Positions 1-64,000 of a stretch of DNA of 64,000 nt are shown here, piece after piece (positions within the stretch are counted from its first letter, which is position 1; each line of letters opens with the position of its first letter). The notes under the pieces are model-generated. The model had not been told where the DNA came from, searched no databases, and saw only the letters and a program-made list of their open reading frames with translations. The stretch is from Cohnella faecalis (lineage in GTDB: Bacteria > Bacillota > Bacilli > Paenibacillales > Paenibacillaceae). Made by a program: the position numbers and the translations under genes. The stretch is taken from contig NZ_QXJM01000063.1 in the NCBI RefSeq assembly GCF_003570905.1, forward strand, positions 1 to 64,000, read 5' to 3'.

Positions 1-295
1 GTACATCAATTGGTTGAAGTCCAATTCGTCGTCATCCAGCTTTGAGTCAAAAGCGGCCGCAATCCTTTCATCCTCTCGAAATGGATAGGGTAGCGCCTCT
101 GGACGTATTCCCTCTGGAACCGGTTGCGCAACGTCTCGGAAGGTTGGGCGGGGGCTCCACATGGTGGCGCGATCGCGCCAACGACGCCAGATGGCTGCCG
201 ATTTCATAGGATGTCCCTTTCAAGGTGAGGTGCCGGACGGTCATGAAGCCGCTCGTGTCCAAAGGGAGCTGGGTTTCGCTTTTGAATAGTGACAT
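1..295 (-). pseudogene. C45-type acyltransferase/peptidase, 5' part, frameshifted and cut by the window edge
   Basis: The frame starting at 295 (ATG after AGAAGGAGG) opens with MSLFKSETQLPLD and the stretch VRHLTLKGTSYEIG, typical of the N-terminus of C45 acyl-CoA:6-aminopenicillanate acyltransferase-like hydrolases. Similarity then moves to a second frame (ETLRNRFQREYVQRRYP, HFERMKG) and a third (IAAAFDSKLDDDELDFNQLMY), as in intact relatives. Each move is -1 and is repaired by one extra C near 140-145 and one extra G near 64, so sequencing error is as likely as a pseudogene. The nucleophilic Cys region would lie beyond the left edge. It is divergent from a TetR gene, which may repress it. 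The substrate cannot be told. Confidence 0.6.
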
Positions 296-319
296 GTGAT
301 TGCCTCCTTCTGCTTTTCA

Positions 320-350
320 ATTATAATATAACTGACTGATCAGTTAATGT
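320..350. promoter_or_regulatory. Divergent promoter with candidate TetR operator
   Basis: The spacer between the C45 gene and the TetR gene holds the perfect palindrome ACTGATCAGT (335-344). Just beside it, on the minus strand, is a TATAAT (320-325) facing the C45 gene. A palindrome touching the core promoter of the divergent gene is the usual layout for TetR control. That this TetR binds here is inference. Confidence 0.4.
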
Positions 351-392
351 AAATATTCAGCTTAGATGATATAATTGGGCGGGGTGATGCGA

Positions 393-990
393 ATGTCAAG
401 AACGGTCAATGTAGCATTGCGGGAAAAGAAGCGACAACAAATTATAGATGCAGCCTCTTCGTTGTTTTCCACGAGGGGGTTTTTCGCGACGACCGTGTCC
501 GAGATCGCCAAGGAAGCGGGTATGAGCCATGCGGCGGTGTTTACGTATTTTTCAAGCAAGGAGGAGCTGCTGGACGCGATTATACAAGGTCCTTGAAGGA
601 GGAGTCTTCGCGGCTGCGAAAGCTTCTTAGCCAAGAAGGAGCGCCCGGGCGCATTCTGGAGCTTATCGTCAAGGAACAGGTCGAATCTCATATTCGGAAG
701 GGTCGTATTTAAGAATCGTTCAAATCGTTCTAAGCCAGCCAGCCGTGTTCGACAAGCAGTCGAAGGCCGTCTTCGCCTATTCGAGCGAAATCGTCACCGC
801 ACTGACTCGTCTCATCGAGCAAGGGCAGGCGGCGGGCGAGCTGTTGCCGGGAGATCCCGAGGCTACCGGTTGGTCGTACTTCTCATACGTCAGCGGACTG
901 GGAATGATCAATCACGATGCCGACGACAATCTGGTGCGGGAGTTCGTCGATAGAGGCTGCAGAATTATCGGCCTCCTGCGGCGCGGCTAG
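393..990 (+). pseudogene. TetR/AcrR-family regulator, two frameshifts
   Basis: Residues 1-60 carry a TetR helix-turn-helix: KRQQIIDAASSLFSTRGF followed by TTVSEIAKEAGMSHAAVFTYF. The frame stops at 596. The protein continues in a second frame (LKEESSRLRKLLSQEG, up to about 700) and then a third (SYLRIVQIVLSQPAVF, to 990), the ligand-binding half. Both breaks need one added base: a C in CC at 591-592 and a G in GGG at 700-702. The repaired protein would be about 200 residues, the usual TetR length. I prefer ATG 393 (GGGGTGA upstream); 387 is also possible. It probably controls the divergent C45 gene. Confidence 0.7.
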
Positions 991-1114
991 CTCGGATAAA
1001 GTGGAAACCCCAAATGCCATAAAAAGTGGGCAAAAACCTTCCTCGTGGGGAGTGACTTTTTTGCCTATAATGAAGGGGGGATGACACTCTAACGATAGAT
1101 TGGTGGATGAACAG

Positions 1115-1884
1115 ATGAGTAAACCGCAGTTGGGCATTCAATTGTATTCCGTACGCGACCTCGCGGAAAAAGACTTCCTTGGCACCATTAGACAGATTGC
1201 TGAAATCGGATACAAGAACGTAGAGCTGGCCGGTATTACGGAGTTTCCGCCAAAGATTTGAAGCAGGCTCTCGCCGACAACGGTCTCCATGCATCGTCCG
1301 CGCACGTCGGATTGACCGTGAACGAGCCGGAGAAGCTGGAAGAGAACTTGAAGCAACAGATCGAATACGCGATCGAGCTCGGACTTCCGAAATTCGTCGT
1401 GCCGGGGTATCCGTTGCCGGAAAACCCGACAGCGGGCGATGTGGCTAAGTTCATCGATACGCTCGGGCGCGCCGCCGATGTCGTGACGGCAGCGGGGCTT
1501 GCGTTCGGCTACCACAATCACGCGTTCGAATTCAAGCCGGCTCCAAGCGGCAAGCTGATTATCGACGAATTGTTGGAAAGCATCCCGGCAAACAAGCTGT
1601 TCGCCGAATTCGATCTTGGTTGGATAAAAGTCGCAGGGCAAGACCCGGCTGCTTACGTCGCTAAATATGCGGGTCGCCTGCCGCTCGTTCACGCAAAGGA
1701 TTTCAAACCCGACGGCGTCGATACGGAAATCGGCCGCGGCACGGTCGACTGGGACACCGCTCTTGCCGCAAGCGAGCAAGCGGGCGTCGAGTACGTCATT
1801 ATCGAGCAGGAGCGGTACGACATCTCGTCTCTGGAGAGTGCGCAGCTCAATTTTGCGTGGTTCAAGGAACGCGGCTGGAATTAA
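1115..1884 (+). pseudogene. Sugar phosphate isomerase/epimerase (TIM barrel), one frameshift
   Basis: The product resembles the xylose-isomerase-like TIM-barrel family (AP endonuclease 2 type), cytosolic enzymes that isomerise or epimerise sugars using a divalent metal. Translation from ATG 1115 gives MSKPQLGIQLYSVRDL and IGYKNVELAG, then goes out of frame near 1232. One extra G (GGT to GGGT) restores YYGVSAKDLKQALADNG and the rest, with barrel motifs such as FGYHNHAFEF and EFDLGWIKVAGQDP and the late LVHAKDF. The repaired length, about 256 residues, is normal. It stands alone between TetR and GNAT genes and ends in a good terminator. The sugar is unknown. Confidence 0.75.
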
Positions 1885-1930
1885 GTCCCCGCCATACATC
1901 TTGGATTGGTAAATATGACACGAATTGAGG

Positions 1931-1958
1931 GTCCGGCAGCGATGCCGGGTTCTTTTTT
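1931..1958 (+). terminator. Intrinsic terminator of the sugar isomerase gene
   Basis: CCGGCA - GCGA - TGCCGG stem-loop followed by TTCTTTTTTT. Confidence 0.85.
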
Positions 1959-2031
1959 TGGCCTTGCTCGCACGGTTCGGTTAAGATGAAAGCATAGGTA
2001 TGAAATCAACGGAAAAGAGGATAAGCATCCA

Positions 2032-3212
2032 ATGATGACGTTAAGGAATGTTCGAGAGAACGAATTCGATGATCTGATGGCGCTGTGGCAGTTCGCCTTT
2101 CAAATTCAAATGCCGCCGGAGCGAGTGGAAAAGGAGCGCGAATCGTTCCGTGCAGACAATCATTGGGGGCTGTTCGACGAGAATGGCAGGCTGCTGACGA
2201 ATTTGTCTATTTTGCCGCTTGAGGTGTGGATCCACGGTGTTCGGATGAAAATGGGCGGAGTCGCGAGCGTATCCAGTTGGCCGGACGCGCGCAGGCAAGG
2301 GGGAGTGACCAAGCTGCTTCACCATGCGCTCCGAAAAATGCGCGAAGCGGGACAGACGATCAGCATGCTGCATCCGTTCTCGGTTCCCTTTTACCGCAAA
2401 TACGGGTATGAGCTGACGGTGACGAGAAAGCAGTACACGATCGAGACGAAGCATTTTCCTCCTCGGGCAGATGTGCCGGGGACGGTTGCCATTGTGCCGA
2501 AACGTTCGGAACTGCTGAACGACGTGTACGAACAATACGCTGCAAAATATAGCTGTACGCTGGCGAGAACGGACGACTGGTGGGAGAGAAAGGTGCTGTC
2601 CAAGCCGGGGGTGGCCGCTCTATACCGAAATCCGGACGGAATCGCGGAAGGTTATTTGCTGTATGAGGCGGCGGACCGCAAGATGCGGATACATGAGTGG
2701 GTGCATACGACCGAAACGGCTCGGGCGGCGTTGTGGAGCTTCATTGGCAATCACGATTCGATGATCGATCAGCTCGTCATGATGGCCCGGAGGACGATGA
2801 CCTGCCTTTCTTGCTGCCGGAGCCGCGGTTCAAGCAAGAGCTGTTGCCTTATTTCATGTCGCGTATCGTGGATGTGGAGCGGTTCATCGAGCCGTATTCC
2901 TTTGCGGCTTCCGAGCGGGAGGATGTATTGGCGATCCGGGTAGAGGATGAACGGGCGGATTGGAACGACGGCTGGTTCCGGTTGACGATTCCCGCGAACG
3001 GACGATCGGCCTTGGTCGAGCGGACAGAGATGGCGGCTCCGGGAATTCCCTCGGCTGCGTGCGACATTCAGACATGGACTGCAATGCTCGCCGGAGGACG
3101 ACGTCCGGCAGCGTTCGCCTCTGTAGGGAGATTGAAGGCCGAAGAGGAGGCGCTGGCGATTATGGAGCGCCGGATTCCCCGCGGCCCGACTTATTTGGCG
3201 GATTTCTTCTGA
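2032..3212 (+). pseudogene. Eis-like GNAT acetyltransferase with SCP2-type C-terminus, one frameshift
   Basis: The first part (from ATG 2032) is a GNAT domain of the Eis type: acceptor-side WGLFDENGRLLTNLSI, then VASVSSWPDARRQGGVTKLL, matching the acetyl-CoA-binding R/Q-x-x-G segment, then LHPFSVPFYRKYGYE. Near 2786-2788 the frame breaks. One more C in GCCCGG restores APEDDDLPFLLPEPRF and the C-terminal sterol-carrier-like half, which ends at 3212 (GPTYLADFF). The repaired protein would be about 394 residues, normal for Eis-like proteins, which acetylate amines such as aminoglycosides or protein lysines. The substrate cannot be inferred. It converges on the chemotaxis gene with no gap. Confidence 0.75.
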
Positions 3213-4709
3213 TCAGACGGCGATAGGCTCGTCTTCCATCCATTGAATGGCATGATCCAGCGCCGCCTTGAACAATTGCCGTCCTTGTTGGGTCAGACCT
3301 TGGCGCGCTTTTTCGTATTCGCCGTTCAGCATGTAGCCCGCATTGCGATCTTTGGTCCGATGGAAGCTTTCCCAAGCTTCGCGAAGCTCGGCGAGACAGC
3401 GGCTATCTCGCGAATCCGCACAATGAACGGCAAGCTCTTCGAACCGTTGCTCCAGCTGCTGCTCCATCGCGAGCTTGCGCTCGTTCCAAGCCCGGATGTC
3501 TTCGGGAGCGCGGCACTCAATCATGGACAGCATAATGGCTCGTACCCCGAGTGCTCCTTCCATCCAGCTCTCGATTGCGGAGGAAAGAGGGGTCATTCCG
3601 TTCTCTGCCGGAAGCTTGAACTGGGAAACGGCTGAACGGAGCGACATGCCGGTGCTGACAGCTTGCCGAACCGATTCGTTCATGGAGAGGATGTTGTGCT
3701 GCTGGACGTCGACGGAGGCGAGCGCTTCCTCGGTTCCGGCCGCCATCTGCTCGACCATCGCGGACGTACTCATGACCGCCTCGGAGAGGGAGGAGGTCGA
3801 GTCGGTCACGGCGCGGAGGTTGCCGTTCATTCGCTGCAGTTGGCCGTCGGTATCGGCGATGAATTTGGCGAATCCTTTGAAGCGTTCGGTCGTTTCTTCC
3901 ATGGCGGAAGAGCTTTCGAGAACGGATGCCTTCATCCGTTCGACGGCTTCCTCAAGACGGCCGCTTCGCCGCGTCGCTGCTGTCATCTGTTCGGTGATGC
4001 GGACGGCGGATTCCCGGGTTTGCAGCGCGAGCTTGGATACCTCTTGGGCGACGACCGCAAAGCCTGTGCCATGATCTCCAGCGCGTGCCGCCTCAATGTT
4101 GGCGTTCAGGGCTAGCAGCTGGGTCTGGCTCGCTATGTCGTCGATCAGCTTTGACATGTTGGCGATCATGACGAAAGCTTCTCGAAATTCCCGCATTTCG
4201 GCCGTCATTTCCTCGGAATCGCCGACCATCGTCTCCAGCGTTCCCGTCAGACGCCCCATCGCTTCAAGTCCTTGCTCGACGGTGCTTCTATAAGTCGAGG
4301 AGGAGGCGGAAATGTCGTCGGAATGGAGCTGAAGCTCCTGCAGGTTGCCGTGGATGACGGCGATCTCTTCGGACATTCGTTGGACGTTCTCTGCGGCTTC
4401 TTGTACGCCGAGAGTTACTTCCTGGATCGTATTCGTCACCGTCGCGGCCTGGCCCGAGATGATCTCGGATCGCTGCGTGACGGAGTCCAGGCGATCTCCA
4501 AGCTCGCGGGAAGAGCGGAAGACGAGGCGAAGCAACGTGCGTAAGCTGTTGGACGATCGGCGGAGCGTGAACAGGAGCGAATCGTTTTTCCTCTTGGCGG
4601 CAACGGGGGAGGCGACTGCCGTGAAATCTCCGTCGGCGAAACGCTGGAGCTGAGCGGCAATCTCGGTATGAGAGCGTGATGTTATTTTGAACATGTGCGT
4701 CACCTTCAT
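3213..4709 (-). CDS. Soluble methyl-accepting-chemotaxis-type signalling protein
   Basis: This 498-residue protein has no transmembrane segment. Residues ~60-360 form a long coiled-coil signalling domain with the conserved MCP hairpin [20 protein letters not shown] followed by [12 protein letters not shown], the site that contacts CheA/CheW. The C-terminal ~110 residues (from about [15 protein letters not shown]) are a separate helical region rich in Trp, Glu and Arg that may sense a cytosolic ligand; I do not recognise it. Start alternatives are ATG 4709 and ATG 4694 (MFKITSR). Its stop directly abuts that of the converging GNAT gene. It probably signals to the chemotaxis array or an equivalent kinase from the cytoplasm. 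Confidence 0.85.
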
Positions 4710-4835
4710 GTGATGAAATTTAACATAAACCTACTGTACACCGATGTCTAATCATAGGCAATATGCTCCAGCGACAATTTGCAAATTTTGTCGAATATCT
4801 CTTTTCGGGACTTGCTTCGAACGAGCGGGATTAGG

Positions 4836-4864
4836 TTGTCAAGCCCTAAGGCGTGTGGTACAAT
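4836..4864 (+). promoter_or_regulatory. Sigma-A promoter of secG
   Basis: TTGTCA (4836-4841), 17-bp spacer, TACAAT (4859-4864), about 70 bp before the secG start. The rest of the 4710-4936 spacer shows nothing else clear. Confidence 0.75.
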
Positions 4865-4936
4865 GAAAATACTGTTTTTGTGTATATTCATTAATTATGC
4901 AAGTCTTCGTGTCTCGGCATTTGGGGGGTGTAAGCG

Positions 4937-5176
4937 GTGGTCGTTTTCTTAAAAGTGTTGCTTGTTATTTTCTCTTTGGGCATGATTACCGTCGTTCTGT
5001 TGCAGCGCGGGAAGAGCGCTGGCCTGTCCGGTGCGATTACCGGGGGCGCGGAGCACTTGTTCGGTAAGCAGAAAGCTCGCGGTCTGGATTTGTTCCTTCA
5101 ACGTCTCACGATCGGATTGGCGGTTGGCTTCTTCGTCCTTTCCCTGGTCGTTGCGTACGTCGTAAAAACCAGCTAG
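4937..5176 (+). CDS. secG: Preprotein translocase subunit SecG
   Basis: A 79-residue, two-helix membrane protein: an N-terminal helix ([22 protein letters not shown]), the SecG signature [19 protein letters not shown], then [11 protein letters not shown] and a second helix. SecG joins SecYE in the Sec channel and aids SecA-driven protein export. The GTG start follows GGGGGGTG at 4923-4930. Its place just before rnr and smpB matches the conserved Firmicute secG-rnr-smpB order. It has its own promoter and terminator. Confidence 0.97.
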
Positions 5177-5193
5177 CGGAACAATCGAGAACA

Positions 5194-5224
5194 AGCAGGA
5201 AGCGCGTGCTTCCTGCTTTTTTTG
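5194..5224 (+). terminator. Intrinsic terminator after secG
   Basis: Perfect 10-bp stem AGCAGGAAGC - GCGT - GCTTCCTGCT followed by a run of T. It separates secG from rnr. Confidence 0.9.
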
Positions 5225-5372
5225 TTGCTATGGCGCGATGAAAACTTTTCCAATAGAGGAAAGGTGCCGATATAGAGGGTAATCCGTCCTCGCAGGAGGT
5301 CGGCGATGTCTTCCGATTTGGTTGCCGGAGCAGCAATGGGTATATACTATACATAGGACGAGGTGATAACGG

Positions 5373-8300
5373 ATGCCATTGTGTACGGAGCAGGAGCTGC
5401 TCGACTTTATGCGCGAAACGGCGTATAAACCGATGACGTACCAGGAACTAGAGAAGCATTTTGGCATTGCGAACGCGGAGGAGTTCAAAGCTTTTTTGCG
5501 CATGCTGACCGAAATGGAGAACGAAGGAAAAATCTTATTGACGCGCACGGATCGTTACGGCGTGCCGGAGAGAATGAACTTGCTGCGGGGCAGGCTGCAG
5601 GCCCATCCGAAGGGCTTCGCTTTCCTGCTGCCGGAGGAGCCGGACCATCCGGACGTCTATATTCACGCGAACGATCTGCAAAGCGCAATGAACGGGGATA
5701 CGGTTCTCGTTCGGGTAACGTCCAAGAGCGACAACGGCTCAAGGCTGGAAGGCGAGGTTGTCCGCGTAGTGAAGCGCGCGGTCACGCAGGTCGTCGGCTT
5801 GTTCACGAGCCACGATTCGTTCGGGTTCGTCGTGCCCGACGACAAGCGGATCAACAAGGACATCTTCATTCGGCAGGAGTCGTTCCTCGGAGCGGCTTCC
5901 GGACAGAAGGTCGTCGTTAAGATCGTTAAATACCCGGAAGGGCGCTCCGCCGCAGAAGGCGAAATCGTCGAAATTCTCGGAAACAAAGACGAGCCGGGCG
6001 TCGATATTCTTAGCATCATCCGTAAGCACGGGCTGCCGGAAGGGTTCCCCGAGGAGGTGCTCGCGGAAGCTGAAGCCGCTCCCGAGGTAATTACGGAGGA
6101 CGAGATCGTCTCCCAAGGGCGCCGCGATTTGCGGAATAAGGTTATCGTTACGATAGATGGCGAGGACGCCAAGGATTTGGACGATGCCGTCAACGTCGAA
6201 GTGTTGGAAAACGGCAACTGGCTGCTGGGCGTCCATATCGCCGACGTCAGCTATTACGTTCGGGAGAAATCGAAGCTCGACGAGGAAGCGTACAATCGCG
6301 GGACGAGCGTCTACTTGGTCGATCGCGTCATTCCGATGCTTCCGCATCGGCTGTCCAACGGGATTTGCTCGCTTAACCCGAAGGTGGACAGGCTGACGAT
6401 GTCTTGCGAGATGGAGTTCGACCCTCGGACGATGCGTCGGGTTCGGCACGACATTTTCACGAGCGTTATTCGAACGAAGGAACGGATGACCTACACAAAC
6501 GTCCGCAAAATCGTGCAAGACGAGGATCCGGAAGTGTCCGAGCGTTACGCCGATCTGGTGGATACGTTCAAGCTGATGCGCGATTTGGCGATGGAGCTTC
6601 GCGGGCAGCGGATGAAGCGCGGCGCGATCGATTTCGATTTTCAGGAATCGAAGGTGCTGGTGGACGAGCAGGGCAAGCCGTACGAAATAATTAAAAGAGA
6701 ACGGTCGATCGCCGAGCAGATTATCGAAGAGTTCATGCTGGCGGCTAACGAGACGGTTGCGGAGCATTTTCACTGGTTGAAGGTGCCGTTCCTGTACCGG
6801 ATTCACGAGGAGCCGGAAGGCGACAAGCTCGTTCATTTCATGCAATTCGCGGGCAACTTCGGTTACGCGGTGCGCGGCAAGGGCAACTCGGTTCACCCGC
6901 GCGCTCTACAGACGCTGCTGGAGGAAATTCGCGGGAAGAAGGAAGAGACGGTCATCAGCACGATGATGCTTCGTTCGATGAAGCAGGCGAAGTACGACGC
7001 TCAGAGTCTCGGGCACTTCGGGCTTGCCGCCGAGTTCTATTCGCACTTCACGTCTCCGATTCGTCGTTATCCGGATTTGATGATCCACCGCGTCATGCGC
7101 GAGGTGATCGAGAACGGCGGGGCGCTGCCGGAAGGCCGATTCGACGTTCTGAACGCGAAAATGCCAGAAGTGGCGCAGCAGTCGTCGGAGCGCGAGCGGA
7201 CGGCGGTCGATGCCGAGCGGGACACGGAGAAGCTGAAGAAGGCCGAGTTCATGCTGGACAAGATCGGCGAGGAATTCGAAGGCATGGTCAGCGGCGTGAC
7301 AAGCTTCGGGATGTTCATCGAGCTGGAAAATACGGTCGAGGGCCTCATTCGTCTCAGCGATATGACGGACGATTACTATCACTTCCATGAGCTGCATATG
7401 GCGTTGATCGGCGAACGGACTTCGAAAATATACCGCATCGGCGACGAAGTGAAAATCCGTGTCGCGCGGGTGAGCATGGACGACCATACGATTGATTTCG
7501 AACTGGTCGATATGAAGCCGCGCAGCTATGGCGGCGGCCGAGTGAATTTCGTCGATTCGCGCGGAGGCGGGGCCGGATTCGGCGGCAAGCGCAAGAAGCG
7601 CGGCTCCGGCGGCTCGGGCGGCGGGTTCGGAGCGGTCGCCGGACGCGGAGGCGGTCAGGGCGATCGCAGAGGCAAAGGCAAGGCTCAGCCGGGCGGCGGC
7701 AAGGGCAAGAGTGAGCGCGGGAGCTTCGGCGGAGCCGGAAGCCCGGGTGCGAAAAAAGGCGGACGAGGCGCGCCGGGTGGAACCGGAGACTCGGGCGGCC
7801 ATAATGGCGAACGGGAGAGCCTTGGTCGAGTTGGAGTCCAGGGCGACCAGGGAGGCCTTGGCGGGTTCAATGGCAATGAAGGCGGCAGCGGCGGTAAGAA
7901 TGTCGCCCGTAAACGAGGCGGCGAAGCGGGTGACGGCGCTGTACGCGGCGATATTGCCCAGACGAGCAGCGCCAAGCGCGAAGGAGTCGTCGCCGTCGCC
8001 GAGACGGCGGTGGCCGGAGTCGCCTTGCAGAGCGGCGGCAAGAAGCGGAAGGGCGGCAGCGGCTCGGAGCCGGCTGCGTTCGATCCGAACGCGCCTCGCG
8101 GCGGACGCGGCGGCAAGAAAGGCCGCGATCAGCGCGGCGGCCGGCCTCCAATGGATCAGACCCCGGACGTGAACTCGGTCAGCGGTCCACGCGTCAAAAG
8201 GAAGAAGGGCACGGATATGTGGGGACTTCCAATATCCGGTACGCTTTCCCGTGCCACGGATGACGGAGAAGGCGGCATCATCGGCGAGCCGCGCAAGAAG

Positions 8301-8456
8301 AAGGGGCCGGGCGGCCGTCCCGAAGGCAAAGGAAATCGGGCAGGCGGAGGGCGCCGTTCCACCGACGCAGGAGCGGGAGCTACGGAATCCCCTGCTCCGG
8401 CTTCGCCTTCCGGCGAAACGGCTCCACCGAAACGCAAAAAGAAAAAGCAGCAGTAA
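5373..8456 (+). CDS. rnr: Ribonuclease R with an unusually long basic Gly-rich tail
   Basis: RNase R is a processive 3'-5' exoribonuclease that degrades structured RNA and works with tmRNA-SmpB in nonstop mRNA decay. Residues ~1-70 are an HTH-like N-terminus, ~70-240 cold-shock domains, and ~250-590 the RNB core with TIDGEDAKDLDDAV and ADVSYYVREKS (metal-binding Asp cluster). Residues ~630-712 are an S1 domain (GMVSGVTSFGMFIELENTVEG). About 310 residues then follow from ~717, made mostly of Gly, Lys, Arg and Ser (for example GGGFGAVAGRGGGQGDRRGKGK) and ending PPKRKKKKQQ. Typical RNase R is 700-800 residues; this one is 1027. The tail may bind RNA or ribosomes. ATG 5373 follows GAGGTGATAACGG. 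Confidence 0.95.
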   Translation: MPLCTEQELLDFMRETAYKPMTYQELEKHFGIANAEEFKAFLRMLTEMENEGKILLTRTDRYGVPERMNLLRGRLQAHPKGFAFLLPEEPDHPDVYIHANDLQSAMNGDTVLVRVTSKSDNGSRLEGEVVRVVKRAVTQVVGLFTSHDSFGFVVPDDKRINKDIFIRQESFLGAASGQKVVVKIVKYPEGRSAAEGEIVEILGNKDEPGVDILSIIRKHGLPEGFPEEVLAEAEAAPEVITEDEIVSQGRRDLRNKVIVTIDGEDAKDLDDAVNVEVLENGNWLLGVHIADVSYYVREKSKLDEEAYNRGTSVYLVDRVIPMLPHRLSNGICSLNPKVDRLTMSCEMEFDPRTMRRVRHDIFTSVIRTKERMTYTNVRKIVQDEDPEVSERYADLVDTFKLMRDLAMELRGQRMKRGAIDFDFQESKVLVDEQGKPYEIIKRERSIAEQIIEEFMLAANETVAEHFHWLKVPFLYRIHEEPEGDKLVHFMQFAGNFGYAVRGKGNSVHPRALQTLLEEIRGKKEETVISTMMLRSMKQAKYDAQSLGHFGLAAEFYSHFTSPIRRYPDLMIHRVMREVIENGGALPEGRFDVLNAKMPEVAQQSSERERTAVDAERDTEKLKKAEFMLDKIGEEFEGMVSGVTSFGMFIELENTVEGLIRLSDMTDDYYHFHELHMALIGERTSKIYRIGDEVKIRVARVSMDDHTIDFELVDMKPRSYGGGRVNFVDSRGGGAGFGGKRKKRGSGGSGGGFGAVAGRGGGQGDRRGKGKAQPGGGKGKSERGSFGGAGSPGAKKGGRGAPGGTGDSGGHNGERESLGRVGVQGDQGGLGGFNGNEGGSGGKNVARKRGGEAGDGAVRGDIAQTSSAKREGVVAVAETAVAGVALQSGGKKRKGGSGSEPAAFDPNAPRGGRGGKKGRDQRGGRPPMDQTPDVNSVSGPRVKRKKGTDMWGLPISGTLSRATDDGEGGIIGEPRKKKGPGGRPEGKGNRAGGGRRSTDAGAGATESPAPASPSGETAPPKRKKKKQQ

Positions 8457-8466
8457 CGAGCTTGGG

Positions 8467-8497
8467 GCCCGCCGGCATTGCCGGCGGGCTCCTTTTT
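8467..8497 (+). terminator. Intrinsic terminator after rnr
   Basis: GCCCGCCGG - CATTG - CCGGCGGGC stem-loop, then TCCTTTTTT. Confidence 0.9.
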
Positions 8498-8596
8498 TGT
8501 CGAGGCGGCTCGAATTCCATTTTACAATCGTCCTCGTATCTTATAGGATAGAACATGGTGTGCGAAAACGGACAAGATCGGGGAGGCGGACTTCTC

Positions 8597-9523
8597 ATGG
8601 AACGGAACTTGTATCATGTGCTCGGAGCGAAGCAGTTCGGACGGGAAGATTTGGATCGGCTGTTCGCGGAGGCGCGGGAGATGGAGAAGGTCGTGGCTGC
8701 GGGCGGCGATCGGAGATTTACGGGTAAAATCATGACAACGCTGTTCTTCGAGGCGAGCACGCGGACGAGACTGAGCTTCGAATCGGCGATGAACCGGCTC
8801 GGCGGCAGCGTCATCGGCACGGAAAATGCGGCGCAATTCTCGTCGGCGATCAAGGGCGAGACGCTTGAGGATACGATCAAAATCATTACCGGCTACAGCG
8901 ATGTCATCGTTATGCGGCATACGGACATCGGCGCAGCCAAAAGAGCGGCCAAGGTATCGGGCGTACCGGTCATCAATGCAGGGGACGGCGCGGGAGAGCA
9001 CCCGACGCAGGCTTTGCTGGACGCGTATACGATCGGCAAGGAGCTTGGCCAGATCGACGGCGTGAAAATCGCGATGGTCGGCGATCTCGCTTACGGACGG
9101 ACGGTTCACTCGCTTAGCTACATTTTGGCGAATTACAAGGACGTTATGATTTATTACATTTCGCCGGAAAATGTGCAAATCCCGGCCAGCGTCAAACGGT
9201 ATATGGACGAGAAAGGGATCCGTTTCGCGGAAACGACCGACCTCGATTCCGTTGCCGGAGATGTCGACGTGGTGTACCAGACGCGGATTCAGAAGGAGCG
9301 GTTCCCGTCGATTGAGGAATACGAGAAGGCTTCCGGCCAGTATATTGTGGACCGCGAGCTGCTGGATCGGATGCGCAAAAATTCCATCGTGCTGCATCCG
9401 CTGCCTCGTGCCGGAGAGATCGCCGAAGAGGTCGATGCCGATCCTCGGGCGGCTTACTTCCGCCAGGCTCAGAACGGGCTTTTTATCCGGATGGCTCTGA
9501 TCGACAAGTGCTTGGGTAAATAA
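8597..9523 (+). CDS. pyrB: Aspartate carbamoyltransferase, catalytic subunit (E. coli-like form)
   Basis: This enzyme condenses carbamoyl phosphate with aspartate, the committed step of pyrimidine synthesis. Visible motifs are FFEASTRTRLSFE (carbamoyl-phosphate loop STRTR), AGDGAGEHPTQALLDAYTI, MVGDLAYGRTVHSL, YQTRIQKER and VLHPLPR. The wording follows E. coli PyrB more closely than the usual Bacillus form. ATG 8597 (MERNLYHVLG) is chosen because GGGGAGG lies just upstream; an in-frame ATG at 8555 lacks a good site. Length 308 is normal. It lies alone between rnr and smpB, with no other pyr gene and no pyrI in view, so it may be a second or relocated copy. Confidence 0.9.
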   Translation: MERNLYHVLGAKQFGREDLDRLFAEAREMEKVVAAGGDRRFTGKIMTTLFFEASTRTRLSFESAMNRLGGSVIGTENAAQFSSAIKGETLEDTIKIITGYSDVIVMRHTDIGAAKRAAKVSGVPVINAGDGAGEHPTQALLDAYTIGKELGQIDGVKIAMVGDLAYGRTVHSLSYILANYKDVMIYYISPENVQIPASVKRYMDEKGIRFAETTDLDSVAGDVDVVYQTRIQKERFPSIEEYEKASGQYIVDRELLDRMRKNSIVLHPLPRAGEIAEEVDADPRAAYFRQAQNGLFIRMALIDKCLGK

Positions 9524-9548
9524 AGAGGCGGACGGTCGGGACAACGGA

Positions 9549-9578
9549 TTGGCTCGCTTTGCTCGAACGTGGTATAAT
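9549..9578 (+). promoter_or_regulatory. Promoter of smpB
   Basis: TTGGCT (9549-9554), 18-bp spacer, TATAAT (9573-9578), 38 bp before the smpB start. Confidence 0.6.
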
Positions 9579-9615
9579 ATATTTCCGGCTTATTATGGGA
9601 AGGAGATGAAGGAAA

Positions 9616-10104
9616 GTGGGCAAGAAGGATCAGTTCGACAAGCCTCTGGCGCAAAATAAGAAGGCGTCCCACGATTACTTCATCGAGGATACCTATGAGG
9701 CCGGCATGGTGCTGACAGGAACCGAAATCAAATCGTTGCGCAACGGCCGGGGCAACCTGAACGATACGTTCGCCACGATCCGCAACGGCGAGATGTTCCT
9801 TCACAACATGCACATTAGCCCGTTCGAGCAGGGCAATCGCCACAATCCGGACCCGACTCGCGCCCGCAAGCTGCTGCTTCACAAGGTGCAGATCCACAAG
9901 CTACTCGGCATTACGAAGCAAGAGGGCTACACGATCGTGCCTTTGAAGGTGTACATCAAGAACGGCTACGCGAAGCTGCTGATCGGCGTCGGCAAAGGGA
10001 AAAAGCAGTACGACAAGCGCCAGACCGAGGCGAAGCGGGATTCCCAGCGGGACATTCAGCGGATTCTTCGGGAGAAGCAGAAGGTTAGCATTCCGGGTAA
10101 GTGA
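9616..10104 (+). CDS. smpB: SsrA-binding protein SmpB
   Basis: SmpB binds the tRNA-like domain of tmRNA and carries it into stalled ribosomes for trans-translation. The 162-residue product has the full family pattern: [69 protein letters not shown], and the basic C-terminal tail [21 protein letters not shown], which enters the mRNA channel. The GTG start follows GGGAAGGAGATGAAGG. It sits 205 bp upstream of the tmRNA gene, its partner, and downstream of rnr, which acts in the same rescue pathway. Confidence 0.97.
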
Positions 10105-10232
10105 TTGACTGGCATGGCGCGTATGCAATGTGCCGGAATCGGTAATTAGGCGGCATGCGATTAGGAAATGTGCCGACAACAATTGTGCAGTTGGTAACGG
10201 CGGAATCGTTCGCCAGCGCTGGCAGCAATCAA

Positions 10233-10264
10233 TTGAGGTAACCGCGCGGTCGACGTGGTATACT
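10233..10264 (+). promoter_or_regulatory. Candidate ssrA promoter
   Basis: TATACT at 10259-10264 lies 45 bp before the mature 5' end, leaving room for a processed leader. The best -35 box, TTGAGG (10233-10238), is 20 bp away, longer than ideal. Confidence 0.4.
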
Positions 10265-10308
10265 AATTGAGCAGGACGGTAAGACATGCTTTAGCTTTTT
10301 TACCTCTC

Positions 10309-10672
10309 GGGGGCGTTTATGGATTCGACGGGGACAGTTCGAGCATGGGTAGCGGGTAGTAGGGCTGCGACTGCTTCAACAACGCGGAAAGCCTATTAAA
10401 CGGCAAACAACAACAACCTCTGGCTCTGGCCGCCTAATAACGGTCACCAGGCTTCTACTCTCCATCGCCCATGTGGCGGGATAGGGGCTCAACTTTAGTG
10501 GGATACGCTGTCTAGTCTCCGCCTGGGGCTAGCTGAAGAAGACAATCAGGCTGACCCAACGCGGAGCCGGTTCCGGGGCGCCGCTCGGGTGACATCAAAA
10601 CTGGGACTACACCCGTAGAAGCACATGTGGCGTTGTCTTCGGACAGGGGTTCGACTCCCCTCGCCTCCACCA
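10309..10672 (+). ncRNA. ssrA: Transfer-messenger RNA (tmRNA), 364 nt
   Basis: The 5' end GGGGGCG pairs with CGCCTCC before ACCA at the 3' end (one G-T pair), forming the alanine-type acceptor stem. The T arm AGGGGTTCGACTCCCC lies at ~10645-10660. The tag reads GKQQQPLALAA from GGC 10402 and ends in TAA TAA at 10435-10440; its LALAA end matches the protease-recognised end of known tags. The exact resume codon (GGC or the codon before it) is inferred. Conserved 5' wording TTTATGGATTCGACGGGGAC is present. With SmpB it frees stalled ribosomes and tags the nascent chain. The 3' end appears to have served as an integration site. Confidence 0.97.
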
Positions 10673-10679
10673 TCATGAA

Positions 10680-10706
10680 AGCCAGCCGCAAGAGGCTGGC
10701 TTTTTT
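10680..10706 (+). terminator. Intrinsic terminator after ssrA
   Basis: AGCCAGCC - GCAAGA - GGCTGGCT plus TTTTTT. The terminator and its GCGTGGAGCGCGAGG flank recur at 26818-26857. Confidence 0.9.
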
Positions 10707-10959
10707 GCGTGGAGCGCGAGGGGCGAGAGTCGCCCCAGTCCGAAGGAGGACATTGGGGTTCGCCCGCGCGCAGGGAGCGAAGCGGACGAGCACGGCATCT
10801 CATTCTACCTCTAAGACCGTCATCCGCGAATTGGCTTCGTCAGCAAAGTTAATCAAGAATGGGATACCCCTGAGCCGAATAAAGAATCGCGAGACAAGAA
10901 ACCGACACGAAGTAGTCGTGTTTCGTATGGGGAGCTGAGTGGCTCTTGCAACAAACTAA
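10707..10959. other. Intergenic stretch without a convincing gene
   Basis: A mostly GC-rich 250-bp stretch after the ssrA terminator. Open frames here are short, overlap the tmRNA or lack ribosome binding sites. Apart from the shared GCGTGGAGCGCGAGG flank I see no feature. Confidence 0.6.
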
Positions 10960-10988
10960 AACCCCGATAGCAAGAGATCGGGGTTAAT
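10960..10988. terminator. Bidirectional terminator
   Basis: AACCCCGAT (10960-10968) pairs with ATCGGGGTT (10977-10985). It lies 3' of the leftward retropepsin remnant and has T-rich sequence on both sides. Confidence 0.75.
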
Positions 10989-11002
10989 TTTATACATACT
11001 AT

Positions 11003-11198
11003 TTACTTTTTATGAATTTCTAGCATTTCAGTATCGATAATGATGCCCGCAATACGCATAAAATCAAAACCTAAGATGCCGTTGATTTCTAACCCATAAT
11101 TCATTTCTCCAACTTCAATTTCAAAATGATCTAACTGAATATCTTCGATCTTCAAGGAATTTAATGTTTTGAAGCCCGTCAATAAGTTCAATGTTCAT
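11003..11198 (-). pseudogene. Retropepsin-like aspartic protease remnant lacking the catalytic core
   Basis: A start ATG at 11198 gives MNIELIDGL, the usual opening of small retropepsin-like proteins. It then runs, in another frame, straight into the C-terminal third: LNSLKIEDIQLDHFEIEVG and GINGILGFDFM-like wording ending IIIDTEMLEIHKK. The middle, where the catalytic Asp-Thr-Gly would lie, is missing, so this is an internally deleted, inactive copy. Its start overlaps the stop of the upstream small gene (ATGA), as in intact two-gene pairs of this kind. It lies in the ssrA-flanked segment. Confidence 0.6.
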
Positions 11199-11452
11199 CC
11201 TCTACCTTTAATTCCAATCCATCTTCGTTCACGAATTTCTACCCTTGGTCTAGAAGTATGAAAGAAGTAAAACTCATTGGCTGGACGAGTTCTCTGCAAT
11301 TCATTACATTGCTTCATTGCTTCAAAAGAGTCGTCAAACTTTTGTACAATTGCCATTCGTCTACGAGACGGAGCCCGTCATCTGAGTGTACTTGAATAGC
11401 TTCAATGACTACCCATTCGTTAGGGTAAAGATTTTGCACTTCGTTCCACTTC
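11195..11452 (-). pseudogene. Small conserved partner of the retropepsin-like gene, frameshifted
   Basis: From ATG 11452 the frame gives MKWNEVQNLYPNEWVVIEAI and HSDDGLRLVDE, then stops early. The next frame continues AIVQKFDDSFEAMKQCNEL and ends RPRVEIRERRWIGIKGRG at 11195. One missing base near 11353-11357 (GAAGTGGCA to GAATGGCA) explains the break. Small proteins beginning MKW-x-x-(V/I)-x-x-LYP occur directly upstream of retropepsin-like genes in Bacillales; their function is unknown. Both members of this pair are broken. Confidence 0.55.
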
Positions 11453-11514
11453 ATGATGGTCCTCCGTTCGTTGCTTTTGATTTTAGTATATATCAGCTTA
11501 GTATCACCTTCAAT

Positions 11515-11590
11515 GGTTCCGGGGCGCCGCTTGGGTGACATCAGAACTGGGACTACACTAGTAGAAGCGCATGTGGCGTTGTCTTCGGAC
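11515..11590 (+). repeat. Diverged fragment of the tmRNA 3' half
   Basis: This 76-bp stretch matches tmRNA positions 10569-10644 at 71 of 76 bases. It ends at CTTCGGAC, just before the T arm, so it cannot form a working tmRNA end. The five differences imply a copy from a related tmRNA allele or an old duplication. Confidence 0.85.
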
Positions 11591-11698
11591 GAGGTTGTGG
11601 ATTTTTGCTTTTCCGGTACTTGTGGCTTTAGTTAATCGTTAATCTTGCAAATAAGGAAAATATCTGATGATCTCTTTACAAGTTTACTAGCCATACCT

Positions 11699-11723
11699 TG
11701 AACTGCACCCCAAATGTTAGACA
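11699..11723. mobile_element. Possible IS3-type insertion sequence end
   Basis: TGAACTGCACCCCAAATGTTAGACA resembles terminal repeats of IS3/IS150-type elements as I recall them. No transposase frame is nearby, so at most this is a relic. Only a database search can confirm it. Confidence 0.25.
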
Positions 11724-11771
11724 TAACTATGATCAAGTTCAGTACAGATTGATCCCTGCTTAGAATACACA

Positions 11772-11800
11772 ACAGAGATATGACCTCTCTGTTTTTTTTA
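11772..11800 (+). terminator. Terminator-like hairpin
   Basis: ACAGAGA - TATGACC - TCTCTGT followed by seven further T. No intact gene precedes it on this strand. Confidence 0.55.
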
Positions 11801-11887
11801 ATTATATATTGGGCGATACATGGTAATTGTAAAATTATTTCAGTTTGTCACATGATAATATGGTGACAGGAGTAACTATTATTTAAG

Positions 11888-12145
11888 ATGGATTATTTAT
11901 ATAATCATTTGATTATTCAAGATACAGATGAGAAAACAGATCTAACCCCATTAGTCGAAATTGACGGTGAACAGATTAGTCTGGACAAGCTAAAAATATC
12001 AGAGTTTGATTATGCGAAATTTGGAGGAATGGACAGTGAGGAAATCATCATTACTAACAAGAAAGGGACTATACACGAAGTGTTTCCTAATACTTGTTAT
12101 TACGTATGGGTCGGTCTTTTTTTCGGGAGAGGCTTATGCTGCTAA
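11888..12145 (+). CDS. Small open frame overlapping the SLH gene start; doubtful
   Basis: This 85-codon frame opens MDYLYNHLIIQDTDEK and continues TDLTPLVEIDGEQISLDKL, which reads like real protein, but it overlaps the SLH protein's likely start and signal peptide by 110 bp in another frame. There is no good ribosome binding site before ATG 11888. It may be the 5' remnant of another gene joined to the SLH gene, with its last ~35 codons meaningless. Confidence 0.25.
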   Translation: MDYLYNHLIIQDTDEKTDLTPLVEIDGEQISLDKLKISEFDYAKFGGMDSEEIIITNKKGTIHEVFPNTCYYVWVGLFFGRGLCC

Positions 12146-14981
12146 TCCTGTAAGCGTATCTCTAACAGGGAATGCGGTCACGATTGCTTATGGACAAAGC
12201 GTGACATTGAGTTCAACGGTCACAGATACTTTGGGTGGCAGCAATTCCCCTGTGGGTACGGTTACGTTTGTCGATAATGGCACAACGATTCAAACAGCTC
12301 AACCGTTAATAGAACAAACACCTGAGATTATTGTAGAAGCCTCGCCTCCAGGTATTATTCCAAGTGGATACAAACAAGCGTGCATGATTGATGGCAGAGA
12401 TAATAATCCGGTTGGGTCTCCAACCTGTCCAGTTTTGAAATGGGGAGAGTATACGTTCTGGGGATACAGCGATACCAATAATATGGGGATTTTCAATATT
12501 GTGCAATACAATAAGGAAGGAGTTATCATCAATCAAGATATCTTCCAGTCAGAAACTAGATATTTGTATAAAATCGAGCTGGACAACACGAACCATACGG
12601 TTTCCTTTGTTGGGCAATCGGAAAAGAGGATAACAGTAAGCATAAACTCACTGAAAGCAGCCAACAGTATTGCTTCGATAACGACTCCTCCGCTATCGGT
12701 CGGCGTTCATGAGTTTAAGGCAGAATTTAATTCAAGCGACGGCAACCATGATAATGAGGTGTCATCAACCTTTAAGGTAAACGTTTCCCAAATCACACCT
12801 TCGGTCTCACTGACGAGCAGCGTTCCATCGTCGGCTTATGGGGAGAGGGTGTCATTTGAAGCAGAAGCTCCCTCTGTAAGCGGCCTTGTTCCTAGCGGGG
12901 ATGTCATTTTTTACGATGGGAACGTAGAGTTGGGGGCCGTAACCTTAGGGAATAGCGGCGTAACCTCGGCTGTCTATGAGACGTCAAGTCTTACGCCAGG
13001 CGTTCATATGATTACTGTGAGATACTCCGGTGATAATAACTTCGAATCTCGCACATCCTTGCCTTTGACGTATACGGTTAATCGCATTGCGGCGAATCTG
13101 AGTCTGACCTCCAGTTCGAGCCAATTATCTTATGGCTCAGGTGTAATGTTCATGGTTCACGTACCTGCCATAAATTTGGTTCCTGTCACAGGTACCGTAA
13201 CATTTAAAGATGGAGCCACCCTGTTATGTAACGTTCCCATAGGGACAGACGGTACCGCACAATGTTCTGCACCCCTGTTATTAGCAGGCAGCCACACCAT
13301 TACTGCGAGCTACAGCGGTGATAGTCACTATACGGATTCAACGAAGAGTATGCTACAAACCGTGAATAAAATAGGGTCCCAAATTAATTTGAATGGCTTA
13401 CCATCTACGGTAGCAGTGGGGGACTCAGTTTCGGTCGATGTACAAGTCGATACGCTCGGTAATGTCATGCCTTCAGGTACTGTTGATATTATCATAGATG
13501 ATCAGACGGTCAGTTCGCCCGAGCTTGAGGCGAATGCCAGTATTCATTTGAATATACCGCAGCTTTCTGTTGGATCGCACAAGATTGAGGCGGCTTATCG
13601 AGGCACTGATAATATCGAGAGCAGCGTTTCGACGGCACAGGTAATAAACGTGCTGAATAATAATGCAGACTTGAGCGGAATTGCCCTGTCGAGCGGCAAA
13701 CTATCTCCTGTATTTTCGACCAGTATAACCTCTTACAGTGCTAATGTTGCTAATCATGTATCTAGCATTGTCGTAACACCTAACGTCTATGACAGCAATG
13801 CCACGATGACAGTGAACGGAGCACAGGTTTCTAATGGTCAAGCAAATAAAACCATCAATTTAAGTGTAGGCAGCAACACCATCACCATCGTAGTGAAGGC
13901 ACAGGACGGAACACTAAATACATATTCAATTCTAGTGACACGCGAACAGGAATCATCCAGTAGCGGCAGCGATTCATCGTCGACGGCATCAAACGATACA
14001 GTTATCTCAACAGACGGTACACTAAAGCTTCCCGTCAATAAAACTGGTTTAGTTAGCTTGGGCGATTCAGTCCAGATCTCTATTCCTGCTAATGCTACAG
14101 ACAAAGAACTGATATTAACAATTGAGAAATTGACGGACTCATTAAAACTAATTACGAAAAACGACGTTCTGGCTAGCCCGATATTCGAAATTCTAAAGAA
14201 CTTCTCGGAGAATTTCAGCAATGAGATTTCGATGACCTTTGCTTTCGATCCGAATAGCTTGACGGACGATCAAGAACCTTTCGTATTCTACTATGACGAA
14301 TCAAAACAGGTCTGGGTGAAAGTCGGCGGAGAGGTAAACGGCAATACCATCACCGTAAGAGTTAATCACTTCACAAAGTTTGCGGTATTCGGTGTAGGAC
14401 AAGCTTCAGATCCCACATCAAACACGAAGCAACCGACAAGCTTCAGTGATATCTCCGGGCACTGGGCGGAGGATAACATCAAGCAAGCGGTTAGCGCCGG
14501 TATTGTCAGCGGCTATCAGGACGGCACGTTCAAGCCAAATCGTGCTGTAACGCGAGCAGAATTTGCGGTCATGCTGATGAATGCCCTCAAACCGCAAGGG
14601 GATGAAGCGACGCTGACGTTCGCCGATAAGTCGAAGATCGGCACCTGGGCGCAGAAATCGGTTATGCAGGCGGTGTATGCAGGAATTATTACGGGCTATG
14701 AGGACAACATGTTCCGTCCGGATGCTGAAATTACTCGCCCGGAGATGGCAACGATAATTGCCAAAGCCATGGCTCAGACAGTCGAAGAGAAGATAGCAAC
14801 GGGCTTCGTGGATGACAATTACATTCCAGACTGGGCGAAAGGCGCAGTGGCTTTTATGAAAAATTTGGGTATTATCCAAGGTAAAGGCACGAACCAATTT
14901 GCTCCGAACGATAAAACGACAAGAGCAGAAGCAGTGACGGTACTGCTGAGAATGGTGGAGCAAAGAGCAGCTCGTACTTAA
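12036..14981 (+). CDS. Ig-like repeat surface protein with three SLH domains
   Basis: A secreted protein of about 980 residues, probably held on the cell wall. GTG 12036 is chosen because GGAGG lies 8 bp upstream and a signal peptide follows (basic start, then CFLILVITYGSVFFSG and AYA-A). Next come bacterial Ig-like repeats ending in motifs such as TVRYSGDNNF and TASYSGDSHYTDS, then a cadherin-like sandwich domain (LSPVFSTSITSYSANV, VKAQDGTLNTYSI). A Ser-rich linker and a further beta domain lead to three SLH domains (FSDISGHWAEDNIKQAV, TWAQKSVMQAVYAGII, PDWAKGAVAFMKNLGII), which bind pyruvylated wall polymer. Its role (adhesion or matrix) is unknown. It lies inside the ssrA-flanked segment. 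Confidence 0.85.
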   Translation: MRKSSLLTRKGLYTKCFLILVITYGSVFFSGEAYAANPVSVSLTGNAVTIAYGQSVTLSSTVTDTLGGSNSPVGTVTFVDNGTTIQTAQPLIEQTPEIIVEASPPGIIPSGYKQACMIDGRDNNPVGSPTCPVLKWGEYTFWGYSDTNNMGIFNIVQYNKEGVIINQDIFQSETRYLYKIELDNTNHTVSFVGQSEKRITVSINSLKAANSIASITTPPLSVGVHEFKAEFNSSDGNHDNEVSSTFKVNVSQITPSVSLTSSVPSSAYGERVSFEAEAPSVSGLVPSGDVIFYDGNVELGAVTLGNSGVTSAVYETSSLTPGVHMITVRYSGDNNFESRTSLPLTYTVNRIAANLSLTSSSSQLSYGSGVMFMVHVPAINLVPVTGTVTFKDGATLLCNVPIGTDGTAQCSAPLLLAGSHTITASYSGDSHYTDSTKSMLQTVNKIGSQINLNGLPSTVAVGDSVSVDVQVDTLGNVMPSGTVDIIIDDQTVSSPELEANASIHLNIPQLSVGSHKIEAAYRGTDNIESSVSTAQVINVLNNNADLSGIALSSGKLSPVFSTSITSYSANVANHVSSIVVTPNVYDSNATMTVNGAQVSNGQANKTINLSVGSNTITIVVKAQDGTLNTYSILVTREQESSSSGSDSSSTASNDTVISTDGTLKLPVNKTGLVSLGDSVQISIPANATDKELILTIEKLTDSLKLITKNDVLASPIFEILKNFSENFSNEISMTFAFDPNSLTDDQEPFVFYYDESKQVWVKVGGEVNGNTITVRVNHFTKFAVFGVGQASDPTSNTKQPTSFSDISGHWAEDNIKQAVSAGIVSGYQDGTFKPNRAVTRAEFAVMLMNALKPQGDEATLTFADKSKIGTWAQKSVMQAVYAGIITGYEDNMFRPDAEITRPEMATIIAKAMAQTVEEKIATGFVDDNYIPDWAKGAVAFMKNLGIIQGKGTNQFAPNDKTTRAEAVTVLLRMVEQRAART

Positions 14982-15029
14982 TGCTTTAATCTGGATTCCA
15001 ATCGATTTTCTAGTCGTATTTGACGACAA

Positions 15030-15431
15030 GTGGATGAGGAATTGGCTGTCATGATTGCAAGAGCTATTGCTTACGCCAATCCTTCCTTGCAGGCATCTAG
15101 TGGAGAGTTAAGACCAACTGATTCTGATCATATCTCTTCATGGGCGGAGGATGCTGTTAATCAAGCACTTGAATTAGGTATCATCAAAGGCGATCAAACT
15201 GGAAATTTCAAGCCAAAAGCAGAAGCAACACGTGCAGAAATGGTTACATTACTTTCTTGTATGCTGCAAAATAACGCTTATATCGTACCTTCGGCGACTT
15301 CTCCGTTCTCAGAAGTCGGGTCCAACTGGTTAGCGAATGAAATCTGCGCATTTGCTGACGGGACGGTAAGACGGCAAGGGAATCATGAATACGTGAGGAC
15401 AGATCATTGCAAGAACGAGCGACTCCGGTGA
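15030..15431 (+). pseudogene. Fragment of another SLH-domain protein
   Basis: Starting mid-domain, this frame reads DEELAVMIARAIAYAN, then a full SLH unit (DHISSWAEDAVNQALELGII, GNFKPKAEATRAEMVTLL) and part of a next one (FSEVGSNWLANEI). It has no start region, signal peptide or ribosome binding site. It lies 49 bp after the complete SLH gene, so it looks like the tail of a second SLH gene left by recombination. The last ~35 codons before the tmRNA-end repeat do not look like SLH sequence. Confidence 0.6.
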
Positions 15432-15452
15432 ATTGTGGCTTTGCACAGTCGC

Positions 15453-15467
15453 GGTTCGCCTCCACCA
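15453..15467 (+). repeat. Second copy of the tmRNA 3' end (candidate attachment site)
   Basis: GGTTCGCCTCCACCA: its last 12 bases equal the last 12 bases of ssrA, including the encoded CCA. It is followed by a terminator 14 bp later, which could be the original ssrA terminator. Confidence 0.55.
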
Positions 15468-15481
15468 ACCTTATCAGAAGA

Positions 15482-15509
15482 GGCACCTCCCTCGTGAGGT
15501 GTCTTTTTT
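15482..15509 (+). terminator. Intrinsic terminator after the second tmRNA-end copy
   Basis: GGCACCTC - CCTCGT - GAGGTGTC (one G-T pair) followed by TTTTTT. No intact gene precedes it. Confidence 0.8.
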
Positions 15510-15654
15510 GTTTTTTTCTCTATTCGTGGCGGTTGCGGAAACCTTGATATGCTTGGGGTTTGGCACCATATGAGAGGGATCAGAAGTATTTTGGCCGCCC
15601 TTTAATTGGATACCTCCACTCAAAAGGTTATGGATGCAAGATGACATCATTAAC

Positions 15655-16048
15655 TTAGCGGTCGAAACTCTTCTTATCCGGCTGATGAATACCGAAAATA
15701 TTCCCTTCCGTGTCCGTGTAATACCCTTGCCAGGCCATTCCGGGCAACGCGTACTTGGGTAGGGCAAGCTTGCCTCCAAGCTCAAAGATTTTTGCTTCGG
15801 TGGAATCGTAGTCTCCTACTCCTATGGTGCATGCATAACCGTTCATTGCCTGCCCCGGTTCCGGGGAAGCGCCTTGACGCTGCATTAGAGCCCCCAAGCT
15901 CATTCGCATCACCCGTCACAGCTCCGAAATAGGACATTCCGGCATAATCGCTCCAATCTTCAAATGTCCATCCGAATACGTCTCCATAAAACTTTTTGGC
16001 GCGCTCAATGTCGTCTACATGAATCTCGAAATGAACTAATCTGCCCAT
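15655..16048 (-). pseudogene. Glyoxalase/VOC-family protein, frameshifted
   Basis: The N-terminal half from ATG 16048 reads MGRLVHFEIHVDDIERAKKF and FYGDVFGWTFEDWSDYAGMSYFG-like wording; the C-terminal half in another frame reads MNGYACTIGVGDYDSTEAKI, GGKLALPKYALPGMAWQGYY and TEGNIFGIHQPD. Together they make one VOC protein of about 130 residues with both beta-alpha-beta-beta-beta modules. The break is at a run of five C (15891-15895). Unlike the other breaks, it needs one base removed or two added. VOC proteins include metal-dependent isomerases, dioxygenases and resistance proteins; no specific role can be given. Confidence 0.7.
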
Positions 16049-16386
16049 ACCTGCCTCCTATACTTTGACTTCCTTATACATTCTCTTAGTATTGTTTCAA
16101 CTTGCTGCACAATGCGCTAAAATTTACGAATGAAGGCGAAGTGTCGATCCGGGTGCAGACGGTCGGCGAGAACGCCGGCTGCTGCCAGGAGAAAGTCCAG
16201 CCCAAAGGATCGCGGTGGAAGACTGACCGAGCACAAACCCACGAAGAATAAGATTGACAGCGCTAAAGTCGTATGATAATTTGTAATTAGAACGTTCCAA
16301 TTAACGAAGAGTAAGACTCGTGTACAGTATTATTGTTATTGCTGAAAACGCATGCAATAAAAATACAATTCAGATTCGAGGATATT
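16049..16386. other. Intergenic region upstream of the LacI gene
   Basis: About 340 bp with no convincing gene. The right part carries the LacI-type operator (16285-16302) and probably the regulator's promoter. The left 230 bp show nothing I can name. Confidence 0.5.
16285..16302. promoter_or_regulatory. LacI-type operator 1 (regulator gene)
   Basis: AATTAGAACGTTCCAATT is a near-perfect palindrome centred on GAACGTTC, about 85 bp before the LacI start. The same 17-bp sequence recurs at 17527-17543, before the transporter genes. Confidence 0.75.
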
Positions 16387-17421
16387 ATGGCTGTTACAAT
16401 TATTGATGTGGCGCGTAGAGCCAACGTATCGAAAAGCACGGTTTCACTCGTTATTAACAATAGTCCTGCTATTAAGCTAGAGACGAAATATAAGGTTCTT
16501 AGAGCTATTGAAGAGCTTGGGTACGTACCAAACATCAATGCTCGGGGCCTTACTTCGAGAAAAACCAATATTCTTGGCGTCTTAACCATGGTCGAAAACT
16601 TATCTCAGAAATCCTATAATTTCGATTCGGACACAGAGATATTCTCCTATGATGTAAGCATCGGCATACCCAAAGGATTGGTGAACACCGATTTCGGTTT
16701 GCTGAATGAGCGATTTTGTATTCCTGAGAATAGCAATGACTTGCCGTTGTTGATTAAAAACAATCGCATAGATGGACTTTTTATCATAGGCGGTCTATTC
16801 GGCGATGACTTTGCTAAAAAAATAAAGGATTGCGGGATACCAACGGTTGTTGTTGGGCGCAAAAATGAGTTTTTTGATTATATAACTGCAGATTTGGAGC
16901 AGGGCGTATTCTTGTCCACAACCCATCTGCTAGAAACGGGACATAAAAAGCTTTGCTACATCAATTGTCCGGTCACATTCAGTACAAGTGTTGATCGATA
17001 TAACGGCTTTCAGAAAGCGATTGACAGCTCGGAGGTTAAGCCGGAGGAGAAGTGGTCGATAAATGCCGAACATAATAATGGTGCCGGAGGCTATCAGGCC
17101 ATTAAAGACATTTGGGAAGCCGGAAAGCGGCCTGACGCGATTCTTGCGGCTAATGACAGCATCGCTCTAGGGATTATGCGTTACTTATATGAGCAAAAAG
17201 TAAGAATTCCTGAAGATATTTCTATGATCAGCTATGAGAACTCGATCCTTTCGGGTTATTCCGTGCCTGCTCTTTCCACGGTGGATATCAACAAGGAGCT
17301 TATTGGCGAGGAAGCTTGCAGGATCTTGTTAAATCGGATTGCCCGGCCGAAAAGCAAAAGAGTATCGATGGTCATTCCGACTACATTGGTCCACAGGGAT
17401 TCGGTTATCGTTAGAAGCTAG
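16387..17421 (+). CDS. LacI-family transcriptional regulator
   Basis: The N-terminal helix-turn-helix reads VTIIDVARRANVSKSTVSLV with hinge VPNINARGLTSRKTN, followed by a periplasmic-binding-protein-like sensor domain (DGLFIIGGLFGDDF, AILAANDSIALGIMRYL, ISMISYENSILSGYSVPALSTVD). Length is 344 residues. ATG 16387 (MAVTIIDV) follows CGAGGATATT; the upstream in-frame ATG has no site. Shared palindromes upstream of itself and of the following transporter operon indicate that it controls both. The effector is probably a sugar or polyol handled by that operon. Direction of control (repression relieved by inducer) is the family norm, not seen here. Confidence 0.9.
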   Translation: MAVTIIDVARRANVSKSTVSLVINNSPAIKLETKYKVLRAIEELGYVPNINARGLTSRKTNILGVLTMVENLSQKSYNFDSDTEIFSYDVSIGIPKGLVNTDFGLLNERFCIPENSNDLPLLIKNNRIDGLFIIGGLFGDDFAKKIKDCGIPTVVVGRKNEFFDYITADLEQGVFLSTTHLLETGHKKLCYINCPVTFSTSVDRYNGFQKAIDSSEVKPEEKWSINAEHNNGAGGYQAIKDIWEAGKRPDAILAANDSIALGIMRYLYEQKVRIPEDISMISYENSILSGYSVPALSTVDINKELIGEEACRILLNRIARPKSKRVSMVIPTTLVHRDSVIVRS

Positions 17422-17437
17422 GTCACTCTAGCTTCGA

Positions 17438-17470
17438 TAATGTAAGCGCATTAATGTAAGCGCATTAATT
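17438..17470 (+). promoter_or_regulatory. Tandem catabolite-response-element-like sites
   Basis: TAATGTAAGCGCAT is repeated with a 14-bp period. Each repeat plus flank (17440-17455 and 17454-17469) gives ATGTAAGCGCATTAAT, which fits the CcpA cre consensus WTGNNARCGNWWWCAW at all but one position. This suggests glucose repression of the downstream operon. Confidence 0.5.
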
Positions 17471-17526
17471 CCATACCGTAGTGGAGTCAGGGTTCGGTAA
17501 GCTTCAATGGGCAACGCGTCCGCAAA

Positions 17527-17544
17527 AATTAGAACGTTCCAATA
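17527..17544. promoter_or_regulatory. LacI-type operator 2 (transport operon)
   Basis: AATTAGAACGTTCCAATA, matching operator 1 at 16285-16302 except the last base. It lies 150 bp before the binding-protein gene, so the operon has a long leader. Confidence 0.75.
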
Positions 17545-17563
17545 ATAGAAGGAGGTGGCTCCA

Positions 17564-17590
17564 ATGGGTAAAAAGGAAAATTCCACATAG
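17564..17590 (+). CDS. Eight-codon leader open frame
   Basis: A strong site GGAGGTGG (17551-17558) precedes ATG 17564, which opens a frame encoding only MGKKENST before TAG. It lies in the leader of the transport operon between the operator and the binding-protein gene. It may be a leader peptide or the relic of an earlier start. No attenuator hairpin was recognised. Confidence 0.3.
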   Translation: MGKKENST

Positions 17591-17694
17591 TAAATAGGGC
17601 AAGTACTGCACAACCTAAAATACTTTGGCTTGTAGAGTGACTGCCGCTTTTAATGATTGCTGCAACCAATCTAATTAATAAGGGGATAACAAAA

Positions 17695-19011
17695 TTGAAA
17701 AAAACAGGTTTGATTGCGTTCGCCTTGCTCATGGCATTTACTCTGGCGCTGACTGGTTGCGCAAGCTCGAACAACTCGTCGAAAGCTACTGATTCCGGGA
17801 CTACAGCACCGTCAGGAGCAACCACGAAGCCGTCTGGCGAAACCGGGAAGAAAGAAAAGATCAAAGCCGTTTATTGGACATGGTTATCTGCACAACAGGC
17901 AGCGGTTGATAAATATAACTCGATGCAAGACGAAGTGGAAATTGAGCTTGTGCAGATGTCTCATACAGACATTCAACAAAAGCTGCTCATCGCATTGGCG
18001 TCCGGTACAGGCGCGCCTGACATGTTCCAACAACCGCAAAGAACGTTCTCGAACATTTCTAGAACCGGCAAGCTAATGGATGTTACCTCCTACTTGGAGG
18101 GTTCCCTCGATAAGTTCTCGCCAGCCGTTACAAGTCTCCTCTCTTATGATGGGAAATATTACGGTATGGCTCCGGATGTATCCCCAGGCGTTCTCTGGTA
18201 CAGAAAAGATGTATTCGAAGAAAACGGCATCGGCGAAATTAAAACATGGAATGAATTCCTGGCCGCAGGTGAAAAACTAAAGAAAAAAGGCTTATACATT
18301 ATGCCTATCTTTAATCCGGCGGGCACATGGGGCGCAAATGAAGTTGCTATGTTCTTGCAGTCGCGCGGAGGCAACTTCTTCACGGAAGACGGCAAAGTCA
18401 TTAAAAATAATGCAGAGCTGGAATATGTCTTGAATTGGTTTAACGATGTTTATAAGAGCGGCATTAGCGAAGGCATTAAATTCTTTACTCCTGAATTCTG
18501 GGGCGAATTCAAGGCAGGAAAAATCGTGGCATGGCCAATGAATATCGCGGAAGGCAGCAACCTCAAGACCAATGCTCCTGAGCTTGCGGGCAAATGGGAT
18601 GTCATGCCGTTCCCGAAATGGGATGATAAGGACGAGCAGTTGACCGGATACTGGGGCGGTACGGCAATCGGAATTCCTGACATGTCGCCTGCCAAGGAAG
18701 CGGTCGTAAAATATGCACAATGGTTAAGCACGACAACGGAAGGGCAGCAAGCGATGTATTCTTCATGGGGATCGGTTCCAAGCAATCTGGAAGCGATTAA
18801 AGATCCGGTCTTCACAAAAGGAGACGACTACTTCTCCGGATCGAGCCCTATTTCCAAAATCAACGATGTTAAGCCGTTCTACTACTTTGATTTCTCCAAG
18901 GTTGAGGCGATCGTTGGCGAGCAGATCGATCTTATGTTCACTGGGAAACAGGATGCTGCTGCCACAGCGCGAAACATTGAGAATTGGATAGCTAAAGACA
19001 CAGGCAGGTAA
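17695..19011 (+). CDS. ABC transporter sugar-binding lipoprotein
   Basis: A family 1 extracellular solute-binding protein. TTG 17695 is preferred because AAGGGGATAA lies just upstream and the product then starts with a proper lipoprotein signal (LKKTGLIAFALLMAF, lipobox LTGC at residues ~19-22). The mature part has the family's features: KIKAVYWTWLS, SHTDIQQKLLIALASG, APDMFQQPQ, YYGMAPDVSPGVLWYRKD and GYWGGTAIGIPD. It delivers an unknown sugar or polyol to the two permeases encoded next. No ATPase gene is in the operon, so a shared MsmX-like ATPase is likely, as is usual in Bacillales. Confidence 0.9.
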   Translation: MKKTGLIAFALLMAFTLALTGCASSNNSSKATDSGTTAPSGATTKPSGETGKKEKIKAVYWTWLSAQQAAVDKYNSMQDEVEIELVQMSHTDIQQKLLIALASGTGAPDMFQQPQRTFSNISRTGKLMDVTSYLEGSLDKFSPAVTSLLSYDGKYYGMAPDVSPGVLWYRKDVFEENGIGEIKTWNEFLAAGEKLKKKGLYIMPIFNPAGTWGANEVAMFLQSRGGNFFTEDGKVIKNNAELEYVLNWFNDVYKSGISEGIKFFTPEFWGEFKAGKIVAWPMNIAEGSNLKTNAPELAGKWDVMPFPKWDDKDEQLTGYWGGTAIGIPDMSPAKEAVVKYAQWLSTTTEGQQAMYSSWGSVPSNLEAIKDPVFTKGDDYFSGSSPISKINDVKPFYYFDFSKVEAIVGEQIDLMFTGKQDAAATARNIENWIAKDTGR

Positions 19012-19123
19012 ATGAGGGGTTAAGCAGATGGGCTTGTGTTTTAGATTCTATAATTCACAAGCCTCTCGCTGCCGAAAGCCCAATGAAAAAGGGATTTAAT
19101 CTGCAAGGTGGTGAACAAGGGAT

Positions 19124-20029
19124 ATGTTAATTATGCTCAAAAGATTTATGAACCATAAAAGTGTCGTGCCGTATGTGCTTCTGTTTCCGTTTATTTTCTT
19201 CTTTCTTGTATTCAGGCTCTGGCCAATTGTATGGTCGTTCTTCATTAGCTTTACGGAGTATTTCGGGAATGGCTACAAGTTTATTGGGCTGGATAATTAT
19301 CGAGAGCTCATAAGTGACAGGGTTTTCTGGATTGCTACCAAGAACACGTTCTATTTTGTCGGTGTGTATAACGTGATCATGATTTCTTGTGCTTTGGTGC
19401 TTGCGGTTATTGTTAAGTCACCCAAAATCAGAGGGCGAAACATATATAGATCCGTTTATTTTATGCCAATGGCTATGATGCTTCCAGTTGTAGCTATCGT
19501 ATTCGATATGATTTTCGCAAGGAACATTGGTTTCATCAGCGTCATCTATTCGATGTTCGGAGAAGAATTCACAGCGCGTTGGTTCAGTGATGTCGATCTG
19601 GCTATGTGGGGTATCATCATCATGCGTGTATGGCGGGGGATGGGATACTATTGCGCCTATTTCCTTGCAGGTCTTTCGGGGATCCCTAACGAGGTCTACG
19701 AAGCGGCTCAGATTGATGGGGCCGGGGTGGTCAGAACCTTCTTCAGAATTACTTTGCCGCTTTTGAAGCCTATGCTCATGTTTGTTATCATCATGTCGAC
19801 CATTTTATCCTTCGAAATATTCGATGAGCCTTGGATATTGACTCAGGGTGGACCAGCGAACAGTACTCTTACGCTTCAAATTTACTTGTATCAAACCAGC
19901 TTCCTTGATGGGAACCTGAGCAAGGGTTCTGCGGTAGCGTATATTATGACACTCTTTATGATGGTCTTCTCCATTATATATGTAAGAGGTCTCAGCGAGA
20001 AAAATTCATCCAAGTCAAGCAAAGGTTAA
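19124..20029 (+). CDS. ABC sugar permease, MalF/UgpA type
   Basis: This 301-residue inner-membrane protein has six predicted helices. The cytoplasmic EAA loop reads EVYEAAQIDGAGVVRTFF then RITLPLLKPM, the contact site for the ATPase. The N-terminus (VVPYVLLFPFIFFFLVFRLW) and SFTEYFGNGYKFIGLDNYRE are typical of the first permease of carbohydrate importers. It forms the channel with the next gene's product and takes substrate from the binding lipoprotein. GTG and ATG sites near AAGGTGG/AAGGG precede ATG 19124. Confidence 0.93.
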   Translation: MLIMLKRFMNHKSVVPYVLLFPFIFFFLVFRLWPIVWSFFISFTEYFGNGYKFIGLDNYRELISDRVFWIATKNTFYFVGVYNVIMISCALVLAVIVKSPKIRGRNIYRSVYFMPMAMMLPVVAIVFDMIFARNIGFISVIYSMFGEEFTARWFSDVDLAMWGIIIMRVWRGMGYYCAYFLAGLSGIPNEVYEAAQIDGAGVVRTFFRITLPLLKPMLMFVIIMSTILSFEIFDEPWILTQGGPANSTLTLQIYLYQTSFLDGNLSKGSAVAYIMTLFMMVFSIIYVRGLSEKNSSKSSKG

Positions 20030-20060
20030 ACAACTGCAGACTCGTAAGGGGGTGTAACCC

Positions 20061-20903
20061 ATGAAGGCGAAGAAAAGAAACGAATTAATTGTCAAAATAG
20101 GTATTCATGCGACATTAATATTGTTTGCCATTATCGTATTAATTCCTTTTTATTGGTTGATCGTGAACTCGTTGAAGAGTACGGGGGACTTCTACAGCCT
20201 GAGCAAATCGCTCTTTCCCACACGACCGACGTTGGATAGCTATCGGGAGCTTTTTAATGAAACGCTATACATGATGTGGTTCAAAAACAGCTTCATCGTA
20301 AGTGTTCTTGCAGTTGCGCTCGGTTTGTTAATCTGTACGGCATCTGGCTTTGCATTTGCTTCCTATAATTTCAAGTTCAAGAACATCATCTTCTGGACTG
20401 TTCTAGGGACCGTTGCCATTCCTGAGATCGTGACCATTATTCCGGTGTTCAATATCATGGTTAATGTCGGGCTTATCGACAAATATGCATCGCTAATCCT
20501 GCCGTATGCAGTGAGTATGTTTGGTATCTTCCTGATCAAACAGTTTATTGAAACCTCGTTGCCGAACGAGGTGCTGGAGTCTGCTCGTATTGACGGTCTG
20601 AATGAATACGGGATCTACTTCAGGATCGTTCTTCCGCTTATCAAACCGGGTATTGGCGTATTGGCTATCTTCCTCTGGCTGAACTCATGGAGCAGCTATT
20701 TCTGGCCGCTGATTATGATCAGGTCGACGGAAATGATGACCTTGCCTCTTGGGCTGGCGACTCTGTACGCCAATCCCTATGACTTAAAATACGGTGTGCT
20801 GATGGCAGGGAATTTGATTGCCACAGTACCGATCATCTTCATTTTCCTAGCTGCGCAGAAGCAATTTATCGAAGGTCTTACCGTAGGAGCCGTTAAGGGA
20901 TAA
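20061..20903 (+). CDS. ABC sugar permease, MalG/UgpE type
   Basis: A 280-residue partner permease. It has the MalG-type opening (IVLIPFYWLIVNSLKSTGDF, FPTRPTLDSYRELFNETLY) and the EAA loop EVLESARIDGLNEYGIYF then RIVLPLIKPG, and it ends in FIEGLTVGAVKG, the standard C-terminus of this subfamily. The gap from the first permease is 31 bp, with GTAAGGGGGTG before the start. Confidence 0.94.
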   Translation: MKAKKRNELIVKIGIHATLILFAIIVLIPFYWLIVNSLKSTGDFYSLSKSLFPTRPTLDSYRELFNETLYMMWFKNSFIVSVLAVALGLLICTASGFAFASYNFKFKNIIFWTVLGTVAIPEIVTIIPVFNIMVNVGLIDKYASLILPYAVSMFGIFLIKQFIETSLPNEVLESARIDGLNEYGIYFRIVLPLIKPGIGVLAIFLWLNSWSSYFWPLIMIRSTEMMTLPLGLATLYANPYDLKYGVLMAGNLIATVPIIFIFLAAQKQFIEGLTVGAVKG

Positions 20904-20966
20904 CTCAATATTAGAAAATATACAAAATCATACAATTGGATTGTTCATTAGAGAGGAATGTTTACT

Positions 20967-22271
20967 ATGTCGGAAGTACAATATAAAAAAAGTTTAGCTG
21001 TCAAAAAACACTATGATGTCATTGTAGCAGGCAGCGGCCCGGCTGGAATATGCGCAGCTGTTGCAGCAGCACGGGAGGGTGCAACTGTTGCTTTGATTGA
21101 AAGATACGGAGTTTTGGGCGGGAATTTGACAATGGGTCACGTTGGGCCCGTTCTAGGTTCGGTTGCACCGGGCGGCCTGCGCGATGAACTTATGGGTCTC
21201 TTGGGTGTTCCGGACAATGACTATCTCGGCGTCATCGGAGTGGCGCACGATGGGGAAAAAGCAAAACGCGTGATCACAAACTTTGTAAGAAACGCAGGGG
21301 TTGATATCTATCTGCAATCTCCGATTTGCGACGTGATCATGGATGAGAATAAGCTGAGCGGCCTTGTCATATCCGGGAAGAAAGGGATGTATGCCCTTAC
21401 CGCGGAAATTACGCTGGACGCGACTGGAGATGGCGATATCGCGTTTTTCTCCGGAGCCGGCTTTCAAGTGGGAAGAACTTCGGATGGACTTATGCAGCCT
21501 GTTACCTTGGAATTTACGATTAACGGTGTGGATGAAAGTCGTGCCATTGCCTGCATCGGCGAAGTCGACGATGTCATGCTAGGCGATGAGAGATTTAATG
21601 ATTTTACGGCACGCTGCGTAAGAGAAGGCCTTCTGCCCGAAGTGATGACCTCGGTTCGTCTGCATCGTACGGTAGCGCCGGGAGAACGTCGAGTCAATAC
21701 GACTCAATCCAATGGCATAGATGCTACGGATGTTAAAGACCTCATCAAGGCAGAGGTAGAACTAAGAAATCAAATGAACGAACTCATGATCTTCTTGAGG
21801 AAATACGTTCCAGGCTACGAGAATAGCCAAATCAGCTCCAGCGCCAATACCCTTGGCGTTCGTGAAACTCGCAGATTTATCGGTGAATATATTCTTACGG
21901 ACGATGATCTGGCAGAGGGCAGAAAATTCGAGGATGCCATTGTTCATAATGCTAATTTCATTGTAGACATTCATAATCCGATCGGCGGAGGCCAGGCTGA
22001 GGGCATCCCTGAAGAAGTGCAGCCTTACGACATTCCTTATCGCTGCTTCATTCCGGTTGGAGTCGATAATCTGATATTGACGGGAAGATGCATTTCCGGG
22101 ACGCATAGAGCTCACGCTTCCTATCGAGTCATGAGTATTTGCATGGCTATGGGACAGGGGACAGGAATTGCAGCTGCATTGTCGGTTAAAGACAAGACAA
22201 CTCCAAGATTGCTAAACCCAAGCTTAGTTAGAAGCAGGCTTATGGATCTTGGCGTCCAGATGGAGGCTTGA
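20967..22271 (+). CDS. FAD-dependent oxidoreductase (FAD_oxidored type), copy 1
   Basis: The N-terminal dinucleotide fold reads DVIVAGSGPAGICAAVAAAR and then LIERYGVLGGNLTMG, the layout of the FAD_oxidored (PF12831-like) family. Near the C-terminus come NTLGVRETRRFIGEYIL and DIPYRCFIPVGVDNLILTGR, ISGTHRAHASYRVMSICMAMG, the second FAD contact region. Length is about 434. ATG 20967 is preferred over 20958, which sits too close to GAGAGG. It is the first of two tandem paralogues between the transporter and the dehydrogenases, so it probably oxidises an imported sugar or polyol derivative. The substrate is unknown. Confidence 0.85.
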   Translation: MSEVQYKKSLAVKKHYDVIVAGSGPAGICAAVAAAREGATVALIERYGVLGGNLTMGHVGPVLGSVAPGGLRDELMGLLGVPDNDYLGVIGVAHDGEKAKRVITNFVRNAGVDIYLQSPICDVIMDENKLSGLVISGKKGMYALTAEITLDATGDGDIAFFSGAGFQVGRTSDGLMQPVTLEFTINGVDESRAIACIGEVDDVMLGDERFNDFTARCVREGLLPEVMTSVRLHRTVAPGERRVNTTQSNGIDATDVKDLIKAEVELRNQMNELMIFLRKYVPGYENSQISSSANTLGVRETRRFIGEYILTDDDLAEGRKFEDAIVHNANFIVDIHNPIGGGQAEGIPEEVQPYDIPYRCFIPVGVDNLILTGRCISGTHRAHASYRVMSICMAMGQGTGIAAALSVKDKTTPRLLNPSLVRSRLMDLGVQMEA

Positions 22272-22278
22272 GGAGACT

Positions 22279-23688
22279 ATGAATACGATGAATAAGATGT
22301 CCGAACATATTGATTATAAGGTTAGTATTCCGGTTATCGCTCAAGTTGACGTGCTTGTCATCGGCGGCGGGCCTGCCGGTATTGGCGCTGCGATTGCAGC
22401 TGCCCGTGCCGGGGCGACCACGGCAATCGTGGAACGATACGGATTTTTGGGCGGCAACGCAACGGCAGGTTTAGTCGGCCCTTTCATGACGTCATATAGT
22501 GACGATGGGGAAACTCAGCTGGTTAAGGGAGTATTCGACGAGTTGGTCGTACGAATGGAGAAGATCGGGGGTGCGATGCATCCGGAGAATGTAGCTGCCG
22601 GCAGCTCCTTTTCAGGTTTCTTCATTAAAGGCCATGATCATGTGACTCCGTTCGACCCTGAAGCGGTTAAGCTGGTTGCGGCCGAGATGATGGTGGAGAG
22701 CGGCGTGCAGATGTTCCTGCACTCGTTCTTCATGGATACGATAGTTGAGGACGGGTGCGTCAAGGGCGGCATCATTCTGAATAAATCCGGTCCGCAGGCG
22801 ATTCATGCCAAAGTGACCATAGATTGCAGCGCAGACGGAGATGTTGCGTATAAAGCAGGCAGCGCCATGGAAGTCGGGCGCAAATCCGATGGAATGACAC
22901 AGCCGATGACGATGTTCTTCCGCGTGGCCGGCGTCGACGATGAGAAGATAGAACGCTATGTTGAGGAGCATCCGGAGGAGCAGCATATGCTGTTCCATAC
23001 GCTGATCGAGGAGAAGCGCAAAACAGGCGAATGGCAAGTAAAGAAGAACCACCTCGGTGTATATCGGACGACGCAACCGGGGGTGTACCGCGTCAATACA
23101 TCCCGAATACAGGGGCTCGACGGTACGAATGTCGCAGATTTGACCAACGCGGAGATTGAGGGACGCAAGCAGGTATTCGAGCTGATCGCGTTCTTCCGTA
23201 AGTACTTCCCGGGCTTTGAGAATGCTACGTTGATAGATACGGCGGCACAGATCGGGATCAGGGAGACGCGGCGCTTGGTCGGCGAATATGTGCTGACAGC
23301 CGATGATATCGTAACAGGACGAGATTTCGACGATGTCATCGCGCTATACGGTTATCCGATCGATATTCATAGTCCGAATGAAGTGACTACGGAGTTCGAT
23401 GCAGCCTATCATACAGCGAATATTTATCAGCTGCCGTATCGTATTCTGGTGCCGGCCGAAACGGACGGCCTGCTCTTGGCAGGTCGTTGCGTATCGGCGA
23501 CGCATGAAGCGCTCGGCGCAATTCGCGTGATGCCGTGTGCCTTCGCTCTCGGACAAGCGGCCGGTGCCGGCGCGGCTCTGGCTAGTCGTAACGGCGTGCA
23601 GCCGCGTCATGTCAACACGGCGCAGCTGCAGAAGCTGTTGCACGAGCAGGGTGTCGTATTGCCGCGCGATTTGAAGACTGCGAACTAG
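22279..23688 (+). CDS. FAD-dependent oxidoreductase (FAD_oxidored type), copy 2
   Basis: Paralogue of the preceding gene, with matching landmarks: DVLVIGGGPAGIGAAIAAAR, VERYGFLGGNATAGLVGPFM, TAAQIGIRETRRLVGEYVL, YQLPYRILVPAETDGLLLAGR and VSATHEALGAIRVMPCAFALG. ATG 22279 follows TTGAGGAGACT and begins 7 bp after the previous stop, so the two are probably translated together. Length is about 470. The pair could form a heteromer or act on successive intermediates; sequence alone does not tell. Confidence 0.85.
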   Translation: MNTMNKMSEHIDYKVSIPVIAQVDVLVIGGGPAGIGAAIAAARAGATTAIVERYGFLGGNATAGLVGPFMTSYSDDGETQLVKGVFDELVVRMEKIGGAMHPENVAAGSSFSGFFIKGHDHVTPFDPEAVKLVAAEMMVESGVQMFLHSFFMDTIVEDGCVKGGIILNKSGPQAIHAKVTIDCSADGDVAYKAGSAMEVGRKSDGMTQPMTMFFRVAGVDDEKIERYVEEHPEEQHMLFHTLIEEKRKTGEWQVKKNHLGVYRTTQPGVYRVNTSRIQGLDGTNVADLTNAEIEGRKQVFELIAFFRKYFPGFENATLIDTAAQIGIRETRRLVGEYVLTADDIVTGRDFDDVIALYGYPIDIHSPNEVTTEFDAAYHTANIYQLPYRILVPAETDGLLLAGRCVSATHEALGAIRVMPCAFALGQAAGAGAALASRNGVQPRHVNTAQLQKLLHEQGVVLPRDLKTAN

Positions 23689-23726
23689 ATGGAGCTTTTA
23701 CGTGATTAGGAAAAGAGTGATAAATC

Positions 23727-24800
23727 ATGAGTCAGACGATTAAGCTGCCCGAGACGATGAAAGCTGCAGTGATGACCGGAACTAGACAAATTCGCATGGA
23801 GGATCACCCGATACCGAAGCCTCGGGCGAACGAAGCGCTCATCAAGGTAATGGCTGTTGGGGTGTGCGGATCGGATATTCACTATTACGAGCATGGGCGA
23901 ATCGGTCGGTATGTGGTGGAGGGCCCTTTCGTATTAGGGCACGAGTGTGCAGGAGAGGTTGTCGCGATTGGGGAGAATGTGACGAGGGTGGCAGTCGGCG
24001 ATCGAGTTGCTGTTGAGCCGGGCGTGACCTGCGGCACATGCTCAGCCTGTAAAGCAGGCAGGTACAACCTGTGTCCGGACGTCCAATTTCTTGCGACGCC
24101 GCCAGTCGACGGGGCGTTCGTCCAATATATGACGCATCGTGAAGATTTCCTGTTTGAGATTCCGACAACGATGTCCTACGAAACGGCGGCTCTAGTAGAG
24201 CCGTTCTCGGTGGGCATTCATGCCGCGCGCAGAGCCGGCGTACAACCAGGCTCCGCGGTAGTCATTATGGGCATGGGCCCGGTAGGTTTAATGGCGGTAA
24301 TAGCGGTCAAAGCTTTCGGAGCGGGGACGATTATCGTAGCCGATCTTGAGGAAAAGCGGTTGAATGCAGCTCGGCAGCTTGGCGCTACACACGCCATTCA
24401 GGTTAATCGAGACGATGCTGCAGCCATCATAGAAGAGCTGACAGGCGGAATCGGCGCTGACGCAGCATTCGAGACGGCCGGTAACGATCGGGCGCTGCTT
24501 TCGGCACTGAAGTCGTTGCGACGCGGAGGAGCGTTGGCGATTGTCGGTCTTCCGCCACAGGGCGATATTCCGCTTCCTATTCCATTTATCGTCGATAACG
24601 AGCTCGATATCTTCGGTGTTTTTCGTTATGCCAATACGTATCCGGACGGCATTCGCTTCTTGTCTTCGGGTATGACCGATCTAGATGCGATCATTACGGA
24701 CCGCTTTCCGCTCGCAGAAACGTGGGCAGCCATGGAGCGAGCTTTGACCTCGAAGAGCGACACCTTGAAGGTAATCGTATATCCTAACGGAACGGATTAA
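23727..24800 (+). CDS. Zinc-dependent alcohol dehydrogenase, sorbitol/xylitol dehydrogenase-like
   Basis: A 357-residue medium-chain dehydrogenase. Catalytic zinc ligands are in GVCGSDIHYYEHG and LGHECAGEVV. The structural-zinc loop has four Cys (VTCGTCSACKAGRYNLCPD), and the NAD site is GMGPVGLMAVIAV with the Asp of VADLEEKR favouring NAD. The wording GRIGRYVVEGPFVLGHE is typical of sorbitol and xylitol dehydrogenases, which turn a polyol into a ketose. This fits the ROK fructokinase-like gene at the operon's end. Confidence 0.88.
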   Translation: MSQTIKLPETMKAAVMTGTRQIRMEDHPIPKPRANEALIKVMAVGVCGSDIHYYEHGRIGRYVVEGPFVLGHECAGEVVAIGENVTRVAVGDRVAVEPGVTCGTCSACKAGRYNLCPDVQFLATPPVDGAFVQYMTHREDFLFEIPTTMSYETAALVEPFSVGIHAARRAGVQPGSAVVIMGMGPVGLMAVIAVKAFGAGTIIVADLEEKRLNAARQLGATHAIQVNRDDAAAIIEELTGGIGADAAFETAGNDRALLSALKSLRRGGALAIVGLPPQGDIPLPIPFIVDNELDIFGVFRYANTYPDGIRFLSSGMTDLDAIITDRFPLAETWAAMERALTSKSDTLKVIVYPNGTD

Positions 24801-24840
24801 GGATTCCGAGCGGCATTATGAAAGGAAGAAGGGGACAGCC

Positions 24841-25878
24841 ATGAAGGCGGTAGTATTAAAGGGCGTTAAACAAATGGAAACTTTAGACGTGCCCGTTCAT
24901 GAGCTGCAAGCCGACGAGGTCATGATAGAGGTGATATGCTGCGGCATATGCGGTACGGATCAGCATATCTATCACGGTAATCCTGGATCGGCGCAAGTCC
25001 AACCGCCTGTTATTCTTGGGCATGAGCTGGCCGGTGTAATTACGAAGATCGGTCAGGGTGTAGCCGGTTTTAATATAGGGGATCGCGTTTCGATAGACCC
25101 TAATCTTTACTGCAGACAGTGCAGCTATTGCCGGAGCGGACGCGAGCATCTGTGCGATCATCTGCAAGCTATCGGTGTTACGAGAGATGGAGGTATGGGG
25201 CAGTTTTGCGCCGTTCCAGCCAGAAACTGTTACCTAATCCCCGATAGCATGAGCTTCGAAGAAGCGGCGTTGGTTGAGCCGTTGGGATGCGTGCTGCATG
25301 GCTTCAGGAAGCTGCAATTTTCCCCTTTAAGCAAGGTTCTTATTATTGGCGGAGGCTTTATCGGTCAGCTATTCACCCAACTGGCCAAGCGTGAGCATGT
25401 ATCGCGAATAGTGGTTAGCGAACCAGTCGAAAGCAAATATTCATTATTGTTTGGGCTCGGAGCAGATGAAGTGGTTCAACCGTTATCGGCCGGGACTGCA
25501 GACTCTATTGGGTCGGGCTATGATGTTGTAATTGAATGCGTCGGCAGGAAAGAAAGCATGGAGCTGGCCTGTGCGGCAGCTAGAAAAGGCGGACAGGTGC
25601 TGCTCTTTGGCGTTTCTTCTCCTAAGACGTCCATATCTATTAATCCTTTTGAGGTTTTTTCCAAGGAACTTGTCATTCGGGGCTCTTTTATTAATCCTTG
25701 TACACATGAGGAGGCCATCTCGCTTATTGATCAAGGGGTAGTTCAAGTCCAATCTCTTATTTCACACCGATTTGATCCAGATGAAGTGCCGGCAGCTATG
25801 GAATTGTATCCGACCCTTCAGGTTTCCAAAGGCGTTATTAAATATGGAGGTACAGAGCGTGCGGTTTGGAGCGATTGA
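24841..25878 (+). CDS. Zinc-dependent alcohol dehydrogenase, second copy
   Basis: A 345-residue medium-chain dehydrogenase, clearly different from its upstream neighbour. Catalytic zinc motifs are CCGICGTDQHIYHGN and ILGHELAGV; the structural loop is LYCRQCSYCRSGREHLCDH; the cofactor site is IIGGGFIGQLFTQL. It resembles threonine/sorbitol-type dehydrogenases acting on polyols or sugar alcohols. GAAAGGAAGAAGGGG precedes ATG 24841. Its 3' end overlaps the ROK kinase start by 20 bp, so the two are probably coupled. Confidence 0.87.
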   Translation: MKAVVLKGVKQMETLDVPVHELQADEVMIEVICCGICGTDQHIYHGNPGSAQVQPPVILGHELAGVITKIGQGVAGFNIGDRVSIDPNLYCRQCSYCRSGREHLCDHLQAIGVTRDGGMGQFCAVPARNCYLIPDSMSFEEAALVEPLGCVLHGFRKLQFSPLSKVLIIGGGFIGQLFTQLAKREHVSRIVVSEPVESKYSLLFGLGADEVVQPLSAGTADSIGSGYDVVIECVGRKESMELACAAARKGGQVLLFGVSSPKTSISINPFEVFSKELVIRGSFINPCTHEEAISLIDQGVVQVQSLISHRFDPDEVPAAMELYPTLQVSKGVIKYGGTERAVWSD

Positions 25879-26746
25879 GGCTGGGGGTACTAAAATTGTT
25901 TGCGGCATTGGGAATGCGGAAGGAAAAATAGAGGAACGTATTAGCATAGCGACTGAGGAGCCCAGACAGACGATCCAAAAGGTAGCGGAGTTTTTCAATA
26001 ATAAAAACGTGGAAGCTATCGGTGTGGGATCGTTTGGTCCTATTAATCTGGATCGCGGCAGCCCTGCGTATGGATCTATTACGACAACTCCCAAGCCGGG
26101 TTGGTCGAATTACCCCATCTTAGCTGTACTTAAGCAGGAATTCAATGTTCCTTTTGGATGGGATACGGATGTTAATGCAGCCGCATATGGGGAGTCCATG
26201 TGGGGGGCTGCCAAAGGACTGGATAGCTGTATTTATATAACGATAGGTACCGGTATCGGTATGGGGATCTACATGGAAGGCAAATCGGTTCACGGCCTCG
26301 TTCACCCGGAAGGCGGCCACATCCTGATTAGACGACATTCAGAGGATGAGTTTGCTGGAGCTTGTCCCTACCACCAAGATTGTCTGGAGGGATTGGCCTC
26401 GGGTCCTGCTATTGAGAAGAGATGGGGCTTGAAAGGAATAGAACTCCCGAACTCACACCCGGCATGGGAAATGGAAGCCTACTATATAGGTCAGGCAGTC
26501 GCAAACGCAGTCCTCATGTTGTCGCCCAAAAAGGTTATTCTAGGCGGGGGAGTCATGCAGCAAAAGCACCTGTTTCCAATGATTCAGCGCGAGGTACAGA
26601 GCAATCTTAAAGGGTATGTGCATAGCGAGCATCTTCTGGAAAAGATTGATCAATATATTGTTAAACCGGGTCTGGGAGATAATGCGGGATTATGCGGTGC
26701 GCTGGCGTTGGGCATTCAAGCGTATGAAAGCAGGCAAGACCAATAA
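25859..26746 (+). CDS. ROK-family sugar kinase, fructokinase-like
   Basis: Residues 1-20 (RFGAIEAGGTKIVCGIGN) hold the ATP-binding loop. Further on come SFGPINLDRGSPAYG, the substrate-side WDTDVNAAAYGE and TIGTGIGMGIYMEGK, and the zinc/ROK signature around HPEGGHILIRRH and CPYHQDCLEGLASGPA. These features and the length (~295) match Bacillus fructokinases of the ROK family, which make fructose 6-phosphate. GTG 25859 is chosen because GGAGG lies at 25846-25850; an upstream in-frame ATG lies deep in the previous gene. It would finish a route polyol - ketose - ketose phosphate. Confidence 0.88.
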   Translation: MRFGAIEAGGTKIVCGIGNAEGKIEERISIATEEPRQTIQKVAEFFNNKNVEAIGVGSFGPINLDRGSPAYGSITTTPKPGWSNYPILAVLKQEFNVPFGWDTDVNAAAYGESMWGAAKGLDSCIYITIGTGIGMGIYMEGKSVHGLVHPEGGHILIRRHSEDEFAGACPYHQDCLEGLASGPAIEKRWGLKGIELPNSHPAWEMEAYYIGQAVANAVLMLSPKKVILGGGVMQQKHLFPMIQREVQSNLKGYVHSEHLLEKIDQYIVKPGLGDNAGLCGALALGIQAYESRQDQ

Positions 26747-26817
26747 GGATTGCTAAAAGCATTAAGCGACGGCGGATTGTGGATTCGCTAAGTCACGGCC
26801 GCCTTCGCGCAAAGGAA

Positions 26818-26857
26818 CCAGCCGCATTAGGCTGGCTTCTTTGCGTGGAGCGCGAGG
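26818..26857 (+). terminator. Operon terminator, repeat of the ssrA terminator module
   Basis: CCAGCC - GCATTA - GGCTGG then CTTCTTTG. With its 3' flank GCGTGGAGCGCGAGG it is almost the same as 10682-10721, downstream of ssrA. Confidence 0.7.
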
Positions 26858-26875
26858 TCAATTTATCGTATGGGT

Positions 26876-28018
26876 CTAATCTGCAATGCAAACGATATAT
26901 TCTCCTCGGCTAGGACCTGATTTTATAACTCCCAACTCTTTAAGTTTTGAAATGTTTTTGGCAATACTTGAAGGGGAGGCTGCCAAGATATCATCAAACA
27001 GTTGCCTATGAAATATCTCTCCGTCTTCCATCCTGCTAATTAACTCGAACATTGTTTTAGCATGCCCTCTTCCCAATAGTTCACGGATATGTTTTATCTT
27101 ATCGTAACGTTGGAGTTCTTTGAGAACTTTGGTAAGAGATGCATTAACGCATTCCAGATAAAATACAATAAAAGGCTTTAGGTTTCCTTGAGTTGCAGTC
27201 ATAAGCGTGTCGTAATAATCCTCGATTCTTTTATCGAAGAATTCTTCAACACTAAATGCATCCTTGATTGTAGCGAGGTCGGGATGAATTAAGCCAACCA
27301 AAGTTGAGAATGCTCGAGCTGCTCTCCCATTACCGTCAGGAAATGGGTGGATATAGCCTATTAAATGGTGGGTTACCCCAGAAATAATCAGAGGATGCAC
27401 TTTCTTTTCGAGATTTACTTTTTCCGTTTCATAGGGGTTCAAAAATCCAGTAACACTAGTGTATAGCCAGGAAAAGTAGGCCTGCATGAGTCGTGGCACT
27501 TCATTGAAGGCAGGGGGTTGATAACTAATGTGCCCATCACCGTCTTGAAGTGCTACCGGTATATTTCTATAACCCTCTGGATAGCCGGTTAAGTCGTTCA
27601 TTAAAGTGTGTTGGATTTTTTTTAATACAGGTTCATCCATGTCTGTGAAATCTTTATTTGGCTCTAAACTGTAAATATATTCATAGGTCTCAAAGACGTT
27701 CTTAACTTCCAATTGAGCCTTTTGTTTTATAGTAAGTGGGTTTCTCTTGTAATTTTGATAAAGTTGCTCTACTTCTTTGTACTCCAGTTTATTCTGTTCA
27801 ATTTTAGTTGTGAAATGAGCTGTTCTAACTAGTGAGTTACGCAGGATTGTGGGTTTTAATGGATGGTTTTTTAATCCAAGTCTAGCTAAAGCCCCTATAT
27901 TTCGCTCTGCCTCAAGGATAAGTTGTTGTATTTCATAGTCGTAGGGATTGAGATTGGGTTTATAGATTAAACGTCCTTCTGTAGTATCAAAGTGTTCGTA
28001 AGCAAAAAAGTAAGTCAT
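26876..28018 (-). CDS. Fic-family protein with C-terminal winged helix
   Basis: Fic enzymes transfer AMP (or another nucleotide moiety) to target proteins. The 380-residue product has the complete active motif HPFPDGNGRAAR at ~225-236, and an N-terminal segment TTKIEQNK resembling the self-inhibitory helix motif of class II Fic proteins. The C-terminal ~80 residues (MFELISRMEDGEIFHRQLF, SSIAKNISKLKELGVI) form a winged-helix DNA-binding fold. ATG 28018 follows AAGGTGGTG. It is AT-rich compared with its left neighbours and divergent from the HNH nuclease gene, so it may be accessory. It may act alone as a toxin-like regulator. Confidence 0.9.
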   Translation of the reverse strand: MTYFFAYEHFDTTEGRLIYKPNLNPYDYEIQQLILEAERNIGALARLGLKNHPLKPTILRNSLVRTAHFTTKIEQNKLEYKEVEQLYQNYKRNPLTIKQKAQLEVKNVFETYEYIYSLEPNKDFTDMDEPVLKKIQHTLMNDLTGYPEGYRNIPVALQDGDGHISYQPPAFNEVPRLMQAYFSWLYTSVTGFLNPYETEKVNLEKKVHPLIISGVTHHLIGYIHPFPDGNGRAARAFSTLVGLIHPDLATIKDAFSVEEFFDKRIEDYYDTLMTATQGNLKPFIVFYLECVNASLTKVLKELQRYDKIKHIRELLGRGHAKTMFELISRMEDGEIFHRQLFDDILAASPSSIAKNISKLKELGVIKSGPSRGEYIVCIAD

Positions 28019-28217
28019 TTTTTTACACCACCTTTTTACACTTAAAAATACTGGTATATCAATGCTTTTCGCTAATTTAAATTATATTGAAGTACACTTA
28101 TTATGTACATCTTTTTTTACTACTAAACTAGTTGTATGGAGGTTATTTCCTGCTGATTGTCGAATAAGAGTCTATCGGCGTTAATTACGTCGGCAGACTA
28201 TTCCAGGGGCAGATCAT
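28019..28217. promoter_or_regulatory. AT-rich divergent spacer with inverted repeat
   Basis: About 200 bp between the divergent Fic and HNH genes. It contains GTACA - CTTATTA - TGTAC, a short inverted repeat that could be an operator. No clear -35/-10 pair was fixed. Confidence 0.3.
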
Positions 28218-29093
28218 ATGAATGACGAAGAACTGCGGAAAAGGATTGCCAATCTCTCGATATGGAAAAAGAACGGTCAAAGAGCTCCGCACAAGCCGTT
28301 GCTTCTGCTCTTCGCATTAGCTCAGCTTCAGCAAAACCAAACCATTTTGTCTTATGCAGATACTAGAGCGAAGCTAAGGAAGCTTCTATTCGAATTTGGC
28401 CCGCCAAGAAAGTCCTATCACCCGGAAGAACCATTCGTGAGACTAACGACTGATGGTATATGGAAACTCAATATTCCTGTAAATAAACATAAATTTTCCG
28501 ATAAGCAGCTCATAACAGATCACGCGGCAGGTGGATTCGATCCGGCAGTATTAGCTCTGCTGCAAGGCAGCAGCAGGCTGATTCAAGAAATCGCCGAGCA
28601 ACTGCTTCACGATCATTTTCCACAGTCGGTTCACCAGGATCTCGTGGATGAAGTAGGGTTGCAGCTGTCTTTGGCGACAAAACGAAGACGCGACCCTGAT
28701 TTCCGCAATAAGATCTTGAAGGCTTACGAGTTTAGCTGTGCTATATGCGGGTTTAATGTTCGATTAGGTCATAATCTGGTTGCTGTTGATGCGGCACATA
28801 TTCAATGGCATCAAGCCGGTGGACCGGACAGTGAAGAGAATGGAATTGCTTTATGTACGTTGCACCACAAGTTGTTCGACCGTGGGGTATTTACGATAAC
28901 CGGAGAACGGGAAATGCTCGTCGCCGAGGAAGCGCATGGAACGCAGGGGTTTGAGGAATGGCTGATGAGATTCCATGGCAAACGCATTCGAGCGCCAATT
29001 CATCCGGTGTATCAGCCGAAGGAGACTTTTATTGAGTGGCATGTCCGGGAAGTTTTTAGAGGACCGGCACGTTATAACGCAACATACCAATAA
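28218..29093 (+). CDS. HNH nuclease resembling phosphorothioated-DNA-dependent restriction endonuclease
   Basis: The N-terminal half has the wording of sulfur-binding domains from type IV enzymes that recognise phosphorothioate DNA: RAPHKPLLLLFALAQLQ, KLLFEFGPPRKSYHPEEPFV and RLTTDGIWKL. The C-terminal half is an HNH nuclease: Cys pair SCAICGF, VDAAHIQWHQAGGPDSEENG, then ALCTLHHKLFDRGVF. Such enzymes cut incoming DNA carrying Dnd-type sulfur modification. No dnd genes are in the window, as expected for a host that restricts rather than makes the mark. Length is 291. The family call rests on recalled motifs and needs a profile search. Confidence 0.75.
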   Translation: MNDEELRKRIANLSIWKKNGQRAPHKPLLLLFALAQLQQNQTILSYADTRAKLRKLLFEFGPPRKSYHPEEPFVRLTTDGIWKLNIPVNKHKFSDKQLITDHAAGGFDPAVLALLQGSSRLIQEIAEQLLHDHFPQSVHQDLVDEVGLQLSLATKRRRDPDFRNKILKAYEFSCAICGFNVRLGHNLVAVDAAHIQWHQAGGPDSEENGIALCTLHHKLFDRGVFTITGEREMLVAEEAHGTQGFEEWLMRFHGKRIRAPIHPVYQPKETFIEWHVREVFRGPARYNATYQ

Positions 29094-29139
29094 AATGATT
29101 TATGAGCAAAGTTCATCGATACTTCATTACTCAACAATG

Positions 29140-29177
29140 AAAAAGCCTGCGCCCAAATTTCCGGCGTCAGGCTTTTT
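29140..29177. terminator. Bidirectional terminator between convergent genes
   Basis: AAAAAGCCTG pairs with CAGGCTTTTT, with an inner GCC/GGC pairing. It overlaps the end of the leftward GNAT gene and serves both strands. Confidence 0.8.
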
Positions 29178-29712
29178 CATTGTTTCCGGCAATGACCGAT
29201 CTCCGCAGACGGCTGCAATAGGCTTCCAGTTCGTGGAGCGGCACCGTGAAGAGCGCCAAGCCGTTCACGGTGGATCTGGTGGAGCCGGGCAGGGCAAGAA
29301 ATTTGGCAAAGAGCCGATTCAGCCTCTCCTCCGTCGCGGAAGCCCAGAACTGAACTTGCCGAACGTCGGGGTTGTCCGATTGGATGGCGTCGACCAGTGC
29401 GCGCAGCCCCTGTGCGAACAAGGAGGTACAGCGCAAATGTTCTTCAATAAAAGCTACCTCAACTTGGCAAATATGCCGATCCTCGTAATCGCCCGGCCCG
29501 GTGCCGTAACCGAAGCCGGCAGCGCCGACCATGCGGTAGGATACCTCGTCGATGACGAGCATCGCCTTGCCTAGAAAGAGGGGACTGCTAATGAAGCTGA
29601 GCTTCATGGCAAAAGGGTAAGGCAAGTTCAATTCGTCGTGATGGCGAATCAAAAAGTCCATGTAGGCTTCATGATCCATCTCGAAGTTGCTTATTCGGAA
29701 TTCGAAAGGCAT
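29167..29712 (-). CDS. GNAT-like acetyltransferase, paralogue B
   Basis: A 181-residue protein with weak GNAT features: EVSYRMVGAAGFGYGTG in the central strands, a later helix region with RQVQFWASATEERLNRLFAKF, and no clear R/Q-x-x-G-x-G/A acetyl-CoA loop, so the activity is not certain. It is clearly related to the gene at 29856-30371 (shared FIxEHLRCTSLFAQGLRALVDAI-like helix, shared late RLxAKF). Its ATG shares one base with the stop of the 34-codon gene just upstream (TAATG), so the two must be co-translated. Function unknown. Confidence 0.6.
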   Translation of the reverse strand: MPFEFRISNFEMDHEAYMDFLIRHHDELNLPYPFAMKLSFISSPLFLGKAMLVIDEVSYRMVGAAGFGYGTGPGDYEDRHICQVEVAFIEEHLRCTSLFAQGLRALVDAIQSDNPDVRQVQFWASATEERLNRLFAKFLALPGSTRSTVNGLALFTVPLHELEAYCSRLRRSVIAGNNEKA

Positions 29713-29816
29713 TATTTTGCTTGCAATTGCGCCCGCAGATTGTCGTTAACTTGGACGATTTTACCGAATCCGCTTCCTTTAACAATCTCTTTGGTATTAG
29801 GTTTTGCTGGATACAT
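29712..29816 (-). CDS. 34-residue peptide gene coupled to a GNAT-like gene
   Basis: The leftward frame from ATG 29816 encodes 34 residues, starting MYPAKPNTKEIVKGSGFGK and ending LRAQLQAK. A strong AGGAGG site lies 9 bp upstream, and the stop overlaps the next gene's start (TAATG). It lies between two paralogous GNAT-like genes. No signal peptide or Cys is present; it is basic and Gly/Lys/Gln-rich. It could be a peptide substrate, a small regulator or only a coupling leader. I do not recognise a family. Confidence 0.55.
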   Translation of the reverse strand: MYPAKPNTKEIVKGSGFGKIVQVNDNLRAQLQAK

Positions 29817-29832
29817 GTCGATTCGCCTCCTA

Positions 29833-29850
29833 TTTAGGATTTTATTCCTA
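29833..29850 (-). promoter_or_regulatory. Hairpin just before the 34-codon gene
   Basis: TTAGGA - ATAAAA - TCCTAA on the minus strand, directly before the AGGAGG site. It might tune translation of the small gene. Confidence 0.3.
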
Positions 29851-29855
29851 ATCCA

Positions 29856-30371
29856 TTATAACCTTGAATATTTTTTTAGGGTACCTCTAAGAGTATTCAT
29901 TTCCTCGCAAAAAACGACTTCTTTGCCATGTGTGCCTTCGCGGTCGAAGCGGGAGCTTGTAAACTTGGCATACAGTCGGCATAAGTAGTCGTTCCCGGCC
30001 AAGGCGGCAAGCCTGAGCTCCCGAACCTCCGGATGTTCTTCGCCGATCGCGTTCACCATATATTGCAGCCCCTGAATAAATAGCCGCGATCCGCGAAAGC
30101 CTTTATCAATAATGGCTATGTCCAACAAGGCGACATCTTTATCCTGAAATTCCTGATCGGGCGTTCCGTAGTAATAGGCGCCAACTGCTACGACACGATG
30201 ATCGGCATCGATGGTGCATATCAGATGGCCTTGAGTTATGTAAGAATAGATGAGAGTTACCATTTCCAAGGTCGTATAAGACAGATGCAGGTCGCGCTTG
30301 TGGGCCAGCATGAACAAGCTTGCTTTGGCGAAGTCATCTTCACTTACACACCTTTGGCAGTGCGTCGTCAT
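29856..30371 (-). CDS. GNAT-like acetyltransferase, paralogue A
   Basis: A 171-residue relative of the downstream gene at 29167-29712: DADHRVVAVGAYYYGTPDQE, IAIIDKGFRGSRLFIQGLQY and ELRLAALAGNDYLCRLYAKF. The segment KGFRGSRLFIQGL resembles the acetyl-CoA-binding helix of GNAT enzymes better than its paralogue does. An N-terminal Cys pair (CQRC) is present. ATG 30371 follows AAAGGAGC. It precedes the 34-codon gene by 39 bp in the same direction, so the three probably form one unit. The substrate is unknown; the small peptide is one guess. Confidence 0.6.
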   Translation of the reverse strand: MTTHCQRCVSEDDFAKASLFMLAHKRDLHLSYTTLEMVTLIYSYITQGHLICTIDADHRVVAVGAYYYGTPDQEFQDKDVALLDIAIIDKGFRGSRLFIQGLQYMVNAIGEEHPEVRELRLAALAGNDYLCRLYAKFTSSRFDREGTHGKEVVFCEEMNTLRGTLKKYSRL

Positions 30372-30524
30372 CGTGGAGCTCCTTTCCTTTGAGCGCTGTC
30401 TTACGATAGTATAAGATTACAGCACTTCCTGACGACTGTAAACGACAAGACCTATTGGGCTTGAAATCATGATTTAATGCGATACAGTAGTATTATCTAT
30501 ACGAATTCAAGAGGGTGGATAACA

Positions 30525-31652
30525 ATGGAATTTGAAAAATACATCATACAAAAAAATATAGAGCATGCGATTAAAAGCGAAGCAGTAACAAAGTTGAGCG
30601 ACATCCTTCGGCTTCTGCCCAAGACTCGCTTGTATGAGATAGCAACGAATCGCGATCTTTTGGGGCGCTCCAAGATGAGCAAGCAGGAGCTTGCGGATGC
30701 GCTGTTCGAGCTTATTCCGGATGTTTACGAACTGGAAACGACATTGATCATTTCGGATGCCGAAGAGTGGAATTTGTTTAATAAGCTTTTGAAAGCCCCG
30801 TATGTCCAAGAGGAAACGCTCACTCCGAGGATGTATTTGTTTTTGATGAATCGGGGCTTGCTGTTTTCTTTTTATTATGAGGACAAGCTAATCTACTCCA
30901 TCCCGGAGGAAATCAAGGACTCGTATCGGCAGTTGTCGCAGCAATCGTTTCATGAAGCTCGTGACCGCTGCCAATTGATCAATCAGTATATAAGCGCATC
31001 GGCGAATTTGTACGGGATCTGTACGCTGGACAAAACCATCGAAATTTTTAACGCTCAGAATGAAAAACAAGTAGACGAGAACGAGCTCATTTCTTTTCTC
31101 AATTTAGCTTCCGGCAGAGGTCAAGAATGGTACTTGAATCAAGGGTACATCATTAGCAACTATTTTGACTCGGAGGATCAAGACGAAGAGTTGAAAGCGC
31201 TGCTGGAGAGGGCCAAGCACAAGCCGTACTACATTCCGCCCCAACCGGAGTTTTTGAAATACGCGGATTCCGGCTATTTCGAAGAAACTCCGCAGTTGGT
31301 CAGCTTGCGGGCTTTTATTTTGAAGCACTTATGCAAGGATAAAGAATTTGTAGAAAACCTTGTGGATGATATTCAGGTAGCTTGCTCAATGGAAGAGCCG
31401 CTGAGTGTGATAATGGGGGAGTTTGAGAGAAGAGACATTATTTTTGATAATAATGCGCAAGTGCAGGCGATCATGCCGTTGATCATAGACGTCTATAATC
31501 ATACGAGAATTTGGTCTAATCGCGGCCATACACCGGCTGAGTTAGGGGGAGGCGCCGGTCAGACAGCCAGACCGATATCGAATAAAGTCGGGAGAAACGA
31601 TCCTTGTCCGTGCGGAAGCGGGAAAAAGTACAAAAAGTGTTGCGGAAAATGA
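30525..31652 (+). CDS. SEC-C motif protein of unknown function
   Basis: The 375-residue product is mostly helical and acidic, with no recognised enzyme motif. It ends in a textbook SEC-C metal-binding motif ([18 protein letters not shown]), the zinc-binding tail also found on SecA. In stand-alone proteins the motif often adds metal- or ribosome/nucleic-acid-binding ability. ATG 30525 (MEFEKYII) follows GAGGGTGG; an upstream in-frame ATG at 30477 lacks a site. A 28-bp gap to ung suggests co-transcription. Confidence 0.8.
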
Positions 31653-31680
31653 GATTCGGTAGGGGAGGACGGAGCCTGGA

Positions 31681-32361
31681 ATGGCGATCTTAAAAAACGA
31701 CTGGGCGCCCTATTTGGAACAAGAGTTTGAAAAAGCGTACTATTTGAAATTGCGCCAGTTCCTAATCGAAGAATATCGAACGAAGACCGTCTATCCGGAC
31801 AAATACGATATTTTTAACGCTTTGCATTATACGTCGCTTGCGGACACCAAAGTCGTTATTTTGGGGCAGGACCCTTATCATGGCCCGGGACAAGCCCATG
31901 GCTTGAGCTTTTCCGTCAAAGCCGGTATTAGTACGCCCCCATCCTTGCAAAATATGTTTAAGGAATTGCGCGATGACTTGGGATGCTATATTCCGAATAA
32001 CGGACACTTGCTTAACTGGGCGCAGCAAGGGGTGTTGTTGCTGAATACGGCGCTCACTGTAAGGGCAAACGAAGCGAATTCCCATAAAGACAGAGGATGG
32101 GAGAGTTTCACCGATAGAGTCATCGAGGTAATCAACGGAAAGAATGAGCCTGTGGTGTTCCTGTTATGGGGAAGCCACGCCCAGAAGAAAGCGGAGCTTA
32201 TTACTAATAGAAAGCATTTGTTAATTCGATCGCCGCATCCGAGTCCGTTGTCGGCTCATAGAGGCTTTTTTGGCAGCCGGCCGTTTTCCCGGGCCAATCA
32301 ATTTTTGCGGACGGTGGGGAGCCGAGAAATCGATTGGCAGATTCTTTCTCAAATGGGGTAG
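31681..32361 (+). CDS. ung: Uracil-DNA glycosylase, family 1
   Basis: This enzyme removes uracil from DNA to start base excision repair. The water-activating loop [18 protein letters not shown] with catalytic Asp, the uracil-binding [10 protein letters not shown], and the DNA-intercalating loop [20 protein letters not shown] with catalytic His are all intact. The 226-residue length is normal. GGGGAGG lies just before ATG 31681. It is an unusual neighbour for a SEC-C gene and may be one of several copies. Confidence 0.96.
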
Positions 32362-32390
32362 TAGCTTATACGGCACCATGTATTATGCAA

Positions 32391-32438
32391 AAAGCATCGT
32401 TACAAAACGCATTTTTTTGCGCTTGGTAACGATGCTTT
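32391..32438. terminator. Bidirectional terminator between ung and the VOC gene
   Basis: AAAGCATCGTTAC pairs with GTAACGATGCTTT, with an inner ACGCA/TGCGC pairing around a T run. Confidence 0.7.
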
Positions 32439-32452
32439 CGCTTCAAATTGGC

Positions 32453-32839
32453 CTAAGAAGCGGTAATCATCCAGGGCACACCAAACTTGTCCACGAGCTG
32501 TCCGAAAAAGCCGCCCCAAGGTGCCGGTCCGAAAGGGAATTGCACATTACCGCCATCCGAAAGCTTGGTATAGGCATCGAGGCCTTCGCCTTCCGAAGAG
32601 AATTCAAGATTCAAGCTAATGCCATTCCCATGAGTATGGTCAGCGAAATCGCTCATAAACAGGTTAATTCCCGCGACAGCAACACACAGGTGCATGACCT
32701 TGTCCTTGTTTGCTTCCGAGGCATCCCCCATTTGGCCATGCGTCATAACGGACACAACTTCCCCGCCGAGCGAGCTTATGTAGAACGCAGCTTGGGCTCT
32801 TGAGTCCTCAGAGATAATATACGGTGTAAGTTTTGCCAT
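32453..32839 (-). CDS. PhnB/YjdN-like VOC-family protein
   Basis: A 128-residue member of the DUF1338/PhnB-like branch of the glyoxalase fold: KLTPYIISEDSRAQAAFYIS, MHLCVAVAGINLFMSDF, QFPFGPAPWGGFFGQLVDKF and VPWMITAS. Such proteins are small dimeric metal-binding folds, many without a known reaction. ATG 32839 is chosen because GAGAGGATG lies upstream; ATG 32857 overlaps that site. Confidence 0.8.
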   Translation of the reverse strand: MAKLTPYIISEDSRAQAAFYISSLGGEVVSVMTHGQMGDASEANKDKVMHLCVAVAGINLFMSDFADHTHGNGISLNLEFSSEGEGLDAYTKLSDGGNVQFPFGPAPWGGFFGQLVDKFGVPWMITAS

Positions 32840-33043
32840 GAACAAACATCCTCTCATTGTTTGGTTTTAATTTTACACTCATAATATACCTTATCAGGAA
32901 TATTCCTGTAAAGGTATATTTAGAATGCACAAAGAAGCCAGTCAGTGATGAATGGTTGTATGGCTTTATGGCGATTTATCCGTTACCTTTTTGCTTAATC
33001 TCGCATCCCCTATATTGACTTATAGGAAAGCGAGGTGATTGAT

Positions 33044-33268
33044 ATGACTCGCATACGAACCGATGTGGTAACAATTAGGTTTAGACGCAGTATTGTAACT
33101 GGCCGCAGATTAATCATAGCCGTCCGGATAGTCGGTAGTGCTAGACCTTGTACCCGATTCTTGGTAATCGGAAGACGTGTGATTTTTGCTGAGAGTTGTC
33201 TTCTGACACACGGATTCCGTCTTGTATCATCCAGACGAAATGTTTTGGTTTTTGAACGCAGGATCTAA
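33044..33268 (+). CDS. Small Arg/Val-rich basic protein, hypothetical
   Basis: A 74-codon frame starting MTRIRTDVVTIRFRRSIVTG, very rich in Arg, Val and Ile and containing two Cys. GCGAGGTGATT lies just before ATG 33044, and a strong terminator follows the stop by 6 bp, which favours a real gene. No family is recognised. The alternating basic/hydrophobic pattern would suit a nucleic-acid- or membrane-surface-binding beta protein. Confidence 0.5.
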   Translation: MTRIRTDVVTIRFRRSIVTGRRLIIAVRIVGSARPCTRFLVIGRRVIFAESCLLTHGFRLVSSRRNVLVFERRI

Positions 33269-33273
33269 TTTAA

Positions 33274-33320
33274 CAAAATGAAGCGGTAACCCCAGAGTGG
33301 GGTTGCCGCTTCATTTTGTT
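33274..33320. terminator. Strong bidirectional terminator
   Basis: CAAAATGAAGCGGTAACCCCA pairs almost perfectly with TGGGGTTGCCGCTTCATTTTG around GAG; one G-T pair. Confidence 0.85.
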
Positions 33321-33512
33321 GTGATTCGGCAAGATAGTCTTTAGGTAAATTACAACTCGTCTCCACGGTTATGCAAATTGCGGAAGCGGATATATGCGGA
33401 AACAAAACGATTCTTTTGTCCTATCAAGAAGGGGATCTATGCATGAAAATTGAAATTGTTATATATAATTTGTGACTACTTTGAACTGAGAACAACAGGA
33501 GGCTTTAGCAAT

Positions 33513-36500
33513 ATGAAACAAGGCCTTTATGAGCAAGTTATCAACCAAATTACCGCGCAGCGGCTATCCGGCTTGGATGCGGCAGTCTTTAACGTGGGCA
33601 AAGAAAAGCTGGATGTCGAAGAGGCGCGAAAGCTGCTTTCCAACTACATAGGTCTTGTCACCCGGAGAGCCTTGAAGATGGTGCGCGAACAAACAAGCAA
33701 TGACGAGGAGCTTATACTCGCCCAAGTCCAAACCTGCAATGAAATGATCGCGACGCTTAAGAGCAGCCTTGGGCCGGAGGAATGCGAGCAGCTTAAGCTC
33801 GACGAGCAGGGCGAAATCCTTACTTACATCTATTCGAAGATCAATCATATCCGCTCCTTCAAGGATGAGAAAATAGTCCGCCCGGCGACACCGTTATCGC
33901 AAAGCTCGCTATTCACAGGCTCGCACTCGGAACCGAATATGCTGTATGAGCTAAAGCATGAGATTGTGACGGCGGATCGGATCGATTTTCTCGTTTCGTT
34001 CATTAAATGGAGCGGGCTTCGTTGCTTAATGGAGCAGCTTGAACAATTCACTTCGAACGGCGGACAGCTGCGAGTCATCACGACAACTTATATGGAAGCG
34101 ACAGACTACAAAGCAGTCATGGAGCTTAGCAAGCTCACCAACACGGAAATTAAAATTTCCTACGACACCGACCGGACCCGACTGCATGCAAAAGCTTATG
34201 TTTTCAAACGGGACACCGGCTTTACGACTGCTTACGTCGGTTCATCCAATCTTTCCAATCCTGCGCTGACCAGCGGCCTGGAATGGAACCTAAAGGTCAC
34301 CGAGAAGGACTCTTACGATGTCCTCAAGAAAATCGAAGCGACCTTCGAAAGCTACTGGAACGACAGGGAGTTCAAGAGCTTTATTTCATCTGATGTGGAG
34401 CACGGACACCAATTGCAGCAGGCTCTTCGAAAAAACAAACCACCTGGGCAAGCTTCGCTTTATTTTCCGTTCGAAATCACTCCTTACGACTTCCAAAAAG
34501 AAATTCTTGAAAAGCTCGAAGCCCAAAGAACGCTTTACGGACGCACGAACAATCTGGTTGTTGCCGCCACGGGAGTCGGGAAGACGGTCGTATCCGCTTT
34601 TGATTACAAACGATTTGCCAAACAGCGCTCGCATGCGCGGCTGCTGTTCGTTGCTCACCGGGAAGAAATTTTGAAGCAAAGCCGAGATACATTCCGGTAC
34701 ATTCTGAAGGATCTGAACTTCGGCGAGCTGCATGTAGGCAGCAACCAAGCTCAGTCGCTAGACCATCTTTTCATTAGCATTCAGAGCTTCAATTCCATGC
34801 GACTCGCGGAAAATACGACGCCGGAGTTCTACGATTATATTATTGTGGATGAGTTCCATCATGCAGCGGCGCCATCGTACCAGAAGCTGCTCGCTTATTA
34901 TAGGCCTCGGATTTTACTCGGTCTCACCGCTACGCCGGAGCGTATGGATGGAAAAGACGTTCTGGGTTACTTCGACGATACGATCGCTGCTGAAATTCGA
35001 TTAACGGATGCTATTGATCGGAAGCTGTTGAGTCCTTTTCAGTACTTCGGCGTCACCGATCAAGTCGACCTGTCGCAGGTGAAGTGGTCCAGGCGTGGTT
35101 ACGACCTCGCGGAGCTGGAAAACTTGTATACGAACAATAAGATTCGGGCCATGCAAATTTTTAACAGTATGAAGAAGTATGTTACAGAGCTGGAGCAGGT
35201 GAAAGGGCTCGGTTTTTGCGTCGGGGTCGATCATGCTTTATATATGGCCAAAATTTTCGAGGAAGCTGGAATGCCCGCAATTGCGCTGCACGGAAAATCG
35301 AGCGATGAAGACCGGAATCAAGCGAAAAGCCGACTCGTAAGCGGCGACATCAGGATGATCTTCGTCGTGGATCTGTACAACGAAGGGATTGACATTCCGG
35401 AGGTTAACACGATCCTGTTCCTTCGTCCAACCGAGAGCTTGACCGTGTTCCTGCAGCAATTAGGACGCGGCCTGCGTCTAGCCGAAGGGAAAGAGTGCCT
35501 TACTGTACTCGATTTTATCGGACAGGCCCACCAAGACTACAATTTTCAAGATAAGTTCCGAGCTCTAATCGGGAAAACGAAGCATTCGGTGCAGCATTAC
35601 GTGGAGCACGGCTTTTCGAATCTCCCTCGCGGGAGCTTTATTCAGCTTGAAAAGCAAGCGAAGGTATATATTCTTCGCAACCTTAAGCAATCGACGACGA
35701 CTCGGAGAAGCTTGATTAACAAAATAAAATATTTTGAAGGGGATAGCGGCTTAAAGCTAACTCTGGAAAGCTTTTTACATTATCACGGGCTTAGCTTGTA
35801 TGATCTTTATGGAGGAAGAACCGGCAATCGTACGTTTAATGGCCTTAAGGTAGAGGCAGGGCTAATGGATGCTTATGAGTGGGAAAACGGCGAGTATTTA
35901 ACGAAGCGAATCCCGGCATTGCTTAGTCTTAACTCGCGGCGATTATTGCGGTTTGTTCTTGCCTATTTGCAGGAAGGTGCGCAGCCGCAGACGGAAGAAG
36001 AGCGGCTGATGCTGAATCTGTTCTACTTTACGTTCTACCGATCAGAGCCGAGGAAGCAAGGGTTTGAAAACGTCGAGCAAGCGATTGAAGCGATTATGTC
36101 CTGCTCCGTCTTCCGTGAGGAAATCGTCGACATTCTGAAGATCAACTTGTCGCACATTGGTTTCGTGGACAAGAGGAACGAATTTACGTACGCATGCCCC
36201 TTGGATATTCATTGCAGCTACTCGATGGATCAAGTGTTGGCCGCTTTCGGCTACTGGAACGAGGAGAAAGCGCCGAGCTTCCGTGAAGGCGTGAAGTATT
36301 TCGAGGACAAGCAAACCGACATTTTCTTTATTACGCTTAATAAATCGGACAAGGACTTCTCGCCTTCCACGCTATACGAAGATTATGCAATCAATGAGCG
36401 GTTATTTCATTGGCAAACTCAAAGCCGGACTTCCGAGGAATCTAAAACAGCACAGCGATACATTCACCACAAGCAGCAAGGAACGCGAATCGCTTTGTTC

Positions 36501-36665
36501 GTCCGGGAATACAAAGAGGAGCATAACTACACATCCCCGTTCGTCTTCCTGGGTGAGGCGGAATATGTCAGGCACGAAGGCAGCAAGCCGATGAGTATGA
36601 TCTGGCGGCTGAAGGAAGAAATGCCACCGGCCCTAATACCGGCTGCGAACAAAGTCATCGTATAG
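33513..36665 (+). CDS. PLD-nuclease / SF2 helicase / DUF3427 protein
   Basis: A 1050-residue multidomain protein. Residues ~130-290 form a phospholipase-D-type nuclease domain with the HxKxxxF-type core (RLHAKAYVF then YVGSSNLSNPALTSG). Residues ~330-700 are a superfamily 2 helicase: Walker A AATGVGKTVVSAF, DEFHHAAAPSYQ (DEFH box), GLTATPERMDG and motif VI QQLGRGLRL. The C-terminal ~300 residues match DUF3427 by position. Proteins of this build occur in mobile or defence settings and are thought to process foreign DNA. ATG 33513 follows ACAGGAGG. It is followed by a Nudix gene, the usual partner. Confidence 0.85.
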   Translation: MKQGLYEQVINQITAQRLSGLDAAVFNVGKEKLDVEEARKLLSNYIGLVTRRALKMVREQTSNDEELILAQVQTCNEMIATLKSSLGPEECEQLKLDEQGEILTYIYSKINHIRSFKDEKIVRPATPLSQSSLFTGSHSEPNMLYELKHEIVTADRIDFLVSFIKWSGLRCLMEQLEQFTSNGGQLRVITTTYMEATDYKAVMELSKLTNTEIKISYDTDRTRLHAKAYVFKRDTGFTTAYVGSSNLSNPALTSGLEWNLKVTEKDSYDVLKKIEATFESYWNDREFKSFISSDVEHGHQLQQALRKNKPPGQASLYFPFEITPYDFQKEILEKLEAQRTLYGRTNNLVVAATGVGKTVVSAFDYKRFAKQRSHARLLFVAHREEILKQSRDTFRYILKDLNFGELHVGSNQAQSLDHLFISIQSFNSMRLAENTTPEFYDYIIVDEFHHAAAPSYQKLLAYYRPRILLGLTATPERMDGKDVLGYFDDTIAAEIRLTDAIDRKLLSPFQYFGVTDQVDLSQVKWSRRGYDLAELENLYTNNKIRAMQIFNSMKKYVTELEQVKGLGFCVGVDHALYMAKIFEEAGMPAIALHGKSSDEDRNQAKSRLVSGDIRMIFVVDLYNEGIDIPEVNTILFLRPTESLTVFLQQLGRGLRLAEGKECLTVLDFIGQAHQDYNFQDKFRALIGKTKHSVQHYVEHGFSNLPRGSFIQLEKQAKVYILRNLKQSTTTRRSLINKIKYFEGDSGLKLTLESFLHYHGLSLYDLYGGRTGNRTFNGLKVEAGLMDAYEWENGEYLTKRIPALLSLNSRRLLRFVLAYLQEGAQPQTEEERLMLNLFYFTFYRSEPRKQGFENVEQAIEAIMSCSVFREEIVDILKINLSHIGFVDKRNEFTYACPLDIHCSYSMDQVLAAFGYWNEEKAPSFREGVKYFEDKQTDIFFITLNKSDKDFSPSTLYEDYAINERLFHWQTQSRTSEESKTAQRYIHHKQQGTRIALFVREYKEEHNYTSPFVFLGEAEYVRHEGSKPMSMIWRLKEEMPPALIPAANKVIV

Positions 36666-36677
36666 GATGTGAACGAT

Positions 36678-37091
36678 ATGATAGAGGTGGCCGCGGCCAT
36701 TATTGAGAACAGGCAAGGCTATATACTGATAGCCAGGCGAAAGAAAGGCAAATCACAGGAGGGCCTTTGGGAATTCCCCGGGGGAAAACTTGAGCCTGGC
36801 GAATCTCCGGAAGCTTGCTTAAAGCGGGAGCTGATGGAGGAAATGAATATTGAGATTGCCGCCTATGAGCTGTTCGGGGTTAACGAGCATGACTACGGTG
36901 CCGTTCAGATTAAATTGATCGCCTATAGAGCGAAGTACTTGGGCGGGGAGATCCGGCTTGCGGATCATGACGAATATCGGTGGGCAAGTCATGCGGAGCT
37001 GGGGGAATACCTCTGGGCTCCGGCGGATGTCCCGTTTGTAGAGTTGTTGGGGAATCTGTCCGCAGAAGGTTCGGGCCAGGAGTCTAACTAA
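36678..37091 (+). CDS. Nudix hydrolase, MutT/CTP-pyrophosphohydrolase type
   Basis: The product (~137 residues) contains the Nudix box GGKLEPGESPEACLKRELMEEM (Gx5Ex7REUxEExG) with an intact REMEE-like core, and the flanking EGLWEFPGGK. It hydrolyses nucleoside diphosphates linked to another group, typically damaged or non-standard nucleotides. It starts 12 bp after the helicase stop (ATG 36678; GTG 36669 possible), so both are surely one transcript. Joint presence suggests that the Nudix product serves the helicase system rather than general sanitation. Confidence 0.88.
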   Translation: MIEVAAAIIENRQGYILIARRKKGKSQEGLWEFPGGKLEPGESPEACLKRELMEEMNIEIAAYELFGVNEHDYGAVQIKLIAYRAKYLGGEIRLADHDEYRWASHAELGEYLWAPADVPFVELLGNLSAEGSGQESN

Positions 37092-37149
37092 CAACAATGA
37101 CATTCGGACAAGATGGCAACCAGGGCATCCAACTGCTAAGCCCAATCGC

Positions 37150-37175
37150 AAAAGGCACCCGCTCGGGTGCCTTTT
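37150..37175. terminator. Terminator after the Nudix gene
   Basis: AAAGGCACCC - GCTC - GGGTGCCTTT stem-loop with T-rich 3' side. Confidence 0.85.
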
Positions 37176-37212
37176 ACTTATACCAAATATCCCATTAACC
37201 TCGCTTGGACGA

Positions 37213-37875
37213 TTACTTATAATAGGAGGTCGTAAGAGGGATGAAGAACGTACCGCCTTCCTTCGCGGTAACGCCTGCCCAAATCGTGTCGATGCCGCCG
37301 ATGTCCACTTCAATCGTATTCAAGCCGCTGTTTGCCTTGATGGTGGTCGTTTCTTTCAATGTTCGGAATGTGTCGCTGTCCTTGAATTCAATATCCACAT
37401 CCTTGTCGATCGCGGCGATTTGCAAATAGAGCTTTTGATATTTCTTTTTGGGATAAAGCACGATACTATCGTTGCCTTGATAGGTAATAGCGGCTTTATA
37501 GTTTTTTCCGTTGTAGGTCGTAAATGTGGGGTCAAGAGTAGTGTGAATGCTCAATTGTTCTCCTGTGTCGATGGAGACGCCGTCGACTTTTTCTCCTAGC
37601 AAGACGGTCGATGTACTGCCATCCCAATCTACCGCAATTTTTAATGCATCGGAAACAGCGCGAACGGGCAAATAAGTCGTATTGTTGTAAGTAATCGGAA
37701 TGACGGGATTTCCCTGCGCGTCTTGAAGCTTAACCGGCTTCCCGTCGACTTTAATCTTTATCCCGCTATTCAGGTACGCTTTGATTTCCTGCAAATTTGC
37801 GCCCGCATATGCGCCCGCGCCCGTACATAAAAATAAAGCTGCGCTAATGGCGGCTGCCGCCCATTTTTTCTTCAT
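37213..37875 (-). CDS. Secreted copper-amine-oxidase-N (stalk) domain protein
   Basis: About 220 residues. ATG 37875 (MKKKWAAAAISAALFL) gives a good signal peptide ending near AYA-GANL, with GGAGCG upstream. A stalk/CAO-N domain follows (IKIKVDGKPVKLQDAQGNPV, YNNTTYLPVRAVSDALKIAVDW), which is common on Paenibacillus surface proteins, then a beta-rich C-terminal domain (SIVLYPKKKYQKLYLQIAAI, GGIDTIWAGVT) that looks like a carbohydrate-binding fold of the NPCBM type. It is probably a wall- or surface-associated protein of unknown ligand. Confidence 0.8.
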   Translation of the reverse strand: MKKKWAAAAISAALFLCTGAGAYAGANLQEIKAYLNSGIKIKVDGKPVKLQDAQGNPVIPITYNNTTYLPVRAVSDALKIAVDWDGSTSTVLLGEKVDGVSIDTGEQLSIHTTLDPTFTTYNGKNYKAAITYQGNDSIVLYPKKKYQKLYLQIAAIDKDVDIEFKDSDTFRTLKETTTIKANSGLNTIEVDIGGIDTIWAGVTAKEGGTFFIPLTTSYYK

Positions 37876-38070
37876 TTTCTTTTTCGCTCCTTCAATAAAA
37901 CAGCTAACTTTTATTAGCAATATATCTCTTTTTAGTAATTTTTGAAATAGATCTTAGGACCTTGTAGTTGAACCAAAAAGATAGCTTTCGTTCATTTACT
38001 AAAGCTATAATGAATGGGGTTAATTGTTAATGCCAGAACGATATTTGGAATAGTTGAAAGGGCGAAATGG

Positions 38071-38559
38071 ATGCAGATAGTACGTATGTTCAGCTACCGG
38101 GAATGGTCTGACTCGGAAGACCGAGTACTCCGCAGCATTCAGGAGGAAGCCGTTCCAAACGAAGAGATTTTCTTAAGAAAACTCGTTAATGCTACAGTCA
38201 TTCGCAACCAGCTCTACGAGCATACTTCCAATGAGTCCGAGGAAGGCGCGCGTCATATCGTGTACGCAAAACCATTTAATGAAAACGATTTGGAATTGTA
38301 TGGCGCGCATATTAAAGCGCCGTTGTTCGAGCAGTGTGTCCGCTCCGCTTGTATAGAAGCCGAGTTTTTATATTGGACGGAAACGACGATGTTCCAACGC
38401 AGGGACGCTCTAGCTCCTGAACGGGAATTAATTGAGATAAGTCAGTTGCTTTTGGACCATTATTTAATACTCGGCGGCCGCACTTGCGAGACAGTATATT
38501 CCGTTTTTGATACGGATATGAACAAAGTTATTTTGTACTTGAGAGAGGTGGAGGATTAG
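38071..38559 (+). CDS. Hypothetical protein, first gene of a yjf-like cluster
   Basis: A soluble 162-residue protein with no recognised motif; the N-terminus reads MQIVRMFSYREWSDSEDRVL. ATG 38071 is chosen because GAAAGGGCG lies upstream. Its stop overlaps the GTG start of the lipoprotein-like gene, so they are co-translated. In E. coli the comparable cluster (yjfIJKLMC) also opens with small proteins of unknown role, but I cannot show homology. Confidence 0.65.
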   Translation: MQIVRMFSYREWSDSEDRVLRSIQEEAVPNEEIFLRKLVNATVIRNQLYEHTSNESEEGARHIVYAKPFNENDLELYGAHIKAPLFEQCVRSACIEAEFLYWTETTMFQRRDALAPERELIEISQLLLDHYLILGGRTCETVYSVFDTDMNKVILYLREVED

Positions 38560-38870
38560 TGGACAAGAATGCGGCGGAAATTAGCAGCGGAGCGTTAACA
38601 AGCGATAGCGTGAAGCGAATATCAGGTTCTAAAATGGTCGCTTTTGCCCTTCTGTTGACGGTGCCGGCCGTTATGACGGGGTGCAGTACGGCAACTTCCA
38701 GATCGAATTGTAACCCAAACTATGAAAATTGCGATGATAATGGTTACTCCGGTGGCGGAGGAGGCTACGTTTATTCCGGCGGTTCCGCCTCAAAAAAAAA
38801 TTCTTCAAGCTCCGATTCGGGCATCTACAAAGGATTCGGGAGCGGCGGGAAAAGCAGTGTCGGGGGTTGA
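38559..38870 (+). CDS. Putative lipoprotein, YgiB/YjfM-like
   Basis: A 103-residue protein with one hydrophobic segment (MVAFALLLTVPAVMTGC) that ends in a lipobox-like MTGC, but with an unusual ~25-residue polar lead before it. The rest has a Cys pair (NCNPNYENC) and a Gly/Ser tail (GGGGGYVYSGGSASKK, GIYKGFGSGGKSSVGG) much like the ends of E. coli YgiB/YjfM (DUF1190). GTG 38559 overlaps the previous stop. It lies next to the ATP-grasp gene, just as ygiB pairs with ygiC and yjfM with yjfC. Confidence 0.6.
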   Translation: MDKNAAEISSGALTSDSVKRISGSKMVAFALLLTVPAVMTGCSTATSRSNCNPNYENCDDNGYSGGGGGYVYSGGSASKKNSSSSDSGIYKGFGSGGKSSVGG

Positions 38871-38874
38871 AGCC

Positions 38875-40206
38875 ATGGATCGGATTCTGAGTATCGGCAA
38901 GCGCCACGACGAAGTATTCCAAGGGGAAATTGCCGATCGTATTCCATACCATCGGATGAACGGAAAGGAATACTGCGTTCCCGCTTTTACTATGTATAAG
39001 AGCAGCGAAGTGCTGGAGCTTCAGAACGCTTCTGAGAGAGTGGACAAGGTTTATTGGAAGGTTTTGCGATTTGCGCAAAAATATTTGCCTGATTCTTTTT
39101 TGGTTAATCAGCTCGGCATTCTCCCTGCGCTCATACCTGCGGCAAGAATGGAAATCCCGTATCACGGTGTTTCCCGGCAAGATTGGATTATTAACGACAG
39201 CGGCATGAAGTGTATCGAAAATAACACGGATACTCCGACGGGAATCCCTGAAACCTCATACCTTGCCAATGAATTAACTAGCCGGTATTCTTCTCTGCCC
39301 TCTACCTCTCCCAACATGAAGTCTTCGATTCAGGAATCATTCGCCAAATTAATCGAATTCTATCTATTGAAAGGGATTAAGGGTACGATCGCCTTTTCGA
39401 GTTATGAATGGCATCTGGAGGATCGGATAAATACGGAATATGTAAGAGAGTGCATCGATGATTTGGGATATGACAGCATCTACGTGCCATTGAGCGAGCT
39501 GGAAATCGTTCCGAATGACGGTTTGTATGCCAATGGGGAGCGTATTGCTATTTTATACAGACTCTATCCGTTGGAATATCTCGTGCATGACACGGATCGA
39601 GACGGCTGTGAAAAAATCGGTATAGCTCTTTTGAACCTGGTCGTTCAGGGGAAACTCGCTCTGATTAATCCTGTACAAAGCGTCATTACACAAAGCAAGG
39701 GGTTCATGGCCTTAATCTGGTCCCTCTTTGAACGCAGAGATGAAACAGAGGAATTTTGCGGGTTTTCCCTGTTTAACGATGAAGATATCCAAACAATCGA
39801 AACTTACCTTCTTCCTTCTTATTATGAGGCTACGGTGTTTATTCAAAATGAAACGCCTTATGTGGCAAAAAGCTTTTGGGGCCGCGAAGGGAAAGGAACT
39901 TCATTGTTTGACGGCAATGGAGCTCTATTGCATGCAGAAAGCGTTAACGATATCGATGACGAGGAATCAGAAATTCGCCATTACTATAATAACCAGCCGA
40001 AAATTTATCAAAAACGATTTCCTCTCCAGGAAGTTACGATAATGACCGAGGATGGACCGTATTCCGGCTATTTGTTAACGGGTACTTATGTCATCGGAGG
40101 CCATTGCTCGGGAATTCTTCCGCGTATCGGCGATGAGATTACAGGCGATATGGCTTTTTACAGTCCGGCAGTCATTATTGCAGAAGAAGAGGATTATAGA
40201 GACTAA
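38875..40206 (+). CDS. Glutathionylspermidine-synthase-like ATP-grasp ligase (YjfC/YgiC type)
   Basis: A 443-residue protein of the GSP_synth family, ATP-grasp enzymes that join an amine to a carboxylate. Landmarks are SGMKCIENNTDTPTGIPET (substrate side, ENN), IAILYRLYPLEYLVHD, AKSFWGREGKGTSLFDG (ATP-grasp lysine/Gly loop) and YIGGHCSGILPRIGDEIT-like wording near the end. It lacks the amidase half of true glutathionylspermidine synthetase. ATG 38875 comes 4 bp after the lipoprotein stop. Its real substrate is unknown; peptide or envelope-amine ligation is a guess from family context. Confidence 0.85.
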   Translation: MDRILSIGKRHDEVFQGEIADRIPYHRMNGKEYCVPAFTMYKSSEVLELQNASERVDKVYWKVLRFAQKYLPDSFLVNQLGILPALIPAARMEIPYHGVSRQDWIINDSGMKCIENNTDTPTGIPETSYLANELTSRYSSLPSTSPNMKSSIQESFAKLIEFYLLKGIKGTIAFSSYEWHLEDRINTEYVRECIDDLGYDSIYVPLSELEIVPNDGLYANGERIAILYRLYPLEYLVHDTDRDGCEKIGIALLNLVVQGKLALINPVQSVITQSKGFMALIWSLFERRDETEEFCGFSLFNDEDIQTIETYLLPSYYEATVFIQNETPYVAKSFWGREGKGTSLFDGNGALLHAESVNDIDDEESEIRHYYNNQPKIYQKRFPLQEVTIMTEDGPYSGYLLTGTYVIGGHCSGILPRIGDEITGDMAFYSPAVIIAEEEDYRD

Positions 40207-40240
40207 AGCATATCGAAATGACTAAAATGGGGGAAGTACA

Positions 40241-40645
40241 GTGAAGGATTTTTCAATTGACTTGATGAATGTCGGCATCGGATTAGCTATTCTTTTAGTT
40301 GTGCTGTTAGTGGGAGCATTTGTGTTTAGCAAACTGACAAAGTTTAATGACGGAGAAGAAATATCGAAAGGGAACGAAGCCGCCGGTATTTACATGGGAA
40401 GCAAGCTGCTGGGGCTGTGCATTATTGTTGCAATGGTTTCATTCAGTTCACACGATTGGACTTCGATGCTTATATGGTCAGGGGTCGGAATCGTCATTCA
40501 ATGCCTCGTTTACGTTTTATTTGATTTTTTCACTCCCAAATTCAAGGTGTGCGAAGAGATCGCCAAAGGAAACATGGCTGTAGCCCAATTGCTTCGGTCA
40601 ATCATTATTGGAACTTCTATTGTGATCGGGACCTTTCTTCTGTAG
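40241..40645 (+). CDS. DUF350 membrane protein (YjfL-like)
   Basis: A 134-residue protein with four hydrophobic helices. It contains the DUF350 pattern in two repeats: FNDGEEISKGNEAAGIYMG and FKVCEEIAKGNMAVAQLLRS. It is 34 bp downstream of the ATP-grasp gene with GGGGGAAG before ATG 40241. Genes of this family accompany YjfC-like ligases and YjfM-like lipoproteins in proteobacteria; finding the set here suggests one conserved envelope module. Confidence 0.85.
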   Translation: MKDFSIDLMNVGIGLAILLVVLLVGAFVFSKLTKFNDGEEISKGNEAAGIYMGSKLLGLCIIVAMVSFSSHDWTSMLIWSGVGIVIQCLVYVLFDFFTPKFKVCEEIAKGNMAVAQLLRSIIIGTSIVIGTFLL

Positions 40646-40650
40646 ATAGA

Positions 40651-41052
40651 TTAATAGATCCGTCTGCACTGTTTTTCAATCATTTCCGCTAACTGCCGAA
40701 AAGTATACGTATGATTCACCATATCTACAGTGAAATCCTCAGCGGCTTTTTGCTCCATATCAAAAGAATAGCTGTTATATTTGAGAAAAATAACGAGCGC
40801 AACAAAAGCCGTTCTTTTGTTGGCATTGTGAAAAGGGTGATTTTGGCCAATTGATTCAAAAAGAGCGGCGGCCTTCTCAAATAGAGTAGGATAAGCATCT
40901 TCGCCGAAGGCTGATGATTGGGGACGGAGAATAGCGGAATCCAGCAGCCCTCCATCCTTGACTCCGATCAGCTCGCCGGGACTGTATTTCTTGATAAGCG
41001 CGATATGGATAGCTATGACTTCCTGAACGGTGAGATATCGGAGAGCAGACAT
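40651..41052 (-). CDS. doc: Doc-type Fic toxin
   Basis: A 133-residue Doc protein with the intact motif HPFHNANKRTAFVALVIFL. Doc enzymes phosphorylate elongation factor Tu and stop translation. LTVQEVIAIHIALIKKY and GVKDGGLLDSAILRPQ are standard family features. It starts one base after the antitoxin stop (TAATATG), a typical coupled toxin-antitoxin layout. Unlike the phage P1 system its partner is an AbrB-type and not a Phd-type antitoxin. Confidence 0.93.
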   Translation of the reverse strand: MSALRYLTVQEVIAIHIALIKKYSPGELIGVKDGGLLDSAILRPQSSAFGEDAYPTLFEKAAALFESIGQNHPFHNANKRTAFVALVIFLKYNSYSFDMEQKAAEDFTVDMVNHTYTFRQLAEMIEKQCRRIY

Positions 41053-41053
41053 A

Positions 41054-41317
41054 TTATCGATCCTTCAAGCCTTTTATCGTTTCATCGTACTGTTCCATTA
41101 CTTGAGACAGAGTATCCATAAAGTCGGTGCCGATCCCTGCGGGCAAAGTCACTTTGTTTGCTTTTTTGATAATGATTTCACTGTTGTCATCTCGTACATC
41201 CACGATTACGGTGTCGCCCAATTCAAGGCCGATTTTTTTTAGCGCTTCGGTCATAGTGATCCCTAGACTGTTGCCGAATTTGGTAACTTTGCGTTCCATT
41301 TCGATCATCCTACTCAT
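41054..41317 (-). CDS. AbrB/MazE-type antitoxin of the Doc toxin
   Basis: An 87-residue protein with an N-terminal SpoVT-AbrB swapped-hairpin fold: RKVTKFGNSLGITMTEALKK and LGDTVIVDVRDDNSEIIIKK. The C-terminal tail (GTDFMDTLSQVMEQYDETIK) would wrap the toxin. ATG 41317 follows GAGGAGGTTG at ideal spacing; ATG 41299 is an alternative. It binds and inhibits Doc and probably represses its own promoter. Confidence 0.9.
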   Translation of the reverse strand: MSRMIEMERKVTKFGNSLGITMTEALKKIGLELGDTVIVDVRDDNSEIIIKKANKVTLPAGIGTDFMDTLSQVMEQYDETIKGLKDR

Positions 41318-41408
41318 TTAGTCAACCTCCTCATTATACTATTCAATCGTTACAACAATTATACATCAAGCTTTAACGAAGATGAAGCCGAGGCCCGGCA
41401 ACTATGCA

Positions 41409-42419
41409 TCAATATACAAATTTTCGCTGCGACCAGTAACTAAATAAGAACAAGGAGGCTTCCGTTAACAGCTTTGAACCGATTAACGGAATGCCGAGTC
41501 GCTCATGCAATAAGTGCATGAGTCCGTAATTCAGCAAAGCGATAACGATAACGAGAGCAAAATACCGGGGCAGGGATTTTCCGATCGCTACTTCTTTCCC
41601 CTTGGCAAAAACGAAGCTCCGATTCATGGTGTAGTTAAAGATAGAGCTGCATAATCTCGCGCCTGCTACGGAAATAAATAAATTCGCGCTTACCCACTGA
41701 ATAAGCAGCAGCAGGACGAAATCAAGTATGGCCGAAAACCCGGAGGATGCGCAGAACTTAATGAAGGGAAAATAGACTCTGGCGGAATCGGCAAGCGGAC
41801 GAAAATGAGACGATTTATTCTCATCCAGATAAACGGTATCGATAGGCACCTCGATTAAGGAATAACCTGCGGCTTTGGCTTCCAGCAGCATGTTCATCTC
41901 GTACTCAAAGCGCTCTCCCGGAATACGGCATAACCAGTCCAGCATATCGACCGAATAGCCTCGGAGTCCGGTTTGGGTATCTTGAATGGGGGTGCCCGTC
42001 GCATAGGAATACACCATTCGGGTGGCGGAATTGCCGAAACGACTGCGCATGGGAACCTTCCCCGTAAAGTGCCTGCTGCCGAGAACGACATGGTCATGAT
42101 GCTCGTTAACGGCATGGGCGATCCTCATAATATCCTTCGGAAGATGCTGTCCATCGCTGTCGGCGCACACGACTCCTTCTGTTGCCCCTTTTTGCTGCAG
42201 GTAGGCGAATCCTGTCTTCAGGGCACGGCCCTTGCCTAGATTATGACGATGCGTTAAGACCGTACACCCGGCTTCTCTCGCCGAATCGAAAATTTCGCTG
42301 TATGCATCTCCGCTGCCGTCATCTACGACAAGGATCGTGGAATCGCTAACGGCTTTTAGTTGATGAATAAGTCCTAATAACCTTTCATCAGGTTCATAGG
42401 AGGGGATTAGAATGGTCAT
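41409..42419 (-). CDS. Glycosyltransferase family 2 with C-terminal GtrA membrane domain
   Basis: Residues ~1-215 are a GT2 domain of the dolichyl-/undecaprenyl-phosphate sugar synthase kind: IPSYEPDERLLGLIHQL, VVDDGSGDAYSEIF, ADSDGQHLPKDIMRI (DXD) and DTQTGLRGYS. Residues ~220-336 hold four membrane helices of the GtrA type (IKFCASSGFSAILDFVLLLL, NYTMNRSFVFAKG). The fused protein would load a sugar on a lipid carrier and move it across the membrane for wall glycan decoration. It is 39 bp downstream of the phosphodiester glycosidase gene and probably co-transcribed with it. Confidence 0.9.
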   Translation of the reverse strand: MTILIPSYEPDERLLGLIHQLKAVSDSTILVVDDGSGDAYSEIFDSAREAGCTVLTHRHNLGKGRALKTGFAYLQQKGATEGVVCADSDGQHLPKDIMRIAHAVNEHHDHVVLGSRHFTGKVPMRSRFGNSATRMVYSYATGTPIQDTQTGLRGYSVDMLDWLCRIPGERFEYEMNMLLEAKAAGYSLIEVPIDTVYLDENKSSHFRPLADSARVYFPFIKFCASSGFSAILDFVLLLLIQWVSANLFISVAGARLCSSIFNYTMNRSFVFAKGKEVAIGKSLPRYFALVIVIALLNYGLMHLLHERLGIPLIGSKLLTEASLFLFSYWSQRKFVY

Positions 42420-42458
42420 GTTGGCCTGCCTCCTTGGAGTTCGCGATTTGTTTCGTTA

Positions 42459-43391
42459 CTATTCCGGAATATAGATGATATCGCTGACTCCCCGTTCCTT
42501 CTGCTTGCCGAGAGGGTTGTTCACGACTCTGCCCATGAAATACATCGTGGACGAACCGCCTCCATCCAGGTTATAGGCTTCGGTGGCGCCGAGCTCGGCG
42601 AATAGATTCGCGAATTCGGTTAAGGTCATCCCTTTGCTGTAATTTTCCTTGCGTCCGTCAACAACGATAAAAAGAAAGTGATTCGGGGAAATCATTCCGA
42701 TACCGGTTCTGGGGTTCGAGCTTTGGATCGATCGGTTGCCGAAATTCGTATCGATTTTCACGCTGTCAAAATCGCCCGCCACCTCGGCGTCTTTCACGAG
42801 AACGGGGCCGAAGGAGAAGGTGTTCGTCACCCCTTGCGCAAGCAAGGAGGAAGAGGAAGTCTGTTCTTCGTCGTACGACTTTAGCGTGCCGTCATTGAAC
42901 AGGGCTAAAGCCTCGCGAGCCGGATCGTCTCTGTAAAGCTCCCCATTGCGGATGATTACGCCATTATTGCGGAATCCGTAGTAATCTCCGTTAATAGCGA
43001 AAACAGCGTTGTGGTCGGATGCGATAGTCGACGTATTTTCAATAATGTTGGTGCCGAAGGAGTTTTTTGCGAATGCGGTAAGCAGGTTTGTGGAATTCGT
43101 GAACGTAACGTCCGCTACAAAATAGGTGATCGTTTCTTCTCCAGAGCCCGTTTGCACCTTTTTGACGCTGATCGTCTCGTTGTCGCTTTTGTAATTCCAA
43201 TCATCCGACTGCACTTGTCCCGAGGATTGTGTCACGGCGGCGGTGTTCGCGACGGTGCGGTTATCCGTTACAACGACTTCGACATGCTCGATCAAATAAC
43301 GGTCGGCGAGCCGGTATAGAATCGTGCCAATGACGGCGAAAAATAGAACGATGATAAGAGTTATTTTTGTTTTTTTTCTTCGGCGGAAAAT
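42459..43391 (-). CDS. Phosphodiester glycosidase (NAGPA-like) membrane-anchored exoprotein
   Basis: The protein has a basic start, one N-terminal helix (ITLIIVLFFAVIGTILYRL) and an extracellular domain of the family related to human GlcNAc-phosphodiester glycosidase: FAINGDYYGFRNNGVIIRNG, NPRTGIGMISPNHFLFIVVDG and EAYNLDGGGSSTMYF. It probably trims sugar-phosphodiester linkages in wall polymer. The start is unresolved: AAGGAG (43401-43406) fits an in-frame ATT at 43391, while the only upstream ATG (43670) gives an unconvincing 90-residue lead that overlaps the divergent gene. A frame error in this region is also possible. Confidence 0.75.
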   Translation of the reverse strand: MFRRRKKTKITLIIVLFFAVIGTILYRLADRYLIEHVEVVVTDNRTVANTAAVTQSSGQVQSDDWNYKSDNETISVKKVQTGSGEETITYFVADVTFTNSTNLLTAFAKNSFGTNIIENTSTIASDHNAVFAINGDYYGFRNNGVIIRNGELYRDDPAREALALFNDGTLKSYDEEQTSSSSLLAQGVTNTFSFGPVLVKDAEVAGDFDSVKIDTNFGNRSIQSSNPRTGIGMISPNHFLFIVVDGRKENYSKGMTLTEFANLFAELGATEAYNLDGGGSSTMYFMGRVVNNPLGKQKERGVSDIIYIPE

Positions 43392-43511
43392 AGCGATCCA
43401 CTCCTTTTTGAGCCTTGATGGAGAAAAGCTGATACGGTTATTGTCGCACCGGGAACTGAAACGAGCATGAAGAGGGGCTGAGCGTGCGCTGAAAGGTTGA
43501 GCGGGGCAACG

Positions 43512-43539
43512 AAAAAACACTGGCCTCGGGAGGACAGTG
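43512..43539 (-). terminator. Terminator-like hairpin in the leader of the glycosidase gene
   Basis: On the minus strand CACTG-x-CCT pairs with AGG-x-CAGTG and is followed by TTTTTT. It lies upstream of the likely glycosidase start, so it could act as an attenuator, or end a short leftward transcript. Confidence 0.5.
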
Positions 43540-43564
43540 CTCTTTGGGGATTGAATGGAATATA

Positions 43565-43592
43565 TTGACGGGCTGAATAGGACTAATATACT
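43565..43592 (+). promoter_or_regulatory. Sigma-A promoter of the 43640 gene
   Basis: TTGACG (43565-43570), 16-bp spacer, TATACT (43587-43592), 48 bp before the start. Confidence 0.75.
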
Positions 43593-43639
43593 ATACTGAA
43601 CATACACAAGCGCTGCACGATACGGAAGGGGTATTCGGC

Positions 43640-44635
43640 ATGAGTAAAATAGAAACGGAAATAAAATCACAGTTTAATGAGTTATTCAAACAAAGCAATA
43701 TGCAGAGGTATGTCAACGTAGTTAAGACCCTGCCGGATGTTAACGCGGCTATCAGAGATTGCGAACGTCTTTTTTCGTGCGGATTTCTTGTTGGCTATAA
43801 CAGAGCAAAAGAAGGAATTATCTACGATCCGGCCGACGTGTCCCGAGAAAAAGAGACGGTGCGCGCTCAAGGTGTGACTTATCAAACGGGACAAGCTATA
43901 AAAGTTTTTTTCAGCAGCGGAATATCAGCCGGGGCCAATAGTGCGTTAACCTTAAAAGTCGCTCCGGAAGAGATCCATCAATATTCGGTAAAGCCCATGC
44001 GGTTTGTTGTAGATAAAAGCCTCACTGCCGCCAGCCAGACGGCAGCGAAATCGGCTGAGGCCGCTCGACGAATTGCACCGCCGTATTACCGCTTTGAGTA
44101 CAGGAGCAAGGTTCATTATGATTTAACCGATATTTCCTCCAAGCCTCGTGAAGTTCTGAACGATTCCTTGTTGAGCTATTTCTCGCGAGCTTACAAAAAA
44201 GCGGAAGAAAAAATACAGGAAGCGACAGGGAAAATAACGGATCGGAACCGCTTCAGCAGTCTTCTAGCCGATCAAAGCTGGAATAAGAAGTTTGTTAACG
44301 CGTACCTCTACAAAGCTTTTGTAAATTCGCTGATAATAAACATCTTGCAGTATCCATACAATGATCGAAATCGAATGAAGCTGGAAAAACAAGCCGAGCA
44401 ATTAAGATTGGTCTATTCCGAACTGGAAAAGGACCTTCGGTCCAGAGGGTGCGGGAGCGATATCATCGAGTTTCATAAGAGCTTGGCTGGAGCGTGCGAC
44501 GGCAGGGACTTCCTTGCAAGTCATGAAAGCGAAATTTTAAGACAGCATGTAGAACAGCAGTCCGAGCGCTCCTATGAGTCCGGAATCAGTCGTTTTGAAA
44601 TGTTTGTAGACAGTAATATGTTTGGGTCTATGTGA
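43640..44635 (+). CDS. Hypothetical helical protein
   Basis: A 331-residue protein that I do not recognise. It starts MSKIETEIKSQFNELFKQSN after ACGGAAGGGG, has no signal peptide or membrane helix, and is rich in charged residues with likely long helices (AYKKAEEKIQEATGKITDRN, ERSYESGISRFEMF). The middle is Ala/Ser-rich (SLTAASQTAAKSAEAARR), so part may be flexible. Its end touches the start of the dehydrogenase gene, suggesting co-transcription. It has its own good promoter. Confidence 0.7.
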   Translation: MSKIETEIKSQFNELFKQSNMQRYVNVVKTLPDVNAAIRDCERLFSCGFLVGYNRAKEGIIYDPADVSREKETVRAQGVTYQTGQAIKVFFSSGISAGANSALTLKVAPEEIHQYSVKPMRFVVDKSLTAASQTAAKSAEAARRIAPPYYRFEYRSKVHYDLTDISSKPREVLNDSLLSYFSRAYKKAEEKIQEATGKITDRNRFSSLLADQSWNKKFVNAYLYKAFVNSLIINILQYPYNDRNRMKLEKQAEQLRLVYSELEKDLRSRGCGSDIIEFHKSLAGACDGRDFLASHESEILRQHVEQQSERSYESGISRFEMFVDSNMFGSM

Positions 44636-44639
44636 CGGT

Positions 44640-45557
44640 ATGGGAAGCTCAAAACCACTCTGTTTAATTGACAAGAGTATTGTATTATCCATAGTCGAGG
44701 AAGAGCAGCTTGAACAGTGCTTTACGGTCAAGTATGTCGATCAGGCTGCGTCGGATGCAGCCTTGTTCGAGCGGTGCGATGCGTTCCTGATTCATAGTTA
44801 TTTTCCGCATTCTATCCTATCGACTTTATATCAATGCAAATACATCGGGATTAGAGCTCACAATTTAGATTATGTGCCGACCGATGTTTTGCCCGACCCG
44901 TCTATTGTCATTGAGAACATACCGCCTGTCGCACAAAACTCGGTAGCGGAGCATGTATTTGCTATGGTGTTTTTTCTAGCCAAACAGCTGGGAAAAGCGC
45001 AACACAACGTGGCGTCAGGCCGCTGGAGAAAAGACCTTCAACCAAGTATGGAGCTGTACGGAAGGAATCTCGGTATTATCGGATACGGCGAAATCGGGCA
45101 AGCGGTTGCTAATATGGGCAGAATGCTGGGCATGAATATTCTTATTGCTAACAAGCCGGGACGAGAATTAACGGAAGGGTATCCCCTTGAACAAGTGTTA
45201 AGTCAAGCGGATGTTATTTCTTTGCATTTGCCGGCAAGACAGGAGAATAACGCCTTCATCAATAGGGAACGAATTCAAGGGATGAAAAGAGGAACCATTC
45301 TAATCAACACGGCTCGCGGCTCCATCCTTGATTACGACGCTTTGGAGGATGCATTGAAATCGGGGCAACTGGGAGGGCTTGGTCTGGATGTGTTTCCAAC
45401 GGAGCCCGTTCGGCATCCTGTCGATCATTTCATGACCTTGTCTAATGTGATTTGCACGCCGCATACAGCTTACTATACGGATCGGACAATGACCCAGATG
45501 AATCGACATCTCATAGGTAAAGCTATTCGATTTTTCAGTGAGACTTTGAAGCTGTAA
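44640..45557 (+). CDS. D-2-hydroxyacid dehydrogenase family protein
   Basis: A 305-residue NAD-dependent dehydrogenase of the D-lactate/phosphoglycerate dehydrogenase fold. The Rossmann loop LGIIGYGEIGQAVANMG is followed by catalytic Arg (LINTARGSILDYDALE), Glu (GLGLDVFPTEPV) and His (ICTPHTAYYTD), all intact. It reduces a 2-oxo acid or the reverse; the substrate is unknown. ATG 44640 is preferred; TTG 44622 would overlap the previous gene by 14 bp. The ribosome site is weak, which fits coupling to the gene upstream. Confidence 0.88.
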   Translation: MGSSKPLCLIDKSIVLSIVEEEQLEQCFTVKYVDQAASDAALFERCDAFLIHSYFPHSILSTLYQCKYIGIRAHNLDYVPTDVLPDPSIVIENIPPVAQNSVAEHVFAMVFFLAKQLGKAQHNVASGRWRKDLQPSMELYGRNLGIIGYGEIGQAVANMGRMLGMNILIANKPGRELTEGYPLEQVLSQADVISLHLPARQENNAFINRERIQGMKRGTILINTARGSILDYDALEDALKSGQLGGLGLDVFPTEPVRHPVDHFMTLSNVICTPHTAYYTDRTMTQMNRHLIGKAIRFFSETLKL

Positions 45558-45576
45558 ACGCAGAGCAGGGAATCGA

Positions 45577-45651
45577 AGACGCTTTCCCTCAGCGGAAGCG
45601 GGGGTGAAGACGGACCACGTCCGAATCAGTGACGGGAGTTCGAAAGCGTCT
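45577..45651. other. 75-bp element able to fold into a branched structure
   Basis: AGACGCTTTC (45577-45586) is the exact complement of GAAAGCGTCT (45642-45651), enclosing a smaller CGGAC-CAC-GTCCG hairpin. It lies between convergent genes and is not a terminator (no T run). It may be a small RNA, a repeat or a processing element. Confidence 0.35.
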
Positions 45652-45678
45652 AGTATGGAGTATATTTGTATGCAAAGG

Positions 45679-45704
45679 AAATCGGTGCATGGCTGCACCG
45701 ATTT
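45679..45704. terminator. Bidirectional terminator
   Basis: AAATCGGTGCA - TGGC - TGCACCGATTT between the convergent dehydrogenase and LacI genes. Confidence 0.75.
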
Positions 45705-45753
45705 ACGACTATTCAGGAAGGAATGTGGCTGAGTCGGGGATAAAAATCAAATT

Positions 45754-46719
45754 TCAATGAAAGGGTATATACACATACGGGCTGTAAGCTGTTTGCGGGT
45801 AAGCGCCATCCTTCGTGACGGTTTGTGACTGAATATAGAAGTGTAAAATCTGGAAGGATATATCGATCGGGCACCGATCGGCGTCCATCAGGAAGGTATG
45901 AACGTGCGGCGGCAAGATTTCAGGGCAATTGCTTGTGCAAATAACAGATATTTCGAGATCAAGCCCGTATGACGCATTCATGACCAGCGCCCCGATAAAC
46001 TCGTTAATGACGATTCCCTTTTTGCCGCGTTGCAGCTCCAGAAACGGTTTGAGCCCGTCCGCATTGTCAGAGGTTAACACATAGATCGAATCCGACTCCA
46101 TCTGCGAAGCCTTAATAATCTCTTCAACCATTCGGGCGTTATTAAAGGACTCCATCACCAGAAAAGAACCGTTGTCGGTATCCCCCGTACGTTCCTTCCA
46201 TTTCGTGAATGCGGTGCGATAATCGAAAACCACCTTGTGAAAAAGCGAATCCTCAATGAAAGAGTCCAGCAGCACGATAGGAGTCCCGATACTGAAATGA
46301 ACGGAAATATTTCGGAAGACGCCTTCCTTCACATCGACCAGCAGTACGCCGTCCATCTTTCGCTGCTGGACGATGTCCAAATTCGGTTGATCCGCTTCCA
46401 TCCCCGACACCAGGAGATGGTAGCCTTCCTTTTTGCAGTTTTTTTCCATCCGTTCTATAAGCGTACCGTAATAAAGCTGCTTCCAAAAACCTTCCTGGGC
46501 GTTGCGGTTAAGCAATAACCCGAGCATGCCGGATTTCCCTTTCGCCAACGATCTTGCTGTTAAGCTTGGGATATAATTAAGCTTTTTTGCAGTGTCCAGC
46601 ACTCTGCAACGCGTCTCGTCCGTTATCGTCTGATTCTCTACATTATTAAGAATATAACTGACCGTTGCCGGAGAAACCTTCGCCTCGCGAGCGATATCTT
46701 TCATTGTCACCTTATTCAC
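45754..46719 (-). CDS. LacI-family regulator of the esterase/maltodextrin operon
   Basis: HTH residues VTMKDIAREAKVSPATVSYILNN are followed by hinge YIPSLTARSLAKGKSGMLGL and a diverged sensor domain (GYHLLVSGMEADQPNLDI, RKMDGVLLVDVKEG). GTG 46719 fits GAGGTG at good spacing; the internal ATG 46704 would remove HTH residues. It is the last gene of the leftward operon, so it probably represses its own transcription through the two operators at 54273-54307 until the sugar arrives. The sensor domain's last third is shorter and looser than usual. Confidence 0.85.
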   Translation of the reverse strand: MNKVTMKDIAREAKVSPATVSYILNNVENQTITDETRCRVLDTAKKLNYIPSLTARSLAKGKSGMLGLLLNRNAQEGFWKQLYYGTLIERMEKNCKKEGYHLLVSGMEADQPNLDIVQQRKMDGVLLVDVKEGVFRNISVHFSIGTPIVLLDSFIEDSLFHKVVFDYRTAFTKWKERTGDTDNGSFLVMESFNNARMVEEIIKASQMESDSIYVLTSDNADGLKPFLELQRGKKGIVINEFIGALVMNASYGLDLEISVICTSNCPEILPPHVHTFLMDADRCPIDISFQILHFYIQSQTVTKDGAYPQTAYSPYVYIPFH

Positions 46720-46751
46720 GATTGGCACCTCATCGATTTTGCGGCCGCCTT

Positions 46752-47600
46752 TCAACCTTTGGAGGCTCCGGAAGTCAAACCTTCGACTAGAAATCTTTGC
46801 AGGAACAGGAACATACATGTGATGGGGATAGCGACTAGGACTGCGCCGGCCGAAAAAAGAGTAAAATTACTGTTCTGGTAGGATGATACCATATCCCATA
46901 AGCCAACCGCTACCGTCCATTGCTCCTTGGAACGCAAGATCAGTCTGGCGAAGATGAAATCCACCCATGCTCCAACGAAATTGGTTAAGGCCAAATAAGT
47001 CAGCATCGGTCTGGCGAGAGGCAAAATAATGGAGAAGAATACTCGAAAATGGCTGGCTCCGTCGATGCGTGCGGATTCATCCAGACTTTTCGGTATAGAG
47101 TCCAGAAAGCCTTTGGCTACAAATGTGCCGAATATGGGCGCTCCGACTGCATATACGAGAATGATGGCAGCGTGAGTGTCCAGTAACCGCAGCTGCATCA
47201 ATAGAATATAAATGGCAATCATGCTCATAAAGCCCGGAAACATTCCTAACGAAAGAAGAATGGACATGGATAGCTTTCGTCCCGCAAACCGATAACGCGA
47301 CATCGCATAGGCGACCAATGTCGTTAGCGCGGTTCCGAGCAGCATGCTGATAACCGAAATTTTTAACGTATTCCAGTACCATCGTTTGAACATGAGCGTC
47401 GGGGAATTGAATAATTCACGGTAGTGCTCCAACGTACCGGTGGAAGGAAAGAGGCTTTTGCTATAGAGCGAGCTTCCTTCCCTGAAGGAGGAGAGAAGCA
47501 CCCAGAGCGCCGGGTACAGGCAGCAAACGGAGATAATACCTAACAGAACGTAGCAAACAAAAAGGGTGAATCGACCTTTACGTGCGGAGCTGCTTTTCAT
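46752..47600 (-). CDS. ABC maltodextrin-type permease, MalG/MdxG-like
   Basis: A 282-residue permease with the family's opening (CLYPALWVLLSSFREGSSLY, GTLEHYRELFNSP), EAA loop ESARIDGASHFRVFFSIILP and ending RFLVEGLTSGASKG. ATG 47600 overlaps the MalF stop (ATGA) with GAGGAGG upstream, so translation is coupled. It pairs with the MalF-like permease to import the sugar captured by the binding lipoprotein. Confidence 0.92.
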   Translation of the reverse strand: MKSSSARKGRFTLFVCYVLLGIISVCCLYPALWVLLSSFREGSSLYSKSLFPSTGTLEHYRELFNSPTLMFKRWYWNTLKISVISMLLGTALTTLVAYAMSRYRFAGRKLSMSILLSLGMFPGFMSMIAIYILLMQLRLLDTHAAIILVYAVGAPIFGTFVAKGFLDSIPKSLDESARIDGASHFRVFFSIILPLARPMLTYLALTNFVGAWVDFIFARLILRSKEQWTVAVGLWDMVSSYQNSNFTLFSAGAVLVAIPITCMFLFLQRFLVEGLTSGASKG

Positions 47601-48909
47601 TGAACCATATCCTCCTCTTTGTAGGAACTCGACCTGCGATAGCTCCATATGGACAACGATGCGATAATGAGGAAAATGATGATGCCAATCGCCGAAGCCG
47701 TATTGAATTTACTGCTTTCCAGCGTTAGCTTATACAGCCAGGTTACGAGCAAATCCGTGCTCCCCGCATATTGATAATCGCTTTGAACCGGATTTCCGTT
47801 CGTCATCAAATAAATGACATTGAAGTTATTGAAATTGCCGGCGAACTGGATAATCAGGATGGGCGCGGTAGAGAAGAGGATCATGGGCAGCGTAATGAAA
47901 CGAAACTGCTGCAGAGGGGATGCGCCGTCTACATTGGCCGCTTCGTAAACCTCCCTCGGCAACGAGGATAATACTCCTATCATGAGCACCATCGTAAGCG
48001 GCGTGCCGATCCACATGTTCACTAGGATGACCGTTATTTTCGCCCAGACCGGGTCTGTTAACCAAGGCAGCTTGTCCAATCCGAAATAGGACAAATATTG
48101 GTTGATCGGGCCAAACTGTCCATTAAACAAATTCCGCATCACCAGCAGCGAAATGATTTGGGGAATGGCGTAAGGCAATATAAAAAGGGTTCTCCATACG
48201 GTTTTGAATCGAATTCCCTTTTTATGGACAAGCAGCGCAACGAACAATCCCCGAAATAGGTAGTAAACGTCGAAGTGATCGCCCAGATTACCGTCCAAAG
48301 CAATACACCGTAAAAGGTGTGACTCCAGGTTTTGATCTGAACGAGGTCGATGAACGATTGAAAGCCCGTCCAATCGACCAGCTTGGCCGGCGGAATATGA
48401 TTGGGCGCCGAATAATTCGTGAAGGCCAGAAGGATCATGAAGAAAATCGGTATAATGGTAAACAATAAAATACCCAGAGCGGGAATGGCTAACAATAGGT
48501 AGGGGAACCTTCGATCACGCGCAGCTTTAAGATCAAGGCGGAAGGTGTTCGGTTTTTTGCCGGCTTCCCGGAGTCGTCCTACTTGGCTGGCATCCCTTAT
48601 GCTCCATACGTAAATGAGGGGATAGAACAGCGCTGAAACTAGCGAAATAAGCCCTTTAATCATGAGGAAGATGGAATGATCGCCCGGAATGTGACGATAC
48701 ACTTCATTCACAAGCTCCATTCGTGCCGGATATTCGCCCAACGTAACAAGTCCCTTTATCGCATCGGGAAAGAACAATGTTAAATAGAAGAGTCCGGCGG
48801 CATTGACAATCAGAAGCATGATTCCCTTGATTGCCTGACGGTTGTACAATTGACCGCATCCCATGCAAAGAATAGATAGCAGCATGGGAAGGTACCTGTA
48901 ACGGCTCAT
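47597..48909 (-). pseudogene. ABC maltodextrin-type permease, MalF/MdxF-like, one frameshift
   Basis: The N-terminal part from ATG 48909 (MSRYRYLPMLLSILCMGCGQ) has the extra ~120-residue lead found in MdxF-type permeases, then the usual core FPYLLLAIPALGILLFTIIP. The frame breaks at CCCC 48249-48252; one more base joins TSTFTTYFGG to LFVALLVHKKGIRFKTVWRT and the remaining helices, with EAA loop EVYEAANVDGASPLQQFRFI. The repaired length is about 437. The neighbours and coupling to MalG are intact, so a sequencing error is the likelier cause. Confidence 0.85.
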
Positions 48910-48938
48910 TGTTAGTTCTCCTTTCATCGCGAGTGTGA

Positions 48939-48975
48939 GGCCCGTCTGCCGCGGGAATACGGCGACAGGCGGGCC
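48939..48975 (-). promoter_or_regulatory. GC-rich hairpin between binding-protein and MalF genes
   Basis: GGCCCG pairs with CGGGCC, extended by further imperfect pairs inside. There is no T run, so it more likely protects the upstream binding-protein mRNA and sets its excess over the permeases. Confidence 0.5.
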
Positions 48976-49004
48976 CTTGCTCTGTTTTTCTTATAAGGAA
49001 CCGC

Positions 49005-50312
49005 TTACAGAGAACCGCCGCCGGAGGAACCGACAGCAATGGAATCCTTGATCTGGCCCGCTGCCTTGTCCAAAGCCTGCTTGGCATCGACACCCTTGTT
49101 CCAAATATCCGACATCGCGGAATTCACCGGGATCCATACGCTCCCCATCTCCGGAATGGAAGGCATAGGTTGGGAGAATTCAATCTGTTTGATAATAGCG
49201 GAGACAAACTCGTCTTGTTGTACGGCAGGATCTTTCATGGCATCCAGATTGGACGGAACGGCGCCGGTCAGTTGGAAGTTCTTCAGCTGCGATTCTTTGC
49301 TGGACGCGAAATTCGCGAATAGCTTGGCTGCGTTTGGATATTTTGAGTAGGAATTGACATACCATGCCTTTACGCTCGAAAGCGATACGGAGGGCTTGCC
49401 GTTGATAGAAGGAATCGGAGCGGCTCCGAATGTGTTCCCTTGAGCCCGCAGCTCCCTGATCAGCCAAGGACCGTCAATATTCATGGCCAGACTGCCGTCG
49501 AGGAATTGTCCTTTTTTGATGTCATAGGTTACATCCCCCGATTTAAGAGGCAATAGCTTGTCCCTTAATGAGCCGTAGTAGGCGGCCCCTTCAATCGCGC
49601 CTTCGGAATTAATGCCGATATCGTTGTAGTTGACGCCTTTGTTGCCGAAAATATAGCCGCCGGTCGTCGCCAGGAAGAAATAATTGAAATACAAATTTTC
49701 CATCTCCCACATCAAAGAAAATTTTCCTTTGCCGGGATCGTTATACGTTTTGGCGAAATCGATCACCTCGTCGAACGTGGACGGAGGCGTGGATACCAGC
49801 TTTTTGTTGTAGAACATGACATAGGTTTCTAACGATAAGGGGTAACCGTAGAGGATATTTCCGTAGCTGGCCGCCTGAAGAACGTTCTCTTGATTATTCC
49901 GCTTCGTTTCATCCTGCCAAATATCGTTGGGCAGCAACAAGCCTGCCGCTACCGCTTCACCCAGATGATCGTGTGTAAGCGTGACCAAATCAGCGCCGAT
50001 TTGGGCAGGCCCGTCCGTTGTCAATTTATTCAAGACATCGCCTGCTCCTACCTCTTGAACGACAACCGGAATATCGTGCAGCTGCGTGAATTGCACGGAC
50101 ATCGCGTTCACGTAGGTTAGTTCTTCTTTGCTTGCCCAAACGGTGAGGTGCGCATTCGGCTCCGGTGAGTGCGAATCGGGCTGTTCATTGGAAGGAGAAT
50201 TAGTCGATGAAGGCTCTTTATCAGGGTCAGGCTTATTCTCCGTTCCTTCGCCGCAAGCTGTAAGAGTAATAATTACGGATAAAACGACGACAAGACTTAG
50301 AATTTTTTTCAT
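49005..50312 (-). CDS. ABC maltodextrin-type sugar-binding lipoprotein
   Basis: A 435-residue solute-binding protein. The signal peptide MKKILSLVVVLSVIITLTAC ends at lipobox Cys 20, followed by an Asp/Ser/Pro/Asn-rich spacer. The mature part matches the MalE/MdxE family: HLTVWASKEELTYVNAM, VPVVVQEVGAGDVLNKL, DLVTLTHDHLGEAVAAGLL, YGYPLSLETYVMFYNKKL and VWIPVNSAMSDIWNKG. It captures a maltodextrin-like oligosaccharide for the two permeases. No ATPase gene is present. ATG 50312 follows GAGAGGGG. Confidence 0.92.
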   Translation of the reverse strand: MKKILSLVVVLSVIITLTACGEGTENKPDPDKEPSSTNSPSNEQPDSHSPEPNAHLTVWASKEELTYVNAMSVQFTQLHDIPVVVQEVGAGDVLNKLTTDGPAQIGADLVTLTHDHLGEAVAAGLLLPNDIWQDETKRNNQENVLQAASYGNILYGYPLSLETYVMFYNKKLVSTPPSTFDEVIDFAKTYNDPGKGKFSLMWEMENLYFNYFFLATTGGYIFGNKGVNYNDIGINSEGAIEGAAYYGSLRDKLLPLKSGDVTYDIKKGQFLDGSLAMNIDGPWLIRELRAQGNTFGAAPIPSINGKPSVSLSSVKAWYVNSYSKYPNAAKLFANFASSKESQLKNFQLTGAVPSNLDAMKDPAVQQDEFVSAIIKQIEFSQPMPSIPEMGSVWIPVNSAMSDIWNKGVDAKQALDKAAGQIKDSIAVGSSGGGSL

Positions 50313-50342
50313 GGTACTTACCCCTCTCGTTTGGTTTGGAGC

Positions 50343-51533
50343 TTATTTCTTCAGAGACGAACGTAACGCCAAGGCCTTGGCATCACCTCCTTTCGTTCGG
50401 GATAGCCGCACCCAGCCGGCCAGAAATCCAATAACTAACGAGCTGATCCAATAGAAGCTGGCGGCAATGCCGAACACATGCAGGGAGATTCCGGAAATCA
50501 GGTTTCCGAGCGGAGCGAAGCCGTTCAACATCATATTGTAAGTGCTGGCAATTCTCGCTCTTGCTTTCGGTTCTCCGATTTGAAGCACCAGAGTATTGGA
50601 TGCGGTAATGAATCCGGTTGTACAGAAGCCATAAATGACGAATATGGGCAGCAATAAGCGGTATTGCGATATGATAGGCAACACGGCATAGAGGACCGCA
50701 ATGATTCCCGGAAACAGCGGGATAAGATAGACGCGTTGAAACCATTGATTTTTTAGCGCTATCAGAACGGCGGCAGCCAAGGATCCGGCTCCCATGGACG
50801 CGAGCAACATGCCGTAGCCGGCTTCGCCAAGGTTTAATTGAGATCGGGTATATACGGGAAGAAGCGTATTGTAATTCATCAATAGCAGCCCGAATACCAG
50901 TACAATAAGCAGGATGCGCAAGATTTCCGGGTGAGAGCGGATGAAGGCTAACCTTGTGCATTCTTATCCCCTGACAAAGGCTCGTTATTGCCTGCCGTCT
51001 TACCGATTGGAGCACGAATCATACAGCACAAGCCTGCTCCATAGAAGCACGCGTTGATGATAAAGCCCTGCTCCATCCCCAATGAATGAGAATTGCGCTA
51101 GAGAGCAACGGTCCCGCGATTCTTGCGCTATTGAACAGGACGGAATTGAACGCGCGATCGCCTGCATCATGCGATCGTCCCCAAACAATCGCGTCAGGAG
51201 CAGCTGTTTTGCACGGCAAGTCGATGGCATACACCGTTCCGGCAAAAACGACAATACCAGAATGTGACTTGAGTCCAATCGATCATGCGAGCAAGGCCGG
51301 CGTATGACAACGAGATAAATATGTTCAGACTTTGCGTCACATTAGAATGGTTCTTGAAAAGAGACTCGTTCAATCAGAATGCCGATGCCCCAGGAGAATA
51401 GTAATGTCGGCAGGCTGTATACGCGTAACGTCACGCCTAGCCATAAGGACGAATCCAATAGACGGAGCGTTAGCCAGGAAAGCATGGTCAAGTGCATCCA
51501 CACACCGATTAAAGCAAAGCTCTGTCCTGCCAT
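50343..51533 (-). pseudogene. MFS exporter (MFS_3/enterobactin-exporter-like), many frame breaks
   Basis: Helices of one 12-TM major facilitator can be followed through several frames: GQSFALIGVWMHLTMLSWLT at the start, VTQSLNIFISLSYAGLARMI, VVFAGTVYAIDLPCK, SVLFNSARIAGPLLSSAILI, FIINACFYGAGLCCMIRAPI, then the long intact C-terminal half from RILLIVLVFGLLLMNYNTLL to 50343. At least five frame changes occur in 600 bp. This density is far above that of its neighbours and fits a decaying gene, though error cannot be excluded. Its place after the esterases suggests siderophore or small-molecule export, but the operon is a sugar importer. Confidence 0.7.
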
Positions 51534-51617
51534 AAAAAGGCAATCGATCTGCGCTTCATGGGAAGCTGCTTCGACTCTCCCACGCTTCGACGGCGAGTTC
51601 TACCTCCATATCCTCAT

Positions 51618-52909
51618 TCAACCGCAGAATCCGATACGGAATGGCCCCTCCATCTTTTTTCGTTCCCGCAAGCCGTTGTCCGTCGCTATTTTGAACCGTA
51701 TGGCCGTATCCCTGGGCAGTTGAAAGGCTCCGCCGAACAGCCTCTCCGACAGCCGGGGTATAGCCAATCTTCCGACGTAGAGCGCATCCTTTGCGGGCGT
51801 ATCGGTCGGCACCTGAATCCGGAAGGTTACCCGAACGAGATCGGAAAGGGAGGGGATCACAGCTATATCTTTTCCCGCGCTCGTCTCAAAACCGCGATAG
51901 GTGACGTGCGTTCGTCCTGTTTGGCCAGGCACAACGAGTCCATTGCTTTGCACTTGCAGCACCTCCGGGTCGGAGACGTCGAACCTTCCGTTCCAATCGG
52001 TAAACGTCAATCCGTTGTCGAGAGTGACGACGGGATTCAGCCGAACCTTCATCCCCGTTAATCCGACTTCTTCTCGGCCGTGCAGCTCGGCTTTAACTGC
52101 TTGGCCCGGCTTCCCGAAGAAAAACAGCAGCGGCGATCGCACTCGGGCTGCCCAATCCTCCTCGGTATGCGCAGCGCCGGCACCTCGTAGTACATGAGAT
52201 TCTGACCGAAAACAAACCCTTGCTCGATTAACTCTTCGACAACGCCTCTGACGTGTTCGACCAATATATTCGCTTCGATTTCACCGATGTCGAGCCAGAG
52301 CGCGAGATTGTTAACTCCGGGATATCTCTTATAGAAGGGAATCTCCCGCAGCGTGTTTAAATCCAATCGGACGAAATAGGGCGACATGACGGCTAATTTA
52401 GAGAAAATATGAGGATTGCGAAAACCAATATTGTAGGTGACCAGTCCTCCCATCGAAGAGCCCATTAACGCCGTATGCTCCCGATCGGGAAGGGTGCGAA
52501 ACAGGCCGTCGATAGTCGGCTTTAATTCCTCGATCAAAAACCGCTCATAGCTCTCGCCTTTGCAAATAATATCCGGCGCTCCGGGAATCCCGGACGATTG
52601 TAGAGGATGCGCAAATTCATTCAGCCGCTCTTGACCATAGTTATCGATGCCGACAATGATGATTTCTTCCATAAGACCTTCGGAGATTAACTCCTCCGCT
52701 GTTCGGTGTACATTCCATGAGCTGTTCGAGAACGGATTAGGACCGAAGACGCCCTGCCCATCATGCATGTACAGCACCGGATAACGTTTGTTCTCATCCC
52801 GATAGTAACTAGGCGGAACATAGATGCCGATTCCCCGTTCATTGAGCAACGACTCGGAAGCAAAGGGATAGTGCCGTATTAGGCGATGCCCAAGCTCAGT
52901 CGAGTTCAT
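51618..52909 (-). pseudogene. Esterase-D/Fes-like alpha/beta hydrolase with C-terminal Ig-like part, one frameshift
   Basis: The N-terminal hydrolase (from ATG 52909, MNSTELGHRL) has YPVLYMHDGQGVFG, the nucleophile elbow ALMGSSMGGLVTYNIGF and IGIDNYGQERLNEF-like segments. It breaks at CC 52177-52178; one G restores VPGAAHTEEDWAARVRSPL with the catalytic His and the C-terminal domain (LNPVVTLDNGLTFTDWNGRF, TFRIQVPTDTPAKDALYVGR). The start overlaps the upstream gene's stop by 14 bp. It is a paralogue of that gene. Such enzymes cut ester bonds of acylated sugars or siderophores; since no signal peptide is seen, it likely acts in the cytoplasm. Confidence 0.8.
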
Positions 52910-54239
52910 CCGGCTCCCACTCCTCGACGACAAAATGCAAGCTTTGGGACTCAGAGGTGGAAAATCTTCTGCTGCTTCCCCTCTTTTCATGAAAGCCGAA
53001 TCCTCGCGATACCTTCACATCGAAGATAAGGTCCCTTGGCAGTTGAAAACGTCCTTGATATAAACCGTCCTTCTTCTTCGGAATTTCTAGACCGGCATGT
53101 ATCGGAGCATTCACTGGCGTAGACGGAGGAACCTCTACGGAAAATTCAATTTCTACTCGATCGGAGAGTTCCTGAACCACTTCGATCCCGACCGAATGCT
53201 CCAGCCCTCCGAACCGGACTGTAATCTTGGCTTCGCCAATCGAGAGGGGAGTAACTCGACCATCTGAAGCAATGGACAGAATCTCCGGCCGATCTACGGA
53301 ATACTCCGCTTCAAGCAAGCTTGTACGGAATCCAGAATCATAAGTCACGTTCGGATATAGGCAAGCGCTTCTGCCGTTTAATCCGATCTTGCGCCTGCCC
53401 AGCATTTCCAACGACGCGGGCTTGCCGATGCGGCCGAAGAAATAGAGTAGCGGGGATGCCATTCGATTAGCCCAATCCTGTTGGGTATGTCCCGCCTCCG
53501 GATCCAACAGAAACATCAAGTCGTTGCCCGGCTTGAAGCCTTGATCAACGAGACGATCGGCCGCTTCGCGTACGTCCTCCACCATAAGAAGCCCTTCCGC
53601 TCCTCCGATATCAAGCCATATGCGGATAGGGGGCTTGGTCGAAAACTTTTCGTAGATAGGAAGCTTGCTTATCGGGTCCTCGTTCTGCTCCAATGCGCTC
53701 TCTGCTTCCTTCACGACCGTATGGACGAAGAAAGGCGACAGAATGCCGACATGGCCGAATACATCCGGTCTCCGGAACCCGATATGGTAGGAAACGAGTC
53801 CTCCTGCGGACGATCCGATGATGGCCGTATTGTCCCGATCAGGCAATGTCCGGAACGTATTGTCGATCAGCGGCTTTACCTCTTCGACGAGAAACCTCTC
53901 GTACACCTCGCCGGAGCATTTCGCGTGAAACGTCTCCGAGACTCCCGGATTGTCGTGGAAATATTCGGACACTCGCTGGTCCGATATAGAGGAGACCGCA
54001 ACGACAATGATCTCTCTCATAAGGCTTTCGCGGCTCAACCTATCAACGGTTGCATGCACATTCCATGATCCGCCCTTGTGATCGGCTGCAAAAATATGCT
54101 GCCCATCATGCGCATAGAGAACGGGATAGCGATCGGTTATGGAAATATCGTACGAAGGGGGCAAGTACACAAAGATGTCGCGAACGTTGTTCAAGTTTTT
54201 GGAGTACACATTGGACAATGTAATGATTTTCGATTCCAT
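52896..54239 (-). CDS. Esterase-D/Fes-like alpha/beta hydrolase with C-terminal Ig-like domain
   Basis: An intact 447-residue paralogue of the next gene. The hydrolase (residues ~1-265) shows DIFVYLPPSYDISITDRYPV, LYAHDGQHIFAADHKGG, the Ser elbow AIIGSSAGGLVSYHIGF and the His region DPEAGHTQQDWANRM. The C-terminal ~180 residues combine an Ig-like beta domain and an acceptor-like end (IHAGLEIPKKKDGLYQGRFQ). ATG 54239 is preferred (AAAGGCGGG upstream) over 54272, which lies inside operator 2. It is the first gene of the operon. No signal peptide. It likely removes acyl groups from an imported oligosaccharide. Confidence 0.85.
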   Translation of the reverse strand: MESKIITLSNVYSKNLNNVRDIFVYLPPSYDISITDRYPVLYAHDGQHIFAADHKGGSWNVHATVDRLSRESLMREIIVVAVSSISDQRVSEYFHDNPGVSETFHAKCSGEVYERFLVEEVKPLIDNTFRTLPDRDNTAIIGSSAGGLVSYHIGFRRPDVFGHVGILSPFFVHTVVKEAESALEQNEDPISKLPIYEKFSTKPPIRIWLDIGGAEGLLMVEDVREAADRLVDQGFKPGNDLMFLLDPEAGHTQQDWANRMASPLLYFFGRIGKPASLEMLGRRKIGLNGRSACLYPNVTYDSGFRTSLLEAEYSVDRPEILSIASDGRVTPLSIGEAKITVRFGGLEHSVGIEVVQELSDRVEIEFSVEVPPSTPVNAPIHAGLEIPKKKDGLYQGRFQLPRDLIFDVKVSRGFGFHEKRGSSRRFSTSESQSLHFVVEEWEPDELD

Positions 54240-54272
54240 ATCAACCCGCCTTTTCATGTTTGGAAAAATCAC

Positions 54273-54312
54273 TTAAGCGCTTAATGTATTCAACTTACGC
54301 GCTTAAGTGATT
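54273..54312. promoter_or_regulatory. Twin LacI-type operators of the leftward operon
   Basis: TTAAGCGCTTAA (54273-54284) is a perfect palindrome, and CTTACGCGCTTAAG (54294-54307) a near-perfect one. Their centres are 22 bp apart, two helix turns. In addition AATCACTTAAGCGC (54267-54280) is the exact inverse of 54299-54312. They lie just after the promoter, where bound LacI protein would block transcription. Confidence 0.75.
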
Positions 54313-54323
54313 CATTGAATCGG

Positions 54324-54352
54324 ATTCTACTCCACTCGTTTTTATTTGTCAA
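54324..54352 (-). promoter_or_regulatory. Near-consensus sigma-A promoter of the leftward operon
   Basis: On the minus strand TTGACA (54352-54347), a 17-bp spacer, then TAGAAT (54329-54324). The transcription start would be near 54317, with the operators centred at about +17 and +39. Confidence 0.85.
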
Positions 54353-54539
54353 TAGCTCATGGCAATGCGTCGGAAGAGCAAAAGGAATATGCAATTCAAA
54401 AGAAGAGAAGAAATAGGGGAAGGATTTTCGCATTTTTTTGCAGGAGTTGCGGGACTTGCGATAAGATAAAAGGGAATTTGACTTTATTTGTCGAAAAATA
54501 AACAGAACACAAAGAGACGAACAGGGGGGGGGCGCGGTC

Positions 54540-56351
54540 GTGGATACAAAACTATGGATGTCGATACTGCTCATTTTCGCGACGGCGCTCATGCTGTTCA
54601 TTTCCTATCTGTCCTACCAGAAACGCCACTTGCCTGTGGCGAGAACGGTGATTTTCATTATGCTGGCGGCGGCGTTTTATTCGCTTGGCTACGCGATCGA
54701 GATTTTGAGCGTAAGCTTGCGCGGTGTAAAGCTTGCTCTTCATATCGAATATTTGGGCATACCTTTCGTGACGGTGCTGTGGCTTGTACTCGTCCTTCAA
54801 TTTACCAACATTGCGGCCAAATACCGAAGACGTCTTATGCTGCTCCTGTTCGCCATTCCTGTCGCTACCTTTTTTCTCCATCTAACTAATGACTGGCACC
54901 ATTTCGTGTACAAAGAATACGTATTGAACCCGGATGGCGTTTTGCCCCGGTATAACACGGTCAAAGGGTTCTGGTATCATGTGAATGGCTATTACAATTA
55001 CTTCGTTATCGCGGCAGGAATGGTTCTGTTCATTCCGATGTACTCGCGAGCCTTGCCCATCGTAAGAAAGCAGATTCTTATCATTGCCTTGGGCGCGGTC
55101 GCCCCCTTCGCATTCAATTTGATCTATCAATTTGCCAGGACGTCGATCGATTTGACGCCGTTCGGCTTCGCCGTCTCGGGGTTCGCCTGTGTGTGGGGAA
55201 TTCTCCGCATCAATCTGCTGAGGTTGACGCCGCTCGCGCTGGCCAAAGTGTTCGATACGATTCGTGACGGCGTCGTGCTGCTTGATTACGAGGATCAGAT
55301 CGTAAGCTTCAACCGCGCCGCCGAAGAAGTATTTCCGGAGCTCGCCGCGACCAAGCGCTACCCTGCGCCGGGCAAAAGGGTGTTGTCCAATTGTCCGGAG
55401 CTGCTGGAGAGGATCGCTGCGGCGAACGGCCTTGATGAACGGTTTCCGTTCCAACGTTCCGGGATGAACCGGCATCGGCACTACATATGCAGCTTGTCTT
55501 TCATTTACGATATTGGCATGGATCCGATCGGCAAAATTGTCATGTTCAACGAAATTACGGAGCTGATGGAGAATGAAGCTCGGCTGCGCGAGAACGCCCG
55601 ACAGCTATCCCGGTTGAATGCGTTCAAGGACAAGCTGTTTACCGTTATGGCCCATGATATTCGCGATCCGATTGCGCTGTTGGTCAGCCTGACCGAGCTG
55701 CTTGGCGAGGAACCGTCGGAAACCGATATTGAGCATGCCGAAGTGTTTCAGGAAATTAGGAGGCAAGTGCGCAACACTTACCATCTTGTCGATAATCTTC
55801 TGGATTGGTATCGCAGCCAGAACGGAAAGGTCGCTTTTCGTCCGTTGGAATGGAACCTGCAGCAGGTCGTTCGACAAGCTCTGTCGCTTGCCGGGGCTAG
55901 AGCAGGCATGAAGCAAATTCTTATGACGGAAAATATCGACGACGCATTGACGGTAAGCGCGGATAAGGAAATGCTCGATCTTATTCTTCGTAATTTACTG
56001 TCGAATGCGATCAAGTTCACCGGAGTAGGCGGTCGGATCGAGTTCGGAGCTGTCGTGGAAGGCGATCTGGTGAAAGTGTCCGTTAGCGATAACGGGATGG
56101 GGATCGACGAGGAGACGTCCGAGCTGCTGCGGCAAGAGGAGCTGTTCTTCAAGGAGCCGGGCTCTGCGAACGAGAGAGGCGAGATGAGGTTCGGGCTGCT
56201 TCTGACTCGCGAATTTCTCCGCATTCACGGCGGGAGTCTCCGGTTCGACAGCGTTCCGGGAGAAGGAACGACGTTCCTGTTCACGCTGCCGGGTTCCGCT
56301 AACCGAGGGGAGACGGCAGAAAGCTATCAAACGGCGGTGAGAAAATTATGA
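54540..56351 (+). CDS. Histidine kinase with 7TM sensor, PAS and kinase core
   Basis: Residues ~1-230 form seven membrane helices of the 7TM histidine-kinase sensor type (LHIEYLGIPFVTVLWLVLVL, NDWHHFVYKEYVLNPDG). A PAS-like region follows (VFDTIRDGVVLLDYEDQIVS), then the H-box FTVMAHDIRDPIALLVSLTE (His at ~360) and the ATPase core with N box NLLSNAIKFTG, G1 DNGMGIDEE and FGLLLTREFLRIHGG. It autophosphorylates and passes the phosphate to the response regulator encoded next, with a 4-bp overlap. GTG 54540 follows a run of nine G. The signal is unknown. Confidence 0.92.
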   Translation: MDTKLWMSILLIFATALMLFISYLSYQKRHLPVARTVIFIMLAAAFYSLGYAIEILSVSLRGVKLALHIEYLGIPFVTVLWLVLVLQFTNIAAKYRRRLMLLLFAIPVATFFLHLTNDWHHFVYKEYVLNPDGVLPRYNTVKGFWYHVNGYYNYFVIAAGMVLFIPMYSRALPIVRKQILIIALGAVAPFAFNLIYQFARTSIDLTPFGFAVSGFACVWGILRINLLRLTPLALAKVFDTIRDGVVLLDYEDQIVSFNRAAEEVFPELAATKRYPAPGKRVLSNCPELLERIAAANGLDERFPFQRSGMNRHRHYICSLSFIYDIGMDPIGKIVMFNEITELMENEARLRENARQLSRLNAFKDKLFTVMAHDIRDPIALLVSLTELLGEEPSETDIEHAEVFQEIRRQVRNTYHLVDNLLDWYRSQNGKVAFRPLEWNLQQVVRQALSLAGARAGMKQILMTENIDDALTVSADKEMLDLILRNLLSNAIKFTGVGGRIEFGAVVEGDLVKVSVSDNGMGIDEETSELLRQEELFFKEPGSANERGEMRFGLLLTREFLRIHGGSLRFDSVPGEGTTFLFTLPGSANRGETAESYQTAVRKL

Positions 56352-57496
56352 AAGTCATATTGGTTGACGACGAGCCGGTCATGCATCTGATTATGCGTAA
56401 AATGCTGGTGAAGCATCCCGAGCTGCAGGTGACGGGCGAATTCTCGGACACTCGCTCCGCTGCCGCTTTTCTGAGCGAGCACGCCGATATCGATCTGGCT
56501 TTCGTCGATATTTCCATGCCGGGCGATAACGGGCTTTCGTTCGCCGCCAAGCTGGAAGAAACGGGTTGCCTGACGCAGATTGTGTTCGTAACCTCCCACA
56601 AGGACTACGCTTTGAAGGCGTTCGAATTGTCCGTTCTTGATTACCTGGTGAAGCCGGTAACGCAAGAAAGGCTGGAAAGAACGGTCCATCGCGCGCTGGC
56701 GAGCAAGAAATCCGTCCGTGCTCCGTCGGCTTATTCGGCTGCAAAGGGGACAAGTCAAATCAGCATTGCGACGCTGGGCGACTTCTCCGTACGGAACGAG
56801 ATCGGCCGGGTGAAATGGATATCCAGCAAGAGCGCCGAGCTGTTCGCTTACTTGTTGCTGAATCGGGGGCGACGGATTTCCCGCGCCCGTCTTGTTGCGG
56901 ATATTTTTGCCGGAATGACTCAAGTGAACGCCGAGAAATACTTGAATACGACTGTCTATCAGCTGCGTAAGTCTCTGGAGCCGATTGGACTGCGGGAGGC
57001 GGTTCGTTCGGAGAACGACGGTTATGCCTTGGAATTGAAGGATGCCGTCATCGACTGCGAAGAGTTCGAGCGGCAGGCAGGGAAGCTGGGAAACATCGAA
57101 GCCGATAACGTAGACATGGCGCTGAGCGTTGAAAGACTGTATACAGGCGACTTATTCGGGAGCAAAGCGTATGTATGGGCGATTTATGAGACGGAACGTC
57201 TTGCCGAGCGGTATTCGTCCTTCGTCAAACGACTGTCCGAGGCGCTCATCTCCCAACAGGATTTGGCGGCTGCATCGAAGCTGCTGTTAAAGCTGTATGC
57301 TCGCAATCCGTTGGATGAATCTGTCGTCCGTCTGCTGATGAAGAAGCACGAGCAAGACGGGGACAAAAAAGGGCTGACCGCTATATATACCGACTACGTG
57401 AAGCTTCTCAACAGAGAGCTCGGCATTCGTCCGTCCCAGGAGCTGCTGCTGCTCTACGACTCTCTTGTGAGCCGTCTGCCTGACAGCAAGAAATAA
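56348..57496 (+). CDS. Response regulator with winged helix and bacterial transcriptional activator (BTAD) domain
   Basis: Receiver residues ~1-120 hold the acidic pair DDE, phospho-acceptor FVDISMPGDNGLSF (Asp ~54), VFVTSHKDYALKAF and the KP of YLVKPVTQERL. Residues ~140-220 are an OmpR-type winged helix (SAELFAYLLLNRGRRISRAR, NTTVYQLRKSLEPIG). Residues ~230-380 are the helical BTAD repeat region of SARP-like activators (NPLDESVVRLLMKKHEQDGD, LNRELGIRPSQELLLLYDSL). It acts with the adjacent 7TM kinase. Targets are unknown. Stop and start overlap as TATGA with the kinase gene. Confidence 0.92.
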   Translation: MKVILVDDEPVMHLIMRKMLVKHPELQVTGEFSDTRSAAAFLSEHADIDLAFVDISMPGDNGLSFAAKLEETGCLTQIVFVTSHKDYALKAFELSVLDYLVKPVTQERLERTVHRALASKKSVRAPSAYSAAKGTSQISIATLGDFSVRNEIGRVKWISSKSAELFAYLLLNRGRRISRARLVADIFAGMTQVNAEKYLNTTVYQLRKSLEPIGLREAVRSENDGYALELKDAVIDCEEFERQAGKLGNIEADNVDMALSVERLYTGDLFGSKAYVWAIYETERLAERYSSFVKRLSEALISQQDLAAASKLLLKLYARNPLDESVVRLLMKKHEQDGDKKGLTAIYTDYVKLLNRELGIRPSQELLLLYDSLVSRLPDSKK

Positions 57497-57512
57497 ATAG
57501 TTTCGACAAAAG

Positions 57513-57558
57513 CCAAAAATCGCGAGGTTTGGATGCCGCGCGGTTTTTGGTTTTTTTT
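57513..57558 (+). terminator. Intrinsic terminator of the two-component operon
   Basis: CCAAAAATCGCG pairs with the CGCG-containing GGTTTTTGG side and is followed by TTTTTTTT. Confidence 0.8.
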
Positions 57559-57612
57559 GCAAGTGAAGGAACTGGAAGCCGAATGAAGAACTCATAAGAG
57601 GAGGTGGATTCC

Positions 57613-58386
57613 ATGGACAGCTTAATCGGAACGATAATCTTTCTCTTGCCCGGCTTGCTGCTCTACTTCTGGGTTCAGTATTTCGGGGTTAATCCCGTAG
57701 TCAAACATAGCCCCGCCGAGTTCACGGCCATTACGGTATTGTTATGGTTCCCGGTATCGGCATCGGCGATTTATGCTCTTAATTGGCTCGTGCGGATAAA
57801 TAACAGCCATCCTTTTTCGGACATAGTCACTTCTAATTTCACCGAAATTTGGACGCTTACGCAGCTTAAGAACGCTTCGGACAATATAAGCTATTTAATT
57901 GCTTTTGTCATAGCAAGTACCGTGATTAGCTTCGTTGTCGGACTGGTCTGGGCCAAATGGATTCATTATCCGATCTTCACGGGTCTGGTCAATTGGGTTC
58001 GCAAAAGCCGAAAGCTGGCCCCGCTGTCCAAAAGCTCGTCGGTATGGGACGAAGTATTTCTCGGCAACGATACTCAGGTCGTAGAGGTTGGAAGAATAGA
58101 CAAGAAGGACGGTCCCGTTATTTACGGCTGCATACAAAAAGCATCCCGGCCTTTCGAGCCGGAACGCCACTTGTACATTCAACATCTGCGGGATTTTGAC
58201 CTTGAATTTATCGAGAAAAATGAAATAGAGGTTGAGGGGCAATTTTACGATATGAAGTCTGGCTCGTATGTTAAGGTGTTTAATTATGAGATGACAATTA
58301 AGGCCCTTAAGAAGCATTGGGGCTCCGAGGCCGAAGGGCTGCTGCCCCCACGGTTGAAAAAGAAGCGGGGAGCTTCCGGAAAATAG
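57613..58386 (+). CDS. DUF6338-like membrane protein
   Basis: A 257-residue protein with an N-terminal helix LIGTIIFLLPGLLLYFWVQY, a second around ITVLLWFPVSASAIYALNWL and a third near LIAFVIASTVISFVVGLVWA. A cytosolic domain follows (VWDEVFLGNDTQVVEVGRID, DGPVIYGCIQKASRPFEPER, HLYIQHLRDFDLEFIEKNEI) that matches DUF6338 as I recall it. The ATG at 57613 has AAGAGGAGGTGG upstream. Function is unknown. The small convergent gene that follows has a proline-rich end and may be its partner, but this is a guess. Confidence 0.7.
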   Translation: MDSLIGTIIFLLPGLLLYFWVQYFGVNPVVKHSPAEFTAITVLLWFPVSASAIYALNWLVRINNSHPFSDIVTSNFTEIWTLTQLKNASDNISYLIAFVIASTVISFVVGLVWAKWIHYPIFTGLVNWVRKSRKLAPLSKSSSVWDEVFLGNDTQVVEVGRIDKKDGPVIYGCIQKASRPFEPERHLYIQHLRDFDLEFIEKNEIEVEGQFYDMKSGSYVKVFNYEMTIKALKKHWGSEAEGLLPPRLKKKRGASGK

Positions 58387-58408
58387 TCCTCGTCCAAAAG
58401 GCAGACCG

Positions 58409-58507
58409 TTATTTTCGCGGCGGCGGAACGATAGTAGGCTTGTCCACCGATTCGTTATGTATTCTCGGGTCTTTGGACGAAGCGGCGGGGCGATTTTTGT
58501 CTGTCAT
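58409..58507 (-). CDS. 32-residue proline-rich small protein
   Basis: A leftward frame from ATG 58507, with AAAGGGAGCC before it, encodes 32 residues from MTDKNRPAASSKDPRIHNES to PTIVPPPRK. It is hydrophilic and proline-rich. Nothing of it is a shadow of a longer gene, since it lies between two genes. Function unknown. Confidence 0.45.
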   Translation of the reverse strand: MTDKNRPAASSKDPRIHNESVDKPTIVPPPRK

Positions 58508-58542
58508 TTCAAGGCTCCCTTTTTTATCCTTATTTTGCTTCA

Positions 58543-59205
58543 TTATACCGTTTTTCGATAGGCTTTGAAATCTCTCGTTTGCGGATCAAGCCACAGTTTT
58601 TGAAATTGAGCGATGTATGCACCGACCCTGGCTTCTTCGCGAAAAACCTCCAAGCTTTCCTTGTTGTCATGCTTGACGACCGAGGCGTTCAAGGATCCGG
58701 TGAGGACATATTTTTCGTCCAGGATAATCTGCTTGGAATGGAGATTAGACTTCATCCTAATCGGAATCCCGGCCTGGGTCAACGATTCATAGTTCTTGTT
58801 GTTAGAGTAAGATTTATGGTTGGAGACGATGACTCTAACTGCTACACCTCGATCGGCCGCCTCGATTAATGCGATTACGATTTCGGGATGCGAAAGCTCG
58901 AACATGAGGATATCGATGTATTTATCCGCTTTTTGGATCGTCTCGACCATCACTTTAATTCCATCGGACTTGAGCAACAAGACATTCGCTGCCTCGCTTG
59001 CTTTATTCCACTCTTGCTTGGCTGTATCCTCGTTGCTCGTTTCTTCCAACCTCTCGAACACCGCCTTCGTTATTTCAGGCGGAAGAGGTCGCCCGCATGG
59101 AAGCGGAAGGCAAAAAGCTGAACCTCTACAAGTCGATGACCGGTCCTCGCCACAAACAACTTCGTCGATGCCGAGCGATAAGCCAAGCCGCTTTGCCGCT
59201 GCCAT
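58543..59205 (-). CDS. Phospholipase-D-like nuclease, 5' end lost or scrambled
   Basis: Residues after ~45 form a single-HKD PLD domain: KADKYIDILMFELSHPEIVI, ADRGVAVRVIVSNHKSY, catalytic SNLHSKQIILDEKYVLTGSL (HxKxxxxD) and NKESLEVFREEARVGAYIAQ. The last part of the domain is intact and ends at 58543. Before ~59075 the frame (MAAAKRLGLSLGIDEVVCGE) is antisense to a stretch that reads as protein on the other strand, so the true N-terminus is missing. Single-HKD nucleases act as dimers on DNA or lipids. Call as partial. Confidence 0.6.
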   Translation of the reverse strand: MAAAKRLGLSLGIDEVVCGEDRSSTCRGSAFCLPLPCGRPLPPEITKAVFERLEETSNEDTAKQEWNKASEAANVLLLKSDGIKVMVETIQKADKYIDILMFELSHPEIVIALIEAADRGVAVRVIVSNHKSYSNNKNYESLTQAGIPIRMKSNLHSKQIILDEKYVLTGSLNASVVKHDNKESLEVFREEARVGAYIAQFQKLWLDPQTRDFKAYRKTV

Positions 59206-59293
59206 TCCTTTTCGTTCTGAAGCTTCTGATAGCGAAGGAACCGATTATCCTTATGGTCGCGGGGCTTCCGAATTTCGTTATTCGTCGATTTAA
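59073..59293 (+). pseudogene. Orphan coding fragment of unknown gene
   Basis: The plus strand reads QAEEVARMEAEGKKLNLYKS then MTGPRHKQL in one frame, and MPSDKPSRFAAAIPFRSEAS ... YGRGASEFRYSSI with a stop at 59293 in another. Both look like real protein, so this appears to be the frame-broken C-terminus of a gene whose 5' part is absent. No family is recognised. Confidence 0.35.
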
Positions 59294-61414
59294 CAAATGA
59301 GCGAAACGCGACGATCAACGGTCCGTATTCGGGAGCGATATTCGACGTTCGAGGCAATGCATACGTCGAAGCCGGGGATGGCGCGGTCGGCAAAGTCCAG
59401 GTTCAAATCGGAAGCGGCGTGTATCAGAATGCGCAACTAAATGCCGACGGGAGCTGGGTCTACCCGAACGTCTCGGTAACGACAGCAGGTCCATTGACGA
59501 TTACCGCCAAAGCCTACCAAGCGGGCGCACCAAGACGGCTACCCGCAAAATCAATGTCACCGTCTCCATCGCCCCGCAACCGGATGTCACTCTTCCGACG
59601 CTGTCCATTACCGCTCCGAACGCGGGTCAATCCTACTCGACGAACGGCGCAGCGACGGCTAGCGTTGTCGTTGAAGGAACGGCCTCGGACGACCGTTCGG
59701 TCGGCAAGGTCGAGATTTCGGTCGACAACGGGGCGTTTGTGCTGGCGGAGACGGGCAACGCGTGGGCGAACTGGAAGAAGACGCTCCAGCTTGCGCCGGG
59801 CAATCATGCCATCGTGGTCAAATGCAGCGACGCCACCGGCAACGCCGCGACGAAGAGCTTGACGGTCAGCGTTGACGCCGCCCGCCCAGCCTTACGATCA
59901 CCTCGCCGCTCAACAACGCGCAGATTGCGGGCACGAATTCGAAAGGGGCCATTATCGAGGTTACCGGTACGGCGCAGGATGCCGGCGGCATCAAGGTCGT
60001 CGAGGTTTCTCTCGACCTGAACCCGGTGTTCATCCGGGCTGCCGAGAAGGCGCCGGGAGACTGGTCGACGTGGAAAGCGACCTTCAGCGTAACGGAGCCG
60101 GGCATTCATATTTTGACGGCGCGCTGTACGGATCTCGCGAACAACACGATCGAGAAGACGGTATCCGTTAACGTAACGATATTGCCCGAAGTCAGCTCCA
60201 GATTGAAACGAATCATTCTAGTCGAATCGTATCGGATGTCTTCGTTCCTAGGGAATTACGGTGCGGGAGGCATGATTAAGACGACTTCTCTTTTGCCGGG
60301 AGAGAAGACAAAGATCAGTATCCGTTCGTATACTCAGAGCGAAGAATCGGCCAAGACGGCGTCTACCATTCTCGATTCCGTAACCGACGATATCGCCGAC
60401 GAGTTCGAGAAATCGATGGGCAACGAGCAGACGGACCAAAAAAATTACAAGGAAAGCTTCGAATACAAGGTAAGCGCGGAAGCCGGAGCGAGCTGGGGAT
60501 GGGGCAGCGCCTCGATCAGCGCGTCTGCCAGCGGAGGCACGAATGCGGCCCGCGATCAGTTCGCCCGCAACATCTCGAACAGCACGCAGAAGCACGTAGC
60601 CAGGGCGTCCGCTCGCCGCGACGTGCAAATCAATACGAACTACGAGGTGAAGACGACGGCCGGCGAAGAAAGCTCGATCATTCGCGAAATCGAGAATATT
60701 AACGTAAGCCGAACGCTTAATTTCGTCTTCCGCCAGATGAACCAGGAGTTCATCACGCTGCTCCACCTCGTGGATCTGCGGATCGGATTCTTCAAGGTCG
60801 ATATCGTTAACGGCCAAGAGAAGCATACGTATACGGAAGTAACGCTTCCGCAGCTCGATGCGCTGCTCGGGGACATCATTATCGCCAGCAAGCGTCAGGA
60901 AGTCCGTAACGCCATCATCAATCAGATGACCAATATTTTCGATTATCAGGATCGCCACCACCGTTTTGTCGAGGAAGAGCCGTTCAAGGACGAGAACGGC
61001 AACGTCATCCCGCTTTCCAACTATCTTCGCGTCAAGAAGGACTACGTCTCCACCTACGCCGACGAAGCGGCCGGTACGAACATCTCGGTGCCCGGCATCA
61101 TTCTGGCAGCCAACCGCCACGTGCTCCGCACCGAAGGCGTTATCGTCGAAGCACTGCTCGGCCAAGGCGAGGCGCTGGACGATTACTCGCGTAACCTGCA
61201 GTCGGAAACCGTTCGCGAGAAATCGCTGCGCAACGATTTGCTCGAGTCGGAGATGAAGATGAAGCTGCTTGCGCTCGACATTCTTGAATCGCGAGACGAG
61301 CTGGCAGCCAAAATCTACGGCCTGCTGAATCCGGCTCCGGTAATCGTCGAGGGCGACAGCGAAGCTTCCGGTTCTTCGGCAAGCGGCAGCGGCGTTCTCG
61401 CCGGAATTAAGTAA
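59294..61414 (+). pseudogene. Ig-like-repeat protein with a large conserved C-terminal domain, 5' truncated and frameshifted
   Basis: Three Ig-like units follow each other in three frames: NATINGPYSGAIFDVRGNAY; TLPTLSITAPNAGQSYSTNG; and SLTITSPLNNAQIAGTNSKG. The breaks near 59527 and 59886 are each repaired by one added G or C. The ~400-residue C-terminal part (from 60190) is one open frame: SSRLKRIILVESYRMSSFLG, SAEAGASWGWGSASISASAS, SRTLNFVFRQMNQEFITLLH and RTEGVIVEALLGQGEALDDY. I do not recognise it. No start or signal peptide is visible near 59294, so the 5' end is missing. It is 25 bp before a second unknown gene. Confidence 0.6.
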
Positions 61415-61439
61415 CGAGCGGGAGGGGAGAACGCAGCCG

Positions 61440-62162
61440 ATGTCCGATCCGAATATGCTTGTGCTCAATACGCGAATGATACAGAATCAAGCGTTGGAGA
61501 ACGGGAAGAAAGCGACGACCGATTATCGCGATCTGACAATGCGCTACAAGCTGCTGTTCGGCATGCTGAAGCAGCTGATCGAAATTCCGGTCGCGAAGAA
61601 GATTCTCGATTTTCATAAGATTCATTTTCAATACTTGCTTATCGTCGTTACAGCGGTCGAGAACATGAAACCGTTCGACGACGCGATCGAGCAAATCCAG
61701 CGAAATCTGGACGAATACGTCCGCCAGACCGGCCTTGTGCTTGCTGCCGTGCGCGATATTCCGCAGGACCCTTGGGAAGGAATGAACAAGATGGGATTGA
61801 TCGTGCTGGCGCCGGCGCTGAAGGAAAGCCCGGAGCTTGCGCGCACGTACAACGACACTCTGGACGCCTACGAAAAGCTGACGCAAGAGGCGCTTAACGC
61901 GGCTACGCTGTGCGCGGATCAAGGACGCGCCATCGAAGCCGATACCCGGCTGAAGGCAGTGGAAATACTCGCCAAGCTGGATGCGCTCAAAGCTCAAGGT
62001 GCGATCGACGTCGTGCTGATCGAAGCCGCCCGCAAGAAAGTCCAGTTCATCCAGCTCGATACGATGACCCGGATACAAACGACCCGCGGCAACGCGGAGG
62101 ACGGCGTCAAGCGGCTCCAGCCGATGGTATTGAAGGCCGCCCAGGCTCAACGAATCGATTAG
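61440..62162 (+). CDS. Hypothetical helical protein, partner of the Ig-like protein
   Basis: A 240-residue protein, all helix by composition, no signal peptide and no membrane segment. It starts MSDPNMLVLNTRMIQNQALE after GGGAGGGGAG, and further landmarks are YKLLFGMLKQLIEIPVAKKI, DEYVRQTGLVLAAVRDIPQD and FIQLDTMTRIQTTRGNAEDG. It must be co-transcribed with the Ig-like gene (25-bp gap). It ends in a good terminator. I do not recognise a family, but a two-gene cassette is likely. Confidence 0.7.
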   Translation: MSDPNMLVLNTRMIQNQALENGKKATTDYRDLTMRYKLLFGMLKQLIEIPVAKKILDFHKIHFQYLLIVVTAVENMKPFDDAIEQIQRNLDEYVRQTGLVLAAVRDIPQDPWEGMNKMGLIVLAPALKESPELARTYNDTLDAYEKLTQEALNAATLCADQGRAIEADTRLKAVEILAKLDALKAQGAIDVVLIEAARKKVQFIQLDTMTRIQTTRGNAEDGVKRLQPMVLKAAQAQRID

Positions 62163-62177
62163 CGCTTCGGCGCAAAG

Positions 62178-62216
62178 CCTCCATCTCTACTGCCAAAGCG
62201 GGGATGGAGGTTTTCC
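62178..62216 (+). terminator. Intrinsic terminator of the Ig-like cassette
   Basis: CCTCCATC pairs with GATGGAGG around a 17-nt loop, followed by TTTTCCTTTT. Confidence 0.8.
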
Positions 62217-62324
62217 TTTTCAGGCGGGTAAAAGGGGAATGCACCTTAAACCGTAATAACCGCACATGTAATGAAATTGAATTTTGTATCCGTTCCCAGT
62301 ATTCTCTGCGTAGGAGGGATTGGC

Positions 62325-64000
62325 ATGCAGAAGAAATGGTGGAAGGAAAGCGTCGTCTATCAGATTTATCCGAGGAGCTTCATGGATAGCAACGGCGACG
62401 GAATCGGGGATTTGCCCGGCATTATCTCCAAGCTGGATTATTTGAAGACGTTAGGAATCGACGTTATCTGGCTCAGCCCTGTTTATGAATCGCCGAATGA
62501 CGACAACGGCTACGATATTTCCGATTATCGTTCCATCTTGAAGGATTTCGGGACGATGGCCGATTGGGAGCTGTTTTTGAAGGAAGCTCATCTGCGGGGA
62601 ATTAAGCTGATCATGGATTTGGTCGTGAACCACAGCTCCGACGAGCATGCGTGGTTCGTCGAATCGAGAAGCTCGAAGGACAATCCGAAGAGGGATTATT
62701 ACATATGGCGTCCCGGCAAAGACGGCAAGGAGCCGAACAACTGGGTGTCCGTGTTCAGCGGCTCCGCCTGGAAGTATGACGAAACGACGGATGAATACTT
62801 CCTTCATTTATTTTCGTCCAAGCAGCCGGACTTGAACTGGGAAAGCGACAAGCTGAAGCGCGAAATCTACGATATGATGACCTGGTGGCTGGACAAGGGA
62901 ATCGACGGCTTCCGAATGGATGTCGTCAATTTCATCTCGAAGGATACCGCATATCCAGACGCTCCGGGCGAAGGCGGCGGGTACCATTGGGGCGGGGAGT
63001 ACTTCATGAACGGGCCTCGAATTCATGAGTTTCTGCATGAGATGAACCGGGAAGTGCTGTCCAAATACGATTGCATGACGGTAGGTGAAATGCCGGGCGT
63101 TACGCCGGAGGAAGCTGTCAAATACACCTCGCCGGAAAGCCAAGAGGTCGATATGGTGTTCCAGTTCGAGCATATGGATCTGGACTCCGGCAATGGCAAA
63201 TGGGACGTTCGCCCTTGGACGCTTGCGGCGCTGCGAGAGAATGCGAACAAGTGGCAGACCTCCTTGCAGGGCAAAGGCTGGAACAGCTTGTACATGAACA
63301 ATCACGATCAGCCGCGCATGGTTTCCCGCTTTGGCGACGACGGCCGTTATCGGGTAGAGTCGGCGAAGATGCTGGCGACGTACCTGCATATGCAGCAAGG
63401 GACTCCCTACATCTATCAAGGCGAAGAGATCGGCATGACCAACGTGCAGTTCCCGTCCATTGCCGATTATCAGGATATTGAGATTTTGAACTATTACAAG
63501 GAGCAAATCGAGCGAGGCGCGAATGAAGCCGATTTGTTGAAAGCGATCCATATTAAGGGACGGGACAATGCGCGCACTCCGATCCAGTGGGACGATACCC
63601 TCCATGGGGGATTCACTACGGGAACGCCGTGGCTGCAGGTTAATCCGAATTACAAGGACATTAACGCCGCGCAAGCGCTGGCCGATCCGCAATCCATTTT
63701 CCATTATTACCGCCAGTTGATTCAGCTTCGGAAGCAGCATGAAGTCATCGTCTACGGAGATTTCGAAATGCTGGCTTGGGAGCATGGAGAAATAATGGCG
63801 TACAAGAGGACGTTGGGCGGCCAAAGTCTGCTTGCGATCATGAACTTCTACGGCGGCACCCCGGAGTGGACGCTTCCGGAACCGTTCGTTAAGGGGCAAG
63901 CGAAGCTGCTCATCGGCAACTATCCGACAGAGGGCGAGACTATCGCTTCGGAGAGAATCGTATTGAAGCCTTACGAGGCGAGAGTGTACTTGCTGGCTTG
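62325..64000 (+). CDS. malL: Oligo-1,6-glucosidase (GH13 alpha-glucosidase), right end at the window edge
   Basis: This enzyme cuts alpha-glucosidic bonds of isomalto- and malto-oligosaccharides in the cytoplasm. From ATG 62325 (TAGGAGGGA upstream) it reads MQKKWWKESVVYQIYPRSFM, MDLVVNHSSDEHAWF, nucleophile region GIDGFRMDVVNFISK, acid-base TVGEMPGVTPEE and YMNNHDQPRMVSRFGDDG. Val after the nucleophile Asp is typical of 1,6-specific members. At least 558 codons are in the window; family length suggests that it ends within a few bases. It fits the maltodextrin-type importer upstream in the window, although it is a separate unit. No LacI-type operator copy was seen before it. Confidence 0.92.
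   Translation, partial: MQKKWWKESVVYQIYPRSFMDSNGDGIGDLPGIISKLDYLKTLGIDVIWLSPVYESPNDDNGYDISDYRSILKDFGTMADWELFLKEAHLRGIKLIMDLVVNHSSDEHAWFVESRSSKDNPKRDYYIWRPGKDGKEPNNWVSVFSGSAWKYDETTDEYFLHLFSSKQPDLNWESDKLKREIYDMMTWWLDKGIDGFRMDVVNFISKDTAYPDAPGEGGGYHWGGEYFMNGPRIHEFLHEMNREVLSKYDCMTVGEMPGVTPEEAVKYTSPESQEVDMVFQFEHMDLDSGNGKWDVRPWTLAALRENANKWQTSLQGKGWNSLYMNNHDQPRMVSRFGDDGRYRVESAKMLATYLHMQQGTPYIYQGEEIGMTNVQFPSIADYQDIEILNYYKEQIERGANEADLLKAIHIKGRDNARTPIQWDDTLHGGFTTGTPWLQVNPNYKDINAAQALADPQSIFHYYRQLIQLRKQHEVIVYGDFEMLAWEHGEIMAYKRTLGGQSLLAIMNFYGGTPEWTLPEPFVKGQAKLLIGNYPTEGETIASERIVLKPYEARVYLLA

Follow-up and report, generated by a model that had tools for sequence, protein, structure and literature searches.

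Tandem Insertions at the ssrA 3′ End in Cohnella faecalis: The Probable Remains of an Old Array

Known Systems and the Present Locus

Islands inserted in tandem downstream of ssrA, the gene for tmRNA, have been described in detail for Dehalococcoides. Repeats of the ssrA 3′ end mark their boundaries, with a conserved motif just upstream of the repeat (McMurdie et al. 2011, PMC3146451). A CcrB-like serine recombinase, described as the DsiB/DsiA system, is encoded on the reverse strand, such that the 3′ end of its gene overlaps ssrA. The recombinase module is present in 16 of the 31 islands and absent from 15 (PMC3146451). Islands in ssrA have also been reported from C. difficile and C. perfringens, where this spot was noted for large serine recombinases (PMC10061031).

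Two further systems can be compared with such islands. SCC elements use the recombinases CcrA/CcrB/CcrC at rlmH. Chromosomal integrons are tandem arrays of small cassettes without a recombinase, which have palindromic end sites and carry cargo of the toxin-antitoxin type.

The locus considered here lies in a window of 64,000 nucleotides (the whole stretch of DNA that was analysed) from Cohnella faecalis, forming part of contig C60 of a 6.4-Mb draft genome (G000). Since the arrangement matches the one published for Dehalococcoides, it is classed here among ssrA-targeted tandem insertions, as an array in decay; the Paenibacillaceae arrays are treated as a variant distinguished by small units and a site of its own. 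Very probably, the window holds the proximal end of an old tandem array that was inserted at the ssrA 3′ end, with a CcrB-like serine recombinase as the most likely enzyme, and that is probably immobile now.

The Paenibacillaceae arrays resemble the published description of Dehalococcoides in their tandem islands, in the motif that precedes the repeat, in an antiparallel CcrB-like gene at ssrA, and in the many units without a recombinase. They differ from that description in belonging to another phylum, in their cargo, and in their many units of 0.7–2 kb with one or two genes. The sites differ as well: a 20-bp repeat is described for Dehalococcoides, whereas two kinds of site occur here. Type-1 sites consist of up to about 100 bases of ssrA, and type-2 sites are palindromic with a short end in common with ssrA. 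The type-2 motif differs by eye from the published 15-bp motif of Dehalococcoides, and the likeness to DsiB is drawn from its published description rather than from an alignment. Like the Dsi islands, the window has sites in tandem (three of them). It lacks a large serine recombinase antiparallel against ssrA; among the genomes searched, 15 of the 16 having such an enzyme carry it in that position.

The islands of C. difficile and C. perfringens share with the present case the ssrA target and a large serine recombinase in the Bacillota. They are single examples, and neither a family of sites nor cassette arrays are described in the passages of PMC10061031 that deal with them. SCC elements are similar in their large serine recombinase of the CcrB type, in targeting the 3′ end of a gene present in single copy, and in their tandem composites; a replication-type gene nearby, as in locus L061, is a further likeness. 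The target is ssrA and not rlmH, and a recombinase with 176 of the 900 bits required of CcrB places these arrays outside the SCC elements. The likeness to integrons lies in small recombinase-less units in tandem, a palindromic site at each end, and toxin-antitoxin-type cargo. The differences are the ssrA anchor, a candidate enzyme that is a serine and not a tyrosine recombinase, and the lack of an integron integrase on C60, where no PF00589 match is seen.

No description of ssrA arrays in the Paenibacillaceae was found in the open-access literature searched. As far as that literature shows, these arrays, the type-2 site, and the many recombinase-less units of 0.7–2 kb are new here.

The ssrA Gene and the Sequence Following It

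The array is anchored by an intact ssrA gene (10309–10672, + strand), identified by ARAGORN and by the Rfam model RF00023 with 182 bits; its 3′ end is the putative insertion target. It is followed by a terminator (10673–10710, +) of a type also found after ssrA copies in other Cohnella. Next comes a non-coding module (10711–10936, +) that starts with the ssrA 3′ end in inverted orientation (76% over 72 columns) and continues with a conserved body. This module is also present after ssrA and after ssrA fragments in other genomes.

The order of ssrA terminator, inverted ssrA 3′ end, and conserved non-coding body (10637–10936 in the window) recurs in L175, L141, and L140. In some genomes the unit is repeated in tandem. 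The body is likewise found after ssrA fragments broken in the T-loop (L146 near 9410, L147 near 9718, and L173 near 16194), where it looks as if it had been inserted. In another locus (L128, genome G010), two full-length copies of ssrA stand in tandem with 124 bases between them.

A match to ssrA was obtained in 58 of 60 genomes, that of the window included. Many of the 60 have extra pieces of the ssrA 3′ part on the same contig, downstream of ssrA, which often start at about ssrA position 260–290. When 12 related loci are compared, the sequence diverges abruptly right after the ssrA 3′ end.

One such piece is the type-1 site of the window (11515–11590, +). A reading made earlier from the sequence alone had noted here a match to the 3′ half of tmRNA, and this was confirmed: the fragment corresponds to ssrA positions 261–336, with 71 of 76 bases identical (93.4%), and scores 64.8 bits in a profile search. 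The next 24 bases (11591–11614, +) are the 3′ half of an ssrA-type terminator and are identical to the terminator after ssrA in L126 (G033). Because the fragment stops at ssrA position 336 and is followed directly by these 24 bases, it is read as a displaced ssrA end with its terminator, from which an internal deletion would have removed the tmRNA acceptor end and the 5′ half of the terminator.

The remains of a two-gene cassette, coding for an aspartyl-protease-like protein and a small partner, are located on the reverse strand (11003–11541, −). The pair is now in three pieces, and its relatives in L137 are two open genes. The stretch 11173–11590 aligns in one piece, at 83%, to the L137 cassette (G032), which has its own type-1 site. 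Further downstream lies the gene for a 991-residue surface protein with Ig-like, cadherin-like, and three SLH stretches (12006–14981, +), and then a detached SLH-domain fragment of the same protein cluster (15030–15431, +). Of 72 array stretches, which include several from one genome, 12 (about 9 genomes) contain members of this cluster, formed by single linkage. The cassette pair and the detached SLH piece bear out the broken genes of the earlier reading. The possible IS end that it placed in the interval was not confirmed; a domain scan of ten ORFs in or beside the interval gave no transposase domain.

The Repeat and the Type-2 Site

The final 12 bases of ssrA, TCGCCTCCACCA (10661–10672), occur again at 15456–15467, where the sequence-only reading had placed them, and nowhere else in the window even when one mismatch is allowed. 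With 0.28 matches expected, at least two matches at one mismatch were obtained in 6 of 100 shuffles, so the 12-mer by itself is weak evidence. The evidence becomes strong because the stretch 15422–15467 (+), which ends in the 12-mer, scores 48.0 bits (E 4.6e-14) against a profile built from 78 sites of other loci, with the window left out. Twenty shuffled windows reached 9.1 bits at most.

The repeat had been taken for a plain direct repeat of ssrA. It is instead the end of a distinct, recurring 41-base site, the type-2 site, in which the part upstream of the 12-mer is unlike ssrA. A conserved motif adjacent to the ssrA repeat on its upstream side is thus present. The consensus of the 78 sites is GGCGAATTGTGGTTTTGCACAGCCACGGTTCGCCTCCACCA, and its first 34 bases are palindromic. 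The second terminator of the earlier reading was found beside the repeat, as a hairpin with a T run recognised from the sequence (15468–15510, +).

If the site were empty, ssrA should read directly into this terminator. It does so, into a terminator of the same kind, in L052, L132, and L139; the genes beyond have no close match to those of the window. Among the relatives examined, neither an empty–occupied pair for the window's array nor a relative with the same 4.8 kb was seen.

The type-2 motif is widespread. Searched as the consensus minus its first three bases, with at most 3 mismatches, it is present in 43 of 295 genomes of the family (that of the window included) and in 11 of 19 genera; a reversed-pattern control gave 0. 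With up to 7 mismatches, 49 matches were obtained in the loci examined. The 29 that share a locus with ssrA (28 distinct sites, one being counted twice via two loci of one genome) are all downstream of it and on the same strand, and the other 20 are in stretches without ssrA. G222 has seven type-2 sites within about 97 kb of ssrA. An exception is G145, with a type-2 site at 3.47 Mb and ssrA at 0.21 Mb, about 3 Mb apart. The motif was absent from the viral contigs (as an exact pattern), plasmids, and phages searched.

Written as RNA, the consensus could fold into a hairpin of 14 bp, with G-U as the only kind of non-Watson-Crick pair; an example in the window is 15427–15460. The pairing of the inner stem is above that of shuffles, 3 of 2000 of which reached it, and that of the outer stem, reached by 111 of 2000, is not clearly above them; covariation and pairing lend the palindrome weak support.

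Two other readings of the site were dropped. It is not an ssrA end with a 10-base deletion, since the same upstream half recurs in many genomes. Nor does it encode a protein C-terminus: the frame of the terminal CCA CCA mostly has stops upstream, and there is no common long gene. The 55 places with CCACCA before a terminator are excluded as evidence, the ends of ssrA itself being among them. A third kind of junction was also seen, after a gene ending in ...LGKDAPP.

The Array beyond the Second Terminator

The island was at first thought to end at 15467. A further, decayed type-2 site is present at 26756–26798 (+; profile score 24.6 bits, E 8.9e-7), and array cargo continues to 57.6 kb. This site is missed by a plain pattern allowing up to 11 substitutions. 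It is followed by a terminator (26818–26857, +) that is 92.5% like that of ssrA over 40 bases. By profile the window has three sites, two of which are damaged. The profile search gave no further site beyond 26.8 kb, so membership of the array is judged there by common cargo only. The repeat is best read as an insertion boundary, and the 4.8 kb between ssrA and it as no more than the near portion of an array that extends farther.

Cargo blocks out to 57.6 kb have 66–85% nucleotide identity to sequence beside ssrA or beside such sites elsewhere, and their orientation relative to ssrA or the sites is the same in the matched loci as in the window. The first is a VOC/glyoxalase-like gene split over two frames (15655–16048, −), where 15671–16098 is 78–80% identical to copies in L053, L064, L112, and L213. 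A Fic-domain gene (26876–28018, −) is 85% identical to a copy in L173 (G052), 81% to L218 (G188), and 80% over 661 bases to L208 (G222). G052, the source of the 85% match, belongs to another family of the order.

The HNH-domain gene (28218–29093, +) has 72% nucleotide identity to a relative in L159 (G006), which is located just after a type-1 site far from ssrA. Likewise, the relative of the SEC-C-domain gene (30477–31652, +; 66%) is the only listed ORF between ssrA and a type-1 site in L133 (G059), and the relatives of a helicase/restriction-like gene with PLDc, ResIII, and DUF3427 matches (33450–36665, +; 74–75%) lie between two type-1 sites in L044/L135. A Fic/Doc gene with its partner, for which a MazE match is below the cut-off only (40651–41317, −), is 68–69% identical to sequence in L208, L113, and L194. 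The most distal array block in common is 56804–57560, at a response-regulator gene (56348–57496, +), with 77% identity to L211 of the G222 array.

For the stretch 16.3–26.7 kb, with LacI, sugar transport, and dehydrogenase genes, other arrays offer no close match, and it may be ordinary chromosome. The stretch 62.3–63.8 kb, which is not array cargo, matches the part of L080 upstream of ssrA.

Arrays across the Family

Of 80 named SmpB loci, surveyed with flanks of up to 10 kb on either side, 34 carry one or more additional sites downstream of ssrA and on its strand (40 type-1 and 7 type-2 sites), a count that includes low-scoring type-1 matches such as 18 bits in L101 and 26 bits in L051. No such site is upstream of ssrA in these 80 loci (836 kb). 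Two type-1 matches are on the opposite strand (L119 and L121). Many intervals measure 0.7–2 kb and contain one or two genes. For 137 of the 185 array ORFs, the Pfam families considered are the commonest 25 of 123, so that families occurring once could be missed.

The ssrA end is a hotspot of gene exchange in the family, marked by the repeat, since relatives have the sites, the cargo genes, and sometimes the likely inserting enzyme in common.

The Candidate Enzyme

Matches to PF00239 between ssrA and known sites were found in 2 of 18 genomes (G021 and G035). Through the G021 gene, a large serine recombinase was located against ssrA in the named loci L045 (in two pieces), L047, L061, L070, L094, and L099, and also in L150. 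A decayed copy is present in L091, and remnants are beside type-1 sites in L066 and L087.

The L061 protein (P0005), from Paenibacillus sp. NEAU-GSW1, has Resolvase, Recombinase, and zinc ribbon domains. Its best NCBIfam match is CcrB (E 9.7e-52), with 176 bits against a cut-off of 900. It is followed on the same strand by RadC-like and Prim-Pol genes. When 394 genomes were searched with this protein, scoring three candidates per genome, 16 had a match at E <= 1e-70. In 15 of these, the recombinase gene is antiparallel to a full-length ssrA, with −1 to 59 bases between the end of the aligned C-terminus and the ssrA 3′ end. In the sixteenth (G005, L295), the member of this recombinase family is located beside a tRNA-Ala gene and not ssrA, a possible change of target.

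From these sequence comparisons, a CcrB-like large serine recombinase appears to be the best candidate for the array enzyme. Two genomes, G188 and G062, combine on one contig the recombinase gene at ssrA with type-2 sites; together with the Dehalococcoides precedent, they suggest by analogy that the serine enzyme may act on type-2 sites. The window has no copy of this large serine recombinase, and G000 has none at E <= 1e-70. G222, with its seven type-2 sites, has no such recombinase in the stretches examined. Since the recombinase is found in 16 of 394 genomes and type-2 sites in 43 of 295, most arrays are without a close copy of it.

Alternative Explanations

The sequence-only reading pointed to tyrosine recombinases. 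In this explanation, tyrosine integrases of ssrA-targeting phages or conjugative elements made the insertions, as is usual at tRNA and tmRNA genes, and the integrases were later lost. Such an origin is improbable here. According to PMC4383910, tyrosine integrases habitually target tDNA, L100 and L117 have remnants of integrases downstream of ssrA, and a tyrosine-recombinase-like gene of 194 residues is present in the ssrA arrays of other genomes; but tyrosine recombinases are rare in these arrays, and it is the CcrB-like large serine recombinase that was found against ssrA. Among 23 genomes searched (ssrA of G120 was not placed), a PF00589 match between ssrA and known downstream sites occurs only in G214, and the match in G024 is beside a distant ssrA fragment. 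The copies of the 194-residue family lack the usual Arg-I and are followed by an mrp operon. No tyrosine integrase is present inside the window's island, and of the four PF00589 matches in G000 none is on contig C60. For this question Pfam searches are a better test than a home-made tyrosine-integrase profile, which is narrow.

A second possibility needs no site-specific enzyme: homologous recombination between copies of ssrA, or tandem duplication, would have spread the ssrA fragments. The tandem full-length ssrA copies of G010 and two look-alike consecutive cassettes in L055 agree with such a process. It is nevertheless very unlikely, because type-2 sites match ssrA in a short 3′ end only, yet occur in 11 of 19 genera, and because the sequence after the ssrA end differs between neighbouring species. 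Finally, the 12-mer at 15456 might be a chance similarity in a region of ordinary variable chromosome. The shuffles described above give this some room, but the 48-bit match to a profile built without the window contradicts it, as do the terminator of the same type after 15456–15467 and the second site at 26.8 kb, and the idea can practically be dismissed. All of these are ranked below the main explanation, in which a CcrB-like serine recombinase would have inserted segments at the ssrA 3′ end.

The 194-residue protein (P0001), which is strongly conserved, was considered separately as a possible array enzyme. It is present at >=77% identity in 32 of 394 genomes. A full ssrA is on the same contig in 22 of the 32, and P0001 lies downstream of it on the same strand in 21, at 0.2–141 kb; the exception is G024, with a type-1 fragment 1.3 kb upstream of P0001. 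It is on another contig than ssrA in nine genomes, and the G281 contig has ssrA pieces only. The usual Arg-I position, as taken from alignments to XerD-type chains, is occupied by S, N, or G in all 30 aligned copies. At each of the 19 loci examined (L226, L158, L258, L264–L277, L282, and L283), P0001 is followed by the same usp-like gene and mrp-type genes. Without Arg-I and with such constant neighbours, P0001 was rejected as the array enzyme; it may simply ride in the mrp cassette. In G214, the P0001 block is flanked by type-2 sites on both sides.

A Model for the Arrays

In the model preferred here, successive segments would have entered at the ssrA 3′ end. With each new arrival a functional ssrA would be re-formed, and the segments already present would be moved farther from it. 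The far end of each unit would then be marked by a displaced ssrA piece (type 1) or by the conserved palindrome that finishes with CCTCCACCA (type 2), in most cases with a terminator next to it. In elements carrying it, the recombinase gene would lie antiparallel against ssrA. Most units have no recombinase; they would need a copy acting in trans or would have to leave along with an adjacent unit.

In the window, the intact ssrA is at one end, and the displaced fragment (11515–11590) and the repeat (15456–15467) are beyond it, all on the + strand. The earlier claims of insertions at the ssrA 3′ end, of more than one event, and of decay are supported. The array looks stranded and is probably no longer mobile, because the genome has no close match to the enzyme, genes of the cassettes are disrupted, and damage affects two of the three sites.

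These arrays extend the ssrA-anchored tandem islands, known in detail from Dehalococcoides, to a large family of the Bacillota. A candidate enzyme can be named, and the type-2 site provides a sequence tag for finding arrays in which no recombinase is left. If small cassettes do move in trans, this would be a second form of integron-like gene collecting, based on a serine recombinase.

A broader and more tentative proposal, which is possible but on balance doubtful, is that the Paenibacillaceae have an integron-like system anchored on ssrA. It would draw on a pool of one- and two-gene cassettes, each with an ssrA-like or palindromic end site, and form arrays of tens to perhaps more than 100 kb. 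A CcrB-like serine recombinase, gained and lost over time, would move the cassettes in trans, and they would be exchanged across genera and even families.

L173 (at 6–15 kb) and L222 (at 5–15 kb), two arrays, have in common a multi-gene block that looks like a Wadjet-type defence operon.
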